NCBI RefSeq assembly: GCF_002246015.1 | Contig: NZ_NOLJ01000006.1 | Coordinates: forward strand, 190,232-254,231 | DNA from: Nostoc sp. 'Peltigera membranacea cyanobiont' 210A | Lineage (GTDB): Bacteria; Cyanobacteriota; Cyanobacteriia; Cyanobacteriales; Nostocaceae | Length of the DNA stretch: 64,000 nt | Reading direction: 5' to 3' | Part shown: in pieces, positions 1 through 64,000 of the stretch | Position numbering within the stretch: position 1 is the stretch's first letter | How the letters are laid out: each line of letters starts with the position of its first letter | Notes under the pieces: model-generated | Seen by the model: the letters and a program-made list of their open reading frames with translations, nothing else | What the model was told of the DNA's origin: nothing | Databases searched by the model: none | Position numbers and translations under genes: made by a program

Positions 1-370
1 CTGGATTTAAATTAGTAATTTCTGACTTAAGTTTTTCTTTAAAATCATCAGCTACCAATTGGGAGGTAATTTCCCAGACTTGTGTTGGTGGCTGTTGTTG
101 TGACCAAGTAAGCATTAAACTCATGGTTTCACCCACAAAGCGCCGAATCGTCTCTGGTTGCCGCTCTAAATTGGGTTGGGGGTCTACGGTTATAGCATGA
201 CCATCAACAAGTTGCACTAAACTTTGAGGTGTGAGTTGTCGACCTAACTGTTGTAACATAGACCCGTGAAATATTAGTAACAGCAAGGTAAATAGATGCA
301 AACTAAACGTTCCTACTGCCAACAAAGGTAAGGGACTATTTTTCTTGTTTTCTGGCTTGAGTAATTGCAT
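1..370 (-). CDS. VirB8/TrbF-like membrane protein, partial (C-terminus outside window)
   Basis: The reverse complement gives an open frame of about 123 codons starting at the ATG at 368-370 and running off the left edge. It has a basic N-terminus, one hydrophobic segment (about residues 16-36), then a soluble domain. It is clearly a paralogue of the next gene upstream (414-1235): both share the pattern TFSLH followed by a membrane segment, a LVQL/FVQL-[IV]-[ND]-G motif and a stretch like REPEAIRQF (here RQPETIRRF). One N-terminal membrane span plus a periplasmic domain matches VirB8/TrbF proteins, but the family assignment is inferred from topology and position beside a VirB4-like ATPase. Only 43 bp separate it from the upstream copy, so it is probably in the same operon. 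Confidence 0.65.
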   Translation of the reverse strand, partial: MQLLKPENKKNSPLPLLAVGTFSLHLFTLLLLIFHGSMLQQLGRQLTPQSLVQLVDGHAITVDPQPNLERQPETIRRFVGETMSLMLTWSQQQPPTQVWEITSQLVADDFKEKLKSEITNLNP

Positions 371-413
371 TAATAAATGATCGTATAAGAACTATCTTCA
401 CATAAAAAACCGA

Positions 414-1235
414 TTATCTGATAAAACTATCAGATGTTTGTCCAGTTCCGCATTGTTTTGATTTATCTTCGTTCGGGTTGTAGTCATCTAGCAAACATAA
501 GTTACGAATTTCATAAATTTCTAGTCTATCAGCGCGGACACTATAAATTGCTTTTTGCAAGTCGGTGCTATTGTCGGCTTGGGGATTAGTGAAATAATCT
601 GATGCACGTACAAGGAAATCTTTATTAAAAGGAGTTATAAGTTTTGCACCACCAACTCGATTTCTTTGAACTAAGTCGGCTACCATACCCACTTGCCACT
701 TCCCTGGTGCAATTTGTTTTGGCGGATAAACTCTCTTAATTACTAGTTGTGATGTCATCGCTTGGTTGGGATTTTCCGAGAAAACTTCTGGCGGTGTCAT
801 TTCTGCAACTGTGCTTAAGAAACCTTTACGAAAGTCTTCTGATAAGGCAAAACTAGCTACCCAACTGCTGGTAGTAATTTTTTGGCTACCGCCTTGAGGT
901 GTGTTAATCAGTATTCCTAAATCTGGTTTGGGGGTTGCGACTTCTTCAATATTTTGTGGTGGTAAGGTTCCAGACCAGCTAAACATTGATATCATCGTTT
1001 TGCTGATAAATTGGCGAATTGCTTCTGGTTCTCTTGCTAAATCATCAATATTAGCTACTGGTTTGCCATTGATTAATTGTACAAAGTTGGGAGGTTTTCT
1101 CAAACTGAGTTGGCGAATATTTAGCCCTTGTAATAAAAATAAAAATAAAACTAATATATGTAAACTGAAGGTTGCGATCGCAAAAAACGTCAAAACACTT
1201 CCCGTTCTTTGTCTTTTTTCTAGTAAACGCACCAT
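414..1235 (-). CDS. VirB8/TrbF-like membrane protein
   Basis: 273 residues with one membrane segment near residues 17-38 and a large, presumably periplasmic domain. The start is supported by a strong purine-rich ribosome binding site (GGAGGAGGTGAGGA) just before the ATG. It is paralogous to the partial gene at 1-370. In VirB/Trb machines the VirB8/TrbF subunit is a bitopic inner-membrane protein that helps assemble the channel; this role is inferred from size, topology and position downstream of VirB4-, VirB5- and VirB6-like genes, since I see no diagnostic VirB8 motif. The paired cysteines near the C-terminus (LCLLDDY and KQCGTG) are notable. Confidence 0.55.
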   Translation of the reverse strand: MVRLLEKRQRTGSVLTFFAIATFSLHILVLFLFLLQGLNIRQLSLRKPPNFVQLINGKPVANIDDLAREPEAIRQFISKTMISMFSWSGTLPPQNIEEVATPKPDLGILINTPQGGSQKITTSSWVASFALSEDFRKGFLSTVAEMTPPEVFSENPNQAMTSQLVIKRVYPPKQIAPGKWQVGMVADLVQRNRVGGAKLITPFNKDFLVRASDYFTNPQADNSTDLQKAIYSVRADRLEIYEIRNLCLLDDYNPNEDKSKQCGTGQTSDSFIR

Positions 1236-1327
1236 TTCCTCACCTCCTCCTGCAAAAACTTCAGCTATTATATATGATGTTTTGCATATACTGACTACTT
1301 ACAACACTTGCAAAAATTTTATATTTT

Positions 1328-2377
1328 CTATATCCTCTCTTTTACTAAAGAAGCCGTACTGCTGATAGCGCTGAAGACTGCAAAACCACCAGCAGCAGCC
1401 ACAAGTAAAGATAAAATTGGTGCTAAAATCCCCAGAAAAATTATGAACCACATTAAATCTGGATCGACATTAGCATTTTGACCTGGGCCATTGACAATCA
1501 CTGCGGCAGTCAGCACAGCAATAATATTGAATGAAATTTTGGCGATTCCAATAGATAGAAATCCAGTCAGCCACGCAAAAATTGGTTTACCAGCTACAGG
1601 TAGTAAAGATCCACCTACAGCTATTGGCCCTAAAGCTGCTATTAACAACATCGTAGCTTCTATCAAATTCTGGAAGGCATATTGTAAGGAAACTAAAAAG
1701 TTCTTGATGCTCGTTTGGACTGTAGAACCTAACAGAGAATTAAAAGAGGTTTCTGATACAATGCCAGTGCCATATCTGATATTATCTACCTTAGTTTGTA
1801 GTCTATTTATCCAGCTTTTATTTCCATAAGTATTTCTATATCTCTGCCAGAGAACATTAACTTTTTCGGCAGCTTTCACAAAACATTGACTTTGTTGCTC
1901 GCCAGTTAACGATTGGCAAGGACGTAGCAAAGAACCAGCTACTTCTTCAGCAACACTCATATTCAGTGCTTGCTGATAGATTTTATCTGCATCTGCTGAT
2001 ACCACTACTTGCTGATTTACAGTGTTTAAAAAATTCCGCACTCCCAGCGTCAGATTAGACAGTATACTTCCATTGCCTGAATTACTTAAGAGTACTACCA
2101 CAATAAAAGGCCAAATTAAAGCTGATATGGGACGGGTGTATTCGTAGGATATTAAGTCTTTGAGGAATTGTATCATAAAAAATAACAGGGTTCCTACAGC
2201 AAAAAAAATACCCAGATTTGTCAGCGCTCCATACAAGTTATTACTGGTGTTATTTTGTAATAAATCCAGCCATTGTTTATCCCAACCTTCGGCAATGCTT
2301 TGGGAAGTTGCAGCACCAGTATCGAGAATCTGATCGATGCCTACTTGGGCAAAAGTTAGTTTAATAGCAAGTTGCAT
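1328..2377 (-). CDS. VirB6/TrbL-like polytopic membrane protein
   Basis: 349 residues with at least five hydrophobic spans: two in the N-terminal third (about residues 50-72 and 83-97) and three in the C-terminal third, with a hydrophilic loop of about 130 residues between them. This pattern fits VirB6/TrbL proteins, the polytopic inner-membrane channel component of type IV secretion systems. Two cysteines in the central loop (RPCQS and SQCFV) could form a disulfide outside the membrane. It lies between the VirB5-like and VirB8-like genes on the same strand, which supports the call. No strong ribosome binding site is visible. The exact family remains inferred. Confidence 0.6.
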   Translation of the reverse strand: MQLAIKLTFAQVGIDQILDTGAATSQSIAEGWDKQWLDLLQNNTSNNLYGALTNLGIFFAVGTLLFFMIQFLKDLISYEYTRPISALIWPFIVVVLLSNSGNGSILSNLTLGVRNFLNTVNQQVVVSADADKIYQQALNMSVAEEVAGSLLRPCQSLTGEQQSQCFVKAAEKVNVLWQRYRNTYGNKSWINRLQTKVDNIRYGTGIVSETSFNSLLGSTVQTSIKNFLVSLQYAFQNLIEATMLLIAALGPIAVGGSLLPVAGKPIFAWLTGFLSIGIAKISFNIIAVLTAAVIVNGPGQNANVDPDLMWFIIFLGILAPILSLLVAAAGGFAVFSAISSTASLVKERI

Positions 2378-2509
2378 TTTGAGTTGATGGGCTATTTTTT
2401 AGATTCTGCCAGGTGCGTTAGGAAAATAACCCACCCTCCTAAACTTTTTTTAGAGTTAAAGGATTTTTAAAATTATCTAAAATATTTAGAGTTGTTTTAT
2501 CTTAAAATC

Positions 2510-3337
2510 CTACTTATTAACTTTTCTGCCAAACAAATCTAGTTGAGAAGTCGCTCGCAAAAGTCGCGCCGCTTCTGTAGATGTTTCTACTCTCCGAGCG
2601 CGATTTGCCTCTTCTGATTGCTGAGAAATGTTTGCTAAGTTTAAGTTGGAATATTGCAAAGCCTGATTATTTTGTAATGTCTGAGCAAATGTTTCAGCGA
2701 CAATTTTTATTTGTTCCTGTTGAATTTTCATCATTTGGACTTGACTAACACCTAGCAACTCTGCCAATCCAGAAATAGCACTTACTGTTGGATCGGTTTT
2801 TCCAGCTACATTAATACCGTTTTTAATTTGTTGGATAAATGCATCATTGCTAGTCTCTGTTGCCTGGGCTAATGTCTCAATATCTTCCAGACTTTTCTCA
2901 GTATTTTCTAACTTCGTTTTTGTCCGAATTTGTCCATTTTTACCAAGAACACCTATTGCTACTCCACGGGTAATTATACGATTAAGTTCATTGCTAACTA
3001 AATTTCCGCGCACTGCTGAATTATTCTCAAAACGACTTGATTTTGCATCTGAATTATAAGAGTAGTTAATTACATCATCACGAATTTTTTGTCCCGCAGC
3101 GACGGGGTTAGGTATCTTCAAATCTCCCTTGGCATTCTCAATAGCAATTCGACCCTGGCTTTGTTCTAAAGGGTTTAAGGTATCCTTCAAATTATATTGA
3201 AAGTAATCTTGCATATCTTTAGAATATGATTGGAAGTCAGTCCAAACCTGACCTAATCCGCCGGTTTGAATTTGTGCTACAGCTGGTAGTATTGCCAGGG
3301 ATAGCAAGGTGAAAGTAAAAATGGTAGTTTTTCGCAT
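2510..3337 (-). CDS. VirB5/TrbJ-like exported protein
   Basis: 275 residues with a signal peptide (MRKTTIFTFTLLSLAILPAVAQ, cleavage likely after AVA) followed by an alpha-helical, Gln/Asn-rich sequence with heptad-like stretches (for example from residue 120 and from 200 to 260). Small exported coiled-coil proteins next to VirB6/TrbL are typically VirB5/TrbJ, minor pilus-tip or adhesion subunits of conjugation machines. The repeated motif QMMKIQQEQIKI followed by AETFAQTLQNNQ is reminiscent of TrbJ. The function is inferred from architecture and neighbourhood. Confidence 0.6.
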   Translation of the reverse strand: MRKTTIFTFTLLSLAILPAVAQIQTGGLGQVWTDFQSYSKDMQDYFQYNLKDTLNPLEQSQGRIAIENAKGDLKIPNPVAAGQKIRDDVINYSYNSDAKSSRFENNSAVRGNLVSNELNRIITRGVAIGVLGKNGQIRTKTKLENTEKSLEDIETLAQATETSNDAFIQQIKNGINVAGKTDPTVSAISGLAELLGVSQVQMMKIQQEQIKIVAETFAQTLQNNQALQYSNLNLANISQQSEEANRARRVETSTEAARLLRATSQLDLFGRKVNK

Positions 3338-3602
3338 ATATCTGTGCCTGAAAAAAGGTAGACTACATTATATAGTGAGGTAAAAATTTAGTTTTGGAAC
3401 CGTGCTAATTTTGGATTTTGGATAATAGAATTAGTTTTTCGGTTCAATCCCCGACGCTATTCTAAAATCTAAAATCCCTAAGTTGCAACCCAAGAATGGA
3501 TGCAGTAAATCTAAAAAACGTTGGTAACTAGTTAACGTTACCTTACGGTAAATCTAAAATCCAAACTTGTTTGATTCACTATTAACTATTTACATAAGCC
3601 AA

Positions 3603-6350
3603 TTAACTACTACGCAGAGTCGCCACTAACTGACGTGCAAAGGCAGAAATTGCTTCATATTTATCACTGTGAAGTTGCATCATTTGGCTACGTGCAGTTT
3701 GTTCATAAGGATTATTAGCAACTGCTGCCAATTGTTCGTAACCTGGATAGTAACGGCAGAATGTATAAATACCGTTATCATCTAGTAGCCATTGGCTATA
3801 AACGCCTTCTTTGCGGGGAAAAAAGCTTTCTGAGGCATTGCGAGAAATAACTTGGCGGGGATATTTCAAGATGTCTGCAAAACTATCCACTGCAACTGGC
3901 TGAATGCGTCCAATCAACCGTGTTGTCAGGTTTTGCAATATTTTCGATGCAGCTTTAGATTTAGCAATGGTGTCAGGATCTTGTCCTGATAAGATGACTC
4001 TGATACCGGCTTTAGCGCCGTTGGCACAAATTCTACCAACTAAATCAGAAATTTGCTCGAACTCAAACAAAATTGGTGCTTCGTCGATAAAGAATATGGA
4101 AGCTGGACTACCTAATGCGCGTCGGAGTGCGGCTGAATAAGCACTCAAGGATAATACGGCTGCATCTTCACTATCTGATAGGTTTCTGAGAGCAAAGACT
4201 AAAAGTTGTGCATCGGTAGGAAAGCTGGATGGTGCAGAAATGGCTTGTCCCACGCGGCTAGAAAGCCAAAAGCGTAAGCGCAACTGAATTTGACTCAGAG
4301 CATCTTCTACTCTGCCAGTTAAAGAACTTAGCTGCAAGTGTTCTGGTGAGCAGAAAAAGAGAAAATCTTTTAAAGTAGGGGTTTTCTGCCAAGCAAGAGT
4401 GCCAAATCCTCCCTCCATCGCCTGTCGATATCGCTCTTTGATGCCCTCATCTCTAAAGAAGGCTTCTAAAGCCAAGTTGAGCAGCGATCGCACGGTTTGC
4501 GATAAAATTTGACTTTCAGTCGACGATCCTAAAACCATTGTCATTAACGCTGATTCCAGGAAGGCGGTATAATCGTTAAAGCGATCGCGCTGTTGTTCTG
4601 CTTCTAGCGATCGTAAATCTGGCTGTTCAAATAAGTTATTCGATTGTTTGGAAATATCAAAATAGGCTCCATTCCCCTCCATAAACTCTGTGTAGTCAGT
4701 GAAAGTAGATGTCCCATCAGGTTTAGGGAAATCTAACGCCACAACCGGAATCCCATGCGCTAAAGCCTGAGTTAAAATTCCTGATACCAACACCGATTTA
4801 CCAGCACGAGTTGTAGCAAACAAAGCTAAATTTTTGTGCTGATTAAATAAATCTAAATGTATGGGTGTTCCGCCTTCTTCAGCAATCAACTCAAAGCCTT
4901 TTTTGTCACCTTTTTTGGTTAAAACTAGAGGCATTAATCCCGGAACTTCGCTGGTTAAATATAGCTGGCGACGGTTGAAGGGTGTTGCTAATAAACCTTC
5001 CCAAACTATTGGTAGAGTTTGCAGCCAAATTTTCCAGGCATATTCAGTTTCCCTAATTACTCTGGCTGGACGTTGAAAACAGTTTTCAATATATCTTGTT
5101 GCCTCATCTAATTTTTCTAAAGTTGGACGATGTACTAAAATAGCGACACTCGTATAAATCGGGACTGCACCTTCAAATAACTGCTCTTGCGCTGCTACCG
5201 ACTTCTTCAACTTTAATTGAGCGTTAACATCAATAGTTTTACTTTTTTCTTGAGCCATGATGGTTGTCATGTTTGACTGCTTCAGCACTCGTTGCAGGGT
5301 AGTTTTTACCAATGCTGGATTGGCAGCAGTCAACTCACAAAAAATTTCTGTATCTACTACTGTTTCTCTGGCCAACAGTTCCCATAAATAGCGCAGTTGA
5401 GACGATTTATTCGGCCAACCACCGGGTTTTTCCAGAAATGACAGTGCGCCAATATAACGATTATTAACATTCACCCAGCGGCGATCGGCACAAGGTACAC
5501 TAGATTCCATCAGCAAAGTTGTGCCGTGGATATTGTCTAGAAGTAATTTAGTACTAGCTAAATCGGAATTAACTTGTTCGTGTAATCCTTCTTCATCTAA
5601 AGTCATTAACTGGGGAATAGCTATTGGCTGCGTATCATTAAACCTTTTCCAGATTTCTCCCCAGAGTTCATCAGCAGTCAAAGGTTTGACATCCAATCCC
5701 ATTTTGTTAGATAAGATTTGTTCCCAGCGGAGAAAACCCTGGTTGTAAGCATTTGTAATCAGGGTTTCAATACGTTGGTTTTCTACTTCTAAAAGATCGC
5801 CTTTAAATTTCAACCACCAGGATTCAGCTTTGACTAAAAGCTTTTCTATCCAATCATCTGCGTGTTGTGAGTTAGATTCAATGGTATAAGTTACATAAAT
5901 CCGCAAAAATTTAGGTTTACGAATCCCAGAAATAGTCAGTTCTTTAATTCTGGCTCTCTCCGCCATCAATAAATATTTGATGTCTCGCGATGATGTATTT
6001 TTGATTAATGTTGCTAACTCTTTTTGGCGCTCTTTATCTGAACTAAAAGAACCCAAGTGTAGAGTCATTCTTTCACCACTAGGAATGTCTTTTAAGCCAG
6101 CTTCAATGTTATTAAAAAGTGTATCAATTTGTTCAGGTCTTAAGGTGGTATGAATTCCCTTACAATCAAAACCAAAAACAAAACAGAATCGGTCTTTTTG
6201 AGTACCTTTTGTCAACAGGTAAGCGCCAATATCACGTCCATTCATTGCTACACGCAGCATTGTCGCCAAGTGTAAGGCATCTTCAAATGGCGTTAATCTA
6301 TTTTCATTTCCGGCGATGCCGACGCTTTGTTTTCCGATTTTTTGCTTCAT
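3603..6350 (-). CDS. VirB4/TrbE-family conjugation ATPase
   Basis: About 915 residues. The C-terminal half is a RecA-like AAA+ ATPase: Walker A ATTRAGKSV near residue 515, Walker B FFIDEA near 755, followed by a late SGQDPDTI segment typical of VirB4/TraC coupling ATPases. The N-terminal half is the less conserved VirB4 domain. VirB4 energises pilus assembly and substrate transfer at the inner membrane. The frame opens at 6410, but the ATG at 6348-6350 has a good ribosome binding site (GGAAG, 8 nt upstream) and reduces the overlap with the upstream gene from 107 to 47 bp, so I chose it. This is the anchor gene for reading the 0-7.3 kb region as a type IV secretion/conjugation-like cluster. 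Confidence 0.85.
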   Translation of the reverse strand: MKQKIGKQSVGIAGNENRLTPFEDALHLATMLRVAMNGRDIGAYLLTKGTQKDRFCFVFGFDCKGIHTTLRPEQIDTLFNNIEAGLKDIPSGERMTLHLGSFSSDKERQKELATLIKNTSSRDIKYLLMAERARIKELTISGIRKPKFLRIYVTYTIESNSQHADDWIEKLLVKAESWWLKFKGDLLEVENQRIETLITNAYNQGFLRWEQILSNKMGLDVKPLTADELWGEIWKRFNDTQPIAIPQLMTLDEEGLHEQVNSDLASTKLLLDNIHGTTLLMESSVPCADRRWVNVNNRYIGALSFLEKPGGWPNKSSQLRYLWELLARETVVDTEIFCELTAANPALVKTTLQRVLKQSNMTTIMAQEKSKTIDVNAQLKLKKSVAAQEQLFEGAVPIYTSVAILVHRPTLEKLDEATRYIENCFQRPARVIRETEYAWKIWLQTLPIVWEGLLATPFNRRQLYLTSEVPGLMPLVLTKKGDKKGFELIAEEGGTPIHLDLFNQHKNLALFATTRAGKSVLVSGILTQALAHGIPVVALDFPKPDGTSTFTDYTEFMEGNGAYFDISKQSNNLFEQPDLRSLEAEQQRDRFNDYTAFLESALMTMVLGSSTESQILSQTVRSLLNLALEAFFRDEGIKERYRQAMEGGFGTLAWQKTPTLKDFLFFCSPEHLQLSSLTGRVEDALSQIQLRLRFWLSSRVGQAISAPSSFPTDAQLLVFALRNLSDSEDAAVLSLSAYSAALRRALGSPASIFFIDEAPILFEFEQISDLVGRICANGAKAGIRVILSGQDPDTIAKSKAASKILQNLTTRLIGRIQPVAVDSFADILKYPRQVISRNASESFFPRKEGVYSQWLLDDNGIYTFCRYYPGYEQLAAVANNPYEQTARSQMMQLHSDKYEAISAFARQLVATLRSS

Positions 6351-6675
6351 GGTTAACTTCCAATAAGCTTTGATAACGAGCAAAGCCTCTTGTCCAAGCG
6401 GGAACGCCAATAAATTTGCTTAAAAAACTCCAACTCCTACCACCAGTTAAAATCCACCAAGTTCCTATTCCCCAACCAGTCATTAGTACTGTCCACAACC
6501 ATTTTTGAAACTCTTCTTCAAAAATACCCCCAAAAATTCCATTGATAATAAAGTAGGAGGCTAAGGCTATTACCGTCCAAGGAAGAATTTGATCGGCAGG
6601 GATTGGCCCTAATGAAGGTTGACTTCCCAGAACTTGATTGACTGGACGAAATTCTTGTTCCCGCTCTTGAGACAT
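6304..6675 (-). CDS. VirB3/TrbD-like small membrane protein
   Basis: 123 residues with two close hydrophobic spans (about residues 30-50 and 60-80) and a basic C-terminus rich in Lys and Arg (KNRKTKRRHRRK). A small two-span protein immediately upstream of VirB4 is the usual place for VirB3/TrbD. It overlaps the start of the VirB4-like gene and lies 14 bp after the pilin-like gene, suggesting translational coupling. The call depends on gene order and size. The start has no strong ribosome binding site. Confidence 0.55.
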   Translation of the reverse strand: MSQEREQEFRPVNQVLGSQPSLGPIPADQILPWTVIALASYFIINGIFGGIFEEEFQKWLWTVLMTGWGIGTWWILTGGRSWSFLSKFIGVPAWTRGFARYQSLLEVNHEAKNRKTKRRHRRK

Positions 6676-6689
6676 TTGAAATATTTGAA

Positions 6690-7310
6690 TTATCTACTGC
6701 TATCGCCGATTACAAACCGTGTGAGTACATCAGCAATGGTAACAGCAACAACCACTAATAGGGGAGTTCTGGCGATGCTTTGCCAATCTTCATCTTTACG
6801 CACTGCATTAATCACACCAACTAGGGAGATTGCAATATAAAGTAAGTAAATTGCCCGTAACACATTAAATATCAAACTTACTGGTGTGTCGCTACCACTA
6901 GCATTGGTTCCTGAACCACTTTGTAAGGTTTTTTTGAAAAACTTTTCAGCTTCCCCAAAAAACTGTGCTTGTGCGGGGGCTGCAAACCAGTCTAACCAAT
7001 ATAAACTCAGAACGATCGCTGCTGCTAAAATTTGTAATAATATTAGCGATCGCTTTGGTAAATTTACTTGCTGCCCAATTTGCTGGGTGATGACTGCAAT
7101 TAAACTACCAACAAGTAAACAAAAGAGCAAGATAGGACTTTTGAGGCTGATAACGCTAACCAATACAGCACAAGCAATCAAAAAAGGTACAGATTCAAGC
7201 AGAATAGTCAGACAGGATTTAAATGCCCGTCTTAACTTGTGAGATTCTTTCGCCGCACTAACAGTTAAAGCTTTGAAAAAGTTTCTCTCGTGAGAACTTT
7301 GTCTAAACAT
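6690..7310 (-). CDS. VirB2/TrbC-like pilin candidate, membrane protein
   Basis: 206 residues. The N-terminal 90 residues hold hydrophobic spans, followed by a PAQAQFF site that looks like a signal-peptidase cleavage site, then a Gly/Ser-rich linker and two further spans (about residues 143-165 and 180-200) separated by a short charged loop (RKDEDWQ). The part after AQA has the size and two-span shape of a VirB2/TrbC pilin. The long N-terminal extension with extra spans is unusual for a pilin. The ATG is preceded by AGGAAAA at a good distance. It is the first gene of the leftward cluster. Confidence 0.5.
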   Translation of the reverse strand: MFRQSSHERNFFKALTVSAAKESHKLRRAFKSCLTILLESVPFLIACAVLVSVISLKSPILLFCLLVGSLIAVITQQIGQQVNLPKRSLILLQILAAAIVLSLYWLDWFAAPAQAQFFGEAEKFFKKTLQSGSGTNASGSDTPVSLIFNVLRAIYLLYIAISLVGVINAVRKDEDWQSIARTPLLVVVAVTIADVLTRFVIGDSSR

Positions 7311-7832
7311 TTGCTAATTTTCCTATGGTGTACTATAATTTATCCTTGCTTGTATCAAATTTTACAACTACTACAATTCAACATACTTTAACATCATTTC
7401 ATTATTAATCAAATTATAAACCTGTAGTAAAGTTCTATATTCTACATCAGTATTCTGAAGTTAAGTTAACATGATATTAAGATTTATCTAAAACTAAATT
7501 TCTCTGATTTGAGAAGCTGGATTGCAAATATCGAGATTAAATTGGTAGATTCCTCTCGACTTTGAGAATTTTCTCAATCTTCTCATACAGATAGCCTCGA
7601 TCAACCAACTTCAAAGCCTTGACTTTTTCTACCTCACAGGTATCTGAGGGAACTGCTATAAGTATTTCAGACTTATCAGACTTATATGTAGACCTATATA
7701 TAGACCGTAGGCTTGCTCTTAGTGCGGACTAAGGGTAATTTTGGCTCTTTAGGGTTCTTCGGAGTGAACATGATATGAAACAATATTGAGTCACCAAAAT
7801 TCAAATATCTGTCTTGAAAAGTTTACATCGAT
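7311..7832. other. AT-rich intergenic region upstream of the VirB-like cluster
   Basis: About 520 bp without a convincing gene. It must hold the promoter of the leftward VirB/Trb-like operon. Near 7664-7705 there is a cluster of related short words (TCAGACTTATCAGACTTATATG, then TAGACC twice), too degenerate to call a defined operator. No RNA gene is recognisable. Confidence 0.5.
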
Positions 7833-7880
7833 TGTAGAAAAATGGTAGACGTTCAAATGTACGTTTTACCATTTTCTACA
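7833..7880 (-). terminator. Long hairpin downstream of the GloVer gene, likely terminator
   Basis: The arms TGTAGAAAAATGGTA and TACCATTTTCTACA, extended by ACGT on both sides, form an almost perfect stem of about 18 bp with a short loop. It starts about 20 bp after the stop codon of the leftward GloVer gene at 7899. No clear T-run follows, so it could also be an mRNA-stabilising structure. Confidence 0.5.
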
Positions 7881-7898
7881 CGCCGATTAGATTTGGAA

Positions 7899-9089
7899 CT
7901 AGATTACAAACTTAAACACAGTTCCTAGATTAGAACTACCGCCAAAAGAGGCAGTACCGTAAAAGGAACCATTTGAGAGCTGAATTAGTGTGGACTCTGG
8001 CGTTGCCCCATTAGTACCATTAAAACTAATTAAGCCGGTGATGGTTGCTCCAGTCAGCTGATAGATAACTCCTTTGTTACTTGCCCCACCAGCAGAAGCT
8101 GTGCCATAGAAGTTACCATTGCTTGCTTTGATGAGTGCAGCCGTTGGGTTGGCCCCATTGGTGCCATTAAAACTGGCAACTAAAACGGGTGTACCGCCAC
8201 CTACCGGAACCTTGAATATAGCTCCTTTATTGTTGGCTCCACCCAGTTTAGTAGTGCCATAGAGGAATCCATCAAATTCAATTAATCCAGACTGTGGATT
8301 GGCCCCATTGGTGCCACTAAAGCTATATGAAGTCAATATTCCTGCGGGAGTTAACTTGAATACAACTCCTTTAGCACTTGCTCCACCAGCAGAGGCGCTG
8401 CCGTAGTAGTTTCCATCGGTAGCCAGTTGCAATCTTGCTAATGGAGTTGCTCCATTAGTACCGCTGAAGCTTCTGATGGTGGTGAGTGCCCCGGTAGTGG
8501 GCGAAACCTTGAATATAATTCCTTTATTATTGGCCCCACCTGTAGAGCTTGTCCCCCACAAATTGCCATCAGTACCTGTAATCAGTCGGCCTGCTGGGTT
8601 AGCCCCATTAGTGCCTGTGAAATTTGTAAGAGTTGTCAGGGTTGTAAAAGCTGTTTTCGCCAACTTAAACACACTGCCGAGGTCACTTGTACCACCTGTA
8701 AAGGTTGCCCCATATAAATTGCCATCGGCTGCTTGGAATAATCTAGCAACTGGATTAGTCCCTTTGTTGATTCCAGAGGTTCCGGTGAAGTTGATTAGTG
8801 TGGTCAGAGTCGTGTAAGCAGTAGGAGTTAACTTGAATGCAGTTCCTTTGCCAGAAGTGCCACCAGCAGAAGTAGTTCCATAAAGATTGCCATCAGTACC
8901 GTTGCCTTTAAGTACACCAGCTCTTGGTGTAGCTCCGTTGGTGCCGTTGAAATTTACAACAGTAGTCAATGTTGCAGCAAAGGCTTGTTGGAAGGGTAGT
9001 ACTAATGAAGAAGCCAAAACAGTCAAAGAAGTAAAAATCAATACCCTATTTTTGGTCTGGTGTTGTTTGTACAGATTAATCTTGTTCAT
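7899..9089 (-). CDS. Exported GloVer-repeat protein, probable seven-bladed beta-propeller
   Basis: About 396 residues. An N-terminal signal peptide ends at QAFA (near residue 38). The rest is seven tandem repeats of about 50 residues with the pattern F-[NTS]-G-T-N-G-[AT]-x-P ... DGNLYGT ... GG-x-x-x-x-G-x-[VI]-F-K. These are the GloVer-containing tandem repeats (TIGR03803 type). Seven units of this length suggest a seven-bladed propeller, which is my inference. The protein is likely secreted or periplasmic; no anchor is visible. The frame extends to 9101 with a TTG, but the ATG at 9087-9089 has a GAGGT ribosome binding site and opens directly onto the signal peptide. Ligand and role are unknown. 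Confidence 0.85.
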   Translation of the reverse strand: MNKINLYKQHQTKNRVLIFTSLTVLASSLVLPFQQAFAATLTTVVNFNGTNGATPRAGVLKGNGTDGNLYGTTSAGGTSGKGTAFKLTPTAYTTLTTLINFTGTSGINKGTNPVARLFQAADGNLYGATFTGGTSDLGSVFKLAKTAFTTLTTLTNFTGTNGANPAGRLITGTDGNLWGTSSTGGANNKGIIFKVSPTTGALTTIRSFSGTNGATPLARLQLATDGNYYGSASAGGASAKGVVFKLTPAGILTSYSFSGTNGANPQSGLIEFDGFLYGTTKLGGANNKGAIFKVPVGGGTPVLVASFNGTNGANPTAALIKASNGNFYGTASAGGASNKGVIYQLTGATITGLISFNGTNGATPESTLIQLSNGSFYGTASFGGSSNLGTVFKFVI

Positions 9090-10053
9090 TGAATACCTCA
9101 AAAAAGTTTGGTGGAGATGGAATAGTAGCTAGTTCTAACAGATTTTGCGATGGATGCTACTCATGACTAATACCAATCTGAAAAGTGATTGCTACATAAT
9201 CACTAGTGAGAAAATGCCGGGAATATTGTTGGTATAGCCCTATTTCAAAAGGACTCAGAAAGCCTATTTTTACTACCTACACTACAAAAACCGTAGTAGC
9301 ACTGAGTCAATAACGTGAATGGCACGATTAATGATTTCGTTAGGTAGCATAAACCACTATTTATTTTTTTTGATGTCGTGAAAAACACAAAAAACGCTGA
9401 AAAATCCACAACTTTGAGATAAATAGCCGCAAACTATAGATTCAGATTAAGTTTTAATAGTGTGCAGTTTGTCAAGTAATTAGTAAAGTCTATTAAATAT
9501 TGATGAAAACATCTAAAAAAATCTTAATAACCAAAATTAAATATTAAGTGAAAGCTTCAGATTTTTCTCTGAAAGAAGGAATAAAATTGCCATAAAAATT
9601 GTTTTTCAAACATCTCTAAATTCCCAAAATATATTTAAGCTTCTCCATAATTACGTTAATACAGCGGTTCCCACTCAGTTTATAAGTAGATGAGTATAAA
9701 TAAATATTCAGATAGTTTGCGATCGCGATCGCTTTTAGGCATTCACCGATGCTGTCAGGTGAAGCGATCGCAGGATTTGGCGTCAACTATGTTATGATTT
9801 TATTATGTTGAGAAATATTTTCGGTTATGTAACTGACTATATAGACCCCTCTCCGAATCTAAATCTCTACACCCTTTGATTCTGAAGGTGTTTGATGTCA
9901 TAAGTATTTCAAAAACTGAAATTTTAGTTAGTCGAAATGTATTGTAATACCTCGCGTGACACTGATACATCTAACTATCAAAAAAATGTGTTAAGAAGAA
10001 CACAAGTCTAGTGTGTCACACACGCAGACAACATACGGATACTACTGTAACTT
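9090..10053. other. Long intergenic region with HIP1 sites
   Basis: About 960 AT-rich bases without a supported gene, between the leftward GloVer gene and the rightward gene at 10054. It holds overlapping HIP1 octamers (GCGATCGCGATCGC near 9719-9732 and another GCGATCGC near 9764). Just before the downstream gene, near 10010-10022, is an almost palindromic GTGTGTCACACAC, a possible regulator site. Both flanking genes must be promoted from here. No small RNA could be identified by eye. Confidence 0.5.
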
Positions 10054-10482
10054 ATGCCCACGGATATAATTACTCGTCCTGAGTCCCTCACAGAAGATTG
10101 CTTTTTTACTTACGCCCTTGGGACTGATTTGCATGATACTAATTCAACAGCCAAATATTTACGCCGCATCAGAAAAGAAGATAAACCATATATCGACATA
10201 GCTGTTTCTCCCAGACCTGGCTATCGGTTTGAGGTTTGTCTTATCCCTGTTGAAGGGTTCGCTCAAGAAAGAATATTGACAAAAGACGGGTTCGCCAAAG
10301 CTTTAGCGATTATTTGTGCTGTATCTAATAAAGCTAGGAAACGATTCCCTTCAGGAAATGGACAAGAAATAGTCCGGTGTCAATTTAGTAACTTAGCTGA
10401 TGCAGTCGCTGTAGCGAATAGACTGTCTGCATTACCCTCTGATATGTATGAAACTCTCGTCAAGGTACCAAATGCTTTGTAA
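10054..10482 (+). CDS. Hypothetical protein, 142 residues
   Basis: A soluble protein of 142 residues that I do not recognise. It has no signal peptide or membrane span. It contains a Tyr/Arg-rich N-terminal half (YLRRIRKEDKPYIDIAV, then PRPGYRFEVCLI) and an alpha-helical C-terminal half with Ala-rich stretches (FAKALAIICAVSNKARKRF, DAVAVANRL). Codon use and composition match its neighbours. It stands alone: about 950 bp upstream are empty and the next gene follows after 214 bp. The near-palindrome GTGTGTCACACAC about 35 bp before the ATG may be a regulatory site. Confidence 0.6.
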   Translation: MPTDIITRPESLTEDCFFTYALGTDLHDTNSTAKYLRRIRKEDKPYIDIAVSPRPGYRFEVCLIPVEGFAQERILTKDGFAKALAIICAVSNKARKRFPSGNGQEIVRCQFSNLADAVAVANRLSALPSDMYETLVKVPNAL

Positions 10483-10650
10483 TATTTTGTAATATATATT
10501 GCATCCGCTGAAATATTTATTATTAAAACTGACACTGGCACATTTTAATGGTAAGTAGCTAAATGGACTTGAGACAAAACTTCAATGGGTCATATTTTGT
10601 CTGTTGAGAAAAGACTTGTCATACAAGACTTTTAACCTTAATGTACAATT

Positions 10651-10680
10651 TTGACGTTTTTGTACGCTAACCTGTAGTTT
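10651..10680 (+). promoter_or_regulatory. Candidate sigma-70 promoter of the DUF3134 gene
   Basis: TTGACG (10651-10656) and TAGTTT (10675-10680) lie 18 bp apart and just upstream of the ATG at 10697. The match to -35/-10 consensus is moderate, and the short leader it implies makes the call tentative. Confidence 0.3.
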
Positions 10681-10696
10681 AAAGTGAGTTTTTTTT

Positions 10697-10930
10697 ATGC
10701 CTATTAGTCCTTTACGTGAAGAACCTCGTAACCAGCGAGCGCCTGTAATTCGTACAAGTAATGAGTTTATTCTCTTGGAATGGCTGAAGTCAACTGGTCG
10801 TCTAATCGAACGCGAACATCAAGAATCTGAGTATCTAACTGAAGTAGAAGAAATTTCCGAAATGATAGACCTTGACGATATCCCTTACGATCATGATGAT
10901 GATGATGCTGAAATGGATTTGGAAGCCTAA
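10697..10930 (+). CDS. DUF3134 family small cyanobacterial protein
   Basis: 77 residues, very acidic at the C-terminus (a run of Asp at about residues 66-71). The N-terminal half (SPLREEPRNQ ... LLEWLKSTGRL) matches the DUF3134 family, small proteins found across cyanobacteria with no known function. Length is normal for the family. It is soluble with no signal peptide. It appears monocistronic, ending before an STRR and a palindromic repeat that separate it from the convergent mltA gene. Confidence 0.75.
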   Translation: MPISPLREEPRNQRAPVIRTSNEFILLEWLKSTGRLIEREHQESEYLTEVEEISEMIDLDDIPYDHDDDDAEMDLEA

Positions 10931-10933
10931 TAG

Positions 10934-10968
10934 CGTAATTCGTAATTCGTAATTCGTAATTCGTAATT
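10934..10968. repeat. STRR: five tandem CGTAATT heptamers
   Basis: Five perfect head-to-tail copies of CGTAATT directly after the DUF3134 stop codon. Heptameric short tandem repeats of this kind are typical of Nostoc-like genomes. Confidence 0.9.
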
Positions 10969-11005
10969 ACTATGTCGCAAGCGTTCCATTGATTTGGAAT
11001 GGTGA

Positions 11006-11072
11006 GGCAGTCCGGTCTTCTCCCAAGGGGAGACGCCAAGGGCGATGGGGGTTCCCCCCATGAGGAACTGCC
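11006..11072. repeat. Palindromic dispersed repeat with nested hairpins
   Basis: Outer arms GGCAGT and ACTGCC enclose smaller hairpins (TCTCCC-AA-GGGGAGA and ATGGGG-GTTC-CCCCAT), a cloverleaf-like layout. It is GC-rich compared with its surroundings and contains no gene. It looks like one of the dispersed palindromic repeats of heterocystous cyanobacteria. Confidence 0.7.
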
Positions 11073-11108
11073 GAACCCGAAGGGGTGCTTCATTTTCACC
11101 AAAAGGCT

Positions 11109-11143
11109 AAGATTCCTGACTTTTTAGAGAAGCCAGGAATTTT
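11109..11143. terminator. Hairpin between convergent DUF3134 and mltA genes
   Basis: AAGATTCCTG and CAGGAATTTT form a 10-bp stem (one G-T pair) between two convergent genes. The T-run is short (TTTTAG), so this is a weak bidirectional terminator candidate. Confidence 0.45.
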
Positions 11144-11164
11144 AGTATTAAAATGCGAGTGTGT

Positions 11165-12457
11165 TTAATTCTTTGACTTGAGTAAGAGATAAAATAATTG
11201 TCCATTGCTGACTGTAACACCAGCGCGATCGCCTGCTATTTTCCCAGTACCTAAAAAATAATCCACTCTACCTGCACCTTTAATTGCACCTCCGGTATCT
11301 TGGTCAAGAACATAGCGGCTAATAATGCGCTCCTGCATTTTTCCGGTAGGATTAACGAAGGGAATGGAAGCGCGAATCAACGCTAAAGCACCAGGAGGCA
11401 TGAGAGATTTATCTGTAGCAATAGAACGCTCTGCTGTTAGTGGTACGTTGATCGAACCTTGGGCTGGCTCACCGTGATTTTCTTGAAAAAAAACAAAGCT
11501 GCGATCGCGTGGAATATAAATATTTAATTCTTGGGGATGTTTTTGGAAATAATCGAGAATAATCGGCATAGTTACACCTTCTTGCGGTAATTTGCCATCG
11601 TTCACTAATTCTCGCCCAATACTTTTGTAGTTATAAGCGGTGTTACCCGCATAGCCGATTGTGGTTTGAGTACCATCGGGAAGCTGAAGTTTCGCTGAAC
11701 CTTGAATTTGAGTTAGATATGGTTCGAGGCGATCGCGAAACCAAAATAACTCTAATCCTCGCAATTTCCCTTTTGCACTTTGTAAAGCATCTGCTCCTTC
11801 TAACTCCTCGCGTGTCGGATGAGGCTTAGTCCAGGAGTTGAAATCAGGGGGTAAGCGATAAACAGGATAGCGATATTCTGTTGTCGGGACGCGACTAGCT
11901 GCGTAAAGTGGCTCATAATAGGCGGTGAATAAAACGGAACCTTGGTTATCTTTACCGACTGACTGGTAAAGAACAAATTCCTCCTGGATGGCTTGATGTA
12001 ATTCTGTTGCAGAATTGGTTTTTAATAGGAGTTCGCGGAATCTTTGCAAGCTTTTGATGACGCGATCGCGCGTAATCTCAGCCACCGGATAGTTTTGATA
12101 AGCAGCCGCAGCATTAGCTGTTTGCAGATATTGCAGACTGCGAGCGATCGCACCAATCAGTGCCTTTTTCTCTGGTATTTTGCCATAAATTACTTCATCC
12201 AAACAAGAGGTATCACTTTGACAACAAGTAATTGCTAGTCTCTGGATTAATGGTAATTTTTGTTTTTGCAAAAATGCATCTTGATTTTCAGCAGTCAAGG
12301 ACACTGGTATATCCCACTTTTTCACCTGACATTCTGGCGAAATGAGTTCTTGATGCGTGAAAGATTGCATCCGCACCAGTAAAATCGATAAAACTACAGG
12401 TAAACTAATGGCAATAATTTTGTTAAACTTTCCTAACCCAGTAAGTGTCTTTTTCAT
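11165..12457 (-). CDS. mltA: Membrane-bound lytic murein transglycosylase A (MltA)
   Basis: 430 residues. An N-terminal hydrophobic segment (about residues 14-30) serves as signal/anchor. The MltA domain follows with FTAYYEPLYAAS, and a C-terminal 3D domain contains DQDTGGAIKGAGRVD and FLGTG, including the catalytic Asp of the family. MltA cleaves the glycan strand of peptidoglycan, producing 1,6-anhydromuramyl ends, in the periplasm. Length agrees with cyanobacterial members. It is transcribed leftward, alone, about 80 bp downstream of pxcA on the same strand; a weak co-transcription is possible. Confidence 0.9.
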   Translation of the reverse strand: MKKTLTGLGKFNKIIAISLPVVLSILLVRMQSFTHQELISPECQVKKWDIPVSLTAENQDAFLQKQKLPLIQRLAITCCQSDTSCLDEVIYGKIPEKKALIGAIARSLQYLQTANAAAAYQNYPVAEITRDRVIKSLQRFRELLLKTNSATELHQAIQEEFVLYQSVGKDNQGSVLFTAYYEPLYAASRVPTTEYRYPVYRLPPDFNSWTKPHPTREELEGADALQSAKGKLRGLELFWFRDRLEPYLTQIQGSAKLQLPDGTQTTIGYAGNTAYNYKSIGRELVNDGKLPQEGVTMPIILDYFQKHPQELNIYIPRDRSFVFFQENHGEPAQGSINVPLTAERSIATDKSLMPPGALALIRASIPFVNPTGKMQERIISRYVLDQDTGGAIKGAGRVDYFLGTGKIAGDRAGVTVSNGQLFYLLLKSKN

Positions 12458-12539
12458 TAAAATTCAAAATTTTTAAGATTTCCCACCTCGCTCAAATTCA
12501 AAAATCAAAAATCAAAAAAAATTTCTAATCCCCAATCAT

Positions 12540-13886
12540 CTATTCATTCATATTACGGTAAGTCGCAACAGCAGAAGGCGATATCCGGTTCAAATATCGG
12601 AAGATCCAATACTTAAAGATAGTATCTAAAATCACCGGAAATGTAGCGATAAATAAGAAGATAAAATCTCTATTTGCTGGTAATCCCCAATGGCGTGATA
12701 CTCCTTCTAGCAATACTTCCCAGCCATGAGGAGAGTGGAATCCTACAAAGATATCAGTAAACAAAATAATGATAAATGCCTTCGCACTATCGCTAAGTCC
12801 ATAGACAATATTATCAAAGAAATCTTTGAGTACAGCAATAGAAGACTTGCTGACTAGCAAAAGCCAGATAAAAGCAACCACCGAGAACATATCAGCAAAA
12901 ACATTTTTGATAGCACCAGAGCTTTCGTGACGAAATTCTTCAGCAAGCTCTTTTGCCTTATTTTTCATTTCAGTCTCCATCTGCTCAGGTAACAGTGGAG
13001 GAGCTTTGATAATGAGATTTTCAAACTTGAGTTTTTCTTCAAATCTTTGTAATTCTACAAGGGCTTCCTCTTCCATTTCGGAATTGATAAATATCTGCAT
13101 TTCCTGAGTGCTTCTAAATCTGTCAATAATTGGCCCAACTACAAAAGCTTTTGCTATTTGATGTGTTAAAAGTGGTATGATAATTAATAGTAAAATAAAC
13201 CTGAGAGAGATTATTGTTCTTTTTTGAGTTTGACGAAAACTCTGAATTACTTCTTGTTCCGAATTAGGGTCTAATTCAACTTGCAGACGACTGATAGTAC
13301 TTAAAATAGAGCGAGGTAAAACACCCATTGTATCGGTTTTACTCTTGGCTTTTGGTTTATTATTTAAGTCTTGATGTGGTATTTTGGGTGGTAATGTTGG
13401 AGTTTTGACGAGCAGCGATTTTTCGTCAGATGTGACAGAGGTAACTGGGAGATTTGGAGGTTGTACTACTAAAGCTTTGGAAGTTGTTTGATCGGAACTT
13501 GTTGTGTATTTAGATATAACTTGGTCGATATAGTTTAGCTTTTCTAAAACTAAAGAAGGACTTAGATACTCTATACCTGCTTTCTCGGCAGCTTTTTGAT
13601 TCTCTTCATTTAGAAACCAACGGCTTCCTCTAAACTCCGTCAACCGCATCCTGGCAATTTTTAATAGCTTGTTGAGGTCTGACTCAAAATAATCCATCAC
13701 ACTGTTACTGTACATGGTTGAGTCAATGTCTATTTTATTACCATTGAAATGCTTATTTTCTATTTCCTGAATTTTTAATGCTGCATTGTAAGCTTCATCT
13801 AAAGAACGTTCAGGAGTCTGTAAGTACCATCGATAAGCAGCAAGTAAGAAAGAATAGATTTTTTGACTAAAAACAGAGTTTTTCAT
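12540..13886 (-). CDS. pxcA: Proton extrusion protein PxcA (CemA family)
   Basis: About 448 residues. The C-terminal third carries four hydrophobic spans and the conserved CemA/PxcA region, ending in IFRYLNRISPSAVATYRNMNE. The N-terminal domain (KIYSFLLAAYRWYLQTPERS at its start) is the cyanobacterial-type extension, with a predicted span near residue 240. PxcA is an inner-membrane protein needed for light-induced proton extrusion and pH adjustment in cyanobacteria; CemA is its chloroplast homologue. The frame opens at a TTG (13895), but the ATG at 13884-13886 fits the family start. It is divergent from the gene at 13974, with 87 bp between them. Confidence 0.92.
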   Translation of the reverse strand: MKNSVFSQKIYSFLLAAYRWYLQTPERSLDEAYNAALKIQEIENKHFNGNKIDIDSTMYSNSVMDYFESDLNKLLKIARMRLTEFRGSRWFLNEENQKAAEKAGIEYLSPSLVLEKLNYIDQVISKYTTSSDQTTSKALVVQPPNLPVTSVTSDEKSLLVKTPTLPPKIPHQDLNNKPKAKSKTDTMGVLPRSILSTISRLQVELDPNSEQEVIQSFRQTQKRTIISLRFILLLIIIPLLTHQIAKAFVVGPIIDRFRSTQEMQIFINSEMEEEALVELQRFEEKLKFENLIIKAPPLLPEQMETEMKNKAKELAEEFRHESSGAIKNVFADMFSVVAFIWLLLVSKSSIAVLKDFFDNIVYGLSDSAKAFIIILFTDIFVGFHSPHGWEVLLEGVSRHWGLPANRDFIFLFIATFPVILDTIFKYWIFRYLNRISPSAVATYRNMNE

Positions 13887-13973
13887 TGCAGACAATCATT
13901 CAGCATTGTTTGATGACTATTAACCTTAAGTTAACGCACGAGGTATACTAACAAATCTACAAGGAGAAAGGTT

Positions 13974-16181
13974 GTGGTTTCTCATTCGGTTTGGATTGTT
14001 GGCACTAGCCGCAGTGGTAAGACAGCTCGCTTGGTAGAGCAATTTTGTAATTGGGTAACATCAGAAAAACAATATACTGAATCATTTTATACGAAAAAAA
14101 CAGGACGTAAAAAAACTGGTCATGTACCAGAATTTTTATATCTTAAACAAACAGAGCCAGGAGTTTTAGTTTTAGCTGCCAATGATGATAATCGTCGAGA
14201 ATTAGGAGATATAATTGTTACCTCGACCTTGGGTAAATATCCGGTTCGTGCCAAGACGCCACTAGGTTTTTTTCAGGATGAAGTCATTTTATTTTGGCCG
14301 TTGCTGATTAACTCATTGAACCTGAAAGCACAGTTTCCGGTAAGATTGCGACCAGAAACCGAACAAGAGTTAGCAACCAAACTTTGGCGTCCGCAATTAG
14401 ACGAAGAAATTTTACGTCTGGCGGGAGTGAATGAATCTCGCTTGGTGCGTCGCATCTTGGACTTATTACAATTAGCAGCTTATAGTGGTGTACCTTGCGA
14501 AGATATTGCCCCGATTTTAGCCAAGGGTCTAGGGGAAAATACCACAACTTTAGAGCCAGAATTTTTAGCATCTTTGCTGCTAGATTGGCGTAATTGGTGT
14601 TTAGAGAGGGGTTTACTGACTTATGGGATTATTACCGAACTTTATACTCAGCACTTATTAAGCGATCGCAACTACCAGCAGCACCTAACTAAACGCTATC
14701 AGGCAGTACTGGCGGATGATGTCGATGACTATCCTAGCGTAGCGCGTCTTTTGTTTGAGTTGCTATTAGATCGAGGTGCAGTTGGCGCGTTTAGCTACAA
14801 TCCTGACGGTGCAGTGCGATTGGGATTGGGAGCAGATCCCAACTATCTAGAAGGGTTAGCAGAGCGTTGTCGGGTAGAAATCTTGAACGGGCCGCCTTCA
14901 GAGTCTCTGAGCGAGCAACTGACTAAACAGATGGTGGAATTAGTCACAGAACCGATGGTAATGTTGAGTTTACCAAAAACAGTGTATTCAATTCAAACCA
15001 CCTCCCGCGCCCAATTATTGCGGCAAACAGCAGAGGAAATTGCTAATGCCATTCAATCGCAGCAAGTGCAACCGGAAGAAGTGGCGATTATTGCACCAGG
15101 TTTAGATGCGATCGCTCGTTATACTCTAGTAGAAATCCTCGTCAAGCAAAACATCCCAGTAGAATCGCTGAATGACCAACGTCCCCTAATTAGTTCACCC
15201 ATCATTCGCGCCTTACTCACCATGCTGGCACTAGTTTATCCCGGCTTGGGACGACTCGTAGATCGGGATGCCGTCGCAGAAATGCTGGTTGTATTGAGCA
15301 GGAAGCAACAACTACCAGAAAACTCTACAGACGCGATGAATCGAGTATCTACAACAGACGCGATGAATCGCGTCTCTACAAATATTGATCCGGTACGTGC
15401 TGGTTTGATTGCAGATTATTGCTTTGTACCCCATCCCGATCGCCCCAACTTGCTACCAGTGTCAGTCTTCGAGCGCTGGGACAGAATCGGTTATGCAGCG
15501 ACTACAGCCTATAATGAGATATTAGAGTGGTTAGAACAGCAGCGATCGCAACAAGAACTGCGGTTAATTCCTAGTCCTATTTCTCTGTTAGACAGAGCAA
15601 TTCAGCGCTTTTTGTGGAATGGTAGTAATCTTCCCTACGAACAACTAGCAGCATTGCGGGAATTATTAGAAACCGCTCAACACTACTGGGAAATTGACAC
15701 CAGATTACGACAAATTGCCCCAGTGGAGACAACGCCTCACACAACTATTATTGAATTCATTCAACTACTGCGACGTGGTACGATTACCGCCAACGCTTAC
15801 CCAGTGCGCCCCATTGGTGGAGCGAGAAAGGCTGTCACACTAGCAACTATATTTCAATATCGATCTAGTAGGCGATCGCACCAGTGGCATTTTTGGCTAG
15901 ATGCTGGTTCACCCCTGTGGGCGAAAGGTGGTGCAGCGACTTTATTCGGTGCGCCGTTTTTCCTGCGAGACAGGTTAGGCGAACCTTGGACAGCAGAAGA
16001 TGAGAAATTGGCAGAAGAACAACGACTGCAAAGGATTTTGACAGATTTACTCTCTCGTGTATCCGAGAGAGTTTATTTGTGTCACAGCGATTTAGCAGTG
16101 AATGGACAAGAGCAATTAGGGCCTTTGTTACCTTTAGTGAATGCTTGTGTAACCGTTATTTCTGAGGCTAATGTGAATTGA
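13974..16181 (+). CDS. UvrD/RecB-type helicase-like protein (degenerate SF1)
   Basis: 735 residues. It starts with a P-loop (GTSRSGKTARL) and contains helicase-like features: a Walker-B-like region VLADDVDDYPSVARLLFELL and a UvrD-C-like region (EVAIIAPGLDAI, then LNDQRPLISSPIIRALLTML). It resembles cyanobacterial proteins of the UvrD/AddB/RecB type, but the helicase motifs are weak and no C-terminal nuclease motif is visible. The GTG start is supported by an AGGAGAAAGG ribosome binding site. Residues about 452-469 (TDAMNRVST twice) are encoded by two 27-bp palindromic repeat units inserted in frame. Role: probably DNA repair or recombination, by inference only. Confidence 0.7.
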   Translation: MVSHSVWIVGTSRSGKTARLVEQFCNWVTSEKQYTESFYTKKTGRKKTGHVPEFLYLKQTEPGVLVLAANDDNRRELGDIIVTSTLGKYPVRAKTPLGFFQDEVILFWPLLINSLNLKAQFPVRLRPETEQELATKLWRPQLDEEILRLAGVNESRLVRRILDLLQLAAYSGVPCEDIAPILAKGLGENTTTLEPEFLASLLLDWRNWCLERGLLTYGIITELYTQHLLSDRNYQQHLTKRYQAVLADDVDDYPSVARLLFELLLDRGAVGAFSYNPDGAVRLGLGADPNYLEGLAERCRVEILNGPPSESLSEQLTKQMVELVTEPMVMLSLPKTVYSIQTTSRAQLLRQTAEEIANAIQSQQVQPEEVAIIAPGLDAIARYTLVEILVKQNIPVESLNDQRPLISSPIIRALLTMLALVYPGLGRLVDRDAVAEMLVVLSRKQQLPENSTDAMNRVSTTDAMNRVSTNIDPVRAGLIADYCFVPHPDRPNLLPVSVFERWDRIGYAATTAYNEILEWLEQQRSQQELRLIPSPISLLDRAIQRFLWNGSNLPYEQLAALRELLETAQHYWEIDTRLRQIAPVETTPHTTIIEFIQLLRRGTITANAYPVRPIGGARKAVTLATIFQYRSSRRSHQWHFWLDAGSPLWAKGGAATLFGAPFFLRDRLGEPWTAEDEKLAEEQRLQRILTDLLSRVSERVYLCHSDLAVNGQEQLGPLLPLVNACVTVISEANVN
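15327..15380. repeat. Two tandem 27-bp palindromic units inside a gene
   Basis: Two copies of a 27-bp unit (ACAGACGCGATGAATCG followed by CGTCTCTACA; the first copy has two changes). Each unit is a palindrome around GAGACGCGAT-ATCGCGTCTC-like arms. Related copies lie between genes at 37622-37649 and 47944-47971. Here they add 18 codons without breaking the frame. Confidence 0.85.
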
Positions 16182-16237
16182 GTGTTTTTATAGCGGTTCT
16201 CGACAAGCGTGAAGTACAATTTTGACCTCTCTCCAAA

Positions 16238-16260
16238 CCTCTCTCCTAAAAGGAGAGAGG
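16238..16260 (+). terminator. Perfect hairpin after the helicase-like gene
   Basis: CCTCTCTCC-TAAAA-GGAGAGAGG forms a perfect 9-bp stem about 57 bp after the stop codon at 16181, followed by a T-rich stretch (CTTTGAATCTTTT). It may be a terminator or one copy of a common cyanobacterial dispersed repeat. Confidence 0.5.
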
Positions 16261-16357
16261 CTTTGAATCTTTTACTAAATCAACCTAGCACTTACTGAAA
16301 TATCCGAGTAAATTAAAAATGATATTGCTGAAATAGTAAGAGAGGATTGTTAAGTTA

Positions 16358-17284
16358 ATGTCACTCGATTCGCTTAAGGAAGAAGCAAAAAATTATAATA
16401 TTTCACCACAAAGATTACGAGAATTAGCTGCAATTAATGATGAGCTAAAGAGATTAGTTGCTGCAAATCCTCTCGCCGAGAGTAGTTTATAGCACTTCAC
16501 CGCAAATCCTATCAAAATTAGTGGAGCATCCAATCCAGGGAGTGAGAGTTTTGGTAGCTAGTCATCACAATATTACTCAAAACTCTTTAGATAAGTTAAT
16601 TGACGATCGCAGTCCAGAAGTTAGAGCAGCTGCTTTAGCGAATCCCAAACTTGATTCGATGCTTAGAGAACAATTAGCAAGCTTGGAAAATCCAAATTTA
16701 TCTTTACTAGATTTACGAGAACTAGCAAATAGTGAGTATACTGCTGTCAAAACTAAAGTTGTTCGACATCCTAAGTTGATGGTTCAATTCTGGCAAAACT
16801 AGCTGACGATAAGTTAATTGTCAGATTGGCTGTAGCTAAACATCCGAAAACTCCAGCCGAGATTCTAACTAGATTTACTGAGCATCCAGATCGAAGATTA
16901 CCTTTAGCAGTTGCTCAGAACCCTGGTGCGCCGAAAGATTTACTAATTCAGTTAGCTACTCAACCCGGAGGACGTGGGGGATTTCACTTTAATCCACTCA
17001 ATTTAGCTGCTGTTAAAAGTTTACTGACTCAAGAACCAGAAGTGGCGATTCCTTTCTTGGATCGGTGTCTAAAATTTCCCGATAGACCATCCTTTTCTCG
17101 CTTTTTGGTTCTCATGAATCCTCATATACCCAGTTCATTTCTGGCAAGATACTATAAATCTTGGTTTTGGCCAGAAAGATATGCGATCGCTCAAAATCCA
17201 AATACTGACCGCGATATTTGCCAACAACTAACCCAAGACCCCAATCGTATTGTTCGTGCTGCTGCACGGGATAATTTAAAGTAG
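16358..17284 (+). pseudogene. LRV (leucine-rich repeat variant) protein gene with two frameshifts
   Basis: An ATG at 16358 opens a frame that reads LRV-type repeats and hits a stop at 16489-16491. The next reading frame continues the same repeat family (STSPQILSKLVEHP...) up to a stop at 16800-16802. The sequence then resumes in the original frame (ILAKLADDKLIVRLAVAKHP...) to a TAG at 17284. The two shifts (about +1 near 16480-16492 and -1 near 16783-16787) cancel: the total length is exactly 309 codons. Repeats follow the LRV pattern VAxNPxTPxxxLxxLA. The intact relative is at 25173-26630. It may be a decaying gene, a double sequencing error or two phase changes in an old gene. Confidence 0.75.
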
Positions 17285-17440
17285 TATTCACTTTTAGATG
17301 TTGGATTATAGCAGAAGTAAGTTAACCTATTACGAATGAGCGTTTACTTAAAATAGGTTTATTAAACGCAGCGATCGCAGAAAGAATGCTAAAGATGATT
17401 TCAGAGATTAGCTTCAATAGATAAGGCAAAATTCAGGTTG

Positions 17441-19414
17441 CTATACCGTTACTATCGTCAAAATAGCCTGTATTAATACTTCTAGCTCAATTGGTTTAGA
17501 AATATGCTGTTGAAATCCGGCGGCTAGTGCTTGTTGTCGATCGGTTTCTCCCGCATAAGCAGTTAGAGCGATCGCTGGAATTTCTCCGCCCCGATCGGGT
17601 GACTGCTTTCTAATTTGACGAATTAGGGTGTAGCCATCCATATCGGGCATACCAATATCACTAATTAATAAATCAAATTTTGTTTGCATCAAATTGTTCA
17701 GAGCATCATGTGCTGAGTCTACTTCAGTCACTTGTGCCCCGTACTGTTCTAGCACGAAGGCAATGAACTCCCGCGAATCTCTATCATCGTCTACAAGCAG
17801 CGTTTGCAATCCATTGAGATTGAAATCTGAGCGATCGCGATCGGCTGTATTAACTTGATTCAATTTTGAAGCAGCGATCAGTGGAAGTTTGACTGTAAAT
17901 ACTGCTCCTTGCTCTTCTCCAGGACTGGCCGCCTGAACGGTTCCGCCGTGCAATTCAACTAAATGACGCACGATTGCTAACCCTAACCCCAACCCGCCAA
18001 ATTTTCGCGTCGTTGTCCCATCGGCTTGGCGAAAGTAGTCAAAGACGTAGGGCAGAAAGTCACCGGAGATGCCCCTGCCAGTGTCGCTGACAGTGATTTG
18101 AGTATATTCCGCAGGATGAGTGTCTACTTCATCCTTTATACTTTCTAACCGCACCTCTACTCGACCACCCTGTGACGTAAATTTAATTGCGTTGGCAAGT
18201 AGATTCCAAACAACCTGTTGCAAACGACCAGAATCACCCAACACTTGCCCAACATTCGGTTCAAATATTGTTTGAATCTGAATAGATTTAGCTTCAGCAG
18301 CAAGCCGCACGGTTTCAAGGGCAGCTTTGATGGTAAAAGTTAGACCGACTGGAAGTGTGTTTAAACTCAACTTACCTTGGAGAATACGCGACACATCGAG
18401 CAAATCTTCGATTAGTTGTGCTTGCAGTTTCGCGTTGCGCTCGATCGTTTCGAGGGCGTACTGAGTTTTGGCTGCATCCTGGTGACTCTTTTGCAGAATT
18501 CTTGCCCAACCTAGAATTGGATTCAGGGGCGATCGCAATTCATGAGACAGCACTGCCAGAAACTCATCTTTGATGCGGTTGGCTTGCTGCGCTTGTTCAG
18601 TCTGTTGCTGCAAAGAAATCATCAGTTGATTGAGGCGATCGTTTTGCTCTTGCAGCAAGGCTTCTGCTCGTTTACGTTCGGTGATATCGGACAGAATGAA
18701 AACGGCGCCTGTAAGATTCCCATCCCCATCAAGTACCGGATCGATGGTTTTGGCAAACCACCGTTGTTGAGACTGAAATTCGAGAACTTGCCGTTGGTGG
18801 GTTTCTTTCGCACGGCGAAAGCAAGCGCCATCGCCGATTCCCAATTCTGCGCCCATCAATTCATGGTGGGCATAACCTAAGATTTCGTGGGAGGGCTTGC
18901 AAAAAAGCTGCATCATCGCTCGATTACACCGCATAATTCTACCTTCTCGGTCAACCAGAGAAACGCCGTCGTTCATGGAGTCAAAGGTGGTTTGCCACTC
19001 CCGCGCTGAGGACAAAGCAGCTTCCTCCGCCCGACGAATTCGCAGCAGCGATCGCAAAGTGGCAAGCAGTTCAATCGGTTCAACAGGTTGCACCAGATAA
19101 GCATCGGCACCACTATCCAAGCCTTCTGCTTTATCCTGGCTTTGGACAAAACTTGCAGAAAGGTGTAGCACAGGAATAAAAGCCGTTTCCGGGTTTGCCT
19201 TAATTTGGCGACAGACTTCAAAACCGCTGATATCTGGTAATTGGACATCTAAAATTATTAAGTCAGGCTGAAAGTTAGCAACGGCTTCTAATCCTGTCGT
19301 TCCAGTTGCCGCTTCCACGACAATAAAGCCTGCATTTTGCAAAATACGGGTAACAACGTAACGATTGGCTTCGTTATCGTCAACATGCAGGATCGTAACC
19401 CGTGGCTCAGACAT
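17441..19414 (-). CDS. Hybrid sensor histidine kinase (REC-PAS-HisKA-HATPase-REC)
   Basis: 657 residues, cytoplasmic, no membrane span. Order: receiver domain (residues 6-120; phosphoacceptor D56 in LIILDVQLP), PAS domain (about 135-250), HisKA box with SHELRSPLN (His near 290), HATPase with GGLGLGLAIVRHL (about 400-510), and a second receiver (about 535-650; LLISDIGMPDMDGY). It starts with an ATG 10 bp after the upstream kinase gene, so it is the last gene of the rsbR-S-T-X operon. It probably transfers signals from the stressosome-like proteins into a phosphorelay; no output DNA-binding domain is present, so the final partner must lie elsewhere. Confidence 0.9.
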   Translation of the reverse strand: MSEPRVTILHVDDNEANRYVVTRILQNAGFIVVEAATGTTGLEAVANFQPDLIILDVQLPDISGFEVCRQIKANPETAFIPVLHLSASFVQSQDKAEGLDSGADAYLVQPVEPIELLATLRSLLRIRRAEEAALSSAREWQTTFDSMNDGVSLVDREGRIMRCNRAMMQLFCKPSHEILGYAHHELMGAELGIGDGACFRRAKETHQRQVLEFQSQQRWFAKTIDPVLDGDGNLTGAVFILSDITERKRAEALLQEQNDRLNQLMISLQQQTEQAQQANRIKDEFLAVLSHELRSPLNPILGWARILQKSHQDAAKTQYALETIERNAKLQAQLIEDLLDVSRILQGKLSLNTLPVGLTFTIKAALETVRLAAEAKSIQIQTIFEPNVGQVLGDSGRLQQVVWNLLANAIKFTSQGGRVEVRLESIKDEVDTHPAEYTQITVSDTGRGISGDFLPYVFDYFRQADGTTTRKFGGLGLGLAIVRHLVELHGGTVQAASPGEEQGAVFTVKLPLIAASKLNQVNTADRDRSDFNLNGLQTLLVDDDRDSREFIAFVLEQYGAQVTEVDSAHDALNNLMQTKFDLLISDIGMPDMDGYTLIRQIRKQSPDRGGEIPAIALTAYAGETDRQQALAAGFQQHISKPIELEVLIQAILTIVTV

Positions 19415-19424
19415 GACTTTTCCC

Positions 19425-21557
19425 TTAAACCTCTAGAACGAGTCCGGCTTTGACGAGCGCATCTTGAAGTTGAGCGATCGCCGTGGTTTGAGAGCCTGTT
19501 TCTTTAGAAACAATGGCTATGGTTTGTTCCGCTAACTGGCTATGTGCTTCTGCATCCAGTTGGGCAGATGAGTGAATAATCACAGGAATCGACTGAGTGA
19601 CGGAATTGTTTTTAAGCTGCTTGAGTACATCAAACCCGCCGATCTCTGGCATCTCCAAGTCCAGCACGATCGCAGTTGGCTGCTCTCGTTGTGCCAAATT
19701 TAATCCTTCTTGTCCGTTCGCGGCTTCTAAAATGTTCAATGGTGTATTTATTAACAATTGTTTCACCAGATACCGATAGGCGGGGTCATCGTCAATTAAC
19801 AAGATTTTTTGAGGCTTGTTCTCAGTAATTAGCCTATTGAGTTTGTTCAACAGGGGCAATCTGTCTACCGGCTTAATTAGAAAACCGTCTGCTCCTAGCG
19901 CCAGTGCTTGCTTCTCGTTATCAATGATGGTAATAACGAGTACAGGGATAGTACGAGTCATTTCATCCCCTTTGATTTCTCGCAAGAACGTCCAGCCGTT
20001 TTGCCCCTCCAGTAGAATATCTAGCATAATTGCCGCTGGTCGAAGTTTTTGTAAGGCAAGCCTTGCTTGAGCTAAGGTGCGGGTAGCAATCAATTGATAG
20101 ATTGATTGCTGAAGGTGCTTTTCGTAAATAAATAGGGTTTCTGGATGATCTTCAACCACCAGAATGGGCAGGCGAGTTGGCTCAACTGATGCAATTGGTT
20201 GCAGTACGGTGGTCAATTCGGTGGCATCTGGGTAGACGATGGGAATCAAGGCTGTAAAGGTAGTGCCTTCACCCAGCTGACTTTTCACCGAAATGCTGCC
20301 ACCGATTAGCTCCGCTAGCTTGCGCGATAACGGCAATCCTAACCCGGTTCCCTTCACCTGCTTTTGCAGAGGGGACTCAATTTGCATAAAATCCTCAAAA
20401 ATCCGTTCTTGATCGGCGGGAGCAATGCCGATGCCCGTATCAGATACAGAGAAGGTGACGGTATGACCCGTTTGCACAGCGCTGACGCGCACCTCTCCCT
20501 GCTCGGTAAATTTGAGGGCATTTGAGACAAAGTTTCTCAGAATTTGAGCGACTTTCCCCTCATCGGTATAGAGTGGCAAAATAGCTTCAGCTTCCTCGAC
20601 AATCAGCGCCACAGAGGAGCCTTGAACCAATAATGGGCGCAGCATCCCCCGCAGGGTAGCAAACAAGTCACTCACTTCAAAGGAACTGGGATGCACTTCA
20701 ATTTTTCCAGCTTCCACCTTTGCCAAATCCAGTAAGTCGTTAACCAGTTCTGATAATCCGCTTGCCGCCTTTTGGATGAATTTCACCTGTTTTTCTTGCT
20801 CGATGGTCAAATCGCCATCCATCCGTGCCAACAGCATCCGAGAGAGGGACAAAATCGAGTTGAGCGGTGTGCGAAATTCGTGACTCATGTTCGAGAGAAA
20901 GCGGGTTTTTAGCTCGTTTACCTGTTGCAGGGAGCTTGCCTTTTCATCCAGTTCTGCATAGAGGGCAACCACACCGCGATTGGTATCTTCCAATTCCTGA
21001 TTGAGTTGGCTCAGTTCTTCCTCGCGTTTCCGTAGCTCTGCCATAGCCCGGAGTAACTCCTGGTTTTGCTGCTGGATTTCTTGATAGGGATTTTCGGGCG
21101 ATCGCCCAATTACGGTTTCTCGAATCTGCTGCAATTGCGAATCGCTGAAAGTGGGTGTGCGCTTCGACAACCTTTTACCGATTGTTACTGTTGTTCCTTG
21201 CTCCGGCAGTGATTCAATCTCGAAGAAATCCATCAATTTACGAGTACCCACGATGCCTAGCCCCGCTCCCGTATCAGAGGTGTAGCGTCCGGCCAAAACA
21301 TCTGCTAAATCAGGAATACCCCCACCCCGATCCTGAATCCGAATCAGAAACGCTTGCGGCTCTCCCGCCACAGAAAATTCAACTGTTCCACCTTGGGCAT
21401 ATTGAAAGGCATTACGCGCAATTTCGGAAACTGCCGTTGCCAATCGTGCCCGATCTTGAGCATCAAAGCCCAACTGCTCGGCGATCTCACGAGTTCGTTG
21501 CCGAGCTTGCACAACATCCTGTTCGTACTGGATGGCGATCGTGAAAACGCTTGTCAT
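19425..21557 (-). CDS. RsbT-like ATPase fused to hybrid histidine kinase with two receivers
   Basis: 710 residues. Residues 1-140 form an RsbT/RsbW-like HATPase domain (EIARNAFQYA, then DRGGGIPD), followed by a coiled coil (about 160-215), HisKA (SHEFRTPLN, His near 224), a second HATPase (ADTGIGI-like box, then GTGLGLPLSRKL), and two receivers (LDILLEGQNGWTF; LDLEMPEIGGF). No membrane span is seen. Its start overlaps the stop of the RsbX-like gene by 4 bp (ATGA), so the two are translationally coupled. The N-terminal domain likely lets it respond to the RsbS/RsbR platform in the way RsbT does. That link is inferred. Confidence 0.9.
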   Translation of the reverse strand: MTSVFTIAIQYEQDVVQARQRTREIAEQLGFDAQDRARLATAVSEIARNAFQYAQGGTVEFSVAGEPQAFLIRIQDRGGGIPDLADVLAGRYTSDTGAGLGIVGTRKLMDFFEIESLPEQGTTVTIGKRLSKRTPTFSDSQLQQIRETVIGRSPENPYQEIQQQNQELLRAMAELRKREEELSQLNQELEDTNRGVVALYAELDEKASSLQQVNELKTRFLSNMSHEFRTPLNSILSLSRMLLARMDGDLTIEQEKQVKFIQKAASGLSELVNDLLDLAKVEAGKIEVHPSSFEVSDLFATLRGMLRPLLVQGSSVALIVEEAEAILPLYTDEGKVAQILRNFVSNALKFTEQGEVRVSAVQTGHTVTFSVSDTGIGIAPADQERIFEDFMQIESPLQKQVKGTGLGLPLSRKLAELIGGSISVKSQLGEGTTFTALIPIVYPDATELTTVLQPIASVEPTRLPILVVEDHPETLFIYEKHLQQSIYQLIATRTLAQARLALQKLRPAAIMLDILLEGQNGWTFLREIKGDEMTRTIPVLVITIIDNEKQALALGADGFLIKPVDRLPLLNKLNRLITENKPQKILLIDDDPAYRYLVKQLLINTPLNILEAANGQEGLNLAQREQPTAIVLDLEMPEIGGFDVLKQLKNNSVTQSIPVIIHSSAQLDAEAHSQLAEQTIAIVSKETGSQTTAIAQLQDALVKAGLVLEV

Positions 21558-22561
21558 CTGCCCATTCCTTTCGCAACTAACACCGTCACATCATCCCGCT
21601 CTCGGTTAAAGTCTCGGTATAGAACTCCTGCAATCAGGCTGGGATGTTTTTGCATCAAGCCGGGATAGCGATCGATCTGCCACTTAGCGCTTAATCCGTC
21701 AGAATGCATAATTAAAATTCCGTTGGCATACCAGGGATAGCTAAACTCTTGAATTTTGCGGATTTCATGTCCCACCGTGCCATTGTGAGATAACAGATGG
21801 CGATGCTCAGTAAAGGAGAAAATGCTGGCAGCAATATTGCCAATGCCAGCAAAGCGGACAGACTGTTGTTCAAAGTCGATTTCGGCAATGGCGAGTGCTG
21901 CGCCTCGCGTACTTCGCAAGGCGGCGTGGGCAGCTTCGACGATCGCCCCAGGAGAACGATGAAGATTTTCTTGAAACATTTTCACGGCAGCAGAAGCAGC
22001 AGAAGCAGCCGCAGGCCCATGCCCTAAACCATCAGCTACTAACAACAAGCTACGGCAACAATCGACTTCCGATGCCCAGGTATCTCCTGAAACCTCTTCT
22101 CCTCGTATGGGCAAACAGATCGCTCCAATTTCTAAAATCTTCTCAGGTTGATGGGGTGCTGAGTCTGGCCAGAGGTGAGCGAGAAGGGCTGTACCTTGGT
22201 TGGGAACGGAGTAAATTTCCAATAAACCAGAAAGGCGACGAATTGCACCCATACCATTACCCAAGGTTCCGGCTGTGGAAAAGCCATCTTGCAAACACTC
22301 ATCCACATCGACCATTCCCCGTCCTTTATCTAGCGATAAGATTTCAATGCCAATTCTGGAATCTTCCTTGAGCGATCGCAGCAGCACGATTCCGCCGTGG
22401 GCGTGCTGTACCAGATTGTTCGCAATTTCTGTCACCACAATCCCAACCTTGCCCCGTTCTGTTTCCTGAAAACCGAGCCGAGTTGCTAAACCCATCGCTG
22501 CCCGTCTGGCTTCCCCAGTTTGGCTAGATTCAGTAATTGTGACGGCGACAGATTCTCTCAT
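21554..22561 (-). CDS. RsbX-like protein: N-terminal RsbT-type ATPase plus SpoIIE/PP2C phosphatase domain
   Basis: About 335 residues. The N-terminal 140 residues are an anti-sigma-type HATPase (VVTEIANNLVQHAHGG). The C-terminal 190 form a PP2C/SpoIIE phosphatase (LLVADGLGHGPAAASAA; HSDGLSAKW). In Bacillus, RsbX removes phosphate from RsbS and RsbR to reset the stressosome; this protein has the phosphatase plus an additional kinase-like domain. The frame opens at a TTG (22579), but the ATG at 22559-22561 lies just after the rsbT stop codon and gives the family-like N-terminus, so I used it. Confidence 0.88.
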   Translation of the reverse strand: MRESVAVTITESSQTGEARRAAMGLATRLGFQETERGKVGIVVTEIANNLVQHAHGGIVLLRSLKEDSRIGIEILSLDKGRGMVDVDECLQDGFSTAGTLGNGMGAIRRLSGLLEIYSVPNQGTALLAHLWPDSAPHQPEKILEIGAICLPIRGEEVSGDTWASEVDCCRSLLLVADGLGHGPAAASAASAAVKMFQENLHRSPGAIVEAAHAALRSTRGAALAIAEIDFEQQSVRFAGIGNIAASIFSFTEHRHLLSHNGTVGHEIRKIQEFSYPWYANGILIMHSDGLSAKWQIDRYPGLMQKHPSLIAGVLYRDFNRERDDVTVLVAKGMGR

Positions 22562-22562
22562 T

Positions 22563-22967
22563 TTATTTCCATCGTACAATTATTATCCGTGTCCCTTCTC
22601 CCACCACAGACTGAATCTCAAACTCGTTGGCAAGTCGTTTGGCACCACCCAGCCCCATACCTAAGCCGTTGCCCGTGGTGAACCCATCCTTTAGCGCCAG
22701 ATCGATATCGGGAATACCCGGCCCCCGATCTTCAAAGGTCAGCCGGAGTCCTCGTCGTCGTCCTTCCTGAAGCGTTTCTAGCTTGACTGTGCCGCCTCCT
22801 CCGTAGTCTAGGGTATTGCGGGCTAACTCACTGGCGGCGGTGATAATTTTAGTTTGGTCTACTAAGCCAAAGCCAATTTCCACGGCTAGCTGGCGCACAG
22901 ACTGCCGAACTAAAACTACATCTGTAGAAGATTGAATGTCGATAGTTTCAGTCTTCTGCATCGTCAT
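22563..22967 (-). CDS. rsbT: RsbT-like serine kinase / anti-sigma regulatory ATPase
   Basis: About 134 residues, a single GHKL ATPase domain with the N-box ELARNTLDYGGGG, the G1 box DRGPGIPD and GLGMGLGGAKRLANEF. RsbT phosphorylates RsbS and RsbR in a stressosome and is then released to activate a downstream partner. The frame reaches 23009, which would overlap rsbS by 62 bp; I used the ATG at 22967 (another ATG is at 22961), which still overlaps rsbS by 20 bp. Coupled translation with rsbS is likely. Confidence 0.88.
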   Translation of the reverse strand: MTMQKTETIDIQSSTDVVLVRQSVRQLAVEIGFGLVDQTKIITAASELARNTLDYGGGGTVKLETLQEGRRRGLRLTFEDRGPGIPDIDLALKDGFTTGNGLGMGLGGAKRLANEFEIQSVVGEGTRIIIVRWK

Positions 22968-23361
22968 CTGCACGCCATTTAGTGGCAGTGATTTGATTTG
23001 TGGTTTCATTGAGTGACGCTCGCAACAATGCCATACCCTTTTCGACGTTTAAGGCAGTGCGAATCCCCGTCAGTGACATCCCCAATTCCACTAGGGTGAT
23101 TGCCACAGCAGGCTGCATCCCGACGACAACTGTCTCAGCATCCAGCACCCGTGACATTCTGGCAATGTTGCCTAAAATCCTACCAATGAAGGAATCAACA
23201 ATCTCTAACCCCGAAATATCAATCAGGACACCGTGAGCGTGAGTTTGAGTGATGCGGTTGGTCAGGTCTTCCTGTAGCGTCATGGCGAGGCGATCGTGCA
23301 TATCTACCTGGATCGTCACAAGTAGAAAATTGCCCATTTTAAGTATAGGAATACTTTCCAT
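22948..23361 (-). CDS. rsbS: RsbS-like STAS domain protein
   Basis: 137 residues, a single STAS domain. VLIDISGLEIVDSFIGRIL contains Ser57, the equivalent of the phosphorylated Ser59 of Bacillus RsbS, and the helix GMQPAVAITLVELGM is typical. RsbS, with RsbR, forms the stressosome core that holds RsbT. A strong ribosome binding site (GGAAGGAAG) precedes the ATG. It lies 13 bp after rsbR. Confidence 0.9.
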   Translation of the reverse strand: MESIPILKMGNFLLVTIQVDMHDRLAMTLQEDLTNRITQTHAHGVLIDISGLEIVDSFIGRILGNIARMSRVLDAETVVVGMQPAVAITLVELGMSLTGIRTALNVEKGMALLRASLNETTNQITATKWRADDDAED

Positions 23362-23374
23362 TGCTTCCTTCCAG

Positions 23375-24253
23375 CTATTTGGATTGAGAGCGGGTAATGG
23401 TCGTTCCCAACCGTTTTAGTGCCGTGAGAAAGGCATCGGCTAAGGTTGCTTTTGTGACTACATTTGTCAAATCAATGCCGAGATAAACGATCGTTTGGGC
23501 AATTTGAGGGCGAATGCCACTGATCATACAATCAGCTCCCATGAGACGCGCGGCGGTAACGGTCTTAAGCAGATGTTGAGCAGTCAGGGTATCGACAGTG
23601 GGAACCCCGGTAATGTCAATGATGGCAATTTCTGAACCTGTTTCGAGAATCTTCTGCAATAACGACTCCATCATCATTTGAGTCCGGGCACTATCCAGGG
23701 TGCCGATAATCGGCAATGCCAAAATTCCCTCCCAGAGTTTAACCACTGGGGTAGACAGCTCCATCAACTCTTCCTGCTGCCGCAAAATCACCTCTTCCCG
23801 CGCCTTTTGATAAACTTCAACTGTCAGCAATCCTAGCTGATCCAGTAAGTTTGTGGCTAACCAGATATTTTCACCCAACTCAATGGGGTCTTGCAATTGC
23901 TGACGCATTTGTTTGAAGAGGGGTTGCTTGAATGAAAAGACGAATGTAGCCGTTTCAGAGGGTGTGAAACCATTTTGCGATCGCGATCGAGAAATGCTGT
24001 TGAGCAGCTCCCGCATTTCCTGCCACTCCCCTGCCTGAATATTGGTAAAGTTGCCCCGCCCAACGGCAATCCGAAACAAACTAAGGAATTCCCGGCACTC
24101 CTCCTTTAACTGTGCTTCTTTAATCAAGCCTCTCCGAATATTCACAGTGGCTAGTTCTTGAGTCCACTCCGACAGCAAGTCTGCCTCGAAGGTTTCTAAT
24201 ATCTCTGATATCTTACTTTCGCTCATCGTTTCTTTGAGGGCAACCGCTTTCAT
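23375..24253 (-). CDS. rsbR: RsbR-like protein (N-terminal RsbRD-type domain plus STAS)
   Basis: 292 residues. The N-terminal 150 residues are helical and resemble the RsbRD-type sensory domain, not the globin-like one of Bacillus RsbRA. A C-terminal STAS domain (about 170-285) contains DITGVPTVDTLTA, in which T222 matches the phosphorylated Thr of RsbR (the position equivalent to T171). It is the first gene of the leftward operon rsbR-rsbS-rsbT-rsbX-kinase-kinase. The start could also be the ATG at 24226 (MSESKISEIL). Role: stressosome core and probable input of the signal. The signal itself is unknown. Confidence 0.88.
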   Translation of the reverse strand: MKAVALKETMSESKISEILETFEADLLSEWTQELATVNIRRGLIKEAQLKEECREFLSLFRIAVGRGNFTNIQAGEWQEMRELLNSISRSRSQNGFTPSETATFVFSFKQPLFKQMRQQLQDPIELGENIWLATNLLDQLGLLTVEVYQKAREEVILRQQEELMELSTPVVKLWEGILALPIIGTLDSARTQMMMESLLQKILETGSEIAIIDITGVPTVDTLTAQHLLKTVTAARLMGADCMISGIRPQIAQTIVYLGIDLTNVVTKATLADAFLTALKRLGTTITRSQSK

Positions 24254-24352
24254 TAGTTCAAAATCAGTGTATGACGATTCAGCTCAAGCTGAAAGCGACG
24301 ATTACAAAAAGTCTAAAAGCTTGCTAGATATGAAGTGCGATAAATCCAAGGG

Positions 24353-24471
24353 GTGTGGGAGGTGTGGGAGGTGTGGGAGGTGTGGGAGGTGTGGGAGGTG
24401 TGGGAGGTGTGGGAGGTGTGGGAGGATGGGGAAGAAGTCTTACCCCCCACACTCCCCACACTCCCCACACT
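24353..24471. repeat. Eight tandem GTGTGGGAG nonamers followed by a complementary C-rich tract
   Basis: Eight perfect units of GTGTGGGAG occupy 24353-24424. After a 17-bp spacer, 24442-24471 carries CCCCCCACA and ACTCCCCAC-type units, the near complement of the first tract. The two could pair as a long imperfect hairpin, and the G-rich strand has a GGG run in every unit, enough for G-quadruplexes. It sits in the gap upstream of rsbR and is a candidate for copy-number variation. Confidence 0.9.
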
Positions 24472-24606
24472 TTCTATGCGTGAGAAATCCGGGCTGGGTT
24501 GGGCTACGCCTACCCTAAGATTGATTGAGGAACGGCAAAAAAGTTACAAAAAATGCGTCTGTATAAAAAGTGTATTCTGACTCCTGAATTCTGACTCCTG
24601 CTGTAT

Positions 24607-25044
24607 TTAATGCAAATTTCGGGACTGTGGTTGAATGGGAAGCGGAGAACGAGAAGGTACTTTATCGCGCCTTAAGAGTAAAGGAAGACTGAGAAACCCC
24701 AAAATAATTACTACTCCGGTCATGATCCAAACCATTAACCTATTTGGTCTATAGTTCCCTGCTTCAATTTGCCAGAAAACTTGGTTGTATCGCCACGCAG
24801 CTAAGGCAATAGTCGAAATACCAAAAATTACCAAAGCAACACCCAAATTTTCCGAGTTAGATAATGGACTTACCGGAGGTTCTTGTTGAGTAATAGCAGT
24901 ATTCAACTGACGCAGAAATATACCAAATCGCGCGATCGCAAAACCAAAGCCAATCAATGCAATAGAAGTGCGTAGCCAAGCCAGAAATGTCCGTTCGTTC
25001 GCTTGATGCTCCCTTTGACGGTCAATTTTCGGTATTTTATCCAT
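24607..25044 (-). CDS. DUF202 (YidH-type) membrane protein
   Basis: 145 residues. The N-terminal motif ERTFLAWLRTSIALIGFGFA is the DUF202 signature. Three hydrophobic spans are present (about residues 27-43, 67-87 and 105-123). DUF202 proteins are small inner-membrane proteins without an established function. Its ATG is at 25042-25044. It is transcribed leftward toward the repeat tract and away from the LRV gene at 25173. Confidence 0.8.
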   Translation of the reverse strand: MDKIPKIDRQREHQANERTFLAWLRTSIALIGFGFAIARFGIFLRQLNTAITQQEPPVSPLSNSENLGVALVIFGISTIALAAWRYNQVFWQIEAGNYRPNRLMVWIMTGVVIILGFLSLPLLLRRDKVPSRSPLPIQPQSRNLH

Positions 25045-25172
25045 GAGTAGCTTTTAACACCAAGTTCTTCTTGAAAAGTATTCGTAATATTGATGAAGTT
25101 TCGTAAAAGTCTAATCTAAAAGTGTCCTTAGATTTTGGGAAAACTCATTCTATATCTATAAAAATCTTTACT

Positions 25173-26630
25173 ATGCTTGATGACAACGATTTTGCATTAG
25201 CCTCGGCTGTTGACACCTCGGTTGTAGTGCTTGAGAAGCTATCTTTACATCCTCAGCCGGAAGTTCGTCACGCTGTAGCTAGAAATCCGAATACGCCTAC
25301 TGAAGTGTTGCTGAAATTAGGTAAGGAGTTTCCAGACGCAATTACGGCGAACCCGATTTTCAATCTTTTGTTGCTGGAAAATCCTGAGAGCCATTTTGTC
25401 AGGCTCTCTTTAGCGCGTAGCACAACAACTAGTGAAAGTGCGATCGCTCAGTTATCTAAAATCGAGGATAAGGAAATTCTTTGTGCTGTGGCTGGAAATC
25501 CAAAAACACCTCTTCACATCCTGGAACGACTTGTAGTAGAAGGCCCGCCTGTTTTCTGCGATCACGAAAATGCTGATGAATCTGATTTTGATGGACTTTT
25601 TACCGCGATCGCTCAAAATTTGAATACTTCTGAATCGTTATTGCTTCAACTAGCCGAGGATGGAAGCTGGAATATCAAAATAGCGATCGCTGAGAACCCC
25701 AAAACACCCTTATCCCTGCTCAATACGTTTGCAGATTGGAGAAGTATGCATAAAGCAATTGCTCGAAATCCTCAAGCACCAAGCGCAATATTGGAAAAAC
25801 TAGCGGGAGAAAATGAAAAAGAAATTCGCGATCTGGTCAAGAACCATCCAAATGTTTCAGAAACTGCGATCGCCATCATCAATTTTATCGAGGGAAAACC
25901 TGGAACATCCATCGACTTGCTAGAGCGATTAGCCAGCGATCGACGAGTCTCTGTCCGGCGATTGGTTGCTACCCATCCCTCAACCCCTGCAAAGGTTTTA
26001 GAAAAGCTCGCGCAGGATGATGAATATGTACCCTTCAATCAATATGTACCCTTCAAAGCCGCAAACCATCCCAATGCAACCTCTACCGTTCTAGAGTTTT
26101 TTGCAGAGTTCTTGGTTAAGCAACATCAGGGAGTCTCGTCATCGAATCAAATCTTCTATAAACAAAGTGCGCTTGAATTGGTGAGACGTTCTGACATCAC
26201 TCCAAAAGTGTTAGAAAATCTGTTGCAGATGAATGAGCCTGATGTAGTAAGGGCGATCGCATTGTCTTTGAAAACACCACCCACTATGCTGCTTGCACTT
26301 ATAGACTATCAAGCTAAATTTGTAAGCATTGATTTTTTCAGAAATCTCGCTAAAAACCCCAATACACCCTCAGATGGGCTGGAGAAGCTTTATCTAAAAA
26401 TCAACCAAACGCAACATGCAAATACGATTAGTGGTCTAGGCGCTATCGCTGCTCATCCCAATACCCCCGTCTATTTGCTAGAACAATTAGCAGTTCATGC
26501 CGACTACAGTATTCGGGCAAATGTAGCCATAAATATCAATACACCGATTTCAATTTTGGAGCGGTTAAGCAATGATTCGCAAGGCAGGGTTAGTAGGTTT
26601 GCTAAACAGGCGCTCAAGGAAAGAGCTTGA
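25173..26630 (+). CDS. LRV (leucine-rich repeat variant) protein
   Basis: 485 residues from the ATG at 25173 (the frame opens upstream at a GTG at 25122, but the extra 17 residues are outside the repeats). The whole protein is made of repeats of about 24 residues with the consensus V-A-x-N-P-x-T-P-x-x-x-L-x-x-L-A, forming an alpha/3-10 helical solenoid. A similar but frameshifted gene is at 16358-17284. LRV solenoids act as protein-binding scaffolds; the ligand is unknown. It is soluble, with no signal peptide. The two LRV genes flank the stressosome-type operon. Confidence 0.85.
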   Translation: MLDDNDFALASAVDTSVVVLEKLSLHPQPEVRHAVARNPNTPTEVLLKLGKEFPDAITANPIFNLLLLENPESHFVRLSLARSTTTSESAIAQLSKIEDKEILCAVAGNPKTPLHILERLVVEGPPVFCDHENADESDFDGLFTAIAQNLNTSESLLLQLAEDGSWNIKIAIAENPKTPLSLLNTFADWRSMHKAIARNPQAPSAILEKLAGENEKEIRDLVKNHPNVSETAIAIINFIEGKPGTSIDLLERLASDRRVSVRRLVATHPSTPAKVLEKLAQDDEYVPFNQYVPFKAANHPNATSTVLEFFAEFLVKQHQGVSSSNQIFYKQSALELVRRSDITPKVLENLLQMNEPDVVRAIALSLKTPPTMLLALIDYQAKFVSIDFFRNLAKNPNTPSDGLEKLYLKINQTQHANTISGLGAIAAHPNTPVYLLEQLAVHADYSIRANVAININTPISILERLSNDSQGRVSRFAKQALKERA

Positions 26631-26758
26631 TTTCAGGATTGTTTCTGTAAAGGTCAACACTTTGCAGAGAGACTCTGAGAAAACCCCAAGCGATGCCAGA
26701 ATCTTTACAGCGTTAAAATAGTAAGTAAGGTAAAGATATATATTCAGAGTCAAAATCA

Positions 26759-27427
26759 ATGGCACTATTCGGATTTGGCAAAAAGTCAGTTATGCCCACA
26801 CCTGAAGAAGCTTTGTCAGGAAGGGCACAATCTATGTCAGTACCCGCCGCTCATTATGTCAACAAAAATCCCTTAAAACCTCCTTTTCCCGATGGATTGG
26901 AGAAGGTAATCTTTGGCTTGGGCTGTTTTTGGGGTGCAGAACGCAAATTCTGGCAACTTAAAGGAGTTTACACCACCGCAGTCGGTTACGCTGCTGGTTT
27001 AACACCCAACCCCACTTATGAAGAGGTATGTAGTGGGCGAACCGGTCACAATGAAGTGGTGTTGGTTGTATTCGATCCCAAAGTGATTAGTTATGCCGAA
27101 CTGCTCAAAGTCTTTTGGGAAAGCCACAATCCCACCCAAGGGATGCGCCAAGGTAATGATGCTGGCACTCAATACCGTTCGGGAATTTATGTATATTCCG
27201 AAAATCAAAAGCAGCTAGCAGAAGCATCGCGGGAAGCTTATCAGCAAGCCCTCAACAGCGCAGGTTATGGCAAGATTACTACAGAAATCTTGGATGCGCC
27301 GGAATTCTACTACGCTGAAGCTTACCATCAGCAATACCTAGCTAAAAATCCCAACGGGTATTGTGGTTTAGGGGGGACAAATGTTTCTTGTCCTGTGGGT
27401 GTAGTTGAATCGCAAGTTAGTAGTTAG
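26759..27427 (+). CDS. msrA: Peptide methionine-S-sulfoxide reductase MsrA
   Basis: 222 residues with the active-site motif GCFWG (Cys near residue 55), plus GYAAG, TGHNEVV and [18 protein letters not shown], all typical of MsrA. It reduces methionine-S-sulfoxide in proteins, using thioredoxin, and repairs oxidative damage in the cytoplasm. The C-terminal tail carries two further cysteines (GYCGLGG and VSCPVG) that may serve as resolving residues. The gene is monocistronic and followed by a strong hairpin terminator at 27502-27530. Confidence 0.95.
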
Positions 27428-27501
27428 AAATGGAGTTGGTAGGGTAGTTAACTTAACGTGAGTTCGACGAACCTCTCCCTGCCTTGAACTAAAGTTCAAG
27501 T

Positions 27502-27530
27502 CTGTCCCTCTCCGAGTCGGAGAGGGACAG
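27502..27530 (+). terminator. Perfect 13-bp hairpin after msrA
   Basis: CTGTCCCTCTCCG-AGT-CGGAGAGGGACAG is a perfect 13-bp stem with a 3-nt loop, followed by GTTTTGT. A smaller hairpin, CTTGAACT-AA-AGTTCAAG, lies just before it (27483-27500). It probably ends msrA transcription. Confidence 0.7.
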
Positions 27531-27698
27531 GTTTTGTATCGTTAAGAATATTTGTAGCTTGGTTGAGGCAACGCGTTACCCAACAAACCCCCTAAAAAGT
27601 AGGATTTTGTTACTCAACAACACATTTTTTTAGGCTTAACCGAACCGTATTACATTTACGATGGTGCGTTAGCCAAGGGCATAACGCACCGTACAAGA

Positions 27699-28325
27699 TT
27701 ACGAATTACGAATTAAATGAGCTAGGTGCTTTAACACTTTCAGGACAATATATATGTCATCACGACTATCTAAAGCAAACAAATCAGATAGAGAATATTG
27801 TGGAGTTTCAGTTTTTAGCAGTTTGATAAATCTAAATTCATTACCATTGGTGATAAAGCCAAAAACAGGTTTAGCTGAAGTTGCATCTGCCAACATATAA
27901 GCCAATGCTTGTGAAATTGCTGGCACTAACGAATAATCTGCTCGTTTTGCCTCAATAACCAAAACCCAAAATGGAGGATGGAACACCAAGATGTCAATAC
28001 GTCCTCTGATAATCGTGCCTTCGTCTTCAGAAGAAATTTTTACCTCTTGTTCTGAAGCAATGTAGAAAGGCGGTTGATAAAAACCTGCTAGACGCAATAG
28101 TGGAGATAGCACCACCATTTTGACTACAGGTTCTAAAATAGGATATTTCGATAGATGCAAATATTCTGTCTTGACTTCGTTGAGAGATTGCTTTTCTAAG
28201 TCACTCAACTTAGGTAAATCATGCCGCCATTCTGAAAAAAAATCTTCGTCGTCTGCAAGTTGTAGACCAAATTCATCAATCAGTTGGGCTAGGGTGATAT
28301 CTTTTCCTTGAAGAATTTGAACCAT
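27699..28325 (-). CDS. PD-(D/E)XK nuclease-like protein
   Basis: 208 residues. The motif RGRIDILV ... WVLVIEAKRA gives the D111, E125, K127 triad of PD-(D/E)XK nucleases, followed by SQALAYML and VFGFITNGNEF, a pattern seen in restriction-endonuclease-like proteins related to the N-terminal part of type I R subunits. The helicase domain and the specificity and methylase subunits are absent, so it is not a working type I system. Its role is unknown. It is transcribed leftward, 70 bp after the Ser/Thr kinase gene. Confidence 0.75.
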   Translation of the reverse strand: MVQILQGKDITLAQLIDEFGLQLADDEDFFSEWRHDLPKLSDLEKQSLNEVKTEYLHLSKYPILEPVVKMVVLSPLLRLAGFYQPPFYIASEQEVKISSEDEGTIIRGRIDILVFHPPFWVLVIEAKRADYSLVPAISQALAYMLADATSAKPVFGFITNGNEFRFIKLLKTETPQYSLSDLFALDSRDDIYIVLKVLKHLAHLIRNS

Positions 28326-28394
28326 TTGTTGAACCCTTCCCTTGTACTTATCTGCCTAAAAAACTCTCCCTTAATATTTACCCAAAAGACTGCC

Positions 28395-29588
28395 TTACAG
28401 TGCAGATTTGAGTAAAGCGATCGCTCGAACCCACAACATAATACTAATAGGCGCTCCAAGTAGAATACCAGCGATCGCCCAGCCTCTCTGATGCGCTTTG
28501 AATTGTTCAATACTGCGCCACTGCCTACTTTTCCAAGCCCATTCATTACCTTTTGCACCGAGTGCGATCGCCATTAACCACCAACCGTGTGGTACAAAAC
28601 AGAATAGCCCATACCATACCTGATTCGGCCACATCCACAACCAAGGCATCAGAAAAGCGCCCCAATTCCAACCGAGAATTTCCTCTGGGACTGTTTCATT
28701 CTGATTACTTATGCCGCATCCAGAATTGTTGATGATTTCTTTTAGCGGCAAAAGCTGATTATTGTTTGCAGATTTGACAGTCAGTCCCGATTTGAGAGCA
28801 TTCAGCGCAATGCTTGCACTAGTAAATCTTTGTTCGGGAGCGGGTTCTATCAACTTTTGTAGCCAACTGACAAAACTGGGGCTGAGGTTAACTCGATCTG
28901 TAAATTGCAATCGCAAATCCTGCTGGGGCAAATCAGAGGGGGAAGTTCCAGTGAGCAAATGAATTAAAGTCGCTCCTAATGCATATAAGTCTGAAGCCGC
29001 AACAGCTCTACCACCAAATTGTTCCATTGGGGCATAACCATAAGTACCGACAACGGTAAAAGTAACGCCTTCTCTTGCCGCTTTATCTTGAACTGCGCCA
29101 AAATCAACTAAATAAATCTGATTATCGTCGCCCCAGATTAAATTACTCGGTTTAATATCTCTATGCAACACTCCTGGATTCAATTCATGTAGATAGGTGA
29201 GAATATTTAAAACCTCAACAGCAATTTTTCTCGCTCGCTTTTCACTAAACCTTTTGCCAACTGCAAGTTTTTCCTTAAGCGACTCACCAGGAATATATTC
29301 TTGGATTAAGGCAAACCAGAGTGTGCGATCGTCGATACAAAAATAATCTATATATCGAGGGATGCGGGGATGATTTAACTGTTTAAGAATTTGTGCTTCC
29401 CTCTCAAAAAGTTTCAGGTCATCCCACTGTACAGTACCCCCAAAGGCCAAAAGTTTGACCACAACGATAGAATTTTCGCCATCAGAGCCTTGTAAATCCA
29501 ATGCTTGCCAAGTTTGGCGAATTCCATTGTTGCCGAGTTGACGCTGGATTTGATAACGATCTTGTAATATCTGTTCTGGTTGCAGCAT
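28395..29588 (-). CDS. Serine/threonine protein kinase with C-terminal membrane segments
   Basis: About 397 residues. The kinase domain spans about residues 12-270: a glycine loop (LGNNGIRQTW, atypical in having one Gly less), Lys in VVVKLL, HRDIKPSN near 146, VDFGAVQD near 166, and GTYGYAPMEQFGG. The C-terminal 120 residues contain hydrophobic stretches (FLMPWLWMWPNQVWYGLFCF, then GWAIAGILLGAPISIMLW), so the enzyme is probably membrane-anchored with a cytoplasmic kinase. I used the ATG at 29586-29588; the frame opens at a TTG at 29636. The substrate is unknown. Confidence 0.88.
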   Translation of the reverse strand: MLQPEQILQDRYQIQRQLGNNGIRQTWQALDLQGSDGENSIVVVKLLAFGGTVQWDDLKLFEREAQILKQLNHPRIPRYIDYFCIDDRTLWFALIQEYIPGESLKEKLAVGKRFSEKRARKIAVEVLNILTYLHELNPGVLHRDIKPSNLIWGDDNQIYLVDFGAVQDKAAREGVTFTVVGTYGYAPMEQFGGRAVAASDLYALGATLIHLLTGTSPSDLPQQDLRLQFTDRVNLSPSFVSWLQKLIEPAPEQRFTSASIALNALKSGLTVKSANNNQLLPLKEIINNSGCGISNQNETVPEEILGWNWGAFLMPWLWMWPNQVWYGLFCFVPHGWWLMAIALGAKGNEWAWKSRQWRSIEQFKAHQRGWAIAGILLGAPISIMLWVRAIALLKSAL

Positions 29589-29702
29589 CTTAACACCTGC
29601 TGGCAATTTACGTTGATCTGATTCCCTTATATTCAAGGATAGTCATTATCTACAAAAACTGTCGGAGCCAGATAATTTTATTAAAAAAGTAGTATCTCAG
29701 CC

Positions 29703-29969
29703 GTGAGAAAATTTAGAAGACTTGATGAATTTGAAGAAGAGTACTTCCGCAAGCACCCGGAAGAGATCGACGATTATTTGACCGAGATATTTCACGAATA
29801 TTCACAATACAACGGTTCCGGCGCGTTGTTGGCATCCTTGCGCGTCGTTGCTGCTGTGCGGGAAATTAGTGACACTATTGGGTGCAGAATGTGGGTTACA
29901 AATAATTTTTGCGATAGTAAGCTTGATATTCCGCAGACAGCAAAGGCTCCCACCAATCACGATGATTGA
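29703..29969 (+). pseudogene. Truncated HigA-like antitoxin (addiction module antidote)
   Basis: 88 residues from a GTG start. Residues 1-60 (RRLDEFEEEYFRKHPEEIDD, then YLTEIFHEYSQYNGSGALLA and SLRVVAAVREISDTIG) match the N-terminal part of the COG3636-type antidote proteins. The C-terminal helix-turn-helix that should follow is missing; residues 61-88 look random and run into the 3' end of the convergent rmlB gene (74-bp tail-to-tail overlap). No toxin gene is present nearby. I read it as the remains of a toxin-antitoxin unit. Confidence 0.6.
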
Positions 29970-30957
29970 GATACCATTCAACTGTTAAACGTAAACCCTC
30001 CGCAATTGTTACTGAAGGCGTCCAACCAAGCTGAGTTTTAATTTTGTTCGCGTTAATTGCATATCTCCTGTCATGTCCTTGTCTATCCTTAACAAAAGTA
30101 ATCAACTGCTTGGCTGGATATACTGGTAAATCAGGTGCTAATTCATCCATCATCTGACACAAAAGTTGCACGAGGTTAATATTTTCCACCTCATTGTTGC
30201 CACCAATATTGTACGTTTCTCCTGGTTGACCATGATTAATTACTACATCTAAAGCACGGCAATGATCGCCCACATAAAGCCAATCCCGTACATTTTTACC
30301 ATCACCATAAACAGGTAATGGTTTCCCGATCAAAGTGTTGATACACATCAGAGGAATTAGTTTTTCGGGAAACTGATAAGGGCCGTAATTATTAGAGCAA
30401 TTTGTGATAATAGTTGGAAGTTGATAAGTATGATAATAAGCACGGACTAAATGATCGCTACCCGCTTTGGAAGCTGAATAGGGACTATTGGGAGCGTAGG
30501 GTGTCGTTTCACAAAAAGCTGCATCATCTGCACCCAAACTGCCATAGACTTCATCAGTAGAAACGTGCAGTAAACGATAATCAGATGGCTGTGCTTTCGC
30601 CTCCCAATGTTGTCGAAAAGCTTCCAGCAGAGTGAAAGTTCCGACTACATTAGTTTGCACAAAAGCAGCCGGTCCAAGAATCGAACGATCGACATGAGAT
30701 TCAGCGGCAAAATGAGCGATGGTATCAATATTTTCCGTTGATAATAGCTCATCTATGATAGTGCGATCGCAAATATCTCCCTGCACAAACCGAAAATTCT
30801 CTTTTCCCTCAACCAGCGCCAAATTCAGACGATTCCCTGCATAAGTAAGAGCATCTAACACCACCACGCGATCGCCTGGATAAACCTGACACCAATGATG
30901 CACAAAATTCGCCCCAATAAACCCCGCACCCCCAGTAACTAATAACCGCCGATTCAT
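29896..30957 (-). CDS. rfbB: dTDP-glucose 4,6-dehydratase
   Basis: 353 residues, an extended SDR enzyme: NAD-binding GGAGFIG at residues 8-15, STDEVYG, the catalytic YSASKAGSDH (YxxxK), and the C-terminal substrate region with NIGG and GHDRRYAI. It converts dTDP-glucose to dTDP-4-keto-6-deoxyglucose, the second step to dTDP-L-rhamnose, for surface polysaccharides. The other three rml genes are not in the window. The glycosyltransferase gene 52 bp upstream is in the same direction, so both may serve envelope polysaccharide synthesis. Confidence 0.95.
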   Translation of the reverse strand: MNRRLLVTGGAGFIGANFVHHWCQVYPGDRVVVLDALTYAGNRLNLALVEGKENFRFVQGDICDRTIIDELLSTENIDTIAHFAAESHVDRSILGPAAFVQTNVVGTFTLLEAFRQHWEAKAQPSDYRLLHVSTDEVYGSLGADDAAFCETTPYAPNSPYSASKAGSDHLVRAYYHTYQLPTIITNCSNNYGPYQFPEKLIPLMCINTLIGKPLPVYGDGKNVRDWLYVGDHCRALDVVINHGQPGETYNIGGNNEVENINLVQLLCQMMDELAPDLPVYPAKQLITFVKDRQGHDRRYAINANKIKTQLGWTPSVTIAEGLRLTVEWYLNHRDWWEPLLSAEYQAYYRKNYL

Positions 30958-31009
30958 TCAATTTCCTCTCTTCTCTCTGTGTTCTCAGTGCCTCTGCGGT
31001 TCGTTTCTA

Positions 31010-32005
31010 TTACTTAAAATATTTCTTCCTCAACTTCCCATATATCTTCTGAGCAAGTAATTTCGCCATCCGTATTTTAGTAAAATCCTTAATATTAGAT
31101 GGCTGCTGAATCTTGTGATCAAAAAACTCATTTAACTCATCCAGAATAACTTGAAAACGCTTAATAATGTTTTCAGTCCGATGCTCAACCAAAAAATCTT
31201 CAGACAAGCTAAAAACTACCGAAGATTCAATCACTTTCACAATACGTTGCACATCATACTCTTGAGAATATCCAGCAATTTTATAACAATTAAATCCAGG
31301 GTCTAAGTAATCAGCTAGTCCACCGTTGACACTAGAAAATACTTGACAGCCACAAGCAAGAGCTTCCATTGGTTGTAGACCAAATCCTTCACTAACACGC
31401 TGTTGTGCCCAGTACTCAGCCGAATCATAGAGGTAAACCTTCGCTCGGTTGAATAGTCCGGGTAAATCCTCTACATAAGAGTCAACAACCAATACTTTAC
31501 AACGTTTTTGCAACGCCGGAATCAATTCTTTAATTAAATATTCCGAAGACTTCCGAGCTTGAACTAAAACATCAATATCCCGTTCCAAACCTAAATTTTG
31601 AAACTCATCAGAAATTTGATTGGGCAAATAATAAATCAGAGAATTGGGTGATTTTTCTCCCCAATATCCCATTGTATAGCGGCTAACAGTCATGATTGGA
31701 ATACTTGCAGGTAGCCTAAATGAATAACCTGCGCTATGTGCATGGTAAACGACATTATATTGCTTAAGTTTAGCCACGAGTTGAGCTATATCAAATCCCC
31801 AACTGATCACAAAAATTACATCATTTAAATTTTTCTCTTTTAGTAAATCATCAATAAAAAGCTTATCTTTTTCCCGTTGACGGTAAGTTACAACTTCAGC
31901 ACTACAGAAATTCTGAGCCAGATTAAGTGCTTTTAACTCAGCCCAAAGACCACCACAGGCAAATTTGCTATCTGTACCGGGAAGTAAGAAGTAAAGTTTT
32001 CTCAT
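31010..32005 (-). CDS. Glycosyltransferase (GT4-like)
   Basis: 331 residues. The C-terminal domain holds EGFGLQPMEALACGCQVFSS, the EX7E motif of retaining GT-B glycosyltransferases, and the N-terminal domain begins LYFLLPGTDSKFACGG. No membrane span is seen. It probably adds a sugar to an envelope polysaccharide or lipid. Sugar donor and acceptor cannot be read from the sequence. It lies directly upstream of rfbB on the same strand. Confidence 0.8.
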   Translation of the reverse strand: MRKLYFLLPGTDSKFACGGLWAELKALNLAQNFCSAEVVTYRQREKDKLFIDDLLKEKNLNDVIFVISWGFDIAQLVAKLKQYNVVYHAHSAGYSFRLPASIPIMTVSRYTMGYWGEKSPNSLIYYLPNQISDEFQNLGLERDIDVLVQARKSSEYLIKELIPALQKRCKVLVVDSYVEDLPGLFNRAKVYLYDSAEYWAQQRVSEGFGLQPMEALACGCQVFSSVNGGLADYLDPGFNCYKIAGYSQEYDVQRIVKVIESSVVFSLSEDFLVEHRTENIIKRFQVILDELNEFFDHKIQQPSNIKDFTKIRMAKLLAQKIYGKLRKKYFK

Positions 32006-32092
32006 AATTTTTTTATGGGAGTAGGAAGTAGGAAGTGTGGAGAGATGGGGGAGAAAATTTTATTTTGTCCTCCTCATATCTTCTTGCTCTCT

Positions 32093-32794
32093 TCATTCTT
32101 GCCAGCCTACTTTAACAAAATGTGCCTCACGCCCCCAAACATCGCGTGTACGGGTAATATTTTCAATTGCTAGGTTAAAAGGAATGGCAGTTGTTAGGTA
32201 ACGCTGTGCCATATAACCTAAATCAGGTGCGAGTTCCGCGGCCGTCGTTGCTGCTAACCCCAAACCTATAAGTTGCTCGGTTGGTCGAAATGGTAGCAAT
32301 AGATGCACACCGACAGCTAGTCCAGCCGTTAAGAGCATTGCTACTGATAAATTTGTGCCACAACGGGGATGTACGGCCAAATCCCATTCCCCACTGGTGA
32401 TGCGATGTCGAGCAAGTGTGACTGCACGCCGCAAATCACTAATATTTACCTCACCATAAAGGTAGAATCCCTGCTCAGTAGATAAACCGCCTAATAGTTC
32501 ATTATCTAATTGAACATTAGTAGATTCTGCTGGGGCAGAATAGGCGCTTTTTGATTCGCTAAGAACCCAAACAGTAGCATGTTCTAAAGCGTGAACCTGC
32601 CGCAGCATCAAAATTTCTTTCAACCCTGGAATAAACGATAGCTGTCTGAGTAAGTCGGCATCTTGTGTGGTTTGCGGAAAATCTGAAGATTGCTCTTCCA
32701 GACTTGGAACCTTCTCAGATACAGGTATCGTAAAATCAAAGTTAAAAAATTCAAAGGGAGACGAGCTACCCTGAAAAGAAGCGGAAGTATTCAT
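32093..32794 (-). CDS. DUF6391 family protein
   Basis: About 233 residues from the ATG at 32792-32794, which has GGGAG 10 nt upstream. The frame extends to 32941, but that extra part derives from a G-rich repeat region and does not look like protein. The conserved core (LSFIPGLKEILMLRQVHALEHATVWVL, HPRCGTNLSVAMLLTAG and NITRTRDVWGREAHFV read as separate motifs) matches DUF6391. Two hydrophobic spans occur near the Ala/Leu-rich GLAVGVHLLLPF and the following segment. HALEHA and HPRCGTN could bind a metal. The function is unknown. Confidence 0.7.
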   Translation of the reverse strand: MNTSASFQGSSSPFEFFNFDFTIPVSEKVPSLEEQSSDFPQTTQDADLLRQLSFIPGLKEILMLRQVHALEHATVWVLSESKSAYSAPAESTNVQLDNELLGGLSTEQGFYLYGEVNISDLRRAVTLARHRITSGEWDLAVHPRCGTNLSVAMLLTAGLAVGVHLLLPFRPTEQLIGLGLAATTAAELAPDLGYMAQRYLTTAIPFNLAIENITRTRDVWGREAHFVKVGWQE

Positions 32795-33185
32795 TGGTAC
32801 ACTACTCCCAAAGCCGATGGGGCAACATAGATTTCTTTCAAATGTAACGCTTGCACCACTGAAATTGTTGCTAATTTTTGTAGATGATTGTTTAGCTGGG
32901 GCATGGGGCATTGTAGATTGTTCTCCCATCCCAGTCCCCATTACCCCTTATCCCCAGCCCCCAATCCCCAGTCAATTTGCAAAAGAATTCTAATCTTTGA
33001 TAGTTTCCGAGTCCGAGGGTCAGCTGGCTCCACTAACATAAACTCCGGCTGAGTGATGGACTCGGAACTTTTGGTAGAGTGTTCACACTGAAAACTTAGG
33101 CGTAAAAAGGGGAACAATCAGTAAAACTCAAAATTGGCTTGTAATTTACTAGACCAAAGCAATTACGCTTCTACTAGTAAATTGT

Positions 33186-33449
33186 TCATTCGTTCTGGTT
33201 CGGTAGAGTACAGCAATTGACATCATTCAAACAGACTTTGCCCCACTGTAAAGCCCAGCGGACAAGAGCTACTCGATTATCTGTCTCAGTCTTGGTGAGA
33301 ATATTACTGATATGGTTATCAACTGTACGCTTGCTAATCTCCAGTTTTCCTGCAATCTCTTGGTTAGTTAAGCCAGCGGCCACTAGGTCGATAATTTGCA
33401 GTTCTCTGTCTGACAGACTAACGGGGGTCTCAGACTTGCCACCAGCCAT
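33186..33449 (-). CDS. pedR: PedR-like LuxR-type regulator
   Basis: 87 residues, a stand-alone LuxR-type helix-turn-helix (LSDRELQIIDLVAAGLTNQE, then KLEISKRTVDNHISNIL). There is no receiver domain. The C-terminal stretch WGKVCLNDVNCC contains the cysteines expected in PedR, the cyanobacterial regulator that responds to photosynthetic electron transport through the thioredoxin system. Length agrees with PedR. A GAGAGGA sequence lies upstream of the ATG. The assignment to PedR rests on size, HTH and cysteine pattern. Confidence 0.65.
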   Translation of the reverse strand: MAGGKSETPVSLSDRELQIIDLVAAGLTNQEIAGKLEISKRTVDNHISNILTKTETDNRVALVRWALQWGKVCLNDVNCCTLPNQNE

Positions 33450-33812
33450 GACTATTTCTATCCTCTCTTGGTATATGTACTTAATCGCTCTTTCTAATTC
33501 TAGAAGATTCTTTTCTTGGTAGGGGTTTCAAGTGTTAGCAGTAATATGATTGTCAATATTTTCTTTGGATTTCAAGTTACCAAAAATATAAACTACGCGA
33601 AGCTTTATGTAGTAAATATAGCTTATTTTGACAAATATATTATCTAAGCACTTAGTTAGAAGAAGCGAGTATGAGAAGCATATATATGCTATAGGAGTAG
33701 TAAAAATTGCTATTTCATTCTATGAAGGACTGGCGACAGATTAGCAAAAACTATTGTAGATTTTATACTGTAAATTCCTAATCCCAAATCGAAATCTAAA
33801 ATTGAAAATGAG
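33450..33812. promoter_or_regulatory. Divergent intergenic region between pedR-like and PfkB genes
   Basis: 363 AT-rich bases separate two divergent genes, so both promoters must lie here. I see no clear -35/-10 pair or conserved operator. There is no hidden gene. Confidence 0.4.
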
Positions 33813-34790
33813 ATGAGCAATCCCCGTGTTTTGTGCCTTGGTGAAATTTTGTTTGATTGTTTAGCCGATCAATTAGGGCTAAAGCTGGAAGAAGTGAAAT
33901 CTTGGACTCCCTATCCAGGAGGGGCACCAGCTAATGTAGCCTGTGCTTTAGTCAAGCTAGGAATGTCAGCAGGATTTATCGGAGCTGTTGGCGAAGATGA
34001 GCCAGGAAATGCACTGGTCAAGCTATTACAAGATGTAGGTGTAGAGACTACGGGAGTACAACGCCATCCCACAGCACCAACGCGGCAAGTTTATGTTACA
34101 CGGGATCTGGCTGGCGATCGCACCTTTGCCGGATTTGGTCAGTACGATACCGCAGAATTTGCCGATACTCGCCTGCAAGCTAAACAATTGTCAGATTCGC
34201 TGTTTCAACAGGCAGATTTTCTAGTTTTGGGTACTTTGGAATTAGCCTATCCTGAAAGTGAAGCGGCAATAAACCGCGCTCTAGAGTTAGCAGAACATTA
34301 CGACTTAAAAATTGTGCTGGATGTCAATTGGCGTCCTGTATTTTGGAAAGAGCCAAACATTGCCCATCAAAAAATTCCAGAATTAGTTAAGCGAGTCGAT
34401 TTCCTCAAACTCTCCAAAGAAGAAGCTGAATGGCTATTTGAAACCGCAGATCCCGGAGCCATTACTTATCGTCTAGCTTCGATTGAGGGGGTACTGGTGA
34501 CAGATGGGGAAAACGGCTGCACTTATTGTCTGGGTGAGAACGAAGGCAAATTACCCTCCTTTTCCATCCCTGTAGTTGATACAACTGGTGCAGGAGATAG
34601 CTTTTTAGCAGGATTCATCTACCAACTGAGTCAGTATGGTATCCACAGCTTACGGGATGCAGAAACAGCAAAACGCATTGTCACTTATGCCAGTGCTGTT
34701 GGGGCACTGACTACTATTAAAGCAGGTGCGATCGCTTCTCAACCTACTGCTGCTGAAGTCGAAGCTTTTCTCGCCGCACATCAACTCTAG
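33813..34790 (+). CDS. PfkB-family sugar kinase, probable fructokinase
   Basis: 325 residues. The N-terminal motif PYPGGAPANVACALVKLG and the C-terminal DTTGAGDSFLAGF (with the catalytic Asp) are PfkB family signatures, and the domain order fits fructokinases that phosphorylate fructose with ATP. It is soluble. It is isolated from its neighbours. The substrate preference (fructose versus another sugar) is inferred from overall similarity to fructokinases. Confidence 0.88.
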   Translation: MSNPRVLCLGEILFDCLADQLGLKLEEVKSWTPYPGGAPANVACALVKLGMSAGFIGAVGEDEPGNALVKLLQDVGVETTGVQRHPTAPTRQVYVTRDLAGDRTFAGFGQYDTAEFADTRLQAKQLSDSLFQQADFLVLGTLELAYPESEAAINRALELAEHYDLKIVLDVNWRPVFWKEPNIAHQKIPELVKRVDFLKLSKEEAEWLFETADPGAITYRLASIEGVLVTDGENGCTYCLGENEGKLPSFSIPVVDTTGAGDSFLAGFIYQLSQYGIHSLRDAETAKRIVTYASAVGALTTIKAGAIASQPTAAEVEAFLAAHQL

Positions 34791-35402
34791 AAACTAGCAT
34801 AAGCCACTGGGATATCAGCCACCAAAGGCTGATACTCCTGGCTAGAAAATGGACGAAAATCTTCATGCCATTCTGCGGTCATATTCAACAATAAACGCAG
34901 TTGGAGAAGTTTTGGTATTAGGTTAATGCACTCAATTTTTACTTTTAGAAGTTTTCAATTATCCTCAGTGTATAAGAGCAATGCACTCAGGTCAGATAGA
35001 TTTTAAAATTCGTTAGTTAAATACAGCAGAATTCAGTAGTAAAACACGCTTTATACCTGGGTAACAGACAAATATAGCGTTTCCTAATCACATGAGGTAC
35101 ATCTTAGCCCCCTCTTCGCTTGCGGGGAGGGGGTTGGGGGTGGGGTTCTTATACCTCACAAGGGCCGAGAACCGCTATAGTTGTGTACCTCACTTTCCTT
35201 AAAATCTGCAACAGTTCACCCGTTTGTAATTGATTAATCCGTTCAGTTGCACAAACAGGAAGGTGTCGCAGTCTATGCGCAAAAAATATTAAATCTTTAC
35301 ACTTTTATTATCTGCATAAACAGTAATACTGATATCTATAAGTGAATAGAAAGTATAAGTGAATAAAAAGTTTAGATTAGCTTAAGGAATTGGTGAAGTA
35401 TT
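34791..35402. other. Intergenic region with a dispersed repeat element
   Basis: About 610 bp without a supported gene. At about 35086-35181 there is a repeat-like element with CCCCCTC ... GAGGGGG hairpin arms and an end reading CCGAGAACCGCTATAG; the reverse complement of that end, CTATAGCGGTTCTCGG-like, also appears at 16190-16204, so it is a dispersed repeat. The promoter of the DUF6006-like gene is expected in the last 150 bp. Nothing else stands out. Confidence 0.5.
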
Positions 35403-35834
35403 ATGAAAAACATCACAAAATGGCTTTTGGGTTTGGCGATTGTTCCTGCAAGTTTGGTATTGGCATCTAGTCATGTTAAAGCCAGTCAAATTGCTGGTGA
35501 GTGGTTCTTTGGTCTCTGGGATTGTAATATTGACGGTAGACCAGCGACAATGCAGTGGAAAGTAGTCGATGATCCACAAACTAGTTGTAACGGTGATGTT
35601 TGCTCTACTACTTCTGGTGTCCGTCTTGTCGGGCGGTTTAGTGATAACGGTAGTCCGTGGGTTCCTCTAGGAAAACGTTTTTCCAGCAGACAAAAACAGG
35701 ATTTAGGTATTCGTTATTTAGGTGCAGAACAAGATAACTGGTATCTCAAATACAACAGCAGTACTAAAATAGCAGATGGTTGGACGACATGGCGGGGGAA
35801 GCGCTATCCACTACAATGTCGTAATCGCAGATAA
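35403..35834 (+). CDS. Exported small protein, DUF6006-like
   Basis: 143 residues. The signal peptide ends near residue 28 (SSHVKAS). The mature domain of about 115 residues is rich in aromatic residues (GEWFFGLWDCNIDGR, WYLKYNSSTKIADGWTTWRGKR read as two motifs) and has four cysteines likely to form disulfides. It resembles the cyanobacterial DUF6006 family of exported proteins with no known function. The gene is isolated. A weak ribosome binding site (AAGGA) precedes the ATG. Confidence 0.65.
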   Translation: MKNITKWLLGLAIVPASLVLASSHVKASQIAGEWFFGLWDCNIDGRPATMQWKVVDDPQTSCNGDVCSTTSGVRLVGRFSDNGSPWVPLGKRFSSRQKQDLGIRYLGAEQDNWYLKYNSSTKIADGWTTWRGKRYPLQCRNRR

Positions 35835-35935
35835 ATATTTGCCAAATTATGCAAAATATGTAAATAAGCGATCGCTAACTTTGAGTACTAAACACACCAG
35901 TACCAGATTTTTATTTAACTTGACAGGCTAATCCT

Positions 35936-36613
35936 TTAGTTAGCCTGAGCTTGCTGCCACAGAGTATTAACAGTCACAAACTCATAACCTTGTTGTAGCA
36001 GTTGTGGAATGAGAATTTGAATTGTGGCAGCAACATCTTGTCCACCGCAAGCACCATCATGCAAAACAATTATTGAACCATTTTTCACCTGCTGCATAAT
36101 TCGCTGTACCACGGTGGTGACACCTGGTCGCACCCAGTCTTCGGGTACAACGCTCCACATAACTGGGCGGTAATTCCACTGAGAAAAAAAATTTAAAGTA
36201 GCAGGTGTAAAGAAACCATTGGGGGGACGGACATCTCGCACTTGTTGAGGTTGCAGGTTGCAGGCATTATAAATGGCAGCTTGGGTTTTTTCTAAACTGT
36301 CCTTCAGGTCATTTGGGGAAAGCATGGGAAAAGAGCGATGATCGTAGCCATGCAATCCAATCCAGTGTCCGCGATCGCTAACGGCTTTAGCAATGGCTGG
36401 TGAACGGTTGACGCAAACACCCAACCAAAAAAAACTCGCTGTAATCTTGTAACGATCTAATACAGCCAAGACTTCGGGCGTGTATTGCGGATGTGGCCCA
36501 TCATCAAATGTGAGTGCGATCGCTTTAGTATCGGGATTCCCACCCCAAAGGCAGTTGGGAAAACTCGGCTGGAGAATGCGGTAGAAAATTGGGAAGAGGG
36601 GAGCTAGTTGCAT
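35936..36613 (-). CDS. Polysaccharide deacetylase (NodB homology domain)
   Basis: 225 residues. The carbohydrate esterase 4 motifs are present: TFDDGPHP (catalytic Asp pair), HGYDHRS (metal-binding His pair), and late IIVLHDG. The protein is little more than the NodB domain. It removes acetyl groups from N-acetyl sugars of peptidoglycan or exopolysaccharide. No signal peptide is obvious, although the first 15 residues are hydrophobic (PLFPIFYRIL). The substrate is unknown. Confidence 0.88.
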   Translation of the reverse strand: MQLAPLFPIFYRILQPSFPNCLWGGNPDTKAIALTFDDGPHPQYTPEVLAVLDRYKITASFFWLGVCVNRSPAIAKAVSDRGHWIGLHGYDHRSFPMLSPNDLKDSLEKTQAAIYNACNLQPQQVRDVRPPNGFFTPATLNFFSQWNYRPVMWSVVPEDWVRPGVTTVVQRIMQQVKNGSIIVLHDGACGGQDVAATIQILIPQLLQQGYEFVTVNTLWQQAQAN

Positions 36614-36720
36614 TTTGCGTTTATCTACTTTGTAACAAAATTTGTAACAGCAATACTATTTGAGCTATTACTCGTCTAGATTGATGAGAAATCTAAGGGT
36701 AATCCCTGAATTAAGGGTTA

Positions 36721-37617
36721 ATGCTGCTAAAAGATATACGAGATTATCAGATTTTATTTCTGGGCTTATTCCTAGTCTTGGGAATCGGTACACGAGATTG
36801 GACGCTGCGACCAGAGTTGATTGGGGTAGCGATCGCCACAAGTCTAGCAACTCAATTGATATTGTCATTAGTCACTTGTACTGAGCGACTCGTGCCGAGC
36901 GGAGCCGAGGTAAGCCGAAGTATTGGTCATTGGTCATTAGCAAATGACAAAGGACAAAGCCCAAATTTTCGCAGTGCTTTAATTACCTCACTGGGACTCA
37001 GTTTACTGTTGCGGGCTGACCACTGGACGACAATGGCAATAGCCGCAGTTCTTGCGATTGTCAGCAAATTTATCTTCCAAGTCGGCAATAAGCATTTCTT
37101 CAATCCCGCCAATTTTGGCATCATATCTGCCTTGATTCTCACCCCCGATGCTTGGGTTTCGCCGGGACAATGGGGTGAAGAGTGGTGGTATGGGCTATTA
37201 TTTCTCGGTACTGGCGGCATGATTTTGCAGCGCATTGGTCGTTGGGACACCACAGCAGCTTTTTTGGGTTCCTACTCTTTGCTGGAAGCCATTCGCAATT
37301 TCTGGCTGGGTTGGACTTGGGATGTTTACTGGCATCGATTGATGAGTGGCTCTTTGCTGCTGTTCGCCCTATTTATGATTACAGATCCGCGATCGATTCC
37401 CAATTCCCGAATTGGGCGTATAGTTTGGGCAATCTGCATCGCTGGATTAACCTTTATCCTGCGAAATTATTTCTTTGTTTCCACAGCAGTTTTCTGGGCG
37501 CTGTTTGCCCTTGCACCGTTGAGCATCTTGCTAGATGTTTTCTGGTTAGCCCCAAGGTTTACTTGGCAAGAGAAAGATGAAGAAGCAGGGGTAAAACTCC
37601 TAACTCAGCACTCCTAA
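36721..37617 (+). CDS. RnfD-like membrane protein
   Basis: 298 residues with about eight hydrophobic spans. It resembles the RnfD/NqrB membrane subunits of ion-translocating electron transport complexes, for example in the FNPANFGI segment and the DPRSIPNS segment. Residues about 53-82 (TERLVPSGAEV, then SRSIGHWSLANDKGQ) are encoded by dispersed-repeat DNA inserted in frame between two membrane spans. Other Rnf subunits are absent, and it is followed by a DUF2330 gene 63 bp downstream, a pairing seen in cyanobacteria. The function is not established, and energy coupling is unlikely without the other subunits. Confidence 0.75.
   Translation: MLLKDIRDYQILFLGLFLVLGIGTRDWTLRPELIGVAIATSLATQLILSLVTCTERLVPSGAEVSRSIGHWSLANDKGQSPNFRSALITSLGLSLLLRADHWTTMAIAAVLAIVSKFIFQVGNKHFFNPANFGIISALILTPDAWVSPGQWGEEWWYGLLFLGTGGMILQRIGRWDTTAAFLGSYSLLEAIRNFWLGWTWDVYWHRLMSGSLLLFALFMITDPRSIPNSRIGRIVWAICIAGLTFILRNYFFVSTAVFWALFALAPLSILLDVFWLAPRFTWQEKDEEAGVKLLTQHS
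36877..36965. repeat. Composite of dispersed repeats inside the RnfD-like gene
   Basis: The segment begins TGTACTGAGCGACTCGTGCC and continues with an imperfect palindrome, then ATTGGTC-ATTGGTC and CAAATGACAAAGGACAAAG heptamer-like units. These words are typical of intergenic STRR and palindromic repeats in this window (compare 55635-55793). It adds about 29 codons without a stop. Confidence 0.75.
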
Positions 37618-37621
37618 CTCT

Positions 37622-37649
37622 TGTACAGACGCGATTCATCGCGTCTCTA
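37622..37649. repeat. Palindromic repeat, same family as 15327-15380
   Basis: TGTACAGACGCGATTCATCG followed by CGTCTCTAG, a palindrome between the RnfD-like and DUF2330 genes. It shares the GACGCGAT...ATCGCGTC core with the units in the helicase-like gene and at 47944-47971. Confidence 0.8.
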
Positions 37650-37680
37650 GTGTCTAGCACTAAAAAAGTAGAGGTATAAA

Positions 37681-39057
37681 ATGAAGTTTTTTCGACTTTT
37701 AACACCATTATTGTTAGCTATTGTAGCTGTTTTATGCTTTGCCCCCGCAGCTTGGGCATTTTGTGGATTTTATGTAGCCAAAGCTGATACAAAACTGTAT
37801 AACCAAGCTTCTCAGGTAGCGATCGCGCGGGATGGCGATCGCACTATCATGACAATGGCAAACGATTTTCAAGGCGAAGTCAAAGATTTTGCAATGGTAG
37901 TACCAGTGCCAACGGTGCTGCAAAAAGAGCAAGTTCGCGTCACCCAACCCAAGATTATCGAGCGGCTAGATGCTTTTAGTGCGCCGCGATTGGTTGAATA
38001 TTTCGACCCAGATCCTTGCGCCCCAGTTTACGAAAGAGAGTTATCAGCAGCACCAGCCCCAGCAGCAGCGAGAAGTGAAGCGGGGGGTGCAAGGGACGAT
38101 GCTAGTTTGGGTGTGACGGTTGAAGCACGTTTTAACGTTGGCGAGTACGACATTTTGATCCTCAGTGCGAAAGAATCTGGTGGATTGGAAACTTGGCTTA
38201 AACGCAATGGCTACAAAATCCCCAGAGGTGCGAAACAGTTACTTCAGCCTTACATTCGCTCCTCAATGAAATTCTTTGTTGCTAAAGTCAATTTGGATAA
38301 ATTCGAGCAATCTGGCTACCAGTTTCTCCGTCCACTACAAATTTCATACCAATCGCCTAAATTCATGCTGCCAATTCGTTTAGGCATGATCAATGCTAAG
38401 ACAGAGCAGGATTTGATTGTCTACATTCTCTCGCCCCAAGGACAGGCAGAAATCACTAACTATCGGACGGTAAAAATTCCCTCCGACGCGAACATTCCCT
38501 TATTTGTCAAAGATGAATTTGGTGAATTCTACAAATCCATGTTTCAAACTATCTACACCAAAGAAGACAGGAAAGTTGGTTTTTTAGAATACGCTTGGGA
38601 TATGGGTAGTTGCGATCCTTGTTCTGCCGAACCCCTAACTCCAGAAGAACTTAAGCAAGCAGGTGTATTTTGGCTAGATGATAATTCTACAAGTAATGTG
38701 CCAGTATCCCCCAGCTTTCGTCGTCCCTCTCCTAGAAGTAACGTCTTCATCTCTCGATTGCATGTTCGCTATACCCGCGACAAATTCCCTGAAGACTTGA
38801 TATTTCAACAAACTGCCAACAGTGAATCTTTCCAAGGACGCTATGTTTTACAACATCCGTTCCAAGGGGAACTCAAGTGTCAGGCTGGTAGAGAATATAG
38901 GCAGTCTTTACCCAAACGTTTTGAACAAGAGGCGCAAACTCTAGCTAAACTAACCAACTGGAAAATCCAAGATATTCGCAACAAAATGAAATTGAGTGTA
39001 GGTAATCTGCGATATTCTTGGTGGGAAAATGTCCTATCCTGGCTGGGATTGTATTGA
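37681..39057 (+). CDS. DUF2330 domain-containing exported protein
   Basis: 458 residues. A signal peptide ends near AAWA (residue 26), directly before FCGFYVAKAD, the DUF2330 start. It includes FAMVVPVP and CDPCSAEPL motifs, with cysteines likely paired. A span-like hydrophobic end (WWENVLSWLGLY) is short, so a membrane anchor is uncertain. It is probably exported or periplasmic. It follows the RnfD-like gene and may be in one operon with it. The function is unknown. Confidence 0.8.
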   Translation: MKFFRLLTPLLLAIVAVLCFAPAAWAFCGFYVAKADTKLYNQASQVAIARDGDRTIMTMANDFQGEVKDFAMVVPVPTVLQKEQVRVTQPKIIERLDAFSAPRLVEYFDPDPCAPVYERELSAAPAPAAARSEAGGARDDASLGVTVEARFNVGEYDILILSAKESGGLETWLKRNGYKIPRGAKQLLQPYIRSSMKFFVAKVNLDKFEQSGYQFLRPLQISYQSPKFMLPIRLGMINAKTEQDLIVYILSPQGQAEITNYRTVKIPSDANIPLFVKDEFGEFYKSMFQTIYTKEDRKVGFLEYAWDMGSCDPCSAEPLTPEELKQAGVFWLDDNSTSNVPVSPSFRRPSPRSNVFISRLHVRYTRDKFPEDLIFQQTANSESFQGRYVLQHPFQGELKCQAGREYRQSLPKRFEQEAQTLAKLTNWKIQDIRNKMKLSVGNLRYSWWENVLSWLGLY

Positions 39058-39127
39058 GGAGATTGGGGACTGGGATTGGGAGACAAAGAGAATTAGAGCC
39101 TCAGTCATCCACCTCAGATACTCAAAT

Positions 39128-39156
39128 CTCCCAGTCCCCAGTCCCCAGTCCCCAGT
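39128..39156. repeat. STRR of CCCCAGT heptamers
   Basis: Four near-perfect head-to-tail CCCCAGT units lie between the DUF2330 gene and the sigma-factor-like gene. Complementary GGGGACTGGGATTGGGAG-type words occur at 39064-39082, so the two can pair. Confidence 0.75.
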
Positions 39157-39234
39157 ATCTTGACGAAAGGTAATTATTTCGGGTGTTGTTATACGCAATA
39201 CTAAGATATTCTTGCTTTCTTCGCCAAGATTGTC

Positions 39235-39885
39235 ATGGTTCAATTCGATGAACAGCTACGCCGCTTAGTTACAGAAGCCTGTGGACACCAACCTGGAAGC
39301 CCCCAGCGTCAGAAGCTGCTCACGCAAATTATTCGCTTGACAGCAAGTAGACTCTGGAGGGAAACTACTCCCTACTATCAAGACGCACTACAACAAACTT
39401 GGTTGTATTTCTGTCGCAATGTTTGTGAAGGTTTGACAGGTCAAATCTACGATCCCAATTATGGCAGTGTGATCACTTGGCTGAATGCTTACCTAAAACG
39501 GAGACTACAAGACTTTTACCTTAAGCAGAACCGAGAACAAGCCACAACAGTCCCTCTGAAAATTCGTCAGTCTACATCTGGTGGAACAAGTGAAACCATC
39601 GATCCTGTAGATAATCTACCGGCTAGCCCCCAAGCACCTCCGATTTTGGAAGACTTAGAAATATGGGCGAAGACAGATTCGGATGAGCAACTGCGCGGTA
39701 CTTACATTAAAGGGCGTCCAGATGTGAATTGTCAGGTGTTAATTCTCAAACGCTTACCCCCAGAAGTTAGCTGGAAAGATTTATCTGAGGAATTTGGGTT
39801 GTCAATTCCGACATTAAGCAGTTTTTATCAACGCCAATGTTTACCGCGTTTGCGTAAGTTTGCAGAATTGGAGGGATTATTATGA
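39235..39885 (+). CDS. Sigma-70 family-like RNA polymerase sigma factor
   Basis: 216 residues. The N-terminal half has a region-2-like segment (ETTPYYQDALQQTWLYFCRN, then SVITWLNAYLKRRLQDFYL) and the C-terminal half a region-4-like helix-turn-helix (VSWKDLSEEFGLSIPTLSSF, then YQRQCLPRLRKFAEL). The linker between them is Pro/Ser-rich. It resembles the ECF-like sigma factors found beside CHAT and DUF1822 genes in cyanobacteria. There is no anti-sigma factor next to it. It probably directs transcription of the CHAT cluster downstream, an inference from position. Confidence 0.75.
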   Translation: MVQFDEQLRRLVTEACGHQPGSPQRQKLLTQIIRLTASRLWRETTPYYQDALQQTWLYFCRNVCEGLTGQIYDPNYGSVITWLNAYLKRRLQDFYLKQNREQATTVPLKIRQSTSGGTSETIDPVDNLPASPQAPPILEDLEIWAKTDSDEQLRGTYIKGRPDVNCQVLILKRLPPEVSWKDLSEEFGLSIPTLSSFYQRQCLPRLRKFAELEGLL

Positions 39886-40485
39886 TTGGTGCTGTTAGCG
39901 AATAGTTAGGGTTGAGCCAGTGCTGAGTCAGAAGTAGTACTGATGAATCTCCCCATTTTCAGCCGAGGAATTCATTCCTGGAATTGATTTGATGTCTAAG
40001 CCTAGTTAATTTTACTTTTTACTCATCACTATTTCGGTGGGTTTTTGGTTAAGGTTCGCGATCGCTTTTTAACTACAACAAATTGCATGATGAGGTAGAG
40101 ATAATCGTAGAGGCACAACATGTTCATTGGTATCAACTTAAGCCCAAATCCCTTTAAAACCTCGTTTCCAGCCTCTGGGCTGGAAATGCACTTCAATTGC
40201 GGCTCTGCCGCCAGCAAGAGAGGCGGAGTCTCTAAGACGGCATTCCCAGTCGGAGCAGGGGAACGAGACAATCTAAAAGCTGGTTCTAGGATGACTTTTA
40301 CGTTAAGTTGACACCAATGCAACATGATGTGCCCCTACCCATGTAGTTGATTTACTTTGCCAATCAAGTTTCACTGCGATCGCCATAAATAAGAAAATTG
40401 TGGAAGCTCAAAGATTGATGAGGAATGGGAATGGTAACATTACCCTGTTAGCCTATGTGTTTCTGGTTATCACCTACCTCTCGTC
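39886..40485. other. Intergenic region with hairpin and dispersed repeat
   Basis: 600 bp without a supported gene. 40165-40186 is a perfect 9-bp hairpin (TTTCCAGCC-TCTG-GGCTGGAAA), followed to about 40270 by a GC-rich dispersed element (GGCGGAGTCTCTAAGACGGC and CATTCCCAGTCGGAGCAGGG). The promoter of the CHAT-TPR gene probably lies in the last 150 bp. Confidence 0.5.
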
Positions 40486-43215
40486 ATGCTTATGGCTAAA
40501 ACAACTAGGATTTTTGGCGCGAATTCTCTAAAGTTTAAAAGCAGGAGTTGGAAAACGGCAAGGACGCGCTGGCTGACTCCACTAACTCACTGTTTACGTT
40601 TGCCTTTGTACTTCCTGATCGCTTTGCTATGCATTGTCGGTTCACCAGTGCTAGCAAAAGTTCCTAGCTCTATCAATTCTTTATCCCAATTGCCAATAAA
40701 TAGTCTAACATCGCTGGCTGTGCCCACTGATGCCGCTTCACTCCTACAGCAGGGCAAAGTTTTATACAGTAATGGCAAATTTGCCAAAGCTGTAGAAGTG
40801 TTACAACAGGCTGTCCAAATATATAAGCAGCAAGGGGAGAGCCTTGCACTGGCAGCCACATTGAGTAATCTTTCCCTAGCTTACCAGCAACTCGGTGCAT
40901 GGAGTCAGGCGCAGCAGGCTATTACAGAAAGCTTAAATTTACTCCAAGGACTGGATAAAAACCAAAATCTGCAAATATTTGCCCAATCACTAGATATTCA
41001 AGGTCGTCTGCAATTGGCAATGGGACAGTCCGAGGCAGCTTTGGCAACTTGGCAGCGGACAGAAGAAATTTACAAACAAGCAGATAATCAAAGTGGCGTG
41101 GTGCGATCGCTAATCAATCAAGCACAGGCGTGGCGCACCCAAGGATTTTACCCGCGAGCGTTCAAAACACTCGACCGAATAAGTAAGACGTTAAAATCTC
41201 AACCAGATTCTCTAGAAAAGACAGTGAGTTTGCGATCGCTCGGTGATGCCCTTTTGGTATTGGGCGATTTGAAAAAGTCACGCCAAGCCCTAGAAGAAAG
41301 TTTGATAATTGCTCAAAATCTCCAATCAAGCGCTGATATTGGGGCTAGTCTGTTCAGCTTGGGGAATAATGCCCGTAAACAAAACCAAAAGGAACAGGCG
41401 ATCGCCTATTATCAACAAACAGTCGCAGTATCTCCCTCACCCCTCACAAAAGTTCAAGCACAACTCAATCAACTGGGACTACTGATTAAAGATAGAGAAT
41501 GGGCAAAGGTTCAAACTCTTTTGCCGTCGATTCAGTCCCACCTCAAGCAACTCCCCCTCAGCCGTGCGAGTATTTACGCTCATGTTAACTTTTCACAAAG
41601 TTTAGCAAAAGTCAAGAGTGGTGTATTGCAAGCATCAAGTCACAGTTTTTACTCAGGATTAAGTACAAAAGACTCAGCAAAATTACTCGCTAGTGCCATC
41701 CAGCAATCCCGCAGTTTAGAAGACAAACGGGCAGAAGCTTATGCTCTGAAGAGTTTAGGCGGCTTGTATGAAGAAACCAAACAGTGGTCAGAAGCGCAAG
41801 ACCTAACCCGGCAAGGATTAGCTTTGGCACAGAGTAGCAATGCACCAGAAATTACCTATAGCTTGGAGTGGCAGTTAGGTAGATTGCTTTGGGCACAAAA
41901 AGATATTAATGGTGCGATCGCCGCTTATGATGCTGCTGTAGACACTCTTGAGTCTCTCCGCAGAGATTTAGTAGTTAATAAAGATGTAGTGAACCAGGAT
42001 GTGCAATTTGATTTCCGAGACAGCGTAGAACCCGTCTACCGCCAGTCAGTAGAGTTACTGCTGCAATCTCAAAAAGGAAAACCAAATGAAAAAATATTGG
42101 AGAAAGCACGCGAACGGATTGAAGCACTCCAACTAGCCGAATTAGATGACTTCTTTCAGGAAGCTTGTCTGCAAGGTCAGAAAGTAGCCCTCGATCGAGT
42201 CGTAGAGAAAGATAATTCCAAGGCTGCCATCCTTTATCCAATTATTCTTCGTGACGAACTCCAGGTAATTGTCAAAATTCCTCAACAACCTCTGCAAAGC
42301 TACAGTACCAAGATTTCCCAAGGAGAAGTAGAGAAACTCTTAATAGAACTGCGAAGAAATCTTGTCAATCCAACTGCTACTAAGATCGTCCAAACCCAAT
42401 CGCAAGAAGTTTACAACTGGCTACTTAAACCCATTGAGTCACAATTGCAACAAAGTCGCGTCGATACTTTAGTGTTCGTCCTAGATGGGCCATTACGCAA
42501 TTTACCAATGGCAGCTCTCTACGATGGTAAACAATATTTAGTAGAGAAATATGCGATCGCCCTGAGTGTCGGTCTACAACTCCTCGACCCGAAACCGCTG
42601 GTAAAACAGCAGCTAAGAGCGCTAACCGCAGGGCTAACTCAGCCACCGCCAGGATTTCCCAAGTTTGCACCATTGCTGGCGATTAAATCTGAATTTGACG
42701 GTATTGCTAAAGCAGGAGTTTCGACAACCAGCCTATTGGATGGAGATTTTAAGAAAAAGAATTTGGAAAGTGAAATTGGTGCTACTTCATTCAACATAGT
42801 GCATTTGGCAACCCACGGTCAGTTTAGCTCCCGCCTTGAAGACACTTTTATATTAGATTTCGATGGTCAGATCAATGTCAAAGATTTTGATACTCTCTTC
42901 CGCAATCAGAGTAAAACCGTAGTAGAATTATTGGTTTTGAGTGCTTGCCAGACAGCAACAGGAGACAGCCGTGCAGCACTTGGTCTAGCAGGAGCAGCTG
43001 TCCGAGCTGGGGCACGTAGTACCATCGCTTCCCTATGGCAAATTGATGATGAATCAACAGCGATGTTTGTTAGTGCCTTCTATCGAGAACTCAAGAGTGG
43101 CAAAATCACCAAAGCCGAAGCAGTTCATCGTGCCCAACTACAACTGCTGAAACATCCCAACTATAGAGCGCCAAGCTTTTGGTCTGCCTATGTATTGATT
43201 GGCAATTGGTTGTGA
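40486..43215 (+). CDS. TPR-CHAT domain protein (caspase-like)
   Basis: 909 residues. An N-terminal signal/anchor (about residues 35-60) precedes tetratricopeptide repeats (about 85-500), then a CHAT domain at the C-terminus with HLATHGQFS (His777) and LSACQTATGD (Cys821), the His-Cys dyad of the caspase-HetF-associated (C80/caspase clan) proteases. The final segment GARSTIASLWQIDDEST and ILIG-type end are standard for CHAT. In other CHAT systems the TPR part is the partner-binding region and the protease is activated on binding. The substrate here is unknown. The hydrophobic N-terminus suggests membrane association or export. The internal ATG at 40492 is an alternative start. Confidence 0.85.
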   Translation: MLMAKTTRIFGANSLKFKSRSWKTARTRWLTPLTHCLRLPLYFLIALLCIVGSPVLAKVPSSINSLSQLPINSLTSLAVPTDAASLLQQGKVLYSNGKFAKAVEVLQQAVQIYKQQGESLALAATLSNLSLAYQQLGAWSQAQQAITESLNLLQGLDKNQNLQIFAQSLDIQGRLQLAMGQSEAALATWQRTEEIYKQADNQSGVVRSLINQAQAWRTQGFYPRAFKTLDRISKTLKSQPDSLEKTVSLRSLGDALLVLGDLKKSRQALEESLIIAQNLQSSADIGASLFSLGNNARKQNQKEQAIAYYQQTVAVSPSPLTKVQAQLNQLGLLIKDREWAKVQTLLPSIQSHLKQLPLSRASIYAHVNFSQSLAKVKSGVLQASSHSFYSGLSTKDSAKLLASAIQQSRSLEDKRAEAYALKSLGGLYEETKQWSEAQDLTRQGLALAQSSNAPEITYSLEWQLGRLLWAQKDINGAIAAYDAAVDTLESLRRDLVVNKDVVNQDVQFDFRDSVEPVYRQSVELLLQSQKGKPNEKILEKARERIEALQLAELDDFFQEACLQGQKVALDRVVEKDNSKAAILYPIILRDELQVIVKIPQQPLQSYSTKISQGEVEKLLIELRRNLVNPTATKIVQTQSQEVYNWLLKPIESQLQQSRVDTLVFVLDGPLRNLPMAALYDGKQYLVEKYAIALSVGLQLLDPKPLVKQQLRALTAGLTQPPPGFPKFAPLLAIKSEFDGIAKAGVSTTSLLDGDFKKKNLESEIGATSFNIVHLATHGQFSSRLEDTFILDFDGQINVKDFDTLFRNQSKTVVELLVLSACQTATGDSRAALGLAGAAVRAGARSTIASLWQIDDESTAMFVSAFYRELKSGKITKAEAVHRAQLQLLKHPNYRAPSFWSAYVLIGNWL

Positions 43216-43507
43216 TTTGGGGAGTCAATCTTCGTAATTGAACGTTCAAATTGTCCGCTCAAAATTTGGCAACCTATCTGCTAGTTGATAAGCCGCTTTT
43301 AGCAGCTTGAAGCTATCTTTATAGAAGTATAAATACTCAAAATCTCTATCTCCAGATCGTTGCAATATACAATCTTTTAATTTTATGGGATATTTTTACC
43401 TAATCCCCAGTCCCCAATTCTCTTTTTCCAGTATTCAGTTTTGTGGCATAAATTTATTGAATGCGGGTGATATATACATAGCAGCATTGATCCCTAGAAA
43501 TTGACTT

Positions 43508-44476
43508 ATGAATAACTCCACCTATCAGCTAGATGATTTCGCTTTAACATTGCCGATTTCCCAAACAGCCCGCATAACTGCCCAGCAATTTGCTAACCAG
43601 CAACCAAATCTTGAAAAAGCAGAGCAAGTCCGGCTGAATACTTTAGCTGTATGGGTGGTGAATGACTACTTGCAGATGATGGATATTCCTACCGATGTTC
43701 AAGCTAGTGACAGTTGGAACCCCATCATGCGCCTTTGTGGAGATGTCGCTGATTTAGAAGTGCCCTCAATTGGCCGTCTGGAGTGTCGCCCTGTCCATCT
43801 GCATCAGCAAATATGTTTTATTCCTCCAGAAACTTGGGAAGAACGGGTGGGTTATTTAATAGTTCAATTTGATGAATCGCTCGAAGAAGCAAGGCTGCTT
43901 GGTTTTATCCCTACTGTAGCAACTGAAACAGTTCCTTTAGCGCAACTGCAACCATTGGAAGCGTTTATTGACCACATCTGGGAACTGCGTCAATCCCCAC
44001 TTAATTCATTAGTGAATTTGAGTCAATGGTTTGCTGGTATATTTGAGACTGGTTGGGAGACTATTGAATCGCTGTGGAACGTGCCGGAACTCAGACCAAC
44101 TTATGCCTTTCGCAGTGTTGAAACTTTGGAATTAGATACCCTCAAACAACCAGAATCAATTACTAAACGGGCAAAAGTGATTGATTTAGGTATCCAAATC
44201 CACAACCAACCTGTGATGTTGATTGTGGAAATCAGCCCCGAAAAAGATCAACAAACTAGTATTCATCTCCAATTGCACGCCACTGGAAATCAAATCTACT
44301 TGCCACCAGGAGTTCATCTCACTGTTATAGATAGTTCAGGAGCAATATTTCTCGACGCTCAATCTAGAAAATTAGACAACTACATTCAGTTGCAGTTTCG
44401 TGGTGAACCTACAGAGCAATTTAGTGTTAGGGTAGCCTTGGATAATACCAGTATTACCGAATATTTCCGAATTTGA
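43508..44476 (+). CDS. DUF1822 family protein
   Basis: 322 residues, soluble, with the DUF1822 N-terminal pattern (DFALTLPISQTARITAQQFA, then LNTLAVWVVNDYLQMMDI) and a C-terminal beta-rich part. DUF1822 is a cyanobacterial family with no known function that is commonly found near CHAT and CHASE2 genes. It lies 292 bp after the TPR-CHAT gene and 175 bp before the CHAT-CHASE2 gene, all in one direction. Its place suggests it works with them. Confidence 0.85.
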   Translation: MNNSTYQLDDFALTLPISQTARITAQQFANQQPNLEKAEQVRLNTLAVWVVNDYLQMMDIPTDVQASDSWNPIMRLCGDVADLEVPSIGRLECRPVHLHQQICFIPPETWEERVGYLIVQFDESLEEARLLGFIPTVATETVPLAQLQPLEAFIDHIWELRQSPLNSLVNLSQWFAGIFETGWETIESLWNVPELRPTYAFRSVETLELDTLKQPESITKRAKVIDLGIQIHNQPVMLIVEISPEKDQQTSIHLQLHATGNQIYLPPGVHLTVIDSSGAIFLDAQSRKLDNYIQLQFRGEPTEQFSVRVALDNTSITEYFRI

Positions 44477-44651
44477 AATATGTAGCTATCTTCCTTCTTT
44501 GTCGGTAATTTATTAAGTGATAATTCATTAATTAAAAATTAAAAATCCAAGCTAGCTTTTGGGGATTTTGAAAAAATCTGTAGACGCTTGTGAAGCTTGC
44601 GATCGGACATTAGAACAGGGCACGATCTTGGATGGGGAAATAGCGACGGTT

Positions 44652-46994
44652 ATGGGTAAATTAGTGGCGATCAAATTTGGAGAGGGTAGTTTTGAGCAGG
44701 GGTTTGCTGTCACCCTCCAAATTGGTGAAGAACACGAGCGTGCTACAACCGAAATCACCGGGAGGCTCCCTTCATTCCCGGAAATGCCGCTCTATTATAG
44801 TCATTGGCAGTCTAGTTATCGGCAGATAGGCAATCGTTATCGCCTCCATGCTGACCAAATGCAGGTGACGAATGTATCGATGGTGCAAGACTGCGAAAAC
44901 GCTTCTCATATTTTGCGGGCACGCTTTAATACCTGGCTGCGAGCAGAGGAGTTTCGCCCGTTGAGAGAAAAATGGTTAGAAAGATTATCGTCCAGCGACG
45001 AAGTACGGGTGATTCTGCAAACAGAAAATAGCCAATTGCAGCTATTACCTTGGCATCTTTGGGAATTGTTAGAACGCTATCCCAAAGCTGAAATTGCCCT
45101 TTCTTCACCATCTTACGATCGCATTCACAAGCCACGCACTCTCAATCAATTAGTCAATATTTTGGCAATTGTGGGCAATAGCAAAGGGATTGACACCCAA
45201 GCCGATCGAGCTTTACTGCAACAGTGTAGTAACGCAGAGGTGAGCTTTTTGGTAGAACCACAACGTAAGGAACTGACTGAGCATCTCTGGGGAAAAAACT
45301 GGGATATTCTTTTCTTTGCCGGACACAGTTCTAGTAACAAAAATGGAGAAAGCGGACGAATTTATCTGAATAGAACTGATAGTCTTACCATTGGTGAGTT
45401 AAAATACGCCCTCAAAAAAGCCATTGAAAACGGTTTGCAATTAGCTATATTCAACTCCTGTGATGGATTGGGGTTGGCGCGAGAATTGGCTGATTTGCAA
45501 ATTCCTCAAATAATTGTCATGCGCGAACCCGTCCCAGACCAAGTTGCGAAGGAGTTTTTAAAATATTTTCTCCAAGGCTTTGCCGGTGGCGAGTCTTTAT
45601 ATCAAGCGGTACGCCAAGCGCGGGAACGCTTGCAAGGACTTGAAGATAGATTTCCTTGTGCAACTTGGCTACCAGTAATTTGCCAAAATCCGGCGCAGAT
45701 ACCACCGACTTGGGATGAATTAAGGTCTACAAAATCTGAAGATGAAGAGCAAGCAAGTTTACCTTTGTCTAACAGACGCAAATTTAAGAGAACTGTATTA
45801 TCCAGCTTGGCAGTTACAGTCTTGGTTTTTGGCGTGAGATTGGTGGGATTGCTAGAAAATCCAGAGATTCAAGCCTTTGACCTAATGATGCGATCGCGCC
45901 CTACGGAAGGTCTCGATCCCCGACTGTTGATTATCACAATTGACGATGAGGATTTAGCGACTCAAAGACAAAATGGCGAGTCTTTGATTGGAGCTTCTAT
46001 TTCCGAAAAATCTCTCAATAAACTCTTAGCAAAACTGAATCAATACCAACCCCGCGCGATCGGCTTGGATATCTACCGTGATTTTCAGGCCAAAGAGCCA
46101 GATTTAATTACTCGCCTCCAGCAAACTCAGAACTTGGTTGGCGTATGCAAGGGGAGCGATCGCTCAGGAAATATCAAAGGCATTAAGCCGCCACCAGAAA
46201 TCCCTCCAGCAAATCTGGGATTTAGTGACTTTATTCACGATCGCGATGGAGTTATTCGTCGGCATCTTCTATTCATGAATCAGGAGACGACATCATTGTG
46301 TTCTGCTCCATATTCCTTCAGTTTACAACTAGCATCTCTTTATCTGCACCCTTTAGGAATTCAAACAAAGTTCACCCCTGAAGGAAATTTGCAGTTGGGT
46401 AAGACTATTTTTCCGAATCTGAAGTCTCGTACTGGTGGCTATCAAAATATTGATGCGAATGGCGGTCAAATCTTACTCAACTATCGTTCTTCAAAAGAAA
46501 TAGCCGAACAGGTAAAGCTAACGCAATTTTTATCTAGTCCAATTAACCCCAACGCCATCAAAAACCGGATTGTTCTCATTGGTGTGACTGCAAAGGGCGA
46601 TTCTCCAGACACCTGGCCTACACCTTACGGCATTCCTTTAGATGAGCAAATGCCAGGAGTACTGGTACAAGCTCACATGATCAGCCAGATCCTTGGTGCA
46701 GTCCAGGATGGGCGGCCTTTGCTGCGGGCTTGGTCATGGTGGGCTGAGGTCGCCTGGATTTGGAGCTGGTCTTTGATTGGGGGAGTCCTGGCTTGGCGCA
46801 GACTTTCGTTACCCTGGTTGGCATTGGCAATCGGTATTACTTCTAGCCTTTTGTATGTACTTTGCTTTGGTCTGTTAATTTCAGGAGCTTGGGTGCCTTT
46901 CGTACCCTCGGCTTTATCGTTGGTAGCTATGGGGGTTTTAATGTCAATTTATAGTAATTCAAAAACAAAAGTGCGGGTGGGGAATGAGAAATAG
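44652..46994 (+). CDS. CHAT-CHASE2 membrane protein
   Basis: About 780 residues. An N-terminal region (MGKLVAIKFGEGSFEQGF, about 1-130) is followed by a CHAT domain with FAGHSS (His225) and FNSCDG (Cys270), the protease dyad. One span (about 375-395) leads to an extracytoplasmic CHASE2 sensor (about 400-650), and three C-terminal spans (about 675-765) anchor it. CHASE2 domains normally sit outside the membrane and sense unknown ligands. Here the sensor is joined to a caspase-like cytoplasmic domain, instead of a kinase or cyclase. The frame opens upstream at a TTG (44559), but the ATG at 44652 gives the family-like N-terminus. Confidence 0.85.
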   Translation: MGKLVAIKFGEGSFEQGFAVTLQIGEEHERATTEITGRLPSFPEMPLYYSHWQSSYRQIGNRYRLHADQMQVTNVSMVQDCENASHILRARFNTWLRAEEFRPLREKWLERLSSSDEVRVILQTENSQLQLLPWHLWELLERYPKAEIALSSPSYDRIHKPRTLNQLVNILAIVGNSKGIDTQADRALLQQCSNAEVSFLVEPQRKELTEHLWGKNWDILFFAGHSSSNKNGESGRIYLNRTDSLTIGELKYALKKAIENGLQLAIFNSCDGLGLARELADLQIPQIIVMREPVPDQVAKEFLKYFLQGFAGGESLYQAVRQARERLQGLEDRFPCATWLPVICQNPAQIPPTWDELRSTKSEDEEQASLPLSNRRKFKRTVLSSLAVTVLVFGVRLVGLLENPEIQAFDLMMRSRPTEGLDPRLLIITIDDEDLATQRQNGESLIGASISEKSLNKLLAKLNQYQPRAIGLDIYRDFQAKEPDLITRLQQTQNLVGVCKGSDRSGNIKGIKPPPEIPPANLGFSDFIHDRDGVIRRHLLFMNQETTSLCSAPYSFSLQLASLYLHPLGIQTKFTPEGNLQLGKTIFPNLKSRTGGYQNIDANGGQILLNYRSSKEIAEQVKLTQFLSSPINPNAIKNRIVLIGVTAKGDSPDTWPTPYGIPLDEQMPGVLVQAHMISQILGAVQDGRPLLRAWSWWAEVAWIWSWSLIGGVLAWRRLSLPWLALAIGITSSLLYVLCFGLLISGAWVPFVPSALSLVAMGVLMSIYSNSKTKVRVGNEK

Positions 46995-47060
46995 GGGCAG
47001 GGGAGAAAAGTTTTCCTCTCAGCACCCCGCACCCTCCCCCTCTGCATCTTTTCAATGCCC

Positions 47061-47092
47061 AATCTAAAATCTAAAATCTAAAATCTAAAATC
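47061..47092. repeat. STRR: four tandem AATCTAA heptamers
   Basis: Four perfect AATCTAA units plus a partial one lie just before the DUF928 gene, whose ATG is at 47106. They occupy the expected leader and may influence its expression. Confidence 0.9.
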
Positions 47093-47105
47093 GTATGAGG
47101 GTTTT

Positions 47106-47909
47106 ATGAATTTAAATTCACAATCGATAAAACTGTTTTTAGTAGTAGCTTTTAGCTGTACAAGTTTATTAGCTAGTCTGACTCCAGTACTGGCGAAACC
47201 AACCCCTAATCGTTCTGATGCTAAAACGATCCTTGCTCAAGCCAAAACCTTTAATCAACCTCCAATTCCAGCTGGCTCCCCTCCTGGAGGTCGCGTTCGT
47301 GGTGGAGCGAAGCGCACCGGGCCGGAGGGATGTCCACTTACTAAAATTGACTTGACTGCTTTAGTACCCTTTACTCAGGAAGCTAACTCTGTAATTAATG
47401 TCTGGGGACAAACAACAGTAGAACATCCAAGTTGGTTTTTCTATGTGCCATATACCAAAGATTCGCCATATACAGTTGAATTTGTGTTGCAAGATCCAGA
47501 CGCTAACGAGGTATACAAAAAAGCGATCGCTTTATCAGATAAGCCAGGAGTCATCCGCGTTTCTTTGCCTAGCAATGCACCCGGTTTAGCAGTAGACAAA
47601 CAATACCGTTGGTTTTTCACCATTAACTGTGACAAGCAAAAGAATTCGCCCCCAACTTTTGTTGAAGGGGTAATAAAACGAGTTAATCTGAGTCAAGCAA
47701 CAGTCAAAGAAATAGAAACGGCTGAACCTCTAAAACGCTATGCTATCTATGCCCAAAATGGGATATGGTACGAGGCACTGACGACGTTAGCTGAACTGCG
47801 TCAAAAAAATCCTCAAGATGCAGCCCTGAAAGCAGAGTGGCGAAATTTGTTAGGCAGCATCCGCTTAGATGATGTTGCCGGAGAACCCATTCTTTCAGGA
47901 ACACCTTAA
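47106..47909 (+). CDS. DUF928 family exported protein
   Basis: 267 residues. A signal peptide ends near AKP (residue 31). The DUF928 core is present: CPLTKIDLTALVP, HPSWFFYVPY and KQYRWFFTINC. A Pro/Gly-rich linker (PPGGRVRGGAKRTGPEG) precedes it. The predicted location is periplasmic or extracellular. The gene comes 111 bp after the CHAT-CHASE2 gene on the same strand. An exported partner beside an extracytoplasmic CHASE2 sensor suggests it could bind that sensor, which is only an inference. The function of DUF928 is unknown. Confidence 0.85.
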   Translation: MNLNSQSIKLFLVVAFSCTSLLASLTPVLAKPTPNRSDAKTILAQAKTFNQPPIPAGSPPGGRVRGGAKRTGPEGCPLTKIDLTALVPFTQEANSVINVWGQTTVEHPSWFFYVPYTKDSPYTVEFVLQDPDANEVYKKAIALSDKPGVIRVSLPSNAPGLAVDKQYRWFFTINCDKQKNSPPTFVEGVIKRVNLSQATVKEIETAEPLKRYAIYAQNGIWYEALTTLAELRQKNPQDAALKAEWRNLLGSIRLDDVAGEPILSGTP

Positions 47910-47943
47910 ACGAGGAAAAAAGAATGCAAGAAATAGACCACTT

Positions 47944-47971
47944 GTAGAGACGCGATGAATCGCGTCTTTAC
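47944..47971. repeat. Palindromic repeat GTAGAGACGCGATGAATCG-type
   Basis: A 28-bp palindrome (GTAGAGACGCGATGAATCGC then GTCTTTAC) in the gap between the DUF928 and convergent prlC genes. It belongs to the family at 15327-15380 and 37622-37649. Confidence 0.85.
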
Positions 47972-48020
47972 GCAAGGATGTGTTGCAATCATTAATTGAA
48001 TTGGTATAAGCAAAAATTGA

Positions 48021-48051
48021 TGTAGAGACGTTGCAATACAACATCTCTACA
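48021..48051. terminator. Hairpin between convergent DUF928 and prlC genes
   Basis: TGTAGAGACGTTG-CAATA-CAACATCTCTACA forms a 13-bp stem with one mismatch, between two convergent genes and 11 bp after the prlC stop codon. It lacks a T-run, so it may be a repeat that doubles as a terminator. Confidence 0.5.
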
Positions 48052-48061
48052 GATGTGTTGT

Positions 48062-50167
48062 TTAGTTTGCAGCAGCACTTACTAAACCATTGTGCCTGAG
48101 CAAAGCGATCGTACTTGGTTCACGACCCCGGAAAGTTTTAAACACCTCCATTGGATGCTTGCTACCACCGAGTGCTAGCACCGTATCACGATAACGCCGA
48201 CCTGTAGTTTTTATAGCTTCTTCATTTTCTAGCCCAGCTTCTTCAAAAGCGGCAAAAGCATCAGCACTAAGGACTTCAGCCCATTTATAACTGTAGTAGC
48301 CTGCTGCATAACCACCCTCAAAAATGTGCCCAAAAGAACACAACATTGAATCTTCTGAAAGTGGTGGTAAAACAGTAGTAGTCTTAGCTATGCGATGACG
48401 CACATCTGCTGGAGTTTCATTGCTGCCAGAACGATAGCGGTAGTGTAGTTCTAAATCAATACTGCTAAGGTGAATTTGCCGTAACATACCAGTACCACTC
48501 ATATAATTACGCGCCGCTAGCAGCTTTTGATAATAATGCTCTGGTAGGGCTTCTCCAGTTTCGTAATGTTTAGCCATACCAAACAAAGTGGGTCGCTCAT
48601 AACACCAGTTTTCCATAAACTGACTGGGTAGTTCCACTGCATCCCATTCCACATTATTGATGCCTGCGGCTCCAGCATAGTCAACCTTGGTGAGCATGTG
48701 ATGCAATCCATGACCAAACTCGTGGAACAAAGTCTCTACTTCATAGAAAGTCATCAAACTCGGCTTGCCATCTACTGGGGGAGTTTGGTTACATATCAAA
48801 TAAGCCACAGGCAATCGGATGGCAGTTGCACCATTTTCAGTTTTGGCACGATTGATGCATACATCCATCCAAGCACCGCCGCGTTTTTCTGCTGGACGGC
48901 TATAGGGGTCTAAGTAGAAGTAAGCGATGGGAAAACCAGTTTCATCGGCTATTTGGAAATAACGGACATCCTCATGCCATACTGGGGCTTTACCATCGGC
49001 AGGGGTTACTGTAACACCAAACAGCCGCTTAACAAGCCCAAACAAGCCATCTAGCACTTGGGGAAGGGGAAAGTAAGGACGTAATTCTTCAGCGGTAAAG
49101 GCAAATTTAGCTTCTCGTTGGCGTTCTGCCCAAAAGCTGATGTCCCAATGTTTTAAATCTTGATATTCTTCTCCATAAGATGCAGCAAAAGCTTGAAGTT
49201 CTTTTAAGTCTTTGACAGCAGCATCATAACTGGCCTGGCGTAGTTCTTCTAATAGTGCTTCAACTGCCTCAACATTAGGAGCCATTTTACTTGCAAGGCT
49301 CAACTCGGCAAAACTCTTAAAGCCAAGTATATCTGCGAGTTCTTGCCGTAACTCCAAAATACGCACAATTAACGGGTTATTATCTAAATCGCCACTAGAA
49401 GCGCGAGTGATATGAGCTTTGTAGAGCTTTTCACGCAAATCTCGACGGGTGCTGTGCTGCATGAAAGGGCCGTAGCTGGGAAAGTCTAAAGTAATGCGCC
49501 AAGGGCCATTTTCTGGTGTGGCGTTCTCTTCTTTTGCCGCACGTGCAGCTTGGGCAGCTAAACTCACCAAACTTGGTGGTAAACCGTCAATTTCCGCTTT
49601 TGTTGTCAGGGTTAAGCTAAAGGCTTTCGTAGCATCAAGTACATGGTTAGAGAATTTAGTAGAAAGTTCTGCCAACTCCATCTGAATGGCATTGAAACGG
49701 TCTCTTACCTCTCCTTCTAAGCCAACACCAGAAAGTTCTGCATCTCGAATGGCGGCTTCTACAATGCGCTGTTGGGCTAATTCTAAAGTTGCCCAACTAT
49801 CACTGCTACGGAGTGCTTTAAAAGCATTGTAGATGGGTTGGCTTTGACCGAGTTTGTTGATAAATTGTACAACTAGTGGCTGTACGATTTCATGAGCTTC
49901 GCGCAGTTCCGGGCTATTTTTAACACCCATTAAATGATTTACCGTCCCCCAACTCCAGGTAAGCCGTTCTGTCAGCTTTTCTAAGGGTTCTACTAAATCG
50001 CTCCAAGTAGGCTGTACACTAGCCTCTAAGGTGGCAAGTTGCTGGTCAAGTTCTGCTAGCAACTGATTGAAGGCGGGTACTACTCGTTCTGGTTTAATCT
50101 CTGTAAATGGAGGTAAACCAGTGCCTTGGAGTAAGGGATTATCAGAAATAATGGTACTTGCACTCAT
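48062..50167 (-). CDS. prlC: Oligopeptidase A (M3 family metallopeptidase)
   Basis: 701 residues, the normal length for M3A oligopeptidases. The zinc motif FHEFGHGLHHML is at about residue 484, and the family segments MENWCYERPT and FGHIFEGGYAAGYYSYKWAE follow. It hydrolyses short peptides, including signal-peptide fragments, in the cytoplasm. No signal peptide is present. It is monocistronic, leftward. Confidence 0.95.
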   Translation of the reverse strand: MSASTIISDNPLLQGTGLPPFTEIKPERVVPAFNQLLAELDQQLATLEASVQPTWSDLVEPLEKLTERLTWSWGTVNHLMGVKNSPELREAHEIVQPLVVQFINKLGQSQPIYNAFKALRSSDSWATLELAQQRIVEAAIRDAELSGVGLEGEVRDRFNAIQMELAELSTKFSNHVLDATKAFSLTLTTKAEIDGLPPSLVSLAAQAARAAKEENATPENGPWRITLDFPSYGPFMQHSTRRDLREKLYKAHITRASSGDLDNNPLIVRILELRQELADILGFKSFAELSLASKMAPNVEAVEALLEELRQASYDAAVKDLKELQAFAASYGEEYQDLKHWDISFWAERQREAKFAFTAEELRPYFPLPQVLDGLFGLVKRLFGVTVTPADGKAPVWHEDVRYFQIADETGFPIAYFYLDPYSRPAEKRGGAWMDVCINRAKTENGATAIRLPVAYLICNQTPPVDGKPSLMTFYEVETLFHEFGHGLHHMLTKVDYAGAAGINNVEWDAVELPSQFMENWCYERPTLFGMAKHYETGEALPEHYYQKLLAARNYMSGTGMLRQIHLSSIDLELHYRYRSGSNETPADVRHRIAKTTTVLPPLSEDSMLCSFGHIFEGGYAAGYYSYKWAEVLSADAFAAFEEAGLENEEAIKTTGRRYRDTVLALGGSKHPMEVFKTFRGREPSTIALLRHNGLVSAAAN

Positions 50168-50701
50168 AGTTTTGTGTGAACAGCGAACGAATAAAAATCA
50201 ACAATGATTTTTAGTTATATATCTTCTAATGTAACGATCGCTGTGCTATTTATTATTGCCATTGTGGCAAAAAGGTAAAAAAAACGATAATTCCTCACAA
50301 AAGTATCCTGATATAACTATTTTGTTTAGTTTATGAACTTTGCGATCGCATATCATAGGTACTTTGCATCGGGAACAGAGTGTATTCACCTAGCTCACTC
50401 TGACTAAAGGGGATGTCTATGGCGGGCTACGCTTACGCAAAAAGACGCGATCGTGTATTATGTCAAACAGGTAACTCCTCCGTCAGCATGAGCGTTACCT
50501 AAAAAGCAGAGTTTCAGCCTGATAATTGCACGTTTTCAAGGCGTAGAAGCATACAAATTAACTGAGCGTCAGCGAGCGTCCTTAGCAAACCGAAAAGGAA
50601 GGCTCCAGATTTCCATATTTATGATATTATTTGGCAACTCATCTTTTTACTCGTAAAATCGAAGACAAGATCAAGGTCAGTAGAAAAGAGTCCCTAAATT
50701 A
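50168..50701. other. Divergent intergenic region between prlC and the 318-residue protein gene
   Basis: 534 bp between divergent genes, with no supported gene. It contains a word GCGGGCTACGC near 50423 that recurs inverted near 59620 and belongs to a dispersed repeat. A 22-codon frame starting with ATG near 50412 is repeat-derived and not a gene. Both promoters must lie here. Confidence 0.45.
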
Positions 50702-51658
50702 ATGAATACGTTAATCAGTCAGGGTGGAAGAGCTATCACTAAATTTCAGGTGGTAGACCGGATAAACGATATAGCTTGGCAAGCTCATCAAGGCAGCGTT
50801 GCGGCGATTATTCAGCTATTGAACGAAAAGCTAGCCCAGTCGTGTGTCAGAACTAGAGCCATTTTTTCTGATGGTGTCTTACAAATTCTGTGCGAGGCAG
50901 CTAGAGTAGAGCAACTAGAGCAATCTCTCCTGGTAGAACAAATCCAGCAAATTCTTGAGTCTATCGCGCCGCGTTACATTCGCCGCGTCAAGATCAACAG
51001 TCGGATTGTTCGAGAACAACAATTGCTGTGGTTAAAAGAAATAGATAGCGATCGCGAAAATCAATTGCTTTGGTCACAGGAAATTACATTAATTCAGCCA
51101 AATATTGTAAAGCAATTAATTAAAGATTTCACAGAAGCTCAAGCTGAACTAGGAAAACCAAATTATCCTAAAACTCAAGTCTCTCGTCCTTTAGTACTCA
51201 TTAACAAAGAAAAATACAAAAATAAACCTAAAACAAAGATATTAGCAGCAGCTGGTTTATGCTCGCTGTTGTTGCTTAGTTGGGTTGTTTATGCCCAGCT
51301 AGGTAATAAACTCAAAAACCTAATACAACTAGAAACTTCTAAATCTTTAACTACAGAAAACACTAACGATAGGAAAGCCCAAACACCATCCCGCGCTCCT
51401 AATAATAACTTTTCTGAGCCATCTGACGATCCATTTCAAATATCTGTGCGAATTGCCAACCAAGCTTCTGCATCTGGTAAAACAGCTACAACCTCAACTC
51501 AGTGGTTAGAGATCGCTGCTAAATGGCAACGTGCTTCAGATTTAATGAGTACAGTGCCACAAACCCACAGCCGTTATCAAGAAGCTAAGATTCGTACTCA
51601 ACTATATAAAAAATATAGTGAGGCGGCACAGAAAGAAGCTGATAAAAGTAAATCTTAG
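50702..51658 (+). CDS. Hypothetical protein with one membrane span
   Basis: 318 residues. Residues 1-160 form a mixed domain (AWQAHQGSVAAIIQLLNEKL, then RAIFSDGVLQILCEAARVE) that recurs in other cyanobacterial proteins of unknown function. A single membrane span (about residues 180-200, LAAAGLCSLLLLSWVVYAQL) is followed by a low-complexity Ser/Thr/Asn-rich linker and a short helical C-terminal domain. It probably faces outward with the C-terminus. I do not recognise a family name. Confidence 0.6.
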   Translation: MNTLISQGGRAITKFQVVDRINDIAWQAHQGSVAAIIQLLNEKLAQSCVRTRAIFSDGVLQILCEAARVEQLEQSLLVEQIQQILESIAPRYIRRVKINSRIVREQQLLWLKEIDSDRENQLLWSQEITLIQPNIVKQLIKDFTEAQAELGKPNYPKTQVSRPLVLINKEKYKNKPKTKILAAAGLCSLLLLSWVVYAQLGNKLKNLIQLETSKSLTTENTNDRKAQTPSRAPNNNFSEPSDDPFQISVRIANQASASGKTATTSTQWLEIAAKWQRASDLMSTVPQTHSRYQEAKIRTQLYKKYSEAAQKEADKSKS

Positions 51659-51734
51659 TACAACATTTCATTAATTATTAGCGAATTCTTTGCGTACCTT
51701 TGCGTTTACCTCTGCGCCCCTACCCTGCGGGAAG

Positions 51735-51761
51735 GCGTTCGCGTAGCGTCTCGTAGAGAAG
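51735..51761. repeat. 27-bp dispersed repeat, copy 1
   Basis: The sequence GCGTTCGCGTAGCGTCTCGT followed by AGAGAAG occurs here on the + strand and, perfectly, on the - strand at 58005-58031. Both copies lie between genes. Confidence 0.9.
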
Positions 51762-51972
51762 CGCCTATGCGTTTAAATTTCAACCCTCAATTCGCCATGA
51801 TTTTACGCAAAGCTGTACTTATAGGACTTGAATTTGATTTCTGAAAACATAATGAGACCCAAAAGCCCATTTGATCGGGGTTTTATCTGAAATATTGTTC
51901 AAAAATCAGAATCGTGAAAATTTTTCTTGTATAGTAGTCAAACAGTCTTGTACAAAATACTGTTGTGGACAA

Positions 51973-52011
51973 TTGAAAAAAAATCGACTTTATTGGCAAT
52001 AAGGTCGATTT
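51973..52011 (-). terminator. Rho-independent terminator of the ABC transporter gene
   Basis: On the minus strand, TAAATCGACCTTA-TTGCCAA-TAAAGTCGATT forms a 12-bp stem (one wobble) followed by a run of T (TTTTTTTT). It lies 55 bp after the stop codon of the leftward ABC gene. Confidence 0.75.
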
Positions 52012-52065
52012 AATCAAGCAGATTAATTTGTAGGGTCAATCCAAAATCCAAAATGTGTATGTCGC

Positions 52066-53886
52066 CTAACTCAGGAGTTCTCCTGTTTCTTGCAGGGAGT
52101 GCAAGCGGCGGTAAATACCCTCGTGACGCAAGAGTTCATCGTGGCTACCCACTTCTACAATCTTTCCTTGCTCTAGAACGACAATTTTATCAGCTTCCCG
52201 TACTGTGCTTAAACGGTGAGCAATAACAATGGTGGTGCAAGTGCCCTGAATCGATCGCATCGCTAGCTGAATTGAACGCTCAGACTCATAATCTAAACTA
52301 GAGGTGGCTTCGTCAAAAATTAGCACGTCTGGTTCCACTAACAACGCCCTAGCAATTCCCAAGCGTTGTCTTTGCCCTCCAGATAACCTGACACCTCGTT
52401 CTCCCACGACGGTGTAATAACCTTGGGGTAAGTGCTGCACTACTTCATCGACTCTGGCAATTCTACAGGCTTCGTTAACCTGCTCCAAACTGGCATTCGT
52501 TCTACCATAAGTCAGGTTATCCAAGATAGTACCGTTGAAAACGTCTACTTCTTGGTGAACGATCGCTAATCTCCGTCTATATTTACCCACATTCAAAGTG
52601 CGAATATCTTGACCATCAATCAGAATTTGACCTTCTTGAGGTTCAAAATATCGCAGCAGTAATTTTACTAAAGTAGACTTACCAGAACCGGAACGCCCCA
52701 CTAATGCCACTGTTTGGTATGGCTCAATCAACAAATTGATATCTTCCAAAACTTGACGGTTGGCATCATATCCAAAACTGACGTGCGATAACTCGACTTT
52801 TCCAGTAAATTTATAAGGTGATTCTGTCTGGTTGCTCTCTTCTAAAAGACTAGCTGAATCAGATGCAGTTGGCTCTTGGAGAAATTCGTGAAAGCGCAAC
52901 ATTGAAGAATAACGACGAGCAAAAACTTCTGCCAAATTGCTAATAGGTTCTAATTCGGCATAAGCCATGCTAGAAAGAGTTAAAGTCATGACAAAGTGAC
53001 CGAGAGAAATTCTACCGTCTACTGTTGCTGCGAGAGTCAAACCCAGAATAGTAAATACGCAGAACTGAATTACAGTTCTTTGCCAAATAGCCAGTTTTAT
53101 ATAACCTTTGTGGACACGATACTCAACCACCATTAGTTCGCGATCCAAACGTTGCTTTTGCCGCTTCAGTTCGTTAGCTTCTGTGGCAAATGCTTTCACC
53201 GTTTTGATGTTGGTGATCAGTTCCGAATTGCGACTTTCAGTATCCTCTCCATATTTATCCAGAATAGTTTCGTGCCAAATTAGCTGCTTTAAATCCTTCA
53301 AGGTAAAGCTAAGAATAAGCACAAAGGAAATCAGATATAAAATCGCAATTCGCCACTCAATCGCTAAGATAAAAACGAAAATTCCCAACACCCGAACTAG
53401 TTTAGGAATCAACTGCCCAGCAATTTCGGGGTATGTAAAAGTGTGGTTAGATATACCTCTAGCTATTCTTCCAGCGATGCGTCCAGAGTTATTTTCATCA
53501 TAAAATTCTAGTGGGAGAGTGAGAATTTTTTCTATGGCTGTTTGGGCTTTTTGCCGACGCAACCTTAAGGCTATACCCCAATGAAACCAATGAGTTAACC
53601 AAGGTTGTGTTGGCGCTCTCACTACGGTGACAAGGAAAACTAAACCCAGTAATACACTCAAAGAGAAAGTTTTTGTGGCTGGATAATTGGTGATCTCCGA
53701 AAAAGTTGCGATCGCACTTTGAAGTGGTTTGTCCAAGGGTTGAGCAGACAAAACGTTTAATATCTGCCCGATCGCATAAGGAACAACCAAATCAATAATT
53801 TCGTAAACGCTGGATGCTGCGATACTAAAGAGACTCAGCTTCCAATCAGAGCGAAAGTAATTGACAATATCTTGAAATTTGGCCAT
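52066..53886 (-). CDS. ABC transporter, fused permease and ATPase
   Basis: About 606 residues. The N-terminal permease (ABC_membrane type, six spans) is followed by the ATPase: Walker A VGRSGSGKST near residue 400, signature LSGGQRQRLGIARA near 502, Walker B VLIFDEATSS, and the H-loop IVIAHRLSTV. This half-size exporter works as a homodimer. Substrate unknown; no partner gene is adjacent. The start was moved from the GTG at 53895 to the ATG at 53884-53886. A Rho-independent terminator follows. Confidence 0.92.
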   Translation of the reverse strand: MAKFQDIVNYFRSDWKLSLFSIAASSVYEIIDLVVPYAIGQILNVLSAQPLDKPLQSAIATFSEITNYPATKTFSLSVLLGLVFLVTVVRAPTQPWLTHWFHWGIALRLRRQKAQTAIEKILTLPLEFYDENNSGRIAGRIARGISNHTFTYPEIAGQLIPKLVRVLGIFVFILAIEWRIAILYLISFVLILSFTLKDLKQLIWHETILDKYGEDTESRNSELITNIKTVKAFATEANELKRQKQRLDRELMVVEYRVHKGYIKLAIWQRTVIQFCVFTILGLTLAATVDGRISLGHFVMTLTLSSMAYAELEPISNLAEVFARRYSSMLRFHEFLQEPTASDSASLLEESNQTESPYKFTGKVELSHVSFGYDANRQVLEDINLLIEPYQTVALVGRSGSGKSTLVKLLLRYFEPQEGQILIDGQDIRTLNVGKYRRRLAIVHQEVDVFNGTILDNLTYGRTNASLEQVNEACRIARVDEVVQHLPQGYYTVVGERGVRLSGGQRQRLGIARALLVEPDVLIFDEATSSLDYESERSIQLAMRSIQGTCTTIVIAHRLSTVREADKIVVLEQGKIVEVGSHDELLRHEGIYRRLHSLQETGELLS

Positions 53887-53973
53887 GATGCACACCGTCC
53901 AAGAGCGCGATCGTAAACTTGGAATTTATATACTACAGACGTATTACAAAGTAGTCAATAGCTAGATGACAAA

Positions 53974-54774
53974 TCACTCTTTGGGAGTAGTTGGTAGTTC
54001 TTGAGGGAAAAATTCGAGGCGATAGCGGTAGAGAGCAACTGGTTGAGAACTAGCCTTAAAGTAATCTGGATCTTGGGGTGAAAGATAAACAGCAGTGACT
54101 TGATCTGCTTCAATCGCCGGATTAGATGTTGAAAGTTTATGATAAGCCGTAGTAGATTCTACAGAGTTTAAATAGGGGACTGAACCGCCTTTAAATAGTT
54201 GTTGAAACACTTCTGTGGTGATGAATTTGCCATCAGGGGTAGTTTCTGTGGCCCTTGCAGTCACAATAGAAACTAGTTGCCGACTGCTACGAAAGAATGT
54301 AATTTGACGATTAGGTGAATCTGGATCTACTTTGACTAATAACACTGCTTCATCCCCTAAATAAGCCCTTGCCAAATTCAAGCTATTAAATGCTCTATCT
54401 GCTACTAAAATTGGGGATTTATAATCTATCTGAGGAAGTATTTTTAATCCAGTAATAGATGGTTGCTCTTTCACAAATCTTACTACAAAACTCACAGGCT
54501 GATTTAATTGTCGGCGATTACCTTCAAACCCTGGAGTTATAATATCTGGTGCTAAAGGCGCAGCTAAATCTACTAAAGTACTTGTAACTTTCCAAGTACC
54601 AGCCATCCATTCAGGGTAAACCAAATCACCCGAAGCCGATTGCACTGAAGTTAGTTTTTCCCATTGGGGAAAATTTGCTAACCTTTCAGACAACTCTCCT
54701 GCAAAAGCTTCACCACCCCACAAAAGGGATAAAAACAGCAAGCAAAAACTCCAAATTACCTTGATTACAAGCAT
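53974..54774 (-). CDS. DUF6816 family exported protein
   Basis: 266 residues. The signal peptide ends near GEAFAGE (residue 25). The core, from PEWMAGTWKVTSTLVDLAAP to DPDYFKASSQPVALYRYRLE, matches DUF6816, a family of cyanobacterial and plastid proteins probably in the thylakoid lumen or periplasm. The function is unknown. It is divergent from the CcmK-type gene at 54891. Confidence 0.75.
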   Translation of the reverse strand: MLVIKVIWSFCLLFLSLLWGGEAFAGELSERLANFPQWEKLTSVQSASGDLVYPEWMAGTWKVTSTLVDLAAPLAPDIITPGFEGNRRQLNQPVSFVVRFVKEQPSITGLKILPQIDYKSPILVADRAFNSLNLARAYLGDEAVLLVKVDPDSPNRQITFFRSSRQLVSIVTARATETTPDGKFITTEVFQQLFKGGSVPYLNSVESTTAYHKLSTSNPAIEADQVTAVYLSPQDPDYFKASSQPVALYRYRLEFFPQELPTTPKE

Positions 54775-54890
54775 TAGCAGTTTTGTATTTAATGGTTATT
54801 GTTTATCGATTAAAAATTAAGTAATTTTCTGTAATAAATTAAAACTTTGTAGTGAGATAATTAGCCCTATCCTGAATTTATAGTGATAGC

Positions 54891-55229
54891 ATGACATTGG
54901 CATTAGGCATGATTGAAGTTTATGGCGTTCCCACAGCAGTGGAAGTGGGGGATGCCATGTGTAAAGCTGCCCGTGTAAACCTTGTTGGTTATGAAAACAC
55001 TGATTTAGGACGAATTACCGTGTTAATTCGAGGAACTATAGGCGAGGTGAATGTAGCAGTAACAGCAGGATTAAAGGCGGTGCTGCGAGTTGACGGTGGC
55101 GAGGTACTTTCTAATCACATTATTCCCCGTCCCCACGAAAATTTAGAATATATTTTACCGATTCATCGCAGCGTTAATATCGAGCAGTTCAGTGCAGATA
55201 TCCGATTTCCTCCACCCTTATCAGTTTAG
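54891..55229 (+). CDS. ccmK: CcmK-type bacterial microcompartment (carboxysome) shell protein
   Basis: 112 residues, one BMC domain: LGMIEVYGVPTAVEVGDAMC, RVNLVGYENTDLGRITVLIR and HIIPRPHENLEYILP correspond to the hexamer-forming fold of CcmK. It is not next to ccmL, ccmM or ccmN, so it is an extra paralogue outside the main ccm operon, as in many beta-cyanobacteria. Compared with CcmK1/K2, the pore-facing region differs. Which paralogue (CcmK3 to CcmK6) cannot be decided by eye; an expanded C-terminus (FPPPLSV) is unusual. Confidence 0.82.
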   Translation: MTLALGMIEVYGVPTAVEVGDAMCKAARVNLVGYENTDLGRITVLIRGTIGEVNVAVTAGLKAVLRVDGGEVLSNHIIPRPHENLEYILPIHRSVNIEQFSADIRFPPPLSV

Positions 55230-55234
55230 CCGTA

Positions 55235-55639
55235 TTAAATTTCTGCTGGTAAAGGTTCCCAGACTTCGCCATACTTCTCTTTTAGAGTTTCCCAAGCTTC
55301 CACTTGTCCTGGTTCATATTCTCCTGGTTTACCCCATTGTAAAAAGAGGCTTAAAGCAGACTCCTGTTTATCATCTAAAAACCGGATGGCATAGGTTGTA
55401 AAGTTACCCCTCTTCGCTTCACCTGTTTCAAATTTCACCTTAGTGATTTTATCCATATTCAAGTGAAACTCAAAGCCTTCAGTATGCATATTCGCATATT
55501 TACCTTTAGGCAATTCTGCATAAAATAACTTTTCTACCTTACCTCGTGCTTCTAAAACAGCAGCGCTACTAGTAACAATTAAACGCAACGTTCCAAGAGT
55601 CTCGCAAGCTTCTAAAAATTCTTTCAATGTTGTGGTCAT
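55235..55639 (-). CDS. HutX/ChuX-type heme-carrier-like protein
   Basis: 134 residues, soluble. The C-terminal segment SALSLFLQWGKPGEYEPGQVEAWETLKEKYGEVWEP, read in pieces, resembles ChuX/HutX heme-utilisation carriers, and the hydrophobic core earlier (FHLNMDKITKVKFETGEAKR) supports that fold. Heme binding is not proven from the sequence. Its ATG at 55637-55639 lies inside an STRR heptamer. Confidence 0.6.
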   Translation of the reverse strand: MTTTLKEFLEACETLGTLRLIVTSSAAVLEARGKVEKLFYAELPKGKYANMHTEGFEFHLNMDKITKVKFETGEAKRGNFTTYAIRFLDDKQESALSLFLQWGKPGEYEPGQVEAWETLKEKYGEVWEPLPAEI

Positions 55640-55708
55640 TTGTCATTTGTCCTTTGTCATTTGTCATTTGTTATTTGTCGTTTGTCATTTGTCGTTTGTC
55701 ATTTGTCC
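55635..55708. repeat. STRR: ten tandem GTCATTT-type heptamers
   Basis: Ten consecutive heptamers (GTCATTT six times, the rest with one change) cover 55635-55704, plus a partial unit. The reverse complement contains ATGAC in each unit, and the ATG of the heme-carrier-like gene is one of them. Confidence 0.92.
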
Positions 55709-55758
55709 TATCCTGCGGGTAGCCGCTGGCGTGTCTACGTCATTTATTAGTTTTTTAC

Positions 55759-55793
55759 TAATGACCAATGACCAATGACCAATGACTAATGAC
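55759..55793. repeat. STRR: five tandem CAATGAC-type heptamers
   Basis: TAATGAC, three CAATGAC, then TAATGAC, ending in the first base of the phoH stop codon (CTA at 55793-55795 on the + strand). The last units therefore sit immediately after phoH. Confidence 0.9.
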
Positions 55794-56746
55794 TATTTTT
55801 CGTATTGTTCATAAGCAGCAACAATACGCTGAACTAGAGGATGGCGCACAACATCTCTTTGGGAAAATTCGCAAAAGGCAATGCCTTCAACGTGTTTTAA
55901 AATTTGTAAAGCCACTCCTAAACCCGATTGTTGGTGAAGCGGTAAATCAGTTTGTGTCATGTCGCCTGTAATCACCATCCGCGAACGGAAACCCAAACGA
56001 GTTAAAACCATTTTCATCTGAGCGGGTGTAGTATTTTGAGCTTCATCGACAATTATAAAAGCGTTATTGAGAGTGCGTCCCCGCATATAGGCGAGTGGTG
56101 CGACTTCAATCACACCGCGTTCCATTAAACTGGGTACTTTTTCTGGGTCGATGAATTCATAAATAGCATCGTAAAGTGGGCGAAGATAAGGATTAACTTT
56201 CTGCTGTAAATCTCCAGGCAAAAAACCGAGTTTTTCACCAGCTTCGACGGCAGGGCGAGTTAAAATTAGCTTTTCCACTTGGTTGGCAAGGAGTGCTTGG
56301 ACGGCGACAACAACAGCGAGATAAGTCTTGCCAGTACCAGCAGGGCCAATCCCAAAGGTGAGGTCACGTCTACGGAGTGCGTCAATATATTGGCGTTGGC
56401 GAAAGGTTTTGGCACGGACTTCTTCACCCCGGCGACTTTTGGCGAGGACATCTCGCTGTAAATCTTGCAGTTCCCCTTGGCGATCGCTATCTATGGCTTG
56501 ACGGGCTGTTAAAATATCGGCACTGGAAATAGTATGGCCTTTAATCCAGAGGTCTTCAAGCGATCGCACTAATCGAGAAGCCAGATCGATTTGCTTTTCA
56601 GTACCAGAAATCACTAATTCCTGTCCGCGTAGCACTAAAGTGGCCCCTGTTTGCCGAGATAAAATTTTGAGATTTTCTTCTCCATCTCCAGCTAGAGCGA
56701 TCGCACTGGTAACATTCGGCAGCTGAATTGTTAAGGCACCTGCCAT
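55793..56746 (-). CDS. phoH: PhoH family ATPase (YbeZ type)
   Basis: About 317 residues. An N-terminal KH-like region is followed by the PhoH ATPase: Walker A GPAGTGKTYLA near residue 135, Walker B FIIVDEAQNTTPAQMK, and TGDMTQTDLP. PhoH-type proteins act in RNA metabolism, ribosome maturation and stress. The frame opens at a TTG (56782), but the ATG at 56744-56746 gives the family-like start (MAGALTIQLP). It follows the khpA-rpsP-ffh block on the same strand after 352 bp. Confidence 0.92.
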   Translation of the reverse strand: MAGALTIQLPNVTSAIALAGDGEENLKILSRQTGATLVLRGQELVISGTEKQIDLASRLVRSLEDLWIKGHTISSADILTARQAIDSDRQGELQDLQRDVLAKSRRGEEVRAKTFRQRQYIDALRRRDLTFGIGPAGTGKTYLAVVVAVQALLANQVEKLILTRPAVEAGEKLGFLPGDLQQKVNPYLRPLYDAIYEFIDPEKVPSLMERGVIEVAPLAYMRGRTLNNAFIIVDEAQNTTPAQMKMVLTRLGFRSRMVITGDMTQTDLPLHQQSGLGVALQILKHVEGIAFCEFSQRDVVRHPLVQRIVAAYEQYEK

Positions 56747-56880
56747 AGGATTTCTTAATTGGTGAGGATCTGTATTTGACAAAGGTTAATTTTTCTCGCT
56801 AACGGCGAAATTATACTTTTATTAACTACATTTTGAAAAATTTTTGTAATAAATGAATCGTCTGTAGGGGCGTACAGCTT

Positions 56881-56977
56881 GCCCTCATCCCCTAACCCCT
56901 TCTCCCAACATGGGAGAAGGGGAACTGGAGAATTTACTCCCCTCTCCTATGTTGGGAGAGGGGCTGGGGGTGAGGGC
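56881..56977. repeat. 97-bp inverted repeat
   Basis: GCCCTCATCCCCTAACCCCT and CTGGGGGTGAGGGC form the ends, with matching inner arms TCTCCCAACATGGGAGAAGGGG and CCCCTCTCCTATGTTGGGAGA (near complement). It lies between phoH and khpA. Together the arms give an imperfect stem of about 40 bp; it is a typical cyanobacterial dispersed repeat and may also end transcription. Confidence 0.8.
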
Positions 56978-57001
56978 ATAGCCCCTACTGGTGAAGAGTC
57001 C

Positions 57002-57025
57002 AAAAAAAGATTTTTAAATCTTTTT
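57002..57025 (-). terminator. Terminator after khpA
   Basis: AAAAAGAT-TTTTAA-ATCTTTTT forms an 8-bp stem. On the minus strand it is followed by a T-run (TTTTTTT). It lies about 75 bp after the khpA stop codon. Confidence 0.55.
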
Positions 57026-57098
57026 GCTACTTTCCATCGTTATAAAAATTCTGAGCGGAGGTAACAACAACCGCTCAGATTTGCTCTCTAGTTTCAAC

Positions 57099-57533
57099 CT
57101 AGCGGAGGCGTGGTTTAACAATGGGTTTAGGCCCATCATTTGCACGCGGTTCTCTCTTAGTCGGTGGTGGCGATCGCTCTTCTGTCTCTTCATCAAAAGA
57201 CATACCCTCGCGGCCCGGCGTGGTGCTGCCGTAAATATCCAGGTATGTTGATTGCCCAGCTGCGGCTGCGGCTGCGGCAATTACTGTACGAATCGCCTGA
57301 ATATTGCGTCCCCCTCGACCAAACACTTTTCCTTTATCTGCGCTTTCAAAGGCGATGCGAACCCAAACCCGGTTGAGGGCCTGAGAAATTTCACAATCGA
57401 CACTTAATGTCTCTGGAGATTCCAAAAACGGCTGCACTAAAAACCGAACCAGCTCAACATAGTTGGGGCTAGCTGTTGGGAGTTTTGTTCCGAAATTATG
57501 ATGCGGCTGTTGCACTGACCTGCTCAAAAACAT
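57099..57533 (-). CDS. khpA: KH domain RNA-binding protein KhpA
   Basis: 144 residues. The KH domain contains [20 protein letters not shown] (GxxG loop GRGG). The N-terminus has [20 protein letters not shown], typical of KhpA, and the tail is basic and Pro-rich. It binds RNA and in other bacteria partners with KhpB in cell-envelope and RNA regulation. The start overlaps rpsP by 38 bp; a GTG at 57515 would reduce this to 20 bp. The order rpsP-khpA is conserved in many bacteria. Confidence 0.88.
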
Positions 57534-57756
57534 TAGCTTTTACTAGAATGCGACGAACGGTGTCAGTGGGTTGAGCGCCTTGTTGTAGTCGCTTGACGAT
57601 ACCGGGAACGTCTAGTCGCACTTCATCAGTTCTGGGGTTATAAAAACCCAATTCTTCTAAGGGACGGCCATCGCGGCGAGCGAGGTTGTTAATGGCGACA
57701 ATGCGGTAACTTGCTTCCCGCTTTTTACCGAATCGTTTCAAGCGCAGTTTGATCAT
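57496..57756 (-). CDS. rpsP: 30S ribosomal protein S16
   Basis: 86 residues, with the S16 signature [20 protein letters not shown] at the N-terminus, [15 protein letters not shown], and a C-terminal extension after [12 protein letters not shown]. It binds 16S rRNA and is needed for assembly of the 30S subunit. It is followed directly by khpA (overlap) and preceded by ffh with a 339-bp gap holding repeats. Confidence 0.96.
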
Positions 57757-58095
57757 GGTTGAAGAATCATTCTCCTGTAGTTAGATATTAATTAGCAACT
57801 AATTGGTGAGGAAGTAACCTAAATCTGGCTGCTGCCGATAAATTAAGGGTTAGTTTCCTCTGCTAATAAATTCTGAGGTCGAAATGCTAATTTTAGCACT
57901 GCCTAGCATTTGCTGCTATTAGTCATTAGTCATTAGTCCTTTGTCATTAGTCATTTGCAAATTACCAATGCCCAATACAACTCTTGGAGAGGCTGCGCCA
58001 ACGACTTCTCTACGAGACGCTACGCGAACGCGGTAGTTGAATCTCGACTTCGCTCGATTACCGCGCAGTCGAAACTCAGTACAAGTGCCCAATGA
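57757..58095. other. Repeat-rich gap between ffh and rpsP
   Basis: 339 bp. 57921-57955 is an STRR of five AGTCATT-type heptamers. 58005-58031 is the second, inverted copy of the 27-bp repeat at 51735-51761. No gene is present. The rpsP promoter probably lies near 57760-57880. Confidence 0.65.
58005..58031. repeat. 27-bp dispersed repeat, copy 2 (inverted)
   Basis: CTTCTCTACGAGACGCTACG followed by CGAACGC is the exact reverse complement of 51735-51761. Confidence 0.9.
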
Positions 58096-59562
58096 CTAAA
58101 GATTACCAAAGCCTTTTTTCTTTTTATCTTTGGGTTTTTTCTTTTTCGCGGCTGGGGCACCGTCATAACCTCGCCATCCGGGGGCTGCGGGACGATTACC
58201 AGCACCTGCGAAGGCATTACCCATGCCACCGCCACCGCCGAACATTCCCGGCATTCCAGGGAAGCCACCTTGACCCATTTGCTGCATGAGCGATCGCATT
58301 TTTTGGAAATCACCCACCAGTTTAGTCACATCTGACTCTCTATAGCCGGAGCCAGAAGCAATCCGCCGCCGCCGACTGGGAGAACTGGCTAATAAATCGG
58401 GGTCGTGGCGTTCTTGGCGAGTCATGGAGTTAATCATCGCCTCACAGCGTTTTAGCTGGGTTTCTCCCTGTTTGAGTTGATCGTCTGAAAGCTTGTTCAT
58501 CCCTGGAATCATCTTGATCAAGCCTCCCAGAGAACCCATGTTCTTCAGCATCCGCAACTGCTTGAGAAAGTCAGTAAAGTCAAACTTTGCTGACAAAATT
58601 TTCTCCTGCATTTTCTCAGCATCAGCTAAGTCAAACTCTTCTTGGGCTTTTTCTACCAGGGTTAGCACATCGCCCATTCCCAGAATCCGCGATGCCATGC
58701 GATCGGGATAAAACGGTTGCAGTGCCTCGACTTTCTCCCCCACGCCCACAAATTTAATCGGCGCTCCCGAAATCTTCCGCACTGAAAGCGCTGCACCGCC
58801 ACGGCTATCACCATCCATTTTGGTGAGAATCGCCCCAGTAATGCCGATCTGTTCGTGGAAGGTGCGGGTAAGATTGGCTGCCTCTTGACCAGTCATCGCG
58901 TCCACTACCAACAGAGTTTCATGGGGTTGGACGGTTGCTTTGATGCGGGCTAATTCCGCCATCATATCTTCGTCAATTTGCAGGCGTCCAGCAGTATCAA
59001 TTATTACTGTGTTGACACCTTCTGCTTTGGCGCGTTCTACACCTTGTCGGGCGATTTCTACAGGATCGGCGTCGCTTCCTAGTTCAAATACTGGTACGTC
59101 AATTTGCTTACCCAACGTTAGCAACTGATCGATTGCTGCTGGGCGATATACGTCTGTCGCCACCAACAAGCAGCTACGCTCTAATTTTCTCAAATGTAAG
59201 GCTAACTTAGCGGTAGCTGTAGTTTTACCAGTACCTTGCAACCCAGCCATGAGAATAATAGTAGGCTGTTCCTGGGCTTCTGCAATGGGAACATTTTCTT
59301 CTCCCATCACCTGCACCAGTTCATCATGAACAATTTTGATGAACTGTTGGTCAGGTCGCACGCCGGTAATTACCTCGGCTCCTTGTGCCTTGGCTTCGAC
59401 TTCGCTAATAAAATCTTTGACTACCTGGAGATTGACATCTGCTTCCAACAGGGCGCGGCGCACTTCGCGCAATGCATCTTGAATGTTGGATTGAGAAATT
59501 TTGTCCTGTCCCCGCAGTTTTTTCCAGGCGGATTCTAAACGGTCAGATAATGCATCAAACAT
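58096..59562 (-). CDS. ffh: Signal recognition particle protein Ffh
   Basis: 488 residues. The N domain is followed by the G domain (GLQGTGKTTATAKLA, DVYRPAAIDQL, DTAGRLQID, TKMDGDSRGGA), then a Met-rich M domain that ends with a Gly/Met-rich segment and a basic tail. Ffh binds signal peptides and 4.5S RNA and delivers nascent chains to FtsY at the membrane. Length is normal. It is transcribed leftward into the rpsP-khpA block. Confidence 0.97.
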   Translation of the reverse strand: MFDALSDRLESAWKKLRGQDKISQSNIQDALREVRRALLEADVNLQVVKDFISEVEAKAQGAEVITGVRPDQQFIKIVHDELVQVMGEENVPIAEAQEQPTIILMAGLQGTGKTTATAKLALHLRKLERSCLLVATDVYRPAAIDQLLTLGKQIDVPVFELGSDADPVEIARQGVERAKAEGVNTVIIDTAGRLQIDEDMMAELARIKATVQPHETLLVVDAMTGQEAANLTRTFHEQIGITGAILTKMDGDSRGGAALSVRKISGAPIKFVGVGEKVEALQPFYPDRMASRILGMGDVLTLVEKAQEEFDLADAEKMQEKILSAKFDFTDFLKQLRMLKNMGSLGGLIKMIPGMNKLSDDQLKQGETQLKRCEAMINSMTRQERHDPDLLASSPSRRRRIASGSGYRESDVTKLVGDFQKMRSLMQQMGQGGFPGMPGMFGGGGGMGNAFAGAGNRPAAPGWRGYDGAPAAKKKKPKDKKKKGFGNL

Positions 59563-60007
59563 AATGTAATTACAGGTAGTTCGCCAATGGAGAATTCTAA
59601 AGCGCCGATGAATGCGTTGGCGTAGCCCGCCGCAGGCATCGCGAATTTCCGCTAAAGTTTTAACGTGCTATCTACCAGCTTAGTATTTTTCACCGCGACT
59701 GTAGCAATCAGATACGGATTGGGGAAGAAGCAGAGGAGCAGGGGAGCAGGGGAGCAGAGGAGCAGGGGAGCAGAGGAGAAGTTGCAGTAAGTTTTTCCCC
59801 TCTGCCTCTTTATCAATAGACTTCTTGCAGAAGTAGGGAAAAGGGGCGGGGGTATGGAATTTTCCCTTCCCCCTCTCATGACGATCGCGCGTTTAGTGTG
59901 TAGCGCTTATTCAATGCGATAGATTTAGACTGAGCGAATCGCACCACTTATCTCGACAAGACCGCAACTACACAAAGAAAGATAGAACTTTTTCTGGAGA
60001 AATATCA
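59563..60007. other. Divergent gap with an octamer tandem repeat
   Basis: 445 bp between leftward ffh and the rightward DUF1993 gene. 59729-59776 is six tandem octamers, AGCAGAGG or AGCAGGGG. The word GCGTAGCCCGC near 59620 is the inverse of GCGGGCTACGC near 50423. A 75-codon frame on the minus strand covering the octamers is repeat-derived. The ATG of the DUF1993 gene has TGGAGA upstream. Confidence 0.55.
59729..59776. repeat. Six tandem octamers AGCAGRGG
   Basis: Units AGCAGAGG, AGCAGGGG, AGCAGGGG, AGCAGAGG, AGCAGGGG, AGCAGAGG, head to tail. It differs from the heptameric STRRs elsewhere in the window by its 8-bp period. Confidence 0.9.
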
Positions 60008-60514
60008 ATGAGCATTTCAATGTATCAAGCTTCTGTACCAGTGTTTATTCACACACTAAGTAACTTAGTAGGTATTCTTGAAAAAGGTGCTACATACGCA
60101 GAAACCAAAAAAATAGATCAGCATGTGTTGCTCAATAGTCGTCTATTCCCAGATATGTTTCCATTGTCAAGACAAGTACAAATTGCCTCTGACATAGCAA
60201 AGAGAGGCGCCGCACAATTAGCAGGGGCAGAAGCACCCAAGTTTGAGGACAATGAAACTACATTGCCCGAACTTATTGACCGCGTTCAGAAAACTATCTC
60301 TTATTTAGACACATTTAAACCTGAACAAATAGATGGTTCGGAAGATAAAACAATTACGATTACGCAGGGTGACAAGAGCCTATCTTTTGAAGGAATGCCA
60401 TTTCTCCTATATTTCGTTTTGCCAAACGTTTATTTCCATGTCACAACAACCTATGACATTCTCAGACACTGTGGTGTAGAGCTTGGCAAAAAAGATTTCC
60501 TAGGCAAGCCTTAA
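60008..60514 (+). CDS. DUF1993 domain-containing protein
   Basis: 168 residues, soluble and helical, starting MSISMYQASVPVFIHTLSNL and ending in NVYFHVTTTYDILRHCGVELG. These match DUF1993, a DinB-like four-helix-bundle family without a known function. The histidines needed for metal binding in DinB are partly present (VFIH, YFHVTT, ILRH). A TGGAGA ribosome binding site precedes the ATG. It is a single gene. Confidence 0.85.
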   Translation: MSISMYQASVPVFIHTLSNLVGILEKGATYAETKKIDQHVLLNSRLFPDMFPLSRQVQIASDIAKRGAAQLAGAEAPKFEDNETTLPELIDRVQKTISYLDTFKPEQIDGSEDKTITITQGDKSLSFEGMPFLLYFVLPNVYFHVTTTYDILRHCGVELGKKDFLGKP

Positions 60515-60710
60515 CGCTCCGTAAAAGAGCGAACTGATTTCCATTCTCTGTATCGGGTGAGCGTGTAGCGGCTAAATCGTTGCGTCGCCCGATAATTCCT
60601 ATTATTTTTATCTAACACAGTGGGGATTGGAGACTCTGATGATTGAATATTGGCTACTGCTGCGATCGCTAGTTCGTAATATTATCAGTTAGGTAGCTAC
60701 GGTAGCCAAG

Positions 60711-61391
60711 ATGTCGCAGCGAATCAAAGTATACTCCTACTCGATATACCACTCGTCAAATTCATATATTGGTATTGCTCTTGCCGAAAAAGCTTTGCAG
60801 GGTTTACCTGTTGATATTGAACGACGACCAATCTACATACCAAAGGAACGCGGGATAAAGGTAGCCGACTTACAAGGACGAAGTGAAACCGCCCTTTTAT
60901 CGTCGTATCACAAAGAAGATTGTCTGCGGTGGGCGAAAAAGTACGGCATTGAAATTCGGCTCAAGGAATTTGAAGAATTTGGTAGGTGGGTCAAGCGGTG
61001 GGAGAAAATGAAGTTTGGTCGCGAAGAACTTCCCGCGAGAGCGTATTACGCTGCTTGTGGAACTGGGAAGGAGCATCTGCTTGATGCCGCGTTCTTTCGA
61101 GCGACGTACATCGATCTTCTTGATGTCAACGATGAGTCTGTGATTAAGAAAGTTGCAAATGATGTTGGGTTGAATGGCGATCGCATTCTTGAGTTAATCT
61201 ACGGAGAAGCAGCAAAACTTGCAGCAGTGGCAGCTTTGGCAGAATACGAACAATTTGGCTGTCCCGGAGTCCCTACTTGGGTAGTCGAAGGCGAGAGATT
61301 TTGGGGAAAGGATCGTGTTGATTGGGTAACAGAAAAGGTAAAACAATTATGTAATACCACTGTTACCAAAACAGTAGTGAGTGCTGAGTAA
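60711..61391 (+). CDS. DsbA/2-hydroxychromene-2-carboxylate isomerase-like protein
   Basis: 226 residues with the DsbA/HCCA-isomerase (GST-kappa type) fold: an N-terminal strand (IKVYSYSIYHSSNSYIGIA) and a C-terminal cis-Pro region (GCPGVPTWVVEGERFWGKDR). The active-site CxxC of DsbA is absent; a Ser takes its place, as in HCCA isomerases and kappa GSTs. It probably uses glutathione. The substrate is unknown. It ends in a bidirectional hairpin before the convergent sensor kinase gene. Confidence 0.8.
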   Translation: MSQRIKVYSYSIYHSSNSYIGIALAEKALQGLPVDIERRPIYIPKERGIKVADLQGRSETALLSSYHKEDCLRWAKKYGIEIRLKEFEEFGRWVKRWEKMKFGREELPARAYYAACGTGKEHLLDAAFFRATYIDLLDVNDESVIKKVANDVGLNGDRILELIYGEAAKLAAVAALAEYEQFGCPGVPTWVVEGERFWGKDRVDWVTEKVKQLCNTTVTKTVVSAE

Positions 61392-61392
61392 A

Positions 61393-61435
61393 AAAGTGAT
61401 AATTTTTCAGTTTAACTGGTAAAAATCATCACTTT
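61393..61435. terminator. Bidirectional hairpin terminator
   Basis: AAAGTGAT-A-ATTTTT with CAGTT inside pairs with AACTG and AAAAAT-C-ATCACTTT, giving a stem of about 20 bp between two convergent genes. A- and T-runs on both sides suit termination in both directions. Confidence 0.75.
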
Positions 61436-61445
61436 ACCTATTTGC

Positions 61446-64000
61446 TTATACTTGGTCTAACATCTTGACTTTAGCTACTGATTTTCTAGCTGCGACCTGA
61501 TGAATCGGCAACTCAACCACAAACTCTGTACCTTTGCCAAGTTCAGATTGGCAGTATATTTTGCCGTTATGTTTTTCTGTGACTATCTGGTAGCTGATAG
61601 ACAGTCCCAGTCCTGTGCCTTTACCGACAACCTTGGTAGTAAAAAATGGATCGAACAGTCGAGAGAGGACTTTTTCATCTATGCCGAATCCGTTGTCGGC
61701 GATGCGAATTACAATCCAATCTTTATTGAGCAGGGAGGTAGAAATTAGGATTTTGCTAGGGTTTTTTACCAGCGCTTCAGAAGATTCCTGCATGGTTCGT
61801 TCTTCTAGAGCATCAATGGCATTGGACAGCAAATTCATAAATACCTGATTCAACTGACCGGGATAGCATTCTATTAGAGGTAGAGTACCATAATCTTTGC
61901 TCACATGAATGGTAAGGCTATCAGCTGAGGGCTTCAAACGGTTTTGCAAAATCATCAATGTACTGTCGATGCCTTCGTGAATATTTGCTGGCTTGAAGTC
62001 AGCTTCATCTAGGCGTGAGAAGTTCCGCAAAGAGGTGACAATTTCGCAAATGCGCTCAGTACCAACCTGCATGGATTGGAATAATTTAGGTAAGTCCTCG
62101 AACAAATACTCGATTTCAGCTTTATTGAAAAACTCTTTGATCTCTGGTGCAGCATCGGGATAATGATGCCAAAAAAGCTCCACATAGCGAAGCAATTCTT
62201 GTGTGTATTGATGAGCGTGTTCCAAGTTGCCGTGGATGAAATTAATCGGGTTATTAATTTCATGGGCAACTCCCGCCACCAACTGCCCCAAGCTGGCCAT
62301 TTTTTCAGCGTGGATAATTTGCATTTGGGCTTTACGCAGCTCATTTAGTGTCTGTGCGAGTTGATTGGCTTCTTCACGAGTTTGACCCAGCAAATTAGAT
62401 TGTTGAAACAAGTTGGCTTGACGCAGCGCTACACTGAGTTGAGCCGCCACTTGGGTGACAAATTCCAATTCAGCTTCTTCCCAATGACGTGTATGGGTGC
62501 ATTGGTGAATGCACAACAACCCCCACAGTTCATCACCTTCCATCAATGGCACAATAATCTGTGCTTTGACTTGGAATCGCTCAATCACATCCAGATGAGG
62601 GACTTTGGAGCCAACGCTGTTGACATCAGATATTACTTGCACTTGCCCTTGGCGATATTGCGCTGCGTATTGATCGCCGAAGCAATAGTCTTGCACCTTC
62701 ACAGCGAGGGCAGAATCGAACTTGGGCAACACATCTTCAGCAATAAATTCACCGCTGCAAAAACCGACATTCGGATCAAAACGGAAAATACCGACTCGAT
62801 CTGTATTTAGCGATCGCCTTATTTCCTGTACTGTAGTCTTAAAGATCGTCTCCAAATCCAAGGATTCCCGAATTTTGACGACCAAATCAAATAAAATCCG
62901 GCGCTGTTCAGCCGATTGTTGCAGTTCATCAGCGCGAGTTTGAATTTGAGTCACCATTTGAGAACTTTGCAGTGCTACTCCCAGTTGGCTAGCAACCTGT
63001 CCCAAAAATTCCACTTCCACACTATCCCACTGGCGCGGTGCAGAATGTTGATAGGCAGCCAGCAATCCCCACAGATCCCGTCCTACAAAAATTGGGGTTA
63101 ACGCATAAGCGCGAATCTTGAACTGCTCCAAAATATCGAGGTGACAGCGCGAGTGTCCGGCTTGGTAGATATCCTCTACAGCAAAATTTTCGTTGTTGCC
63201 GTAGCGTCCGCCTTTGGTTTCTTGGAGATGGGTATCTTCCCAAACGAGATTTTTGCCAAAGGGATTGATGCTGTCCCACTGTGCCTCAACCATGCCGAAA
63301 TTACTGACGAATTCGCCACTCCAGTCTTCATTGAAACGATAAACGCCAACCCGCTCAACTCGCAGCAGTTTACATACTTCTTGGCAAGTAGTTTTTAGGA
63401 TTAAATCAATATTGAGGGAGGAGCGAATTTTCCCGACTACTTCAGTTAATGCTCGTTGCCGAGCGATCGCATCTTGCAGGGCAGAAGCTTGTTGTTTCGA
63501 CTGAGCCAAATTCTCGGCTTGCTGAATCGCGACTCCTAATTGTGCCCCTACTTGTCCAAGGAACTCCACTTCGTAATTTGCCCATTGGCGCGGCCCGGAG
63601 TGTTGATATGCTGCTATCAATCCCCACAGTTTTGGGCCGATGAAGATGGGCGCTAAGGTATATGCCCGAATCTTGAATTGCTCCAGAATGTCGATGTGAC
63701 AACGTGAGTGTCCGGCTTGGTAGATGTCGTTGACAACAAAACTTTCGTTATTGCGGTAGCGTCCACCTTTTGTCTCTTGGAGGTGGGTATCTTCCCAAAC
63801 TAGATTTTTGCCAAAGGGATGAATTCTATCCCACTGCGCCTCTACCATCCCGAATTGGCTGACAAATTCGCCACTCCAATCTTCATTAAAGCGGTAAATT
63901 GCTGCCCGCTCTAGCTTCAGGAGTTTGCAGAGTTCCTGACAGGCAGTGTCTAGAATAATTTCGGGATTCACAGAGGAGCGAATATTTCCTACCACTTCCG
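61446..64000 (-). CDS. Multi-GAF sensor histidine kinase (partial, N-terminus outside window)
   Basis: At least 850 residues; the frame is still open at the right edge, and the apparent GTG at 63993-63995 is internal, since the text before it continues a GAF repeat. Three GAF domains are visible, the first two nearly identical (VVGxIRSS, FGKNLVWEDTHLQETKGGRY, then CHxDILEQFKIRAY), followed by a HisKA with AHEINNPINFIHGNL (His near residue 585 of the visible part) and HATPase (GTGLGLSISYQIV). The bilin-binding Cys context (SRCHIDILEQ) fits a cyanobacteriochrome- or phytochrome-like GAF. It is probably a cytoplasmic light or redox sensor. Confidence 0.88.
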   Translation of the reverse strand, partial: EVVGNIRSSVNPEIILDTACQELCKLLKLERAAIYRFNEDWSGEFVSQFGMVEAQWDRIHPFGKNLVWEDTHLQETKGGRYRNNESFVVNDIYQAGHSRCHIDILEQFKIRAYTLAPIFIGPKLWGLIAAYQHSGPRQWANYEVEFLGQVGAQLGVAIQQAENLAQSKQQASALQDAIARQRALTEVVGKIRSSLNIDLILKTTCQEVCKLLRVERVGVYRFNEDWSGEFVSNFGMVEAQWDSINPFGKNLVWEDTHLQETKGGRYGNNENFAVEDIYQAGHSRCHLDILEQFKIRAYALTPIFVGRDLWGLLAAYQHSAPRQWDSVEVEFLGQVASQLGVALQSSQMVTQIQTRADELQQSAEQRRILFDLVVKIRESLDLETIFKTTVQEIRRSLNTDRVGIFRFDPNVGFCSGEFIAEDVLPKFDSALAVKVQDYCFGDQYAAQYRQGQVQVISDVNSVGSKVPHLDVIERFQVKAQIIVPLMEGDELWGLLCIHQCTHTRHWEEAELEFVTQVAAQLSVALRQANLFQQSNLLGQTREEANQLAQTLNELRKAQMQIIHAEKMASLGQLVAGVAHEINNPINFIHGNLEHAHQYTQELLRYVELFWHHYPDAAPEIKEFFNKAEIEYLFEDLPKLFQSMQVGTERICEIVTSLRNFSRLDEADFKPANIHEGIDSTLMILQNRLKPSADSLTIHVSKDYGTLPLIECYPGQLNQVFMNLLSNAIDALEERTMQESSEALVKNPSKILISTSLLNKDWIVIRIADNGFGIDEKVLSRLFDPFFTTKVVGKGTGLGLSISYQIVTEKHNGKIYCQSELGKGTEFVVELPIHQVAARKSVAKVKMLDQV

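Follow-up and report, generated by a model that had tools for sequence, protein, structure and literature searches.

A sigma factor-DUF1822-CHAT protease core with swapped sensors in cyanobacteria, and its possible role in proteolytic signalling

We describe a recurrent cyanobacterial gene module combining a divergent sigma factor, a DUF1822 protein and a CHAT-domain protease, the CHASE2-bearing version of which is encoded in a 64,000-nucleotide stretch of DNA (the window) from Nostoc sp. 'Peltigera membranacea cyanobiont' 210A. The core of the module is conserved, its protease retains the catalytic dyad and carries swapped sensors, its sigma and DUF1822 genes co-occur across genomes and are co-inherited where adjacent, and a promoter-like element precedes DUF1822. 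We posit, giving this reading somewhat less than even weight, that the module acts as a one-way transmembrane switch, in which an outside signal would reach gene expression through a caspase-like protease controlling a dedicated sigma factor.

All five same-strand ORFs that an earlier note on this DNA had grouped into one signalling cluster are present exactly where it had placed them (Table 1). With intergenic gaps of 600, 292, 175 and 111 bp they form no single tight operon, and we reject the notion of one constant five-gene operon: the genes for the TPR-CHAT and DUF928 proteins may be absent and follow CHASE2 when present, and the sigma gene frequently lies at another site in the genome. 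Pfam searches recovered CHAT (E-value 3.4e-57) and TPRs in the TPR-CHAT protein, DUF1822 (1.2e-87) in the third protein, CHASE2 (1.3e-67) and CHAT (2.3e-17) in the fourth, and DUF928 (5.4e-63) in the last. The start of the CHAT-CHASE2 protein is, on sequence comparison, better placed at ATG 44652 than at TTG 44559, because it then agrees with two paralogues, which begin with MSKL and MDKL. Counted from this ATG the dyad is His225/Cys270, as the earlier note had it (256/301 from the TTG), and its numbering of the TPR-CHAT dyad as His777/Cys821 is likewise correct.

Table 1. Features of the locus, in window coordinates
Feature	Coordinates	Strand	Description
SIG	39235..39885	+	216 aa, divergent ECF-like sigma factor, region-2-like and region-4-like parts
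TPR-CHAT	40486..43215	+	909 aa, TPR and CHAT protease (His777, Cys821), predicted exported, optional accessory
Promoter-like element TGGCATAA-N16-TGATA	43444..43472	+	starts 64 bp upstream of the DUF1822 start codon
DUF1822 protein	43508..44476	+	322 aa, predicted soluble, candidate anti-sigma factor or sigma partner
CHAT-CHASE2	44652..46994	+	780 aa from ATG 44652; ORF open from TTG 44559 (811 aa)
CHAT-CHASE2 architecture			N-terminal domain ('EACC2'-like), cytosolic CHAT, TM, CHASE2 extracytoplasmic sensor, TMs; topology predicted
DUF928 protein	47106..47909	+	267 aa, predicted exported, companion of CHASE2 sensors

In a Pfam search the window sigma retrieves no sigma-70 match, the sole hit up to an E-value limit of 10 being to an irrelevant HEPN domain (0.16). 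Nevertheless, a profile of 39 diverse sigma homologues searched against the PDB returned chains of ECF sigma factors as its top five matches (E-values 0.0023 to 0.068); individual homologues matched Sigma70_r4_2 (11/39) and Sigma70_r2 (6/39) at E<=0.05; and a Foldseek search with the AlphaFold model gave sigma factors as best matches, led by E. coli sigmaE (7.5e-3), although all sigma matches were weak and none fell below 0.001. The sigma alignment comprised the window protein and, out of 39 adjacent short-type ORFs, the 38 that remain when one fragment of 97 aa is set aside. Given this agreement, we judge the earlier sigma-70-like call to be right, with the window protein most probably a Pfam-invisible, ECF-like sigma factor with region 2 and region 4 folds. 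TM-like segments appear in 2 of 84 sigma proteins.

A sigma-like gene lies directly upstream of DUF1822 on the same strand in 82 of the 100 DUF1822 loci with at least 1.5 kb of upstream sequence, the gap being under 100 bp in 68 of these 82; a sigma gene followed by that of its anti-sigma factor is a usual layout. One locus was scored as lacking sigma on account of a sigma ORF overlapping DUF1822 beyond the limit. The DUF1822-bait loci are the better ones among the matches listed, with ORFs of at least 250 aa counted (102) and fragmentary and weak matches excluded, including many low-scoring ones from a picocyanobacteria-like family; one homologue collection retained 80 of 155 relatives. Within the loci, two sigma HMMs match little else: of their matches of at least 150 aa, 38 of 42 for one and 45 of 48 for the other sit directly upstream of DUF1822. 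Locus-matched sigma and DUF1822 distances correlate (r 0.754 for 38 pairs and 0.907 for 45) versus mean r of 0.424 and 0.459 upon within-genome swaps, and no permutation among 2000 gave a correlation as high. Such co-inheritance of neighbours could come from linkage alone. A weak hydrophobic stretch is found by hydropathy in 13 of 102 DUF1822 proteins. The AlphaFold2 model of the window member is partly confident, with 157 of 322 residues below pLDDT 50, and too weak for fold assignment, its fold search giving nothing below E 0.001; the anti-sigma sensor domain RsgI4 ranks fourth (4.6e-3) amid unrelated beta-sandwiches, which we do not count as evidence. A search of PDB sequences yielded two matches (0.45 and 1.4), neither to a sigma partner, and no relation to known anti-sigma factors.

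Across 99 Nostocaceae genomes, orthologues of the window sigma and DUF1822 are both present in 57, DUF1822 only in 0, sigma only in 3 and neither in 39, at cuts of at least 62% identity for sigma and E<=1e-90 for DUF1822. The 62% cut, set after viewing the list, drops five genomes with 45-47% matches; with every sigma match at E<=1e-50 counted, the figures are 57/0/8/34 in the same order. One genome counted as sigma only does hold a DUF1822 gene, as one of our loci shows. Another DUF1822-type sigma, used as a control, gives 48/9/26/16 at E<=1e-80 and 15/42/6/36 at 60% identity; counted by genus, the window sigma gives 34/0/1/21 versus 30/4/14/8 for the control. Co-occurrence counts of this kind are inflated by shared ancestry. 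The two genes lie within 20 kb of each other in just 15 of the 57 genomes; of the other 42, 25 have them on different contigs and 17 on a single contig with 389 kb or more between them. Moreover, all 25 orphan-sigma genomes searched, from 26 chosen among 40 orphan-sigma loci, hold an orthologous DUF1822 elsewhere. The earlier portrayal of this sigma as the dedicated factor of its cluster thus draws support from genome-wide co-occurrence and not from position, DUF1822 and CHAT lying downstream in only 12 of the 56 sigma-bait loci whose downstream sequence extends 9 kb or more.

Directly after DUF1822, 53 of 94 loci carry a gene for a CHAT protein with an N-terminal domain, and in 42 of these 53 a sigma gene is also directly upstream; this conservation, together with two paralogous DUF1822-CHAT-CHASE2 loci in the same genome, which has 24 CHAT matches, excludes a chance assembly. 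CHAT is not always the partner of DUF1822, since the other 41 loci lack such a gene downstream. The dyads, on whose retention the earlier reading had been staked, are kept in homologues: they align as His/Cys in 78 of 79 CHAT proteins, the 79th having its His and Cys split over two alignment segments, and in 58 of 60 TPR-CHAT proteins, the remaining two being truncated. An HMM detects a conserved N-terminal region, a putative EACC2 domain, in 54 of 58 DUF1822-linked CHAT proteins. The C-terminal sensors are swapped among CHASE2, Peripla_BP_6, PBP_like_2, nSTAND1 with or without WD40, TPR and a weak HEAT match; at one locus pentapeptide repeats are N-terminal rather than C-terminal. CHASE2 is the commonest (28 of 48 modules), and 7 periplasmic-binding domains are seen among the other sensors scanned. 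By hydropathy, 31 of 37 CHASE2-type proteins have a TM segment within 80 aa after CHAT, all 7 of the binding-protein type have one separating CHAT from the sensor, and the predicted topology has CHAT on the cytosolic side with the CHASE2 sensor outside.

In 26 of the 44 loci that lack the CHAT gene, a gene of at least 150 aa lies within 500 bp on the same strand; twelve of these genes were scanned, several of them encoding unrelated proteins (an oxidoreductase, a chloride channel, TPS). Other proteases after DUF1822 are trypsin-like (3) or TPR-CHAT (3), all with export-type N-termini, one of which fell below the hydropathy cut-off and was judged by eye; a single soluble C14 caspase is the exception. 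A simple 'protease swap' argument therefore fails, since the trypsin-like and TPR-CHAT N-termini look exported, and we reject the idea that the third gene always encodes a protease acting on DUF1822, as these non-EACC2 proteases are export-type, the C14 caspase apart, and several third genes are unrelated.

These sensors bear upon the conflict or cell-death role proposed by Kaur et al. 2021 (PMC8195603), whereby sensing would trigger self-cleavage of the EACC2-caspase and sigma would mount a broad, possibly anti-invader response, with DUF1822 an adaptor and not an inhibitor. The nSTAND1-WD40 (L137, L183) and nSTAND1 (L219) sensors do resemble invader sensors, and 26 plasmid records carry relatives of DUF1822 (7 predicted conjugative and 10 mobilizable). 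An example is plasmid C of Trichormus variabilis ATCC 29413, with sigma (AVA_RS28195), DUF1822 (AVA_RS28190) and CHAT (AVA_RS28185) genes. Conversely, the two commonest sensor kinds, CHASE2 and then the periplasmic-binding domains, are predicted to lie outside the cytoplasm, suggesting that what is sensed comes from the environment or the envelope. In PADLOC the sigma, DUF1822, CHAT-CHASE2 and DUF928 proteins have no match, and TPR-CHAT yields just generic TPR and weak BovA matches. Further, the window DUF1822 orthologue, present in 57 of 99 family members, is less patchy than a defence island is expected to be. We hence regard a conflict role as unlikely.

The TPR-CHAT protein has a hydrophobic N-terminal segment (residues 39-57) and the DUF928 protein an export-type one, both by hydropathy. 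TPR-CHAT is nearby in 14 of 28 CHASE2-type modules versus 1 of 20 others; for DUF928, counted up to 8 kb downstream, the figures are 22 of 28 and 1 of 20. Being predicted exported and tracking the CHASE2 versions, both appear to be accessories and not parts of the sigma relay. The earlier picture of two CHAT proteases in one relay is consequently not supported, TPR-CHAT being predicted to lie across the membrane from sigma and following CHASE2 instead of the core, and DUF928 probably drops out of the relay on the same grounds. Within the genome, DUF928 genes also adjoin CHASE2-kinase and CHASE2-cyclase genes. Of 26 DUF928 genes, 12 are within 1.5 kb of CHASE2; the association is not exclusive, since nine unlabelled neighbours scanned include three ShlB and two TPS secretion genes and other, unrelated ones.

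The promoter-like element recurs with the same spacing upstream of DUF1822 in 35 of 36 Nostocaceae loci, with no further match anywhere in these loci (673 kb), and a related element precedes a few sigma/DUF1822 operons elsewhere. The pattern T[TG]GC[AG]TAA-N16-YGATA, relaxed after some distant matches had been seen, was searched for in DUF1822 loci totalling 1.8 Mb. Of its 12 matches, 11 precede a sigma or DUF1822 gene; the twelve spacers 10-15 and 17-22 combined gave 10 matches, none so placed. The strict N16 form is found in only 4 of 84 sigma-headed loci (8 with the N17-AGATA form added), and looser patterns have few matches outside Nostocaceae. TGCRTAAA precedes 8 of 37 short-type sigma operons versus 11 of 357 control upstreams, which is suggestive only, and for the long sigma type the -35-like part is not clearly enriched (best p 0.053). 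Unbiased k-mers also yielded AAGTTTTGTAA-like words. In the window's own genome the exact element is present solely before DUF1822, the 5 one-mismatch and 75 two-mismatch places being near noise (81 in total versus 45 with the reversed pattern).

The element also informs a second alternative, which likewise accepts sigma and DUF1822 as a regulatory pair and holds that CHAT cuts sigma itself or an unrelated target, or that the sensor-protease is merely their output. A related element stands 41 bp before an exported TPR-CHAT gene at one locus, as if a protease were among the targets; sigma is not near the module in 42 of 57 genomes, while the module's own element is conserved; and the 41 DUF1822 loci without a CHAT gene fit this scheme as well. 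Against it, CHAT is predicted to be cytosolic, on the side of sigma and DUF1822, and the sigma-DUF1822-CHAT order is frequent (the 42 CHAT-followed loci above), and it too strikes us as improbable. A third reading makes the sigma gene a bystander of a DUF2330 locus, unrelated to the CHAT genes. DUF2330 lies upstream in 44 of the 59 sigma-bait loci whose upstream sequence extends 6 kb or more, 40 of 56 loci (at least 9 kb downstream) have neither DUF1822 nor TPR-CHAT counted downstream, and two genomes contain sigma while giving no DUF1822 match at the E<=1e-90 cut. This reading is highly implausible, and we reject it on the co-occurrence far above controls, the DUF1822 genes in all orphan-sigma genomes searched, and the 38 loci of the phylum sample in which a window-sigma homologue immediately precedes DUF1822. 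One of those 40 loci (L054) does carry a TPR-CHAT ORF, overlapping the sigma end.

In the relay that we favour, CHASE2, perhaps with the exported DUF928, would sense a ligand or the state of the envelope outside the membrane, upon which the N-terminal domain and CHAT of that protein, on the cytosolic side, would turn into an active cysteine protease. Soluble DUF1822 would normally keep the ECF-like sigma inactive and would be acted on by this protease; the freed sigma would then transcribe its targets, including the DUF1822-CHAT-CHASE2-DUF928 unit via a TGGCATAA-N16-YGATA promoter, and other copies would join the same core to different sensors. We infer the cutting of DUF1822 by CHAT, the inhibition of sigma by DUF1822, the reading of the element by sigma and, likewise, the identity of the ligand. 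Of the proteolytic signalling first read from this locus, what stands is backed by co-occurrence, kept dyads and a predicted cytosolic CHAT with an outside sensor; TPR-CHAT and DUF928 as members of the relay, and a positional tie of sigma, do not. A wider generalization, possible though rather doubtful, would make DUF1822 a large unrecognized anti-sigma family for a Pfam-invisible ECF branch, cut by one sensor-variable CHAT protease, in a modular, CRISPR-independent caspase-to-sigma class with a TKGCRTAA-N16-YGATA promoter and some copies on plasmids; the window would encode its CHASE2/DUF928 version. To our knowledge, few substrates have been described for the many CHAT and caspase-like proteins of cyanobacteria. 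Were the relay true, DUF1822 would be the substrate, and the N16 promoter element the readout, of a common architecture whose input domain can be swapped, DUF1822 would thereby acquire a function, DUF928 would be placed as a frequent companion of CHASE2 sensors, and the role of caspase-like proteins in multicellular bacteria would become testable in laboratory strains.

The core is not the undescribed system that the earlier note had supposed, because sigma, DUF1822 and the N-terminal-domain-CHAT-CHASE2 protein match neighbourhoods reported by Kaur, Iyer, Burroughs and Aravind (eLife 2021, PMC8195603): an EACC2-caspase protein with a constant N-terminal domain, a caspase-type domain and a variable C-terminal sensor, CHASE2 included, next to ECF sigma and DUF1822 genes, both of which the window has. 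That account proposes autopeptidase activation on stimulation, and calls DUF1822 a TPR protein, a description that we reject for the window DUF1822, which has no TPR match in Pfam. DUF928 is absent from its main text, and, as far as its treatment of these neighbourhoods goes, so are the exported TPR-CHAT, the unlinked co-occurrence and the promoter-like element. New here are the upstream-sigma frequency, the ECF assignment, the unlinked co-occurrence, the promoter-like element, the sensor swapping and the predicted cytosolic CHAT. HetF of Anabaena shares a cyanobacterial CHAT domain and has one predicted TM segment, but is drawn with TPRs and without CHASE2 in a figure legend (PMC8406250); the window protein scores 30 bits against the 1200-bit cut-off of the HetF equivalog NF045509 (NCBIfam). 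As in RseA and RsiW, an outside signal would lead to anti-sigma proteolysis and sigma release; RseA, however, is membrane-bound and first cut by DegS, whereas the candidate inhibitor here is predicted to be soluble, with sensor and protease in one protein (PMC10028731). Two proven precedents, of the Craspase and Calp kinds, share the protease/anti-sigma/ECF sigma logic proposed here. In CalpL-CalpT-CalpS the protein families differ from those of the window, CalpL being a Lon-type protease activated by cA4 through SAVED (PMC11417357). In Csx29-Csx30-CASP-sigma, of type III-E CRISPR, a CHAT protease controls an ECF sigma by cutting its inhibitor (PMC10028731). Window positions 34000-52000 contain no direct repeats of at least 22 bp within 120 bp, and none of the nine proteins scanned there matches a Cas protein. 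Csx29 is switched by Cas7-11 and target RNA (PMC10028731), whereas the protease of the window would be switched by its own fused membrane sensor.

All five open reading frames claimed for the module were found on the forward strand of this 8.3-Mb genome, four of them backed by Pfam, and both His-Cys pairs stand: His777 and Cys821 are present in the TPR-CHAT protein, and His225 and Cys270 of the CHAT-CHASE2 protein are right when counted from ATG 44652 (256 and 301 from the upstream TTG). This ATG is the matching residue at which both same-genome paralogues begin, and gives a protein of 780 residues. At the sigma gene the closest named relatives are Nostoc, at no more than 97% identity (e.g. 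N. punctiforme NIES-2108).

Features of the module and of related loci (L-numbers: gene loci from relatives or the same genome; unprefixed coordinates: the window)
Feature	Location	Strand	Basis
NQR2/RnfD-like and DUF2330 proteins, upstream of SIG	36721-39057		
SIG (216 aa)	39235-39885	+	
TPR-CHAT	40486-43215	+	
Exact promoter-like element	43444-43472		
DUF1822	43508-44476	+	
CHAT-CHASE2	44652-46994, open from TTG 44559	+	ORF scan
DUF928	47106-47909	+	
Second short-sigma copy	L003:7546-8433		
Three near-identical TTGCATAAAACTACCGAGT...TGATA copies	L207:6456-7165	-	
CAAX-type membrane endopeptidase gene	L324:9211-9822		
Peripla_BP_6 sensor	L143, L145, L179, L201, L206, L208		Pfam
PBP_like_2 sensor	L157		Pfam
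nSTAND1-WD40 sensor	L137, L183		Pfam
nSTAND1 sensor	L219		Pfam
TPR at sensor end	L163, L207		Pfam
HEAT at sensor end, weak match	L200		Pfam
Divergent CHASE2, missed by CHASE2 HMM	L224		Pfam
Pentapeptide repeats, N-terminal to CHAT	L151		Pfam
Relaxed element before sigma gene	L139 (287 bp away), L155 and L158 (near relatives), L175		

A Pfam search returned no match for SIG itself. An alignment of 39 diverse homologues displays a region-2-like block (Y-x-E/D-A-L-Q...Y-D-P...W-x-N) and a helix-turn-helix-like block at the C-terminal end; its profile retrieved ECF sigma factors as the top five PDB sequences (E 0.0023 to 0.068). Among the 39 aligned members, 11 match Sigma-70 region 4 and 6 match region 2 (E<=0.05). 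Foldseek searches with the AlphaFold model (pLDDT 75, pTM 0.42) yielded nearly exclusively sigma factors as top matches, none strong (best E 7.5e-3). We take SIG to be a divergent ECF-like sigma factor. A long sigma type, mostly about 380-500 aa, with Pfam Sigma70_r4 in both members scanned, occupies the equivalent position in the two paralogous loci of the genome. The second short-sigma copy of this genome (78% identical) is isolated: DUF1822 is absent from the stretch examined, and a dCache histidine kinase lies some 3 kb off. Other Nostoc have isolated copies too (e.g. L078, L084).

The conserved core comprises sigma, DUF1822 and CHAT genes. In a phylum-wide sample of 102 DUF1822 ORFs kept from the better matches listed, a sigma gene of either type lies directly upstream on the same strand in 82 of the 100 loci with at least 1.5 kb upstream, and an N-terminal-domain-CHAT gene follows DUF1822 in 53 of the 94 that also have at least 4 kb downstream. 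The His-Cys dyad is kept, aligning in 78/79 CHAT proteins, the 79th giving two separate alignment pieces. Among the 18 loci devoid of an adjacent sigma match, four have TPR-CHAT directly upstream, six carry a 470-503-aa protein in place of the sigma factor (L137, L152, L184, L217, L219, L222), and eight are mixed, including one (L213) whose overlapping sigma ORF was missed. The 470-503-aa proteins resemble one another at their beginnings, and the two of the six that were scanned had no Pfam match; they may form a third family, sigma-like or DNA-binding. A long-type sigma and DUF1822 are found with such a CHAT gene absent downstream in L187 (where a DUF4870 protein follows), L188, L190, L193, L194 and L199; on their own, the two genes may make up a separate unit or an older one. 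For neighbouring sigma factors and DUF1822 proteins, the correlation of pairwise distances is r 0.754 over 38 pairs and 0.907 over 45 pairs, as against mean r of 0.424 and 0.459 with partners swapped within the same genome (observed value reached in 0/2000 permutations); this shows integrity of the pair and not by itself binding. DUF1822 tblastn matches also lie on 26 plasmid records: the predicted conjugative plasmid C of Trichormus variabilis ATCC 29413 encodes sigma, DUF1822 and CHAT in order (AVA_RS28195, 28190, 28185), with the CAAX-type endopeptidase gene downstream; in a Planktothrix plasmid, sigma and DUF1822 are followed by a protein whose annotation is ABC substrate-binding protein; and on a Tolypothrix plasmid a 651-bp gene annotated as hypothetical precedes DUF1822 close to where the record, as drawn, stops.

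Position alone says that SIG is not part of the module, since in a sigma-bait sample (80 loci kept of 155) DUF1822 and CHAT lie downstream in only 12 of the 56 loci with at least 9 kb downstream; the most constant neighbour found is an upstream DUF2330 gene (44/59). All 25 genomes with such an orphan sigma that were searched have an orthologous DUF1822 elsewhere, 60-90% identical. A CHAT-CHASE2 gene follows it in 20/20 loci examined (split into two ORFs in L271), DUF928 was recognised in 17, one of them partial (of the remaining three loci, two are cut by contig ends and one has it unrecognised), and TPR-CHAT directly precedes DUF1822 in six. A SIG-type sigma was not found in 18 of these 20 loci; the exceptions are L256 and L260, where one stands at the head of an additional, divergent copy of DUF1822. 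Counted over 99 Nostocaceae genomes, SIG and DUF1822 are both present in 57, DUF1822 only in 0, sigma only in 3 (one of which, G030, does contain DUF1822) and neither in 39, at a sigma cut-off of 62% identity chosen after inspecting the match list; in the same order, all SIG matches at E<=1e-50 give 57/0/8/34, a control long-type sigma 48/9/26/16 at E<=1e-80 and 15/42/6/36 at 60% identity, and per-genus counts 34/0/1/21 versus 30/4/14/8 for the control, these figures being inflated by shared ancestry, with within-genus variation in only two genera. Within the 57, the genes are at most 20 kb apart in 15 (13 sigma first, same strand), at least 389 kb apart on a single contig in 17, and on different contigs in 25.

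An element, TGGCATAA-N16-YGAT(A/G), precedes DUF1822 in 35/36 Nostocaceae loci, 16/16 linked to sigma and 19/20 unlinked, the 36th having TTGCGTAAAT at identical spacing. Its spacing is constant, its distance to the start codon varies (63-72 bp), and the sequence further upstream varies freely; no other occurrence was found in the 673 kb of these loci, and the exact element occurs once in the whole genome. A relaxed form, T[TG]GC[AG]TAA-N16-YGATA, set after some of its matches were known, has 12 matches in 1.8 Mb of DUF1822 loci: seven before DUF1822, four before a sigma of either type and one elsewhere, versus 10 in total for twelve other spacer lengths, none before these genes. It is present in few sigma-headed loci (4/84 strict, 8/84 counting an N17-AGATA form). 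The fixed spacing and position suggest a -35/-10 pair that an alternative sigma factor would recognise, and we infer that SIG may be its reader. Upstream of short-type sigma operons the strongest k-mer enrichment is that of AAGTTTTGTAA-like words, found about 14-15 bp before the (G/C)CGTAAAA element in L151, L154, L211, L215 and L216; the TTGCATAAAACTACCGAGT...TGATA copies, 245-435 bp apart, lie near a sigma-DUF1822 locus.

Sensors vary. Of 48 CHAT loci whose downstream flank reaches 8 kb or more, 28 have CHASE2 by HMM. By hydropathy, a TM lies within 80 aa after CHAT in 31/37 CHASE2 types and between CHAT and sensor in 7/7 binding-protein types; TM-like stretches are rare in sigma (2/84) and DUF1822 proteins (13/102, one with a stricter cut). 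DUF928 lies at most 8 kb downstream in 22/28 CHASE2-type modules versus 1/20 others (Fisher p 2.6e-7), and TPR-CHAT within 9 kb in 14/28 versus 1/20 (p 1.2e-3). CHASE2 occurs within 1.5 kb of 12/26 DUF928 genes from 20 further DUF928 loci, and same-genome DUF928 genes also adjoin a CHASE2-histidine kinase, a CHASE2-cyclase and another CHASE2 protein. As hydrophobic N-terminal segments are seen in 43/47 DUF928 and 46/55 TPR-CHAT proteins, both are predicted to be exported; from neighbourhood and predicted export, we read them as probable extracytoplasmic proteins, frequent companions of CHASE2. This would place TPR-CHAT, predicted to be exported and tracking CHASE2-type modules, off the path that leads directly to sigma.

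We propose that the sensor would sit outside and CHAT inside, that CHAT would act on DUF1822, the substrate holding sigma, and that the sigma factor would be the output and feed back positively on the module. Gene order, compartment, co-inheritance and two proven precedents, Csx29-Csx30-CASP-sigma (PMC10028731) and CalpL-CalpT-CalpS (PMC11417357), are the grounds for inferring the steps from CHAT to DUF1822 and from DUF1822 to sigma. This mechanism now lends itself to sharp tests. In the literature searched, no paper brought cyanobacteria, ECF sigma factor, CHAT domain and protease together, and no anti-sigma reading of DUF1822 was found. An N. punctiforme CHASE2-DUF928 cluster with WD40 genes is described in PMC5587647 as a lineage-specific case. 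According to Kaur et al. 2021 (PMC8195603), EACC2-caspase proteins have variable C-termini, including CHASE2, and their genes often adjoin those for an ECF sigma factor and DUF1822; autoproteolysis with a transcriptional step was proposed for them. The core in the window fits that description, so that the system is not undescribed, as the earlier note had it: it is a real, widely conserved signalling module of the kind predicted in 2021.
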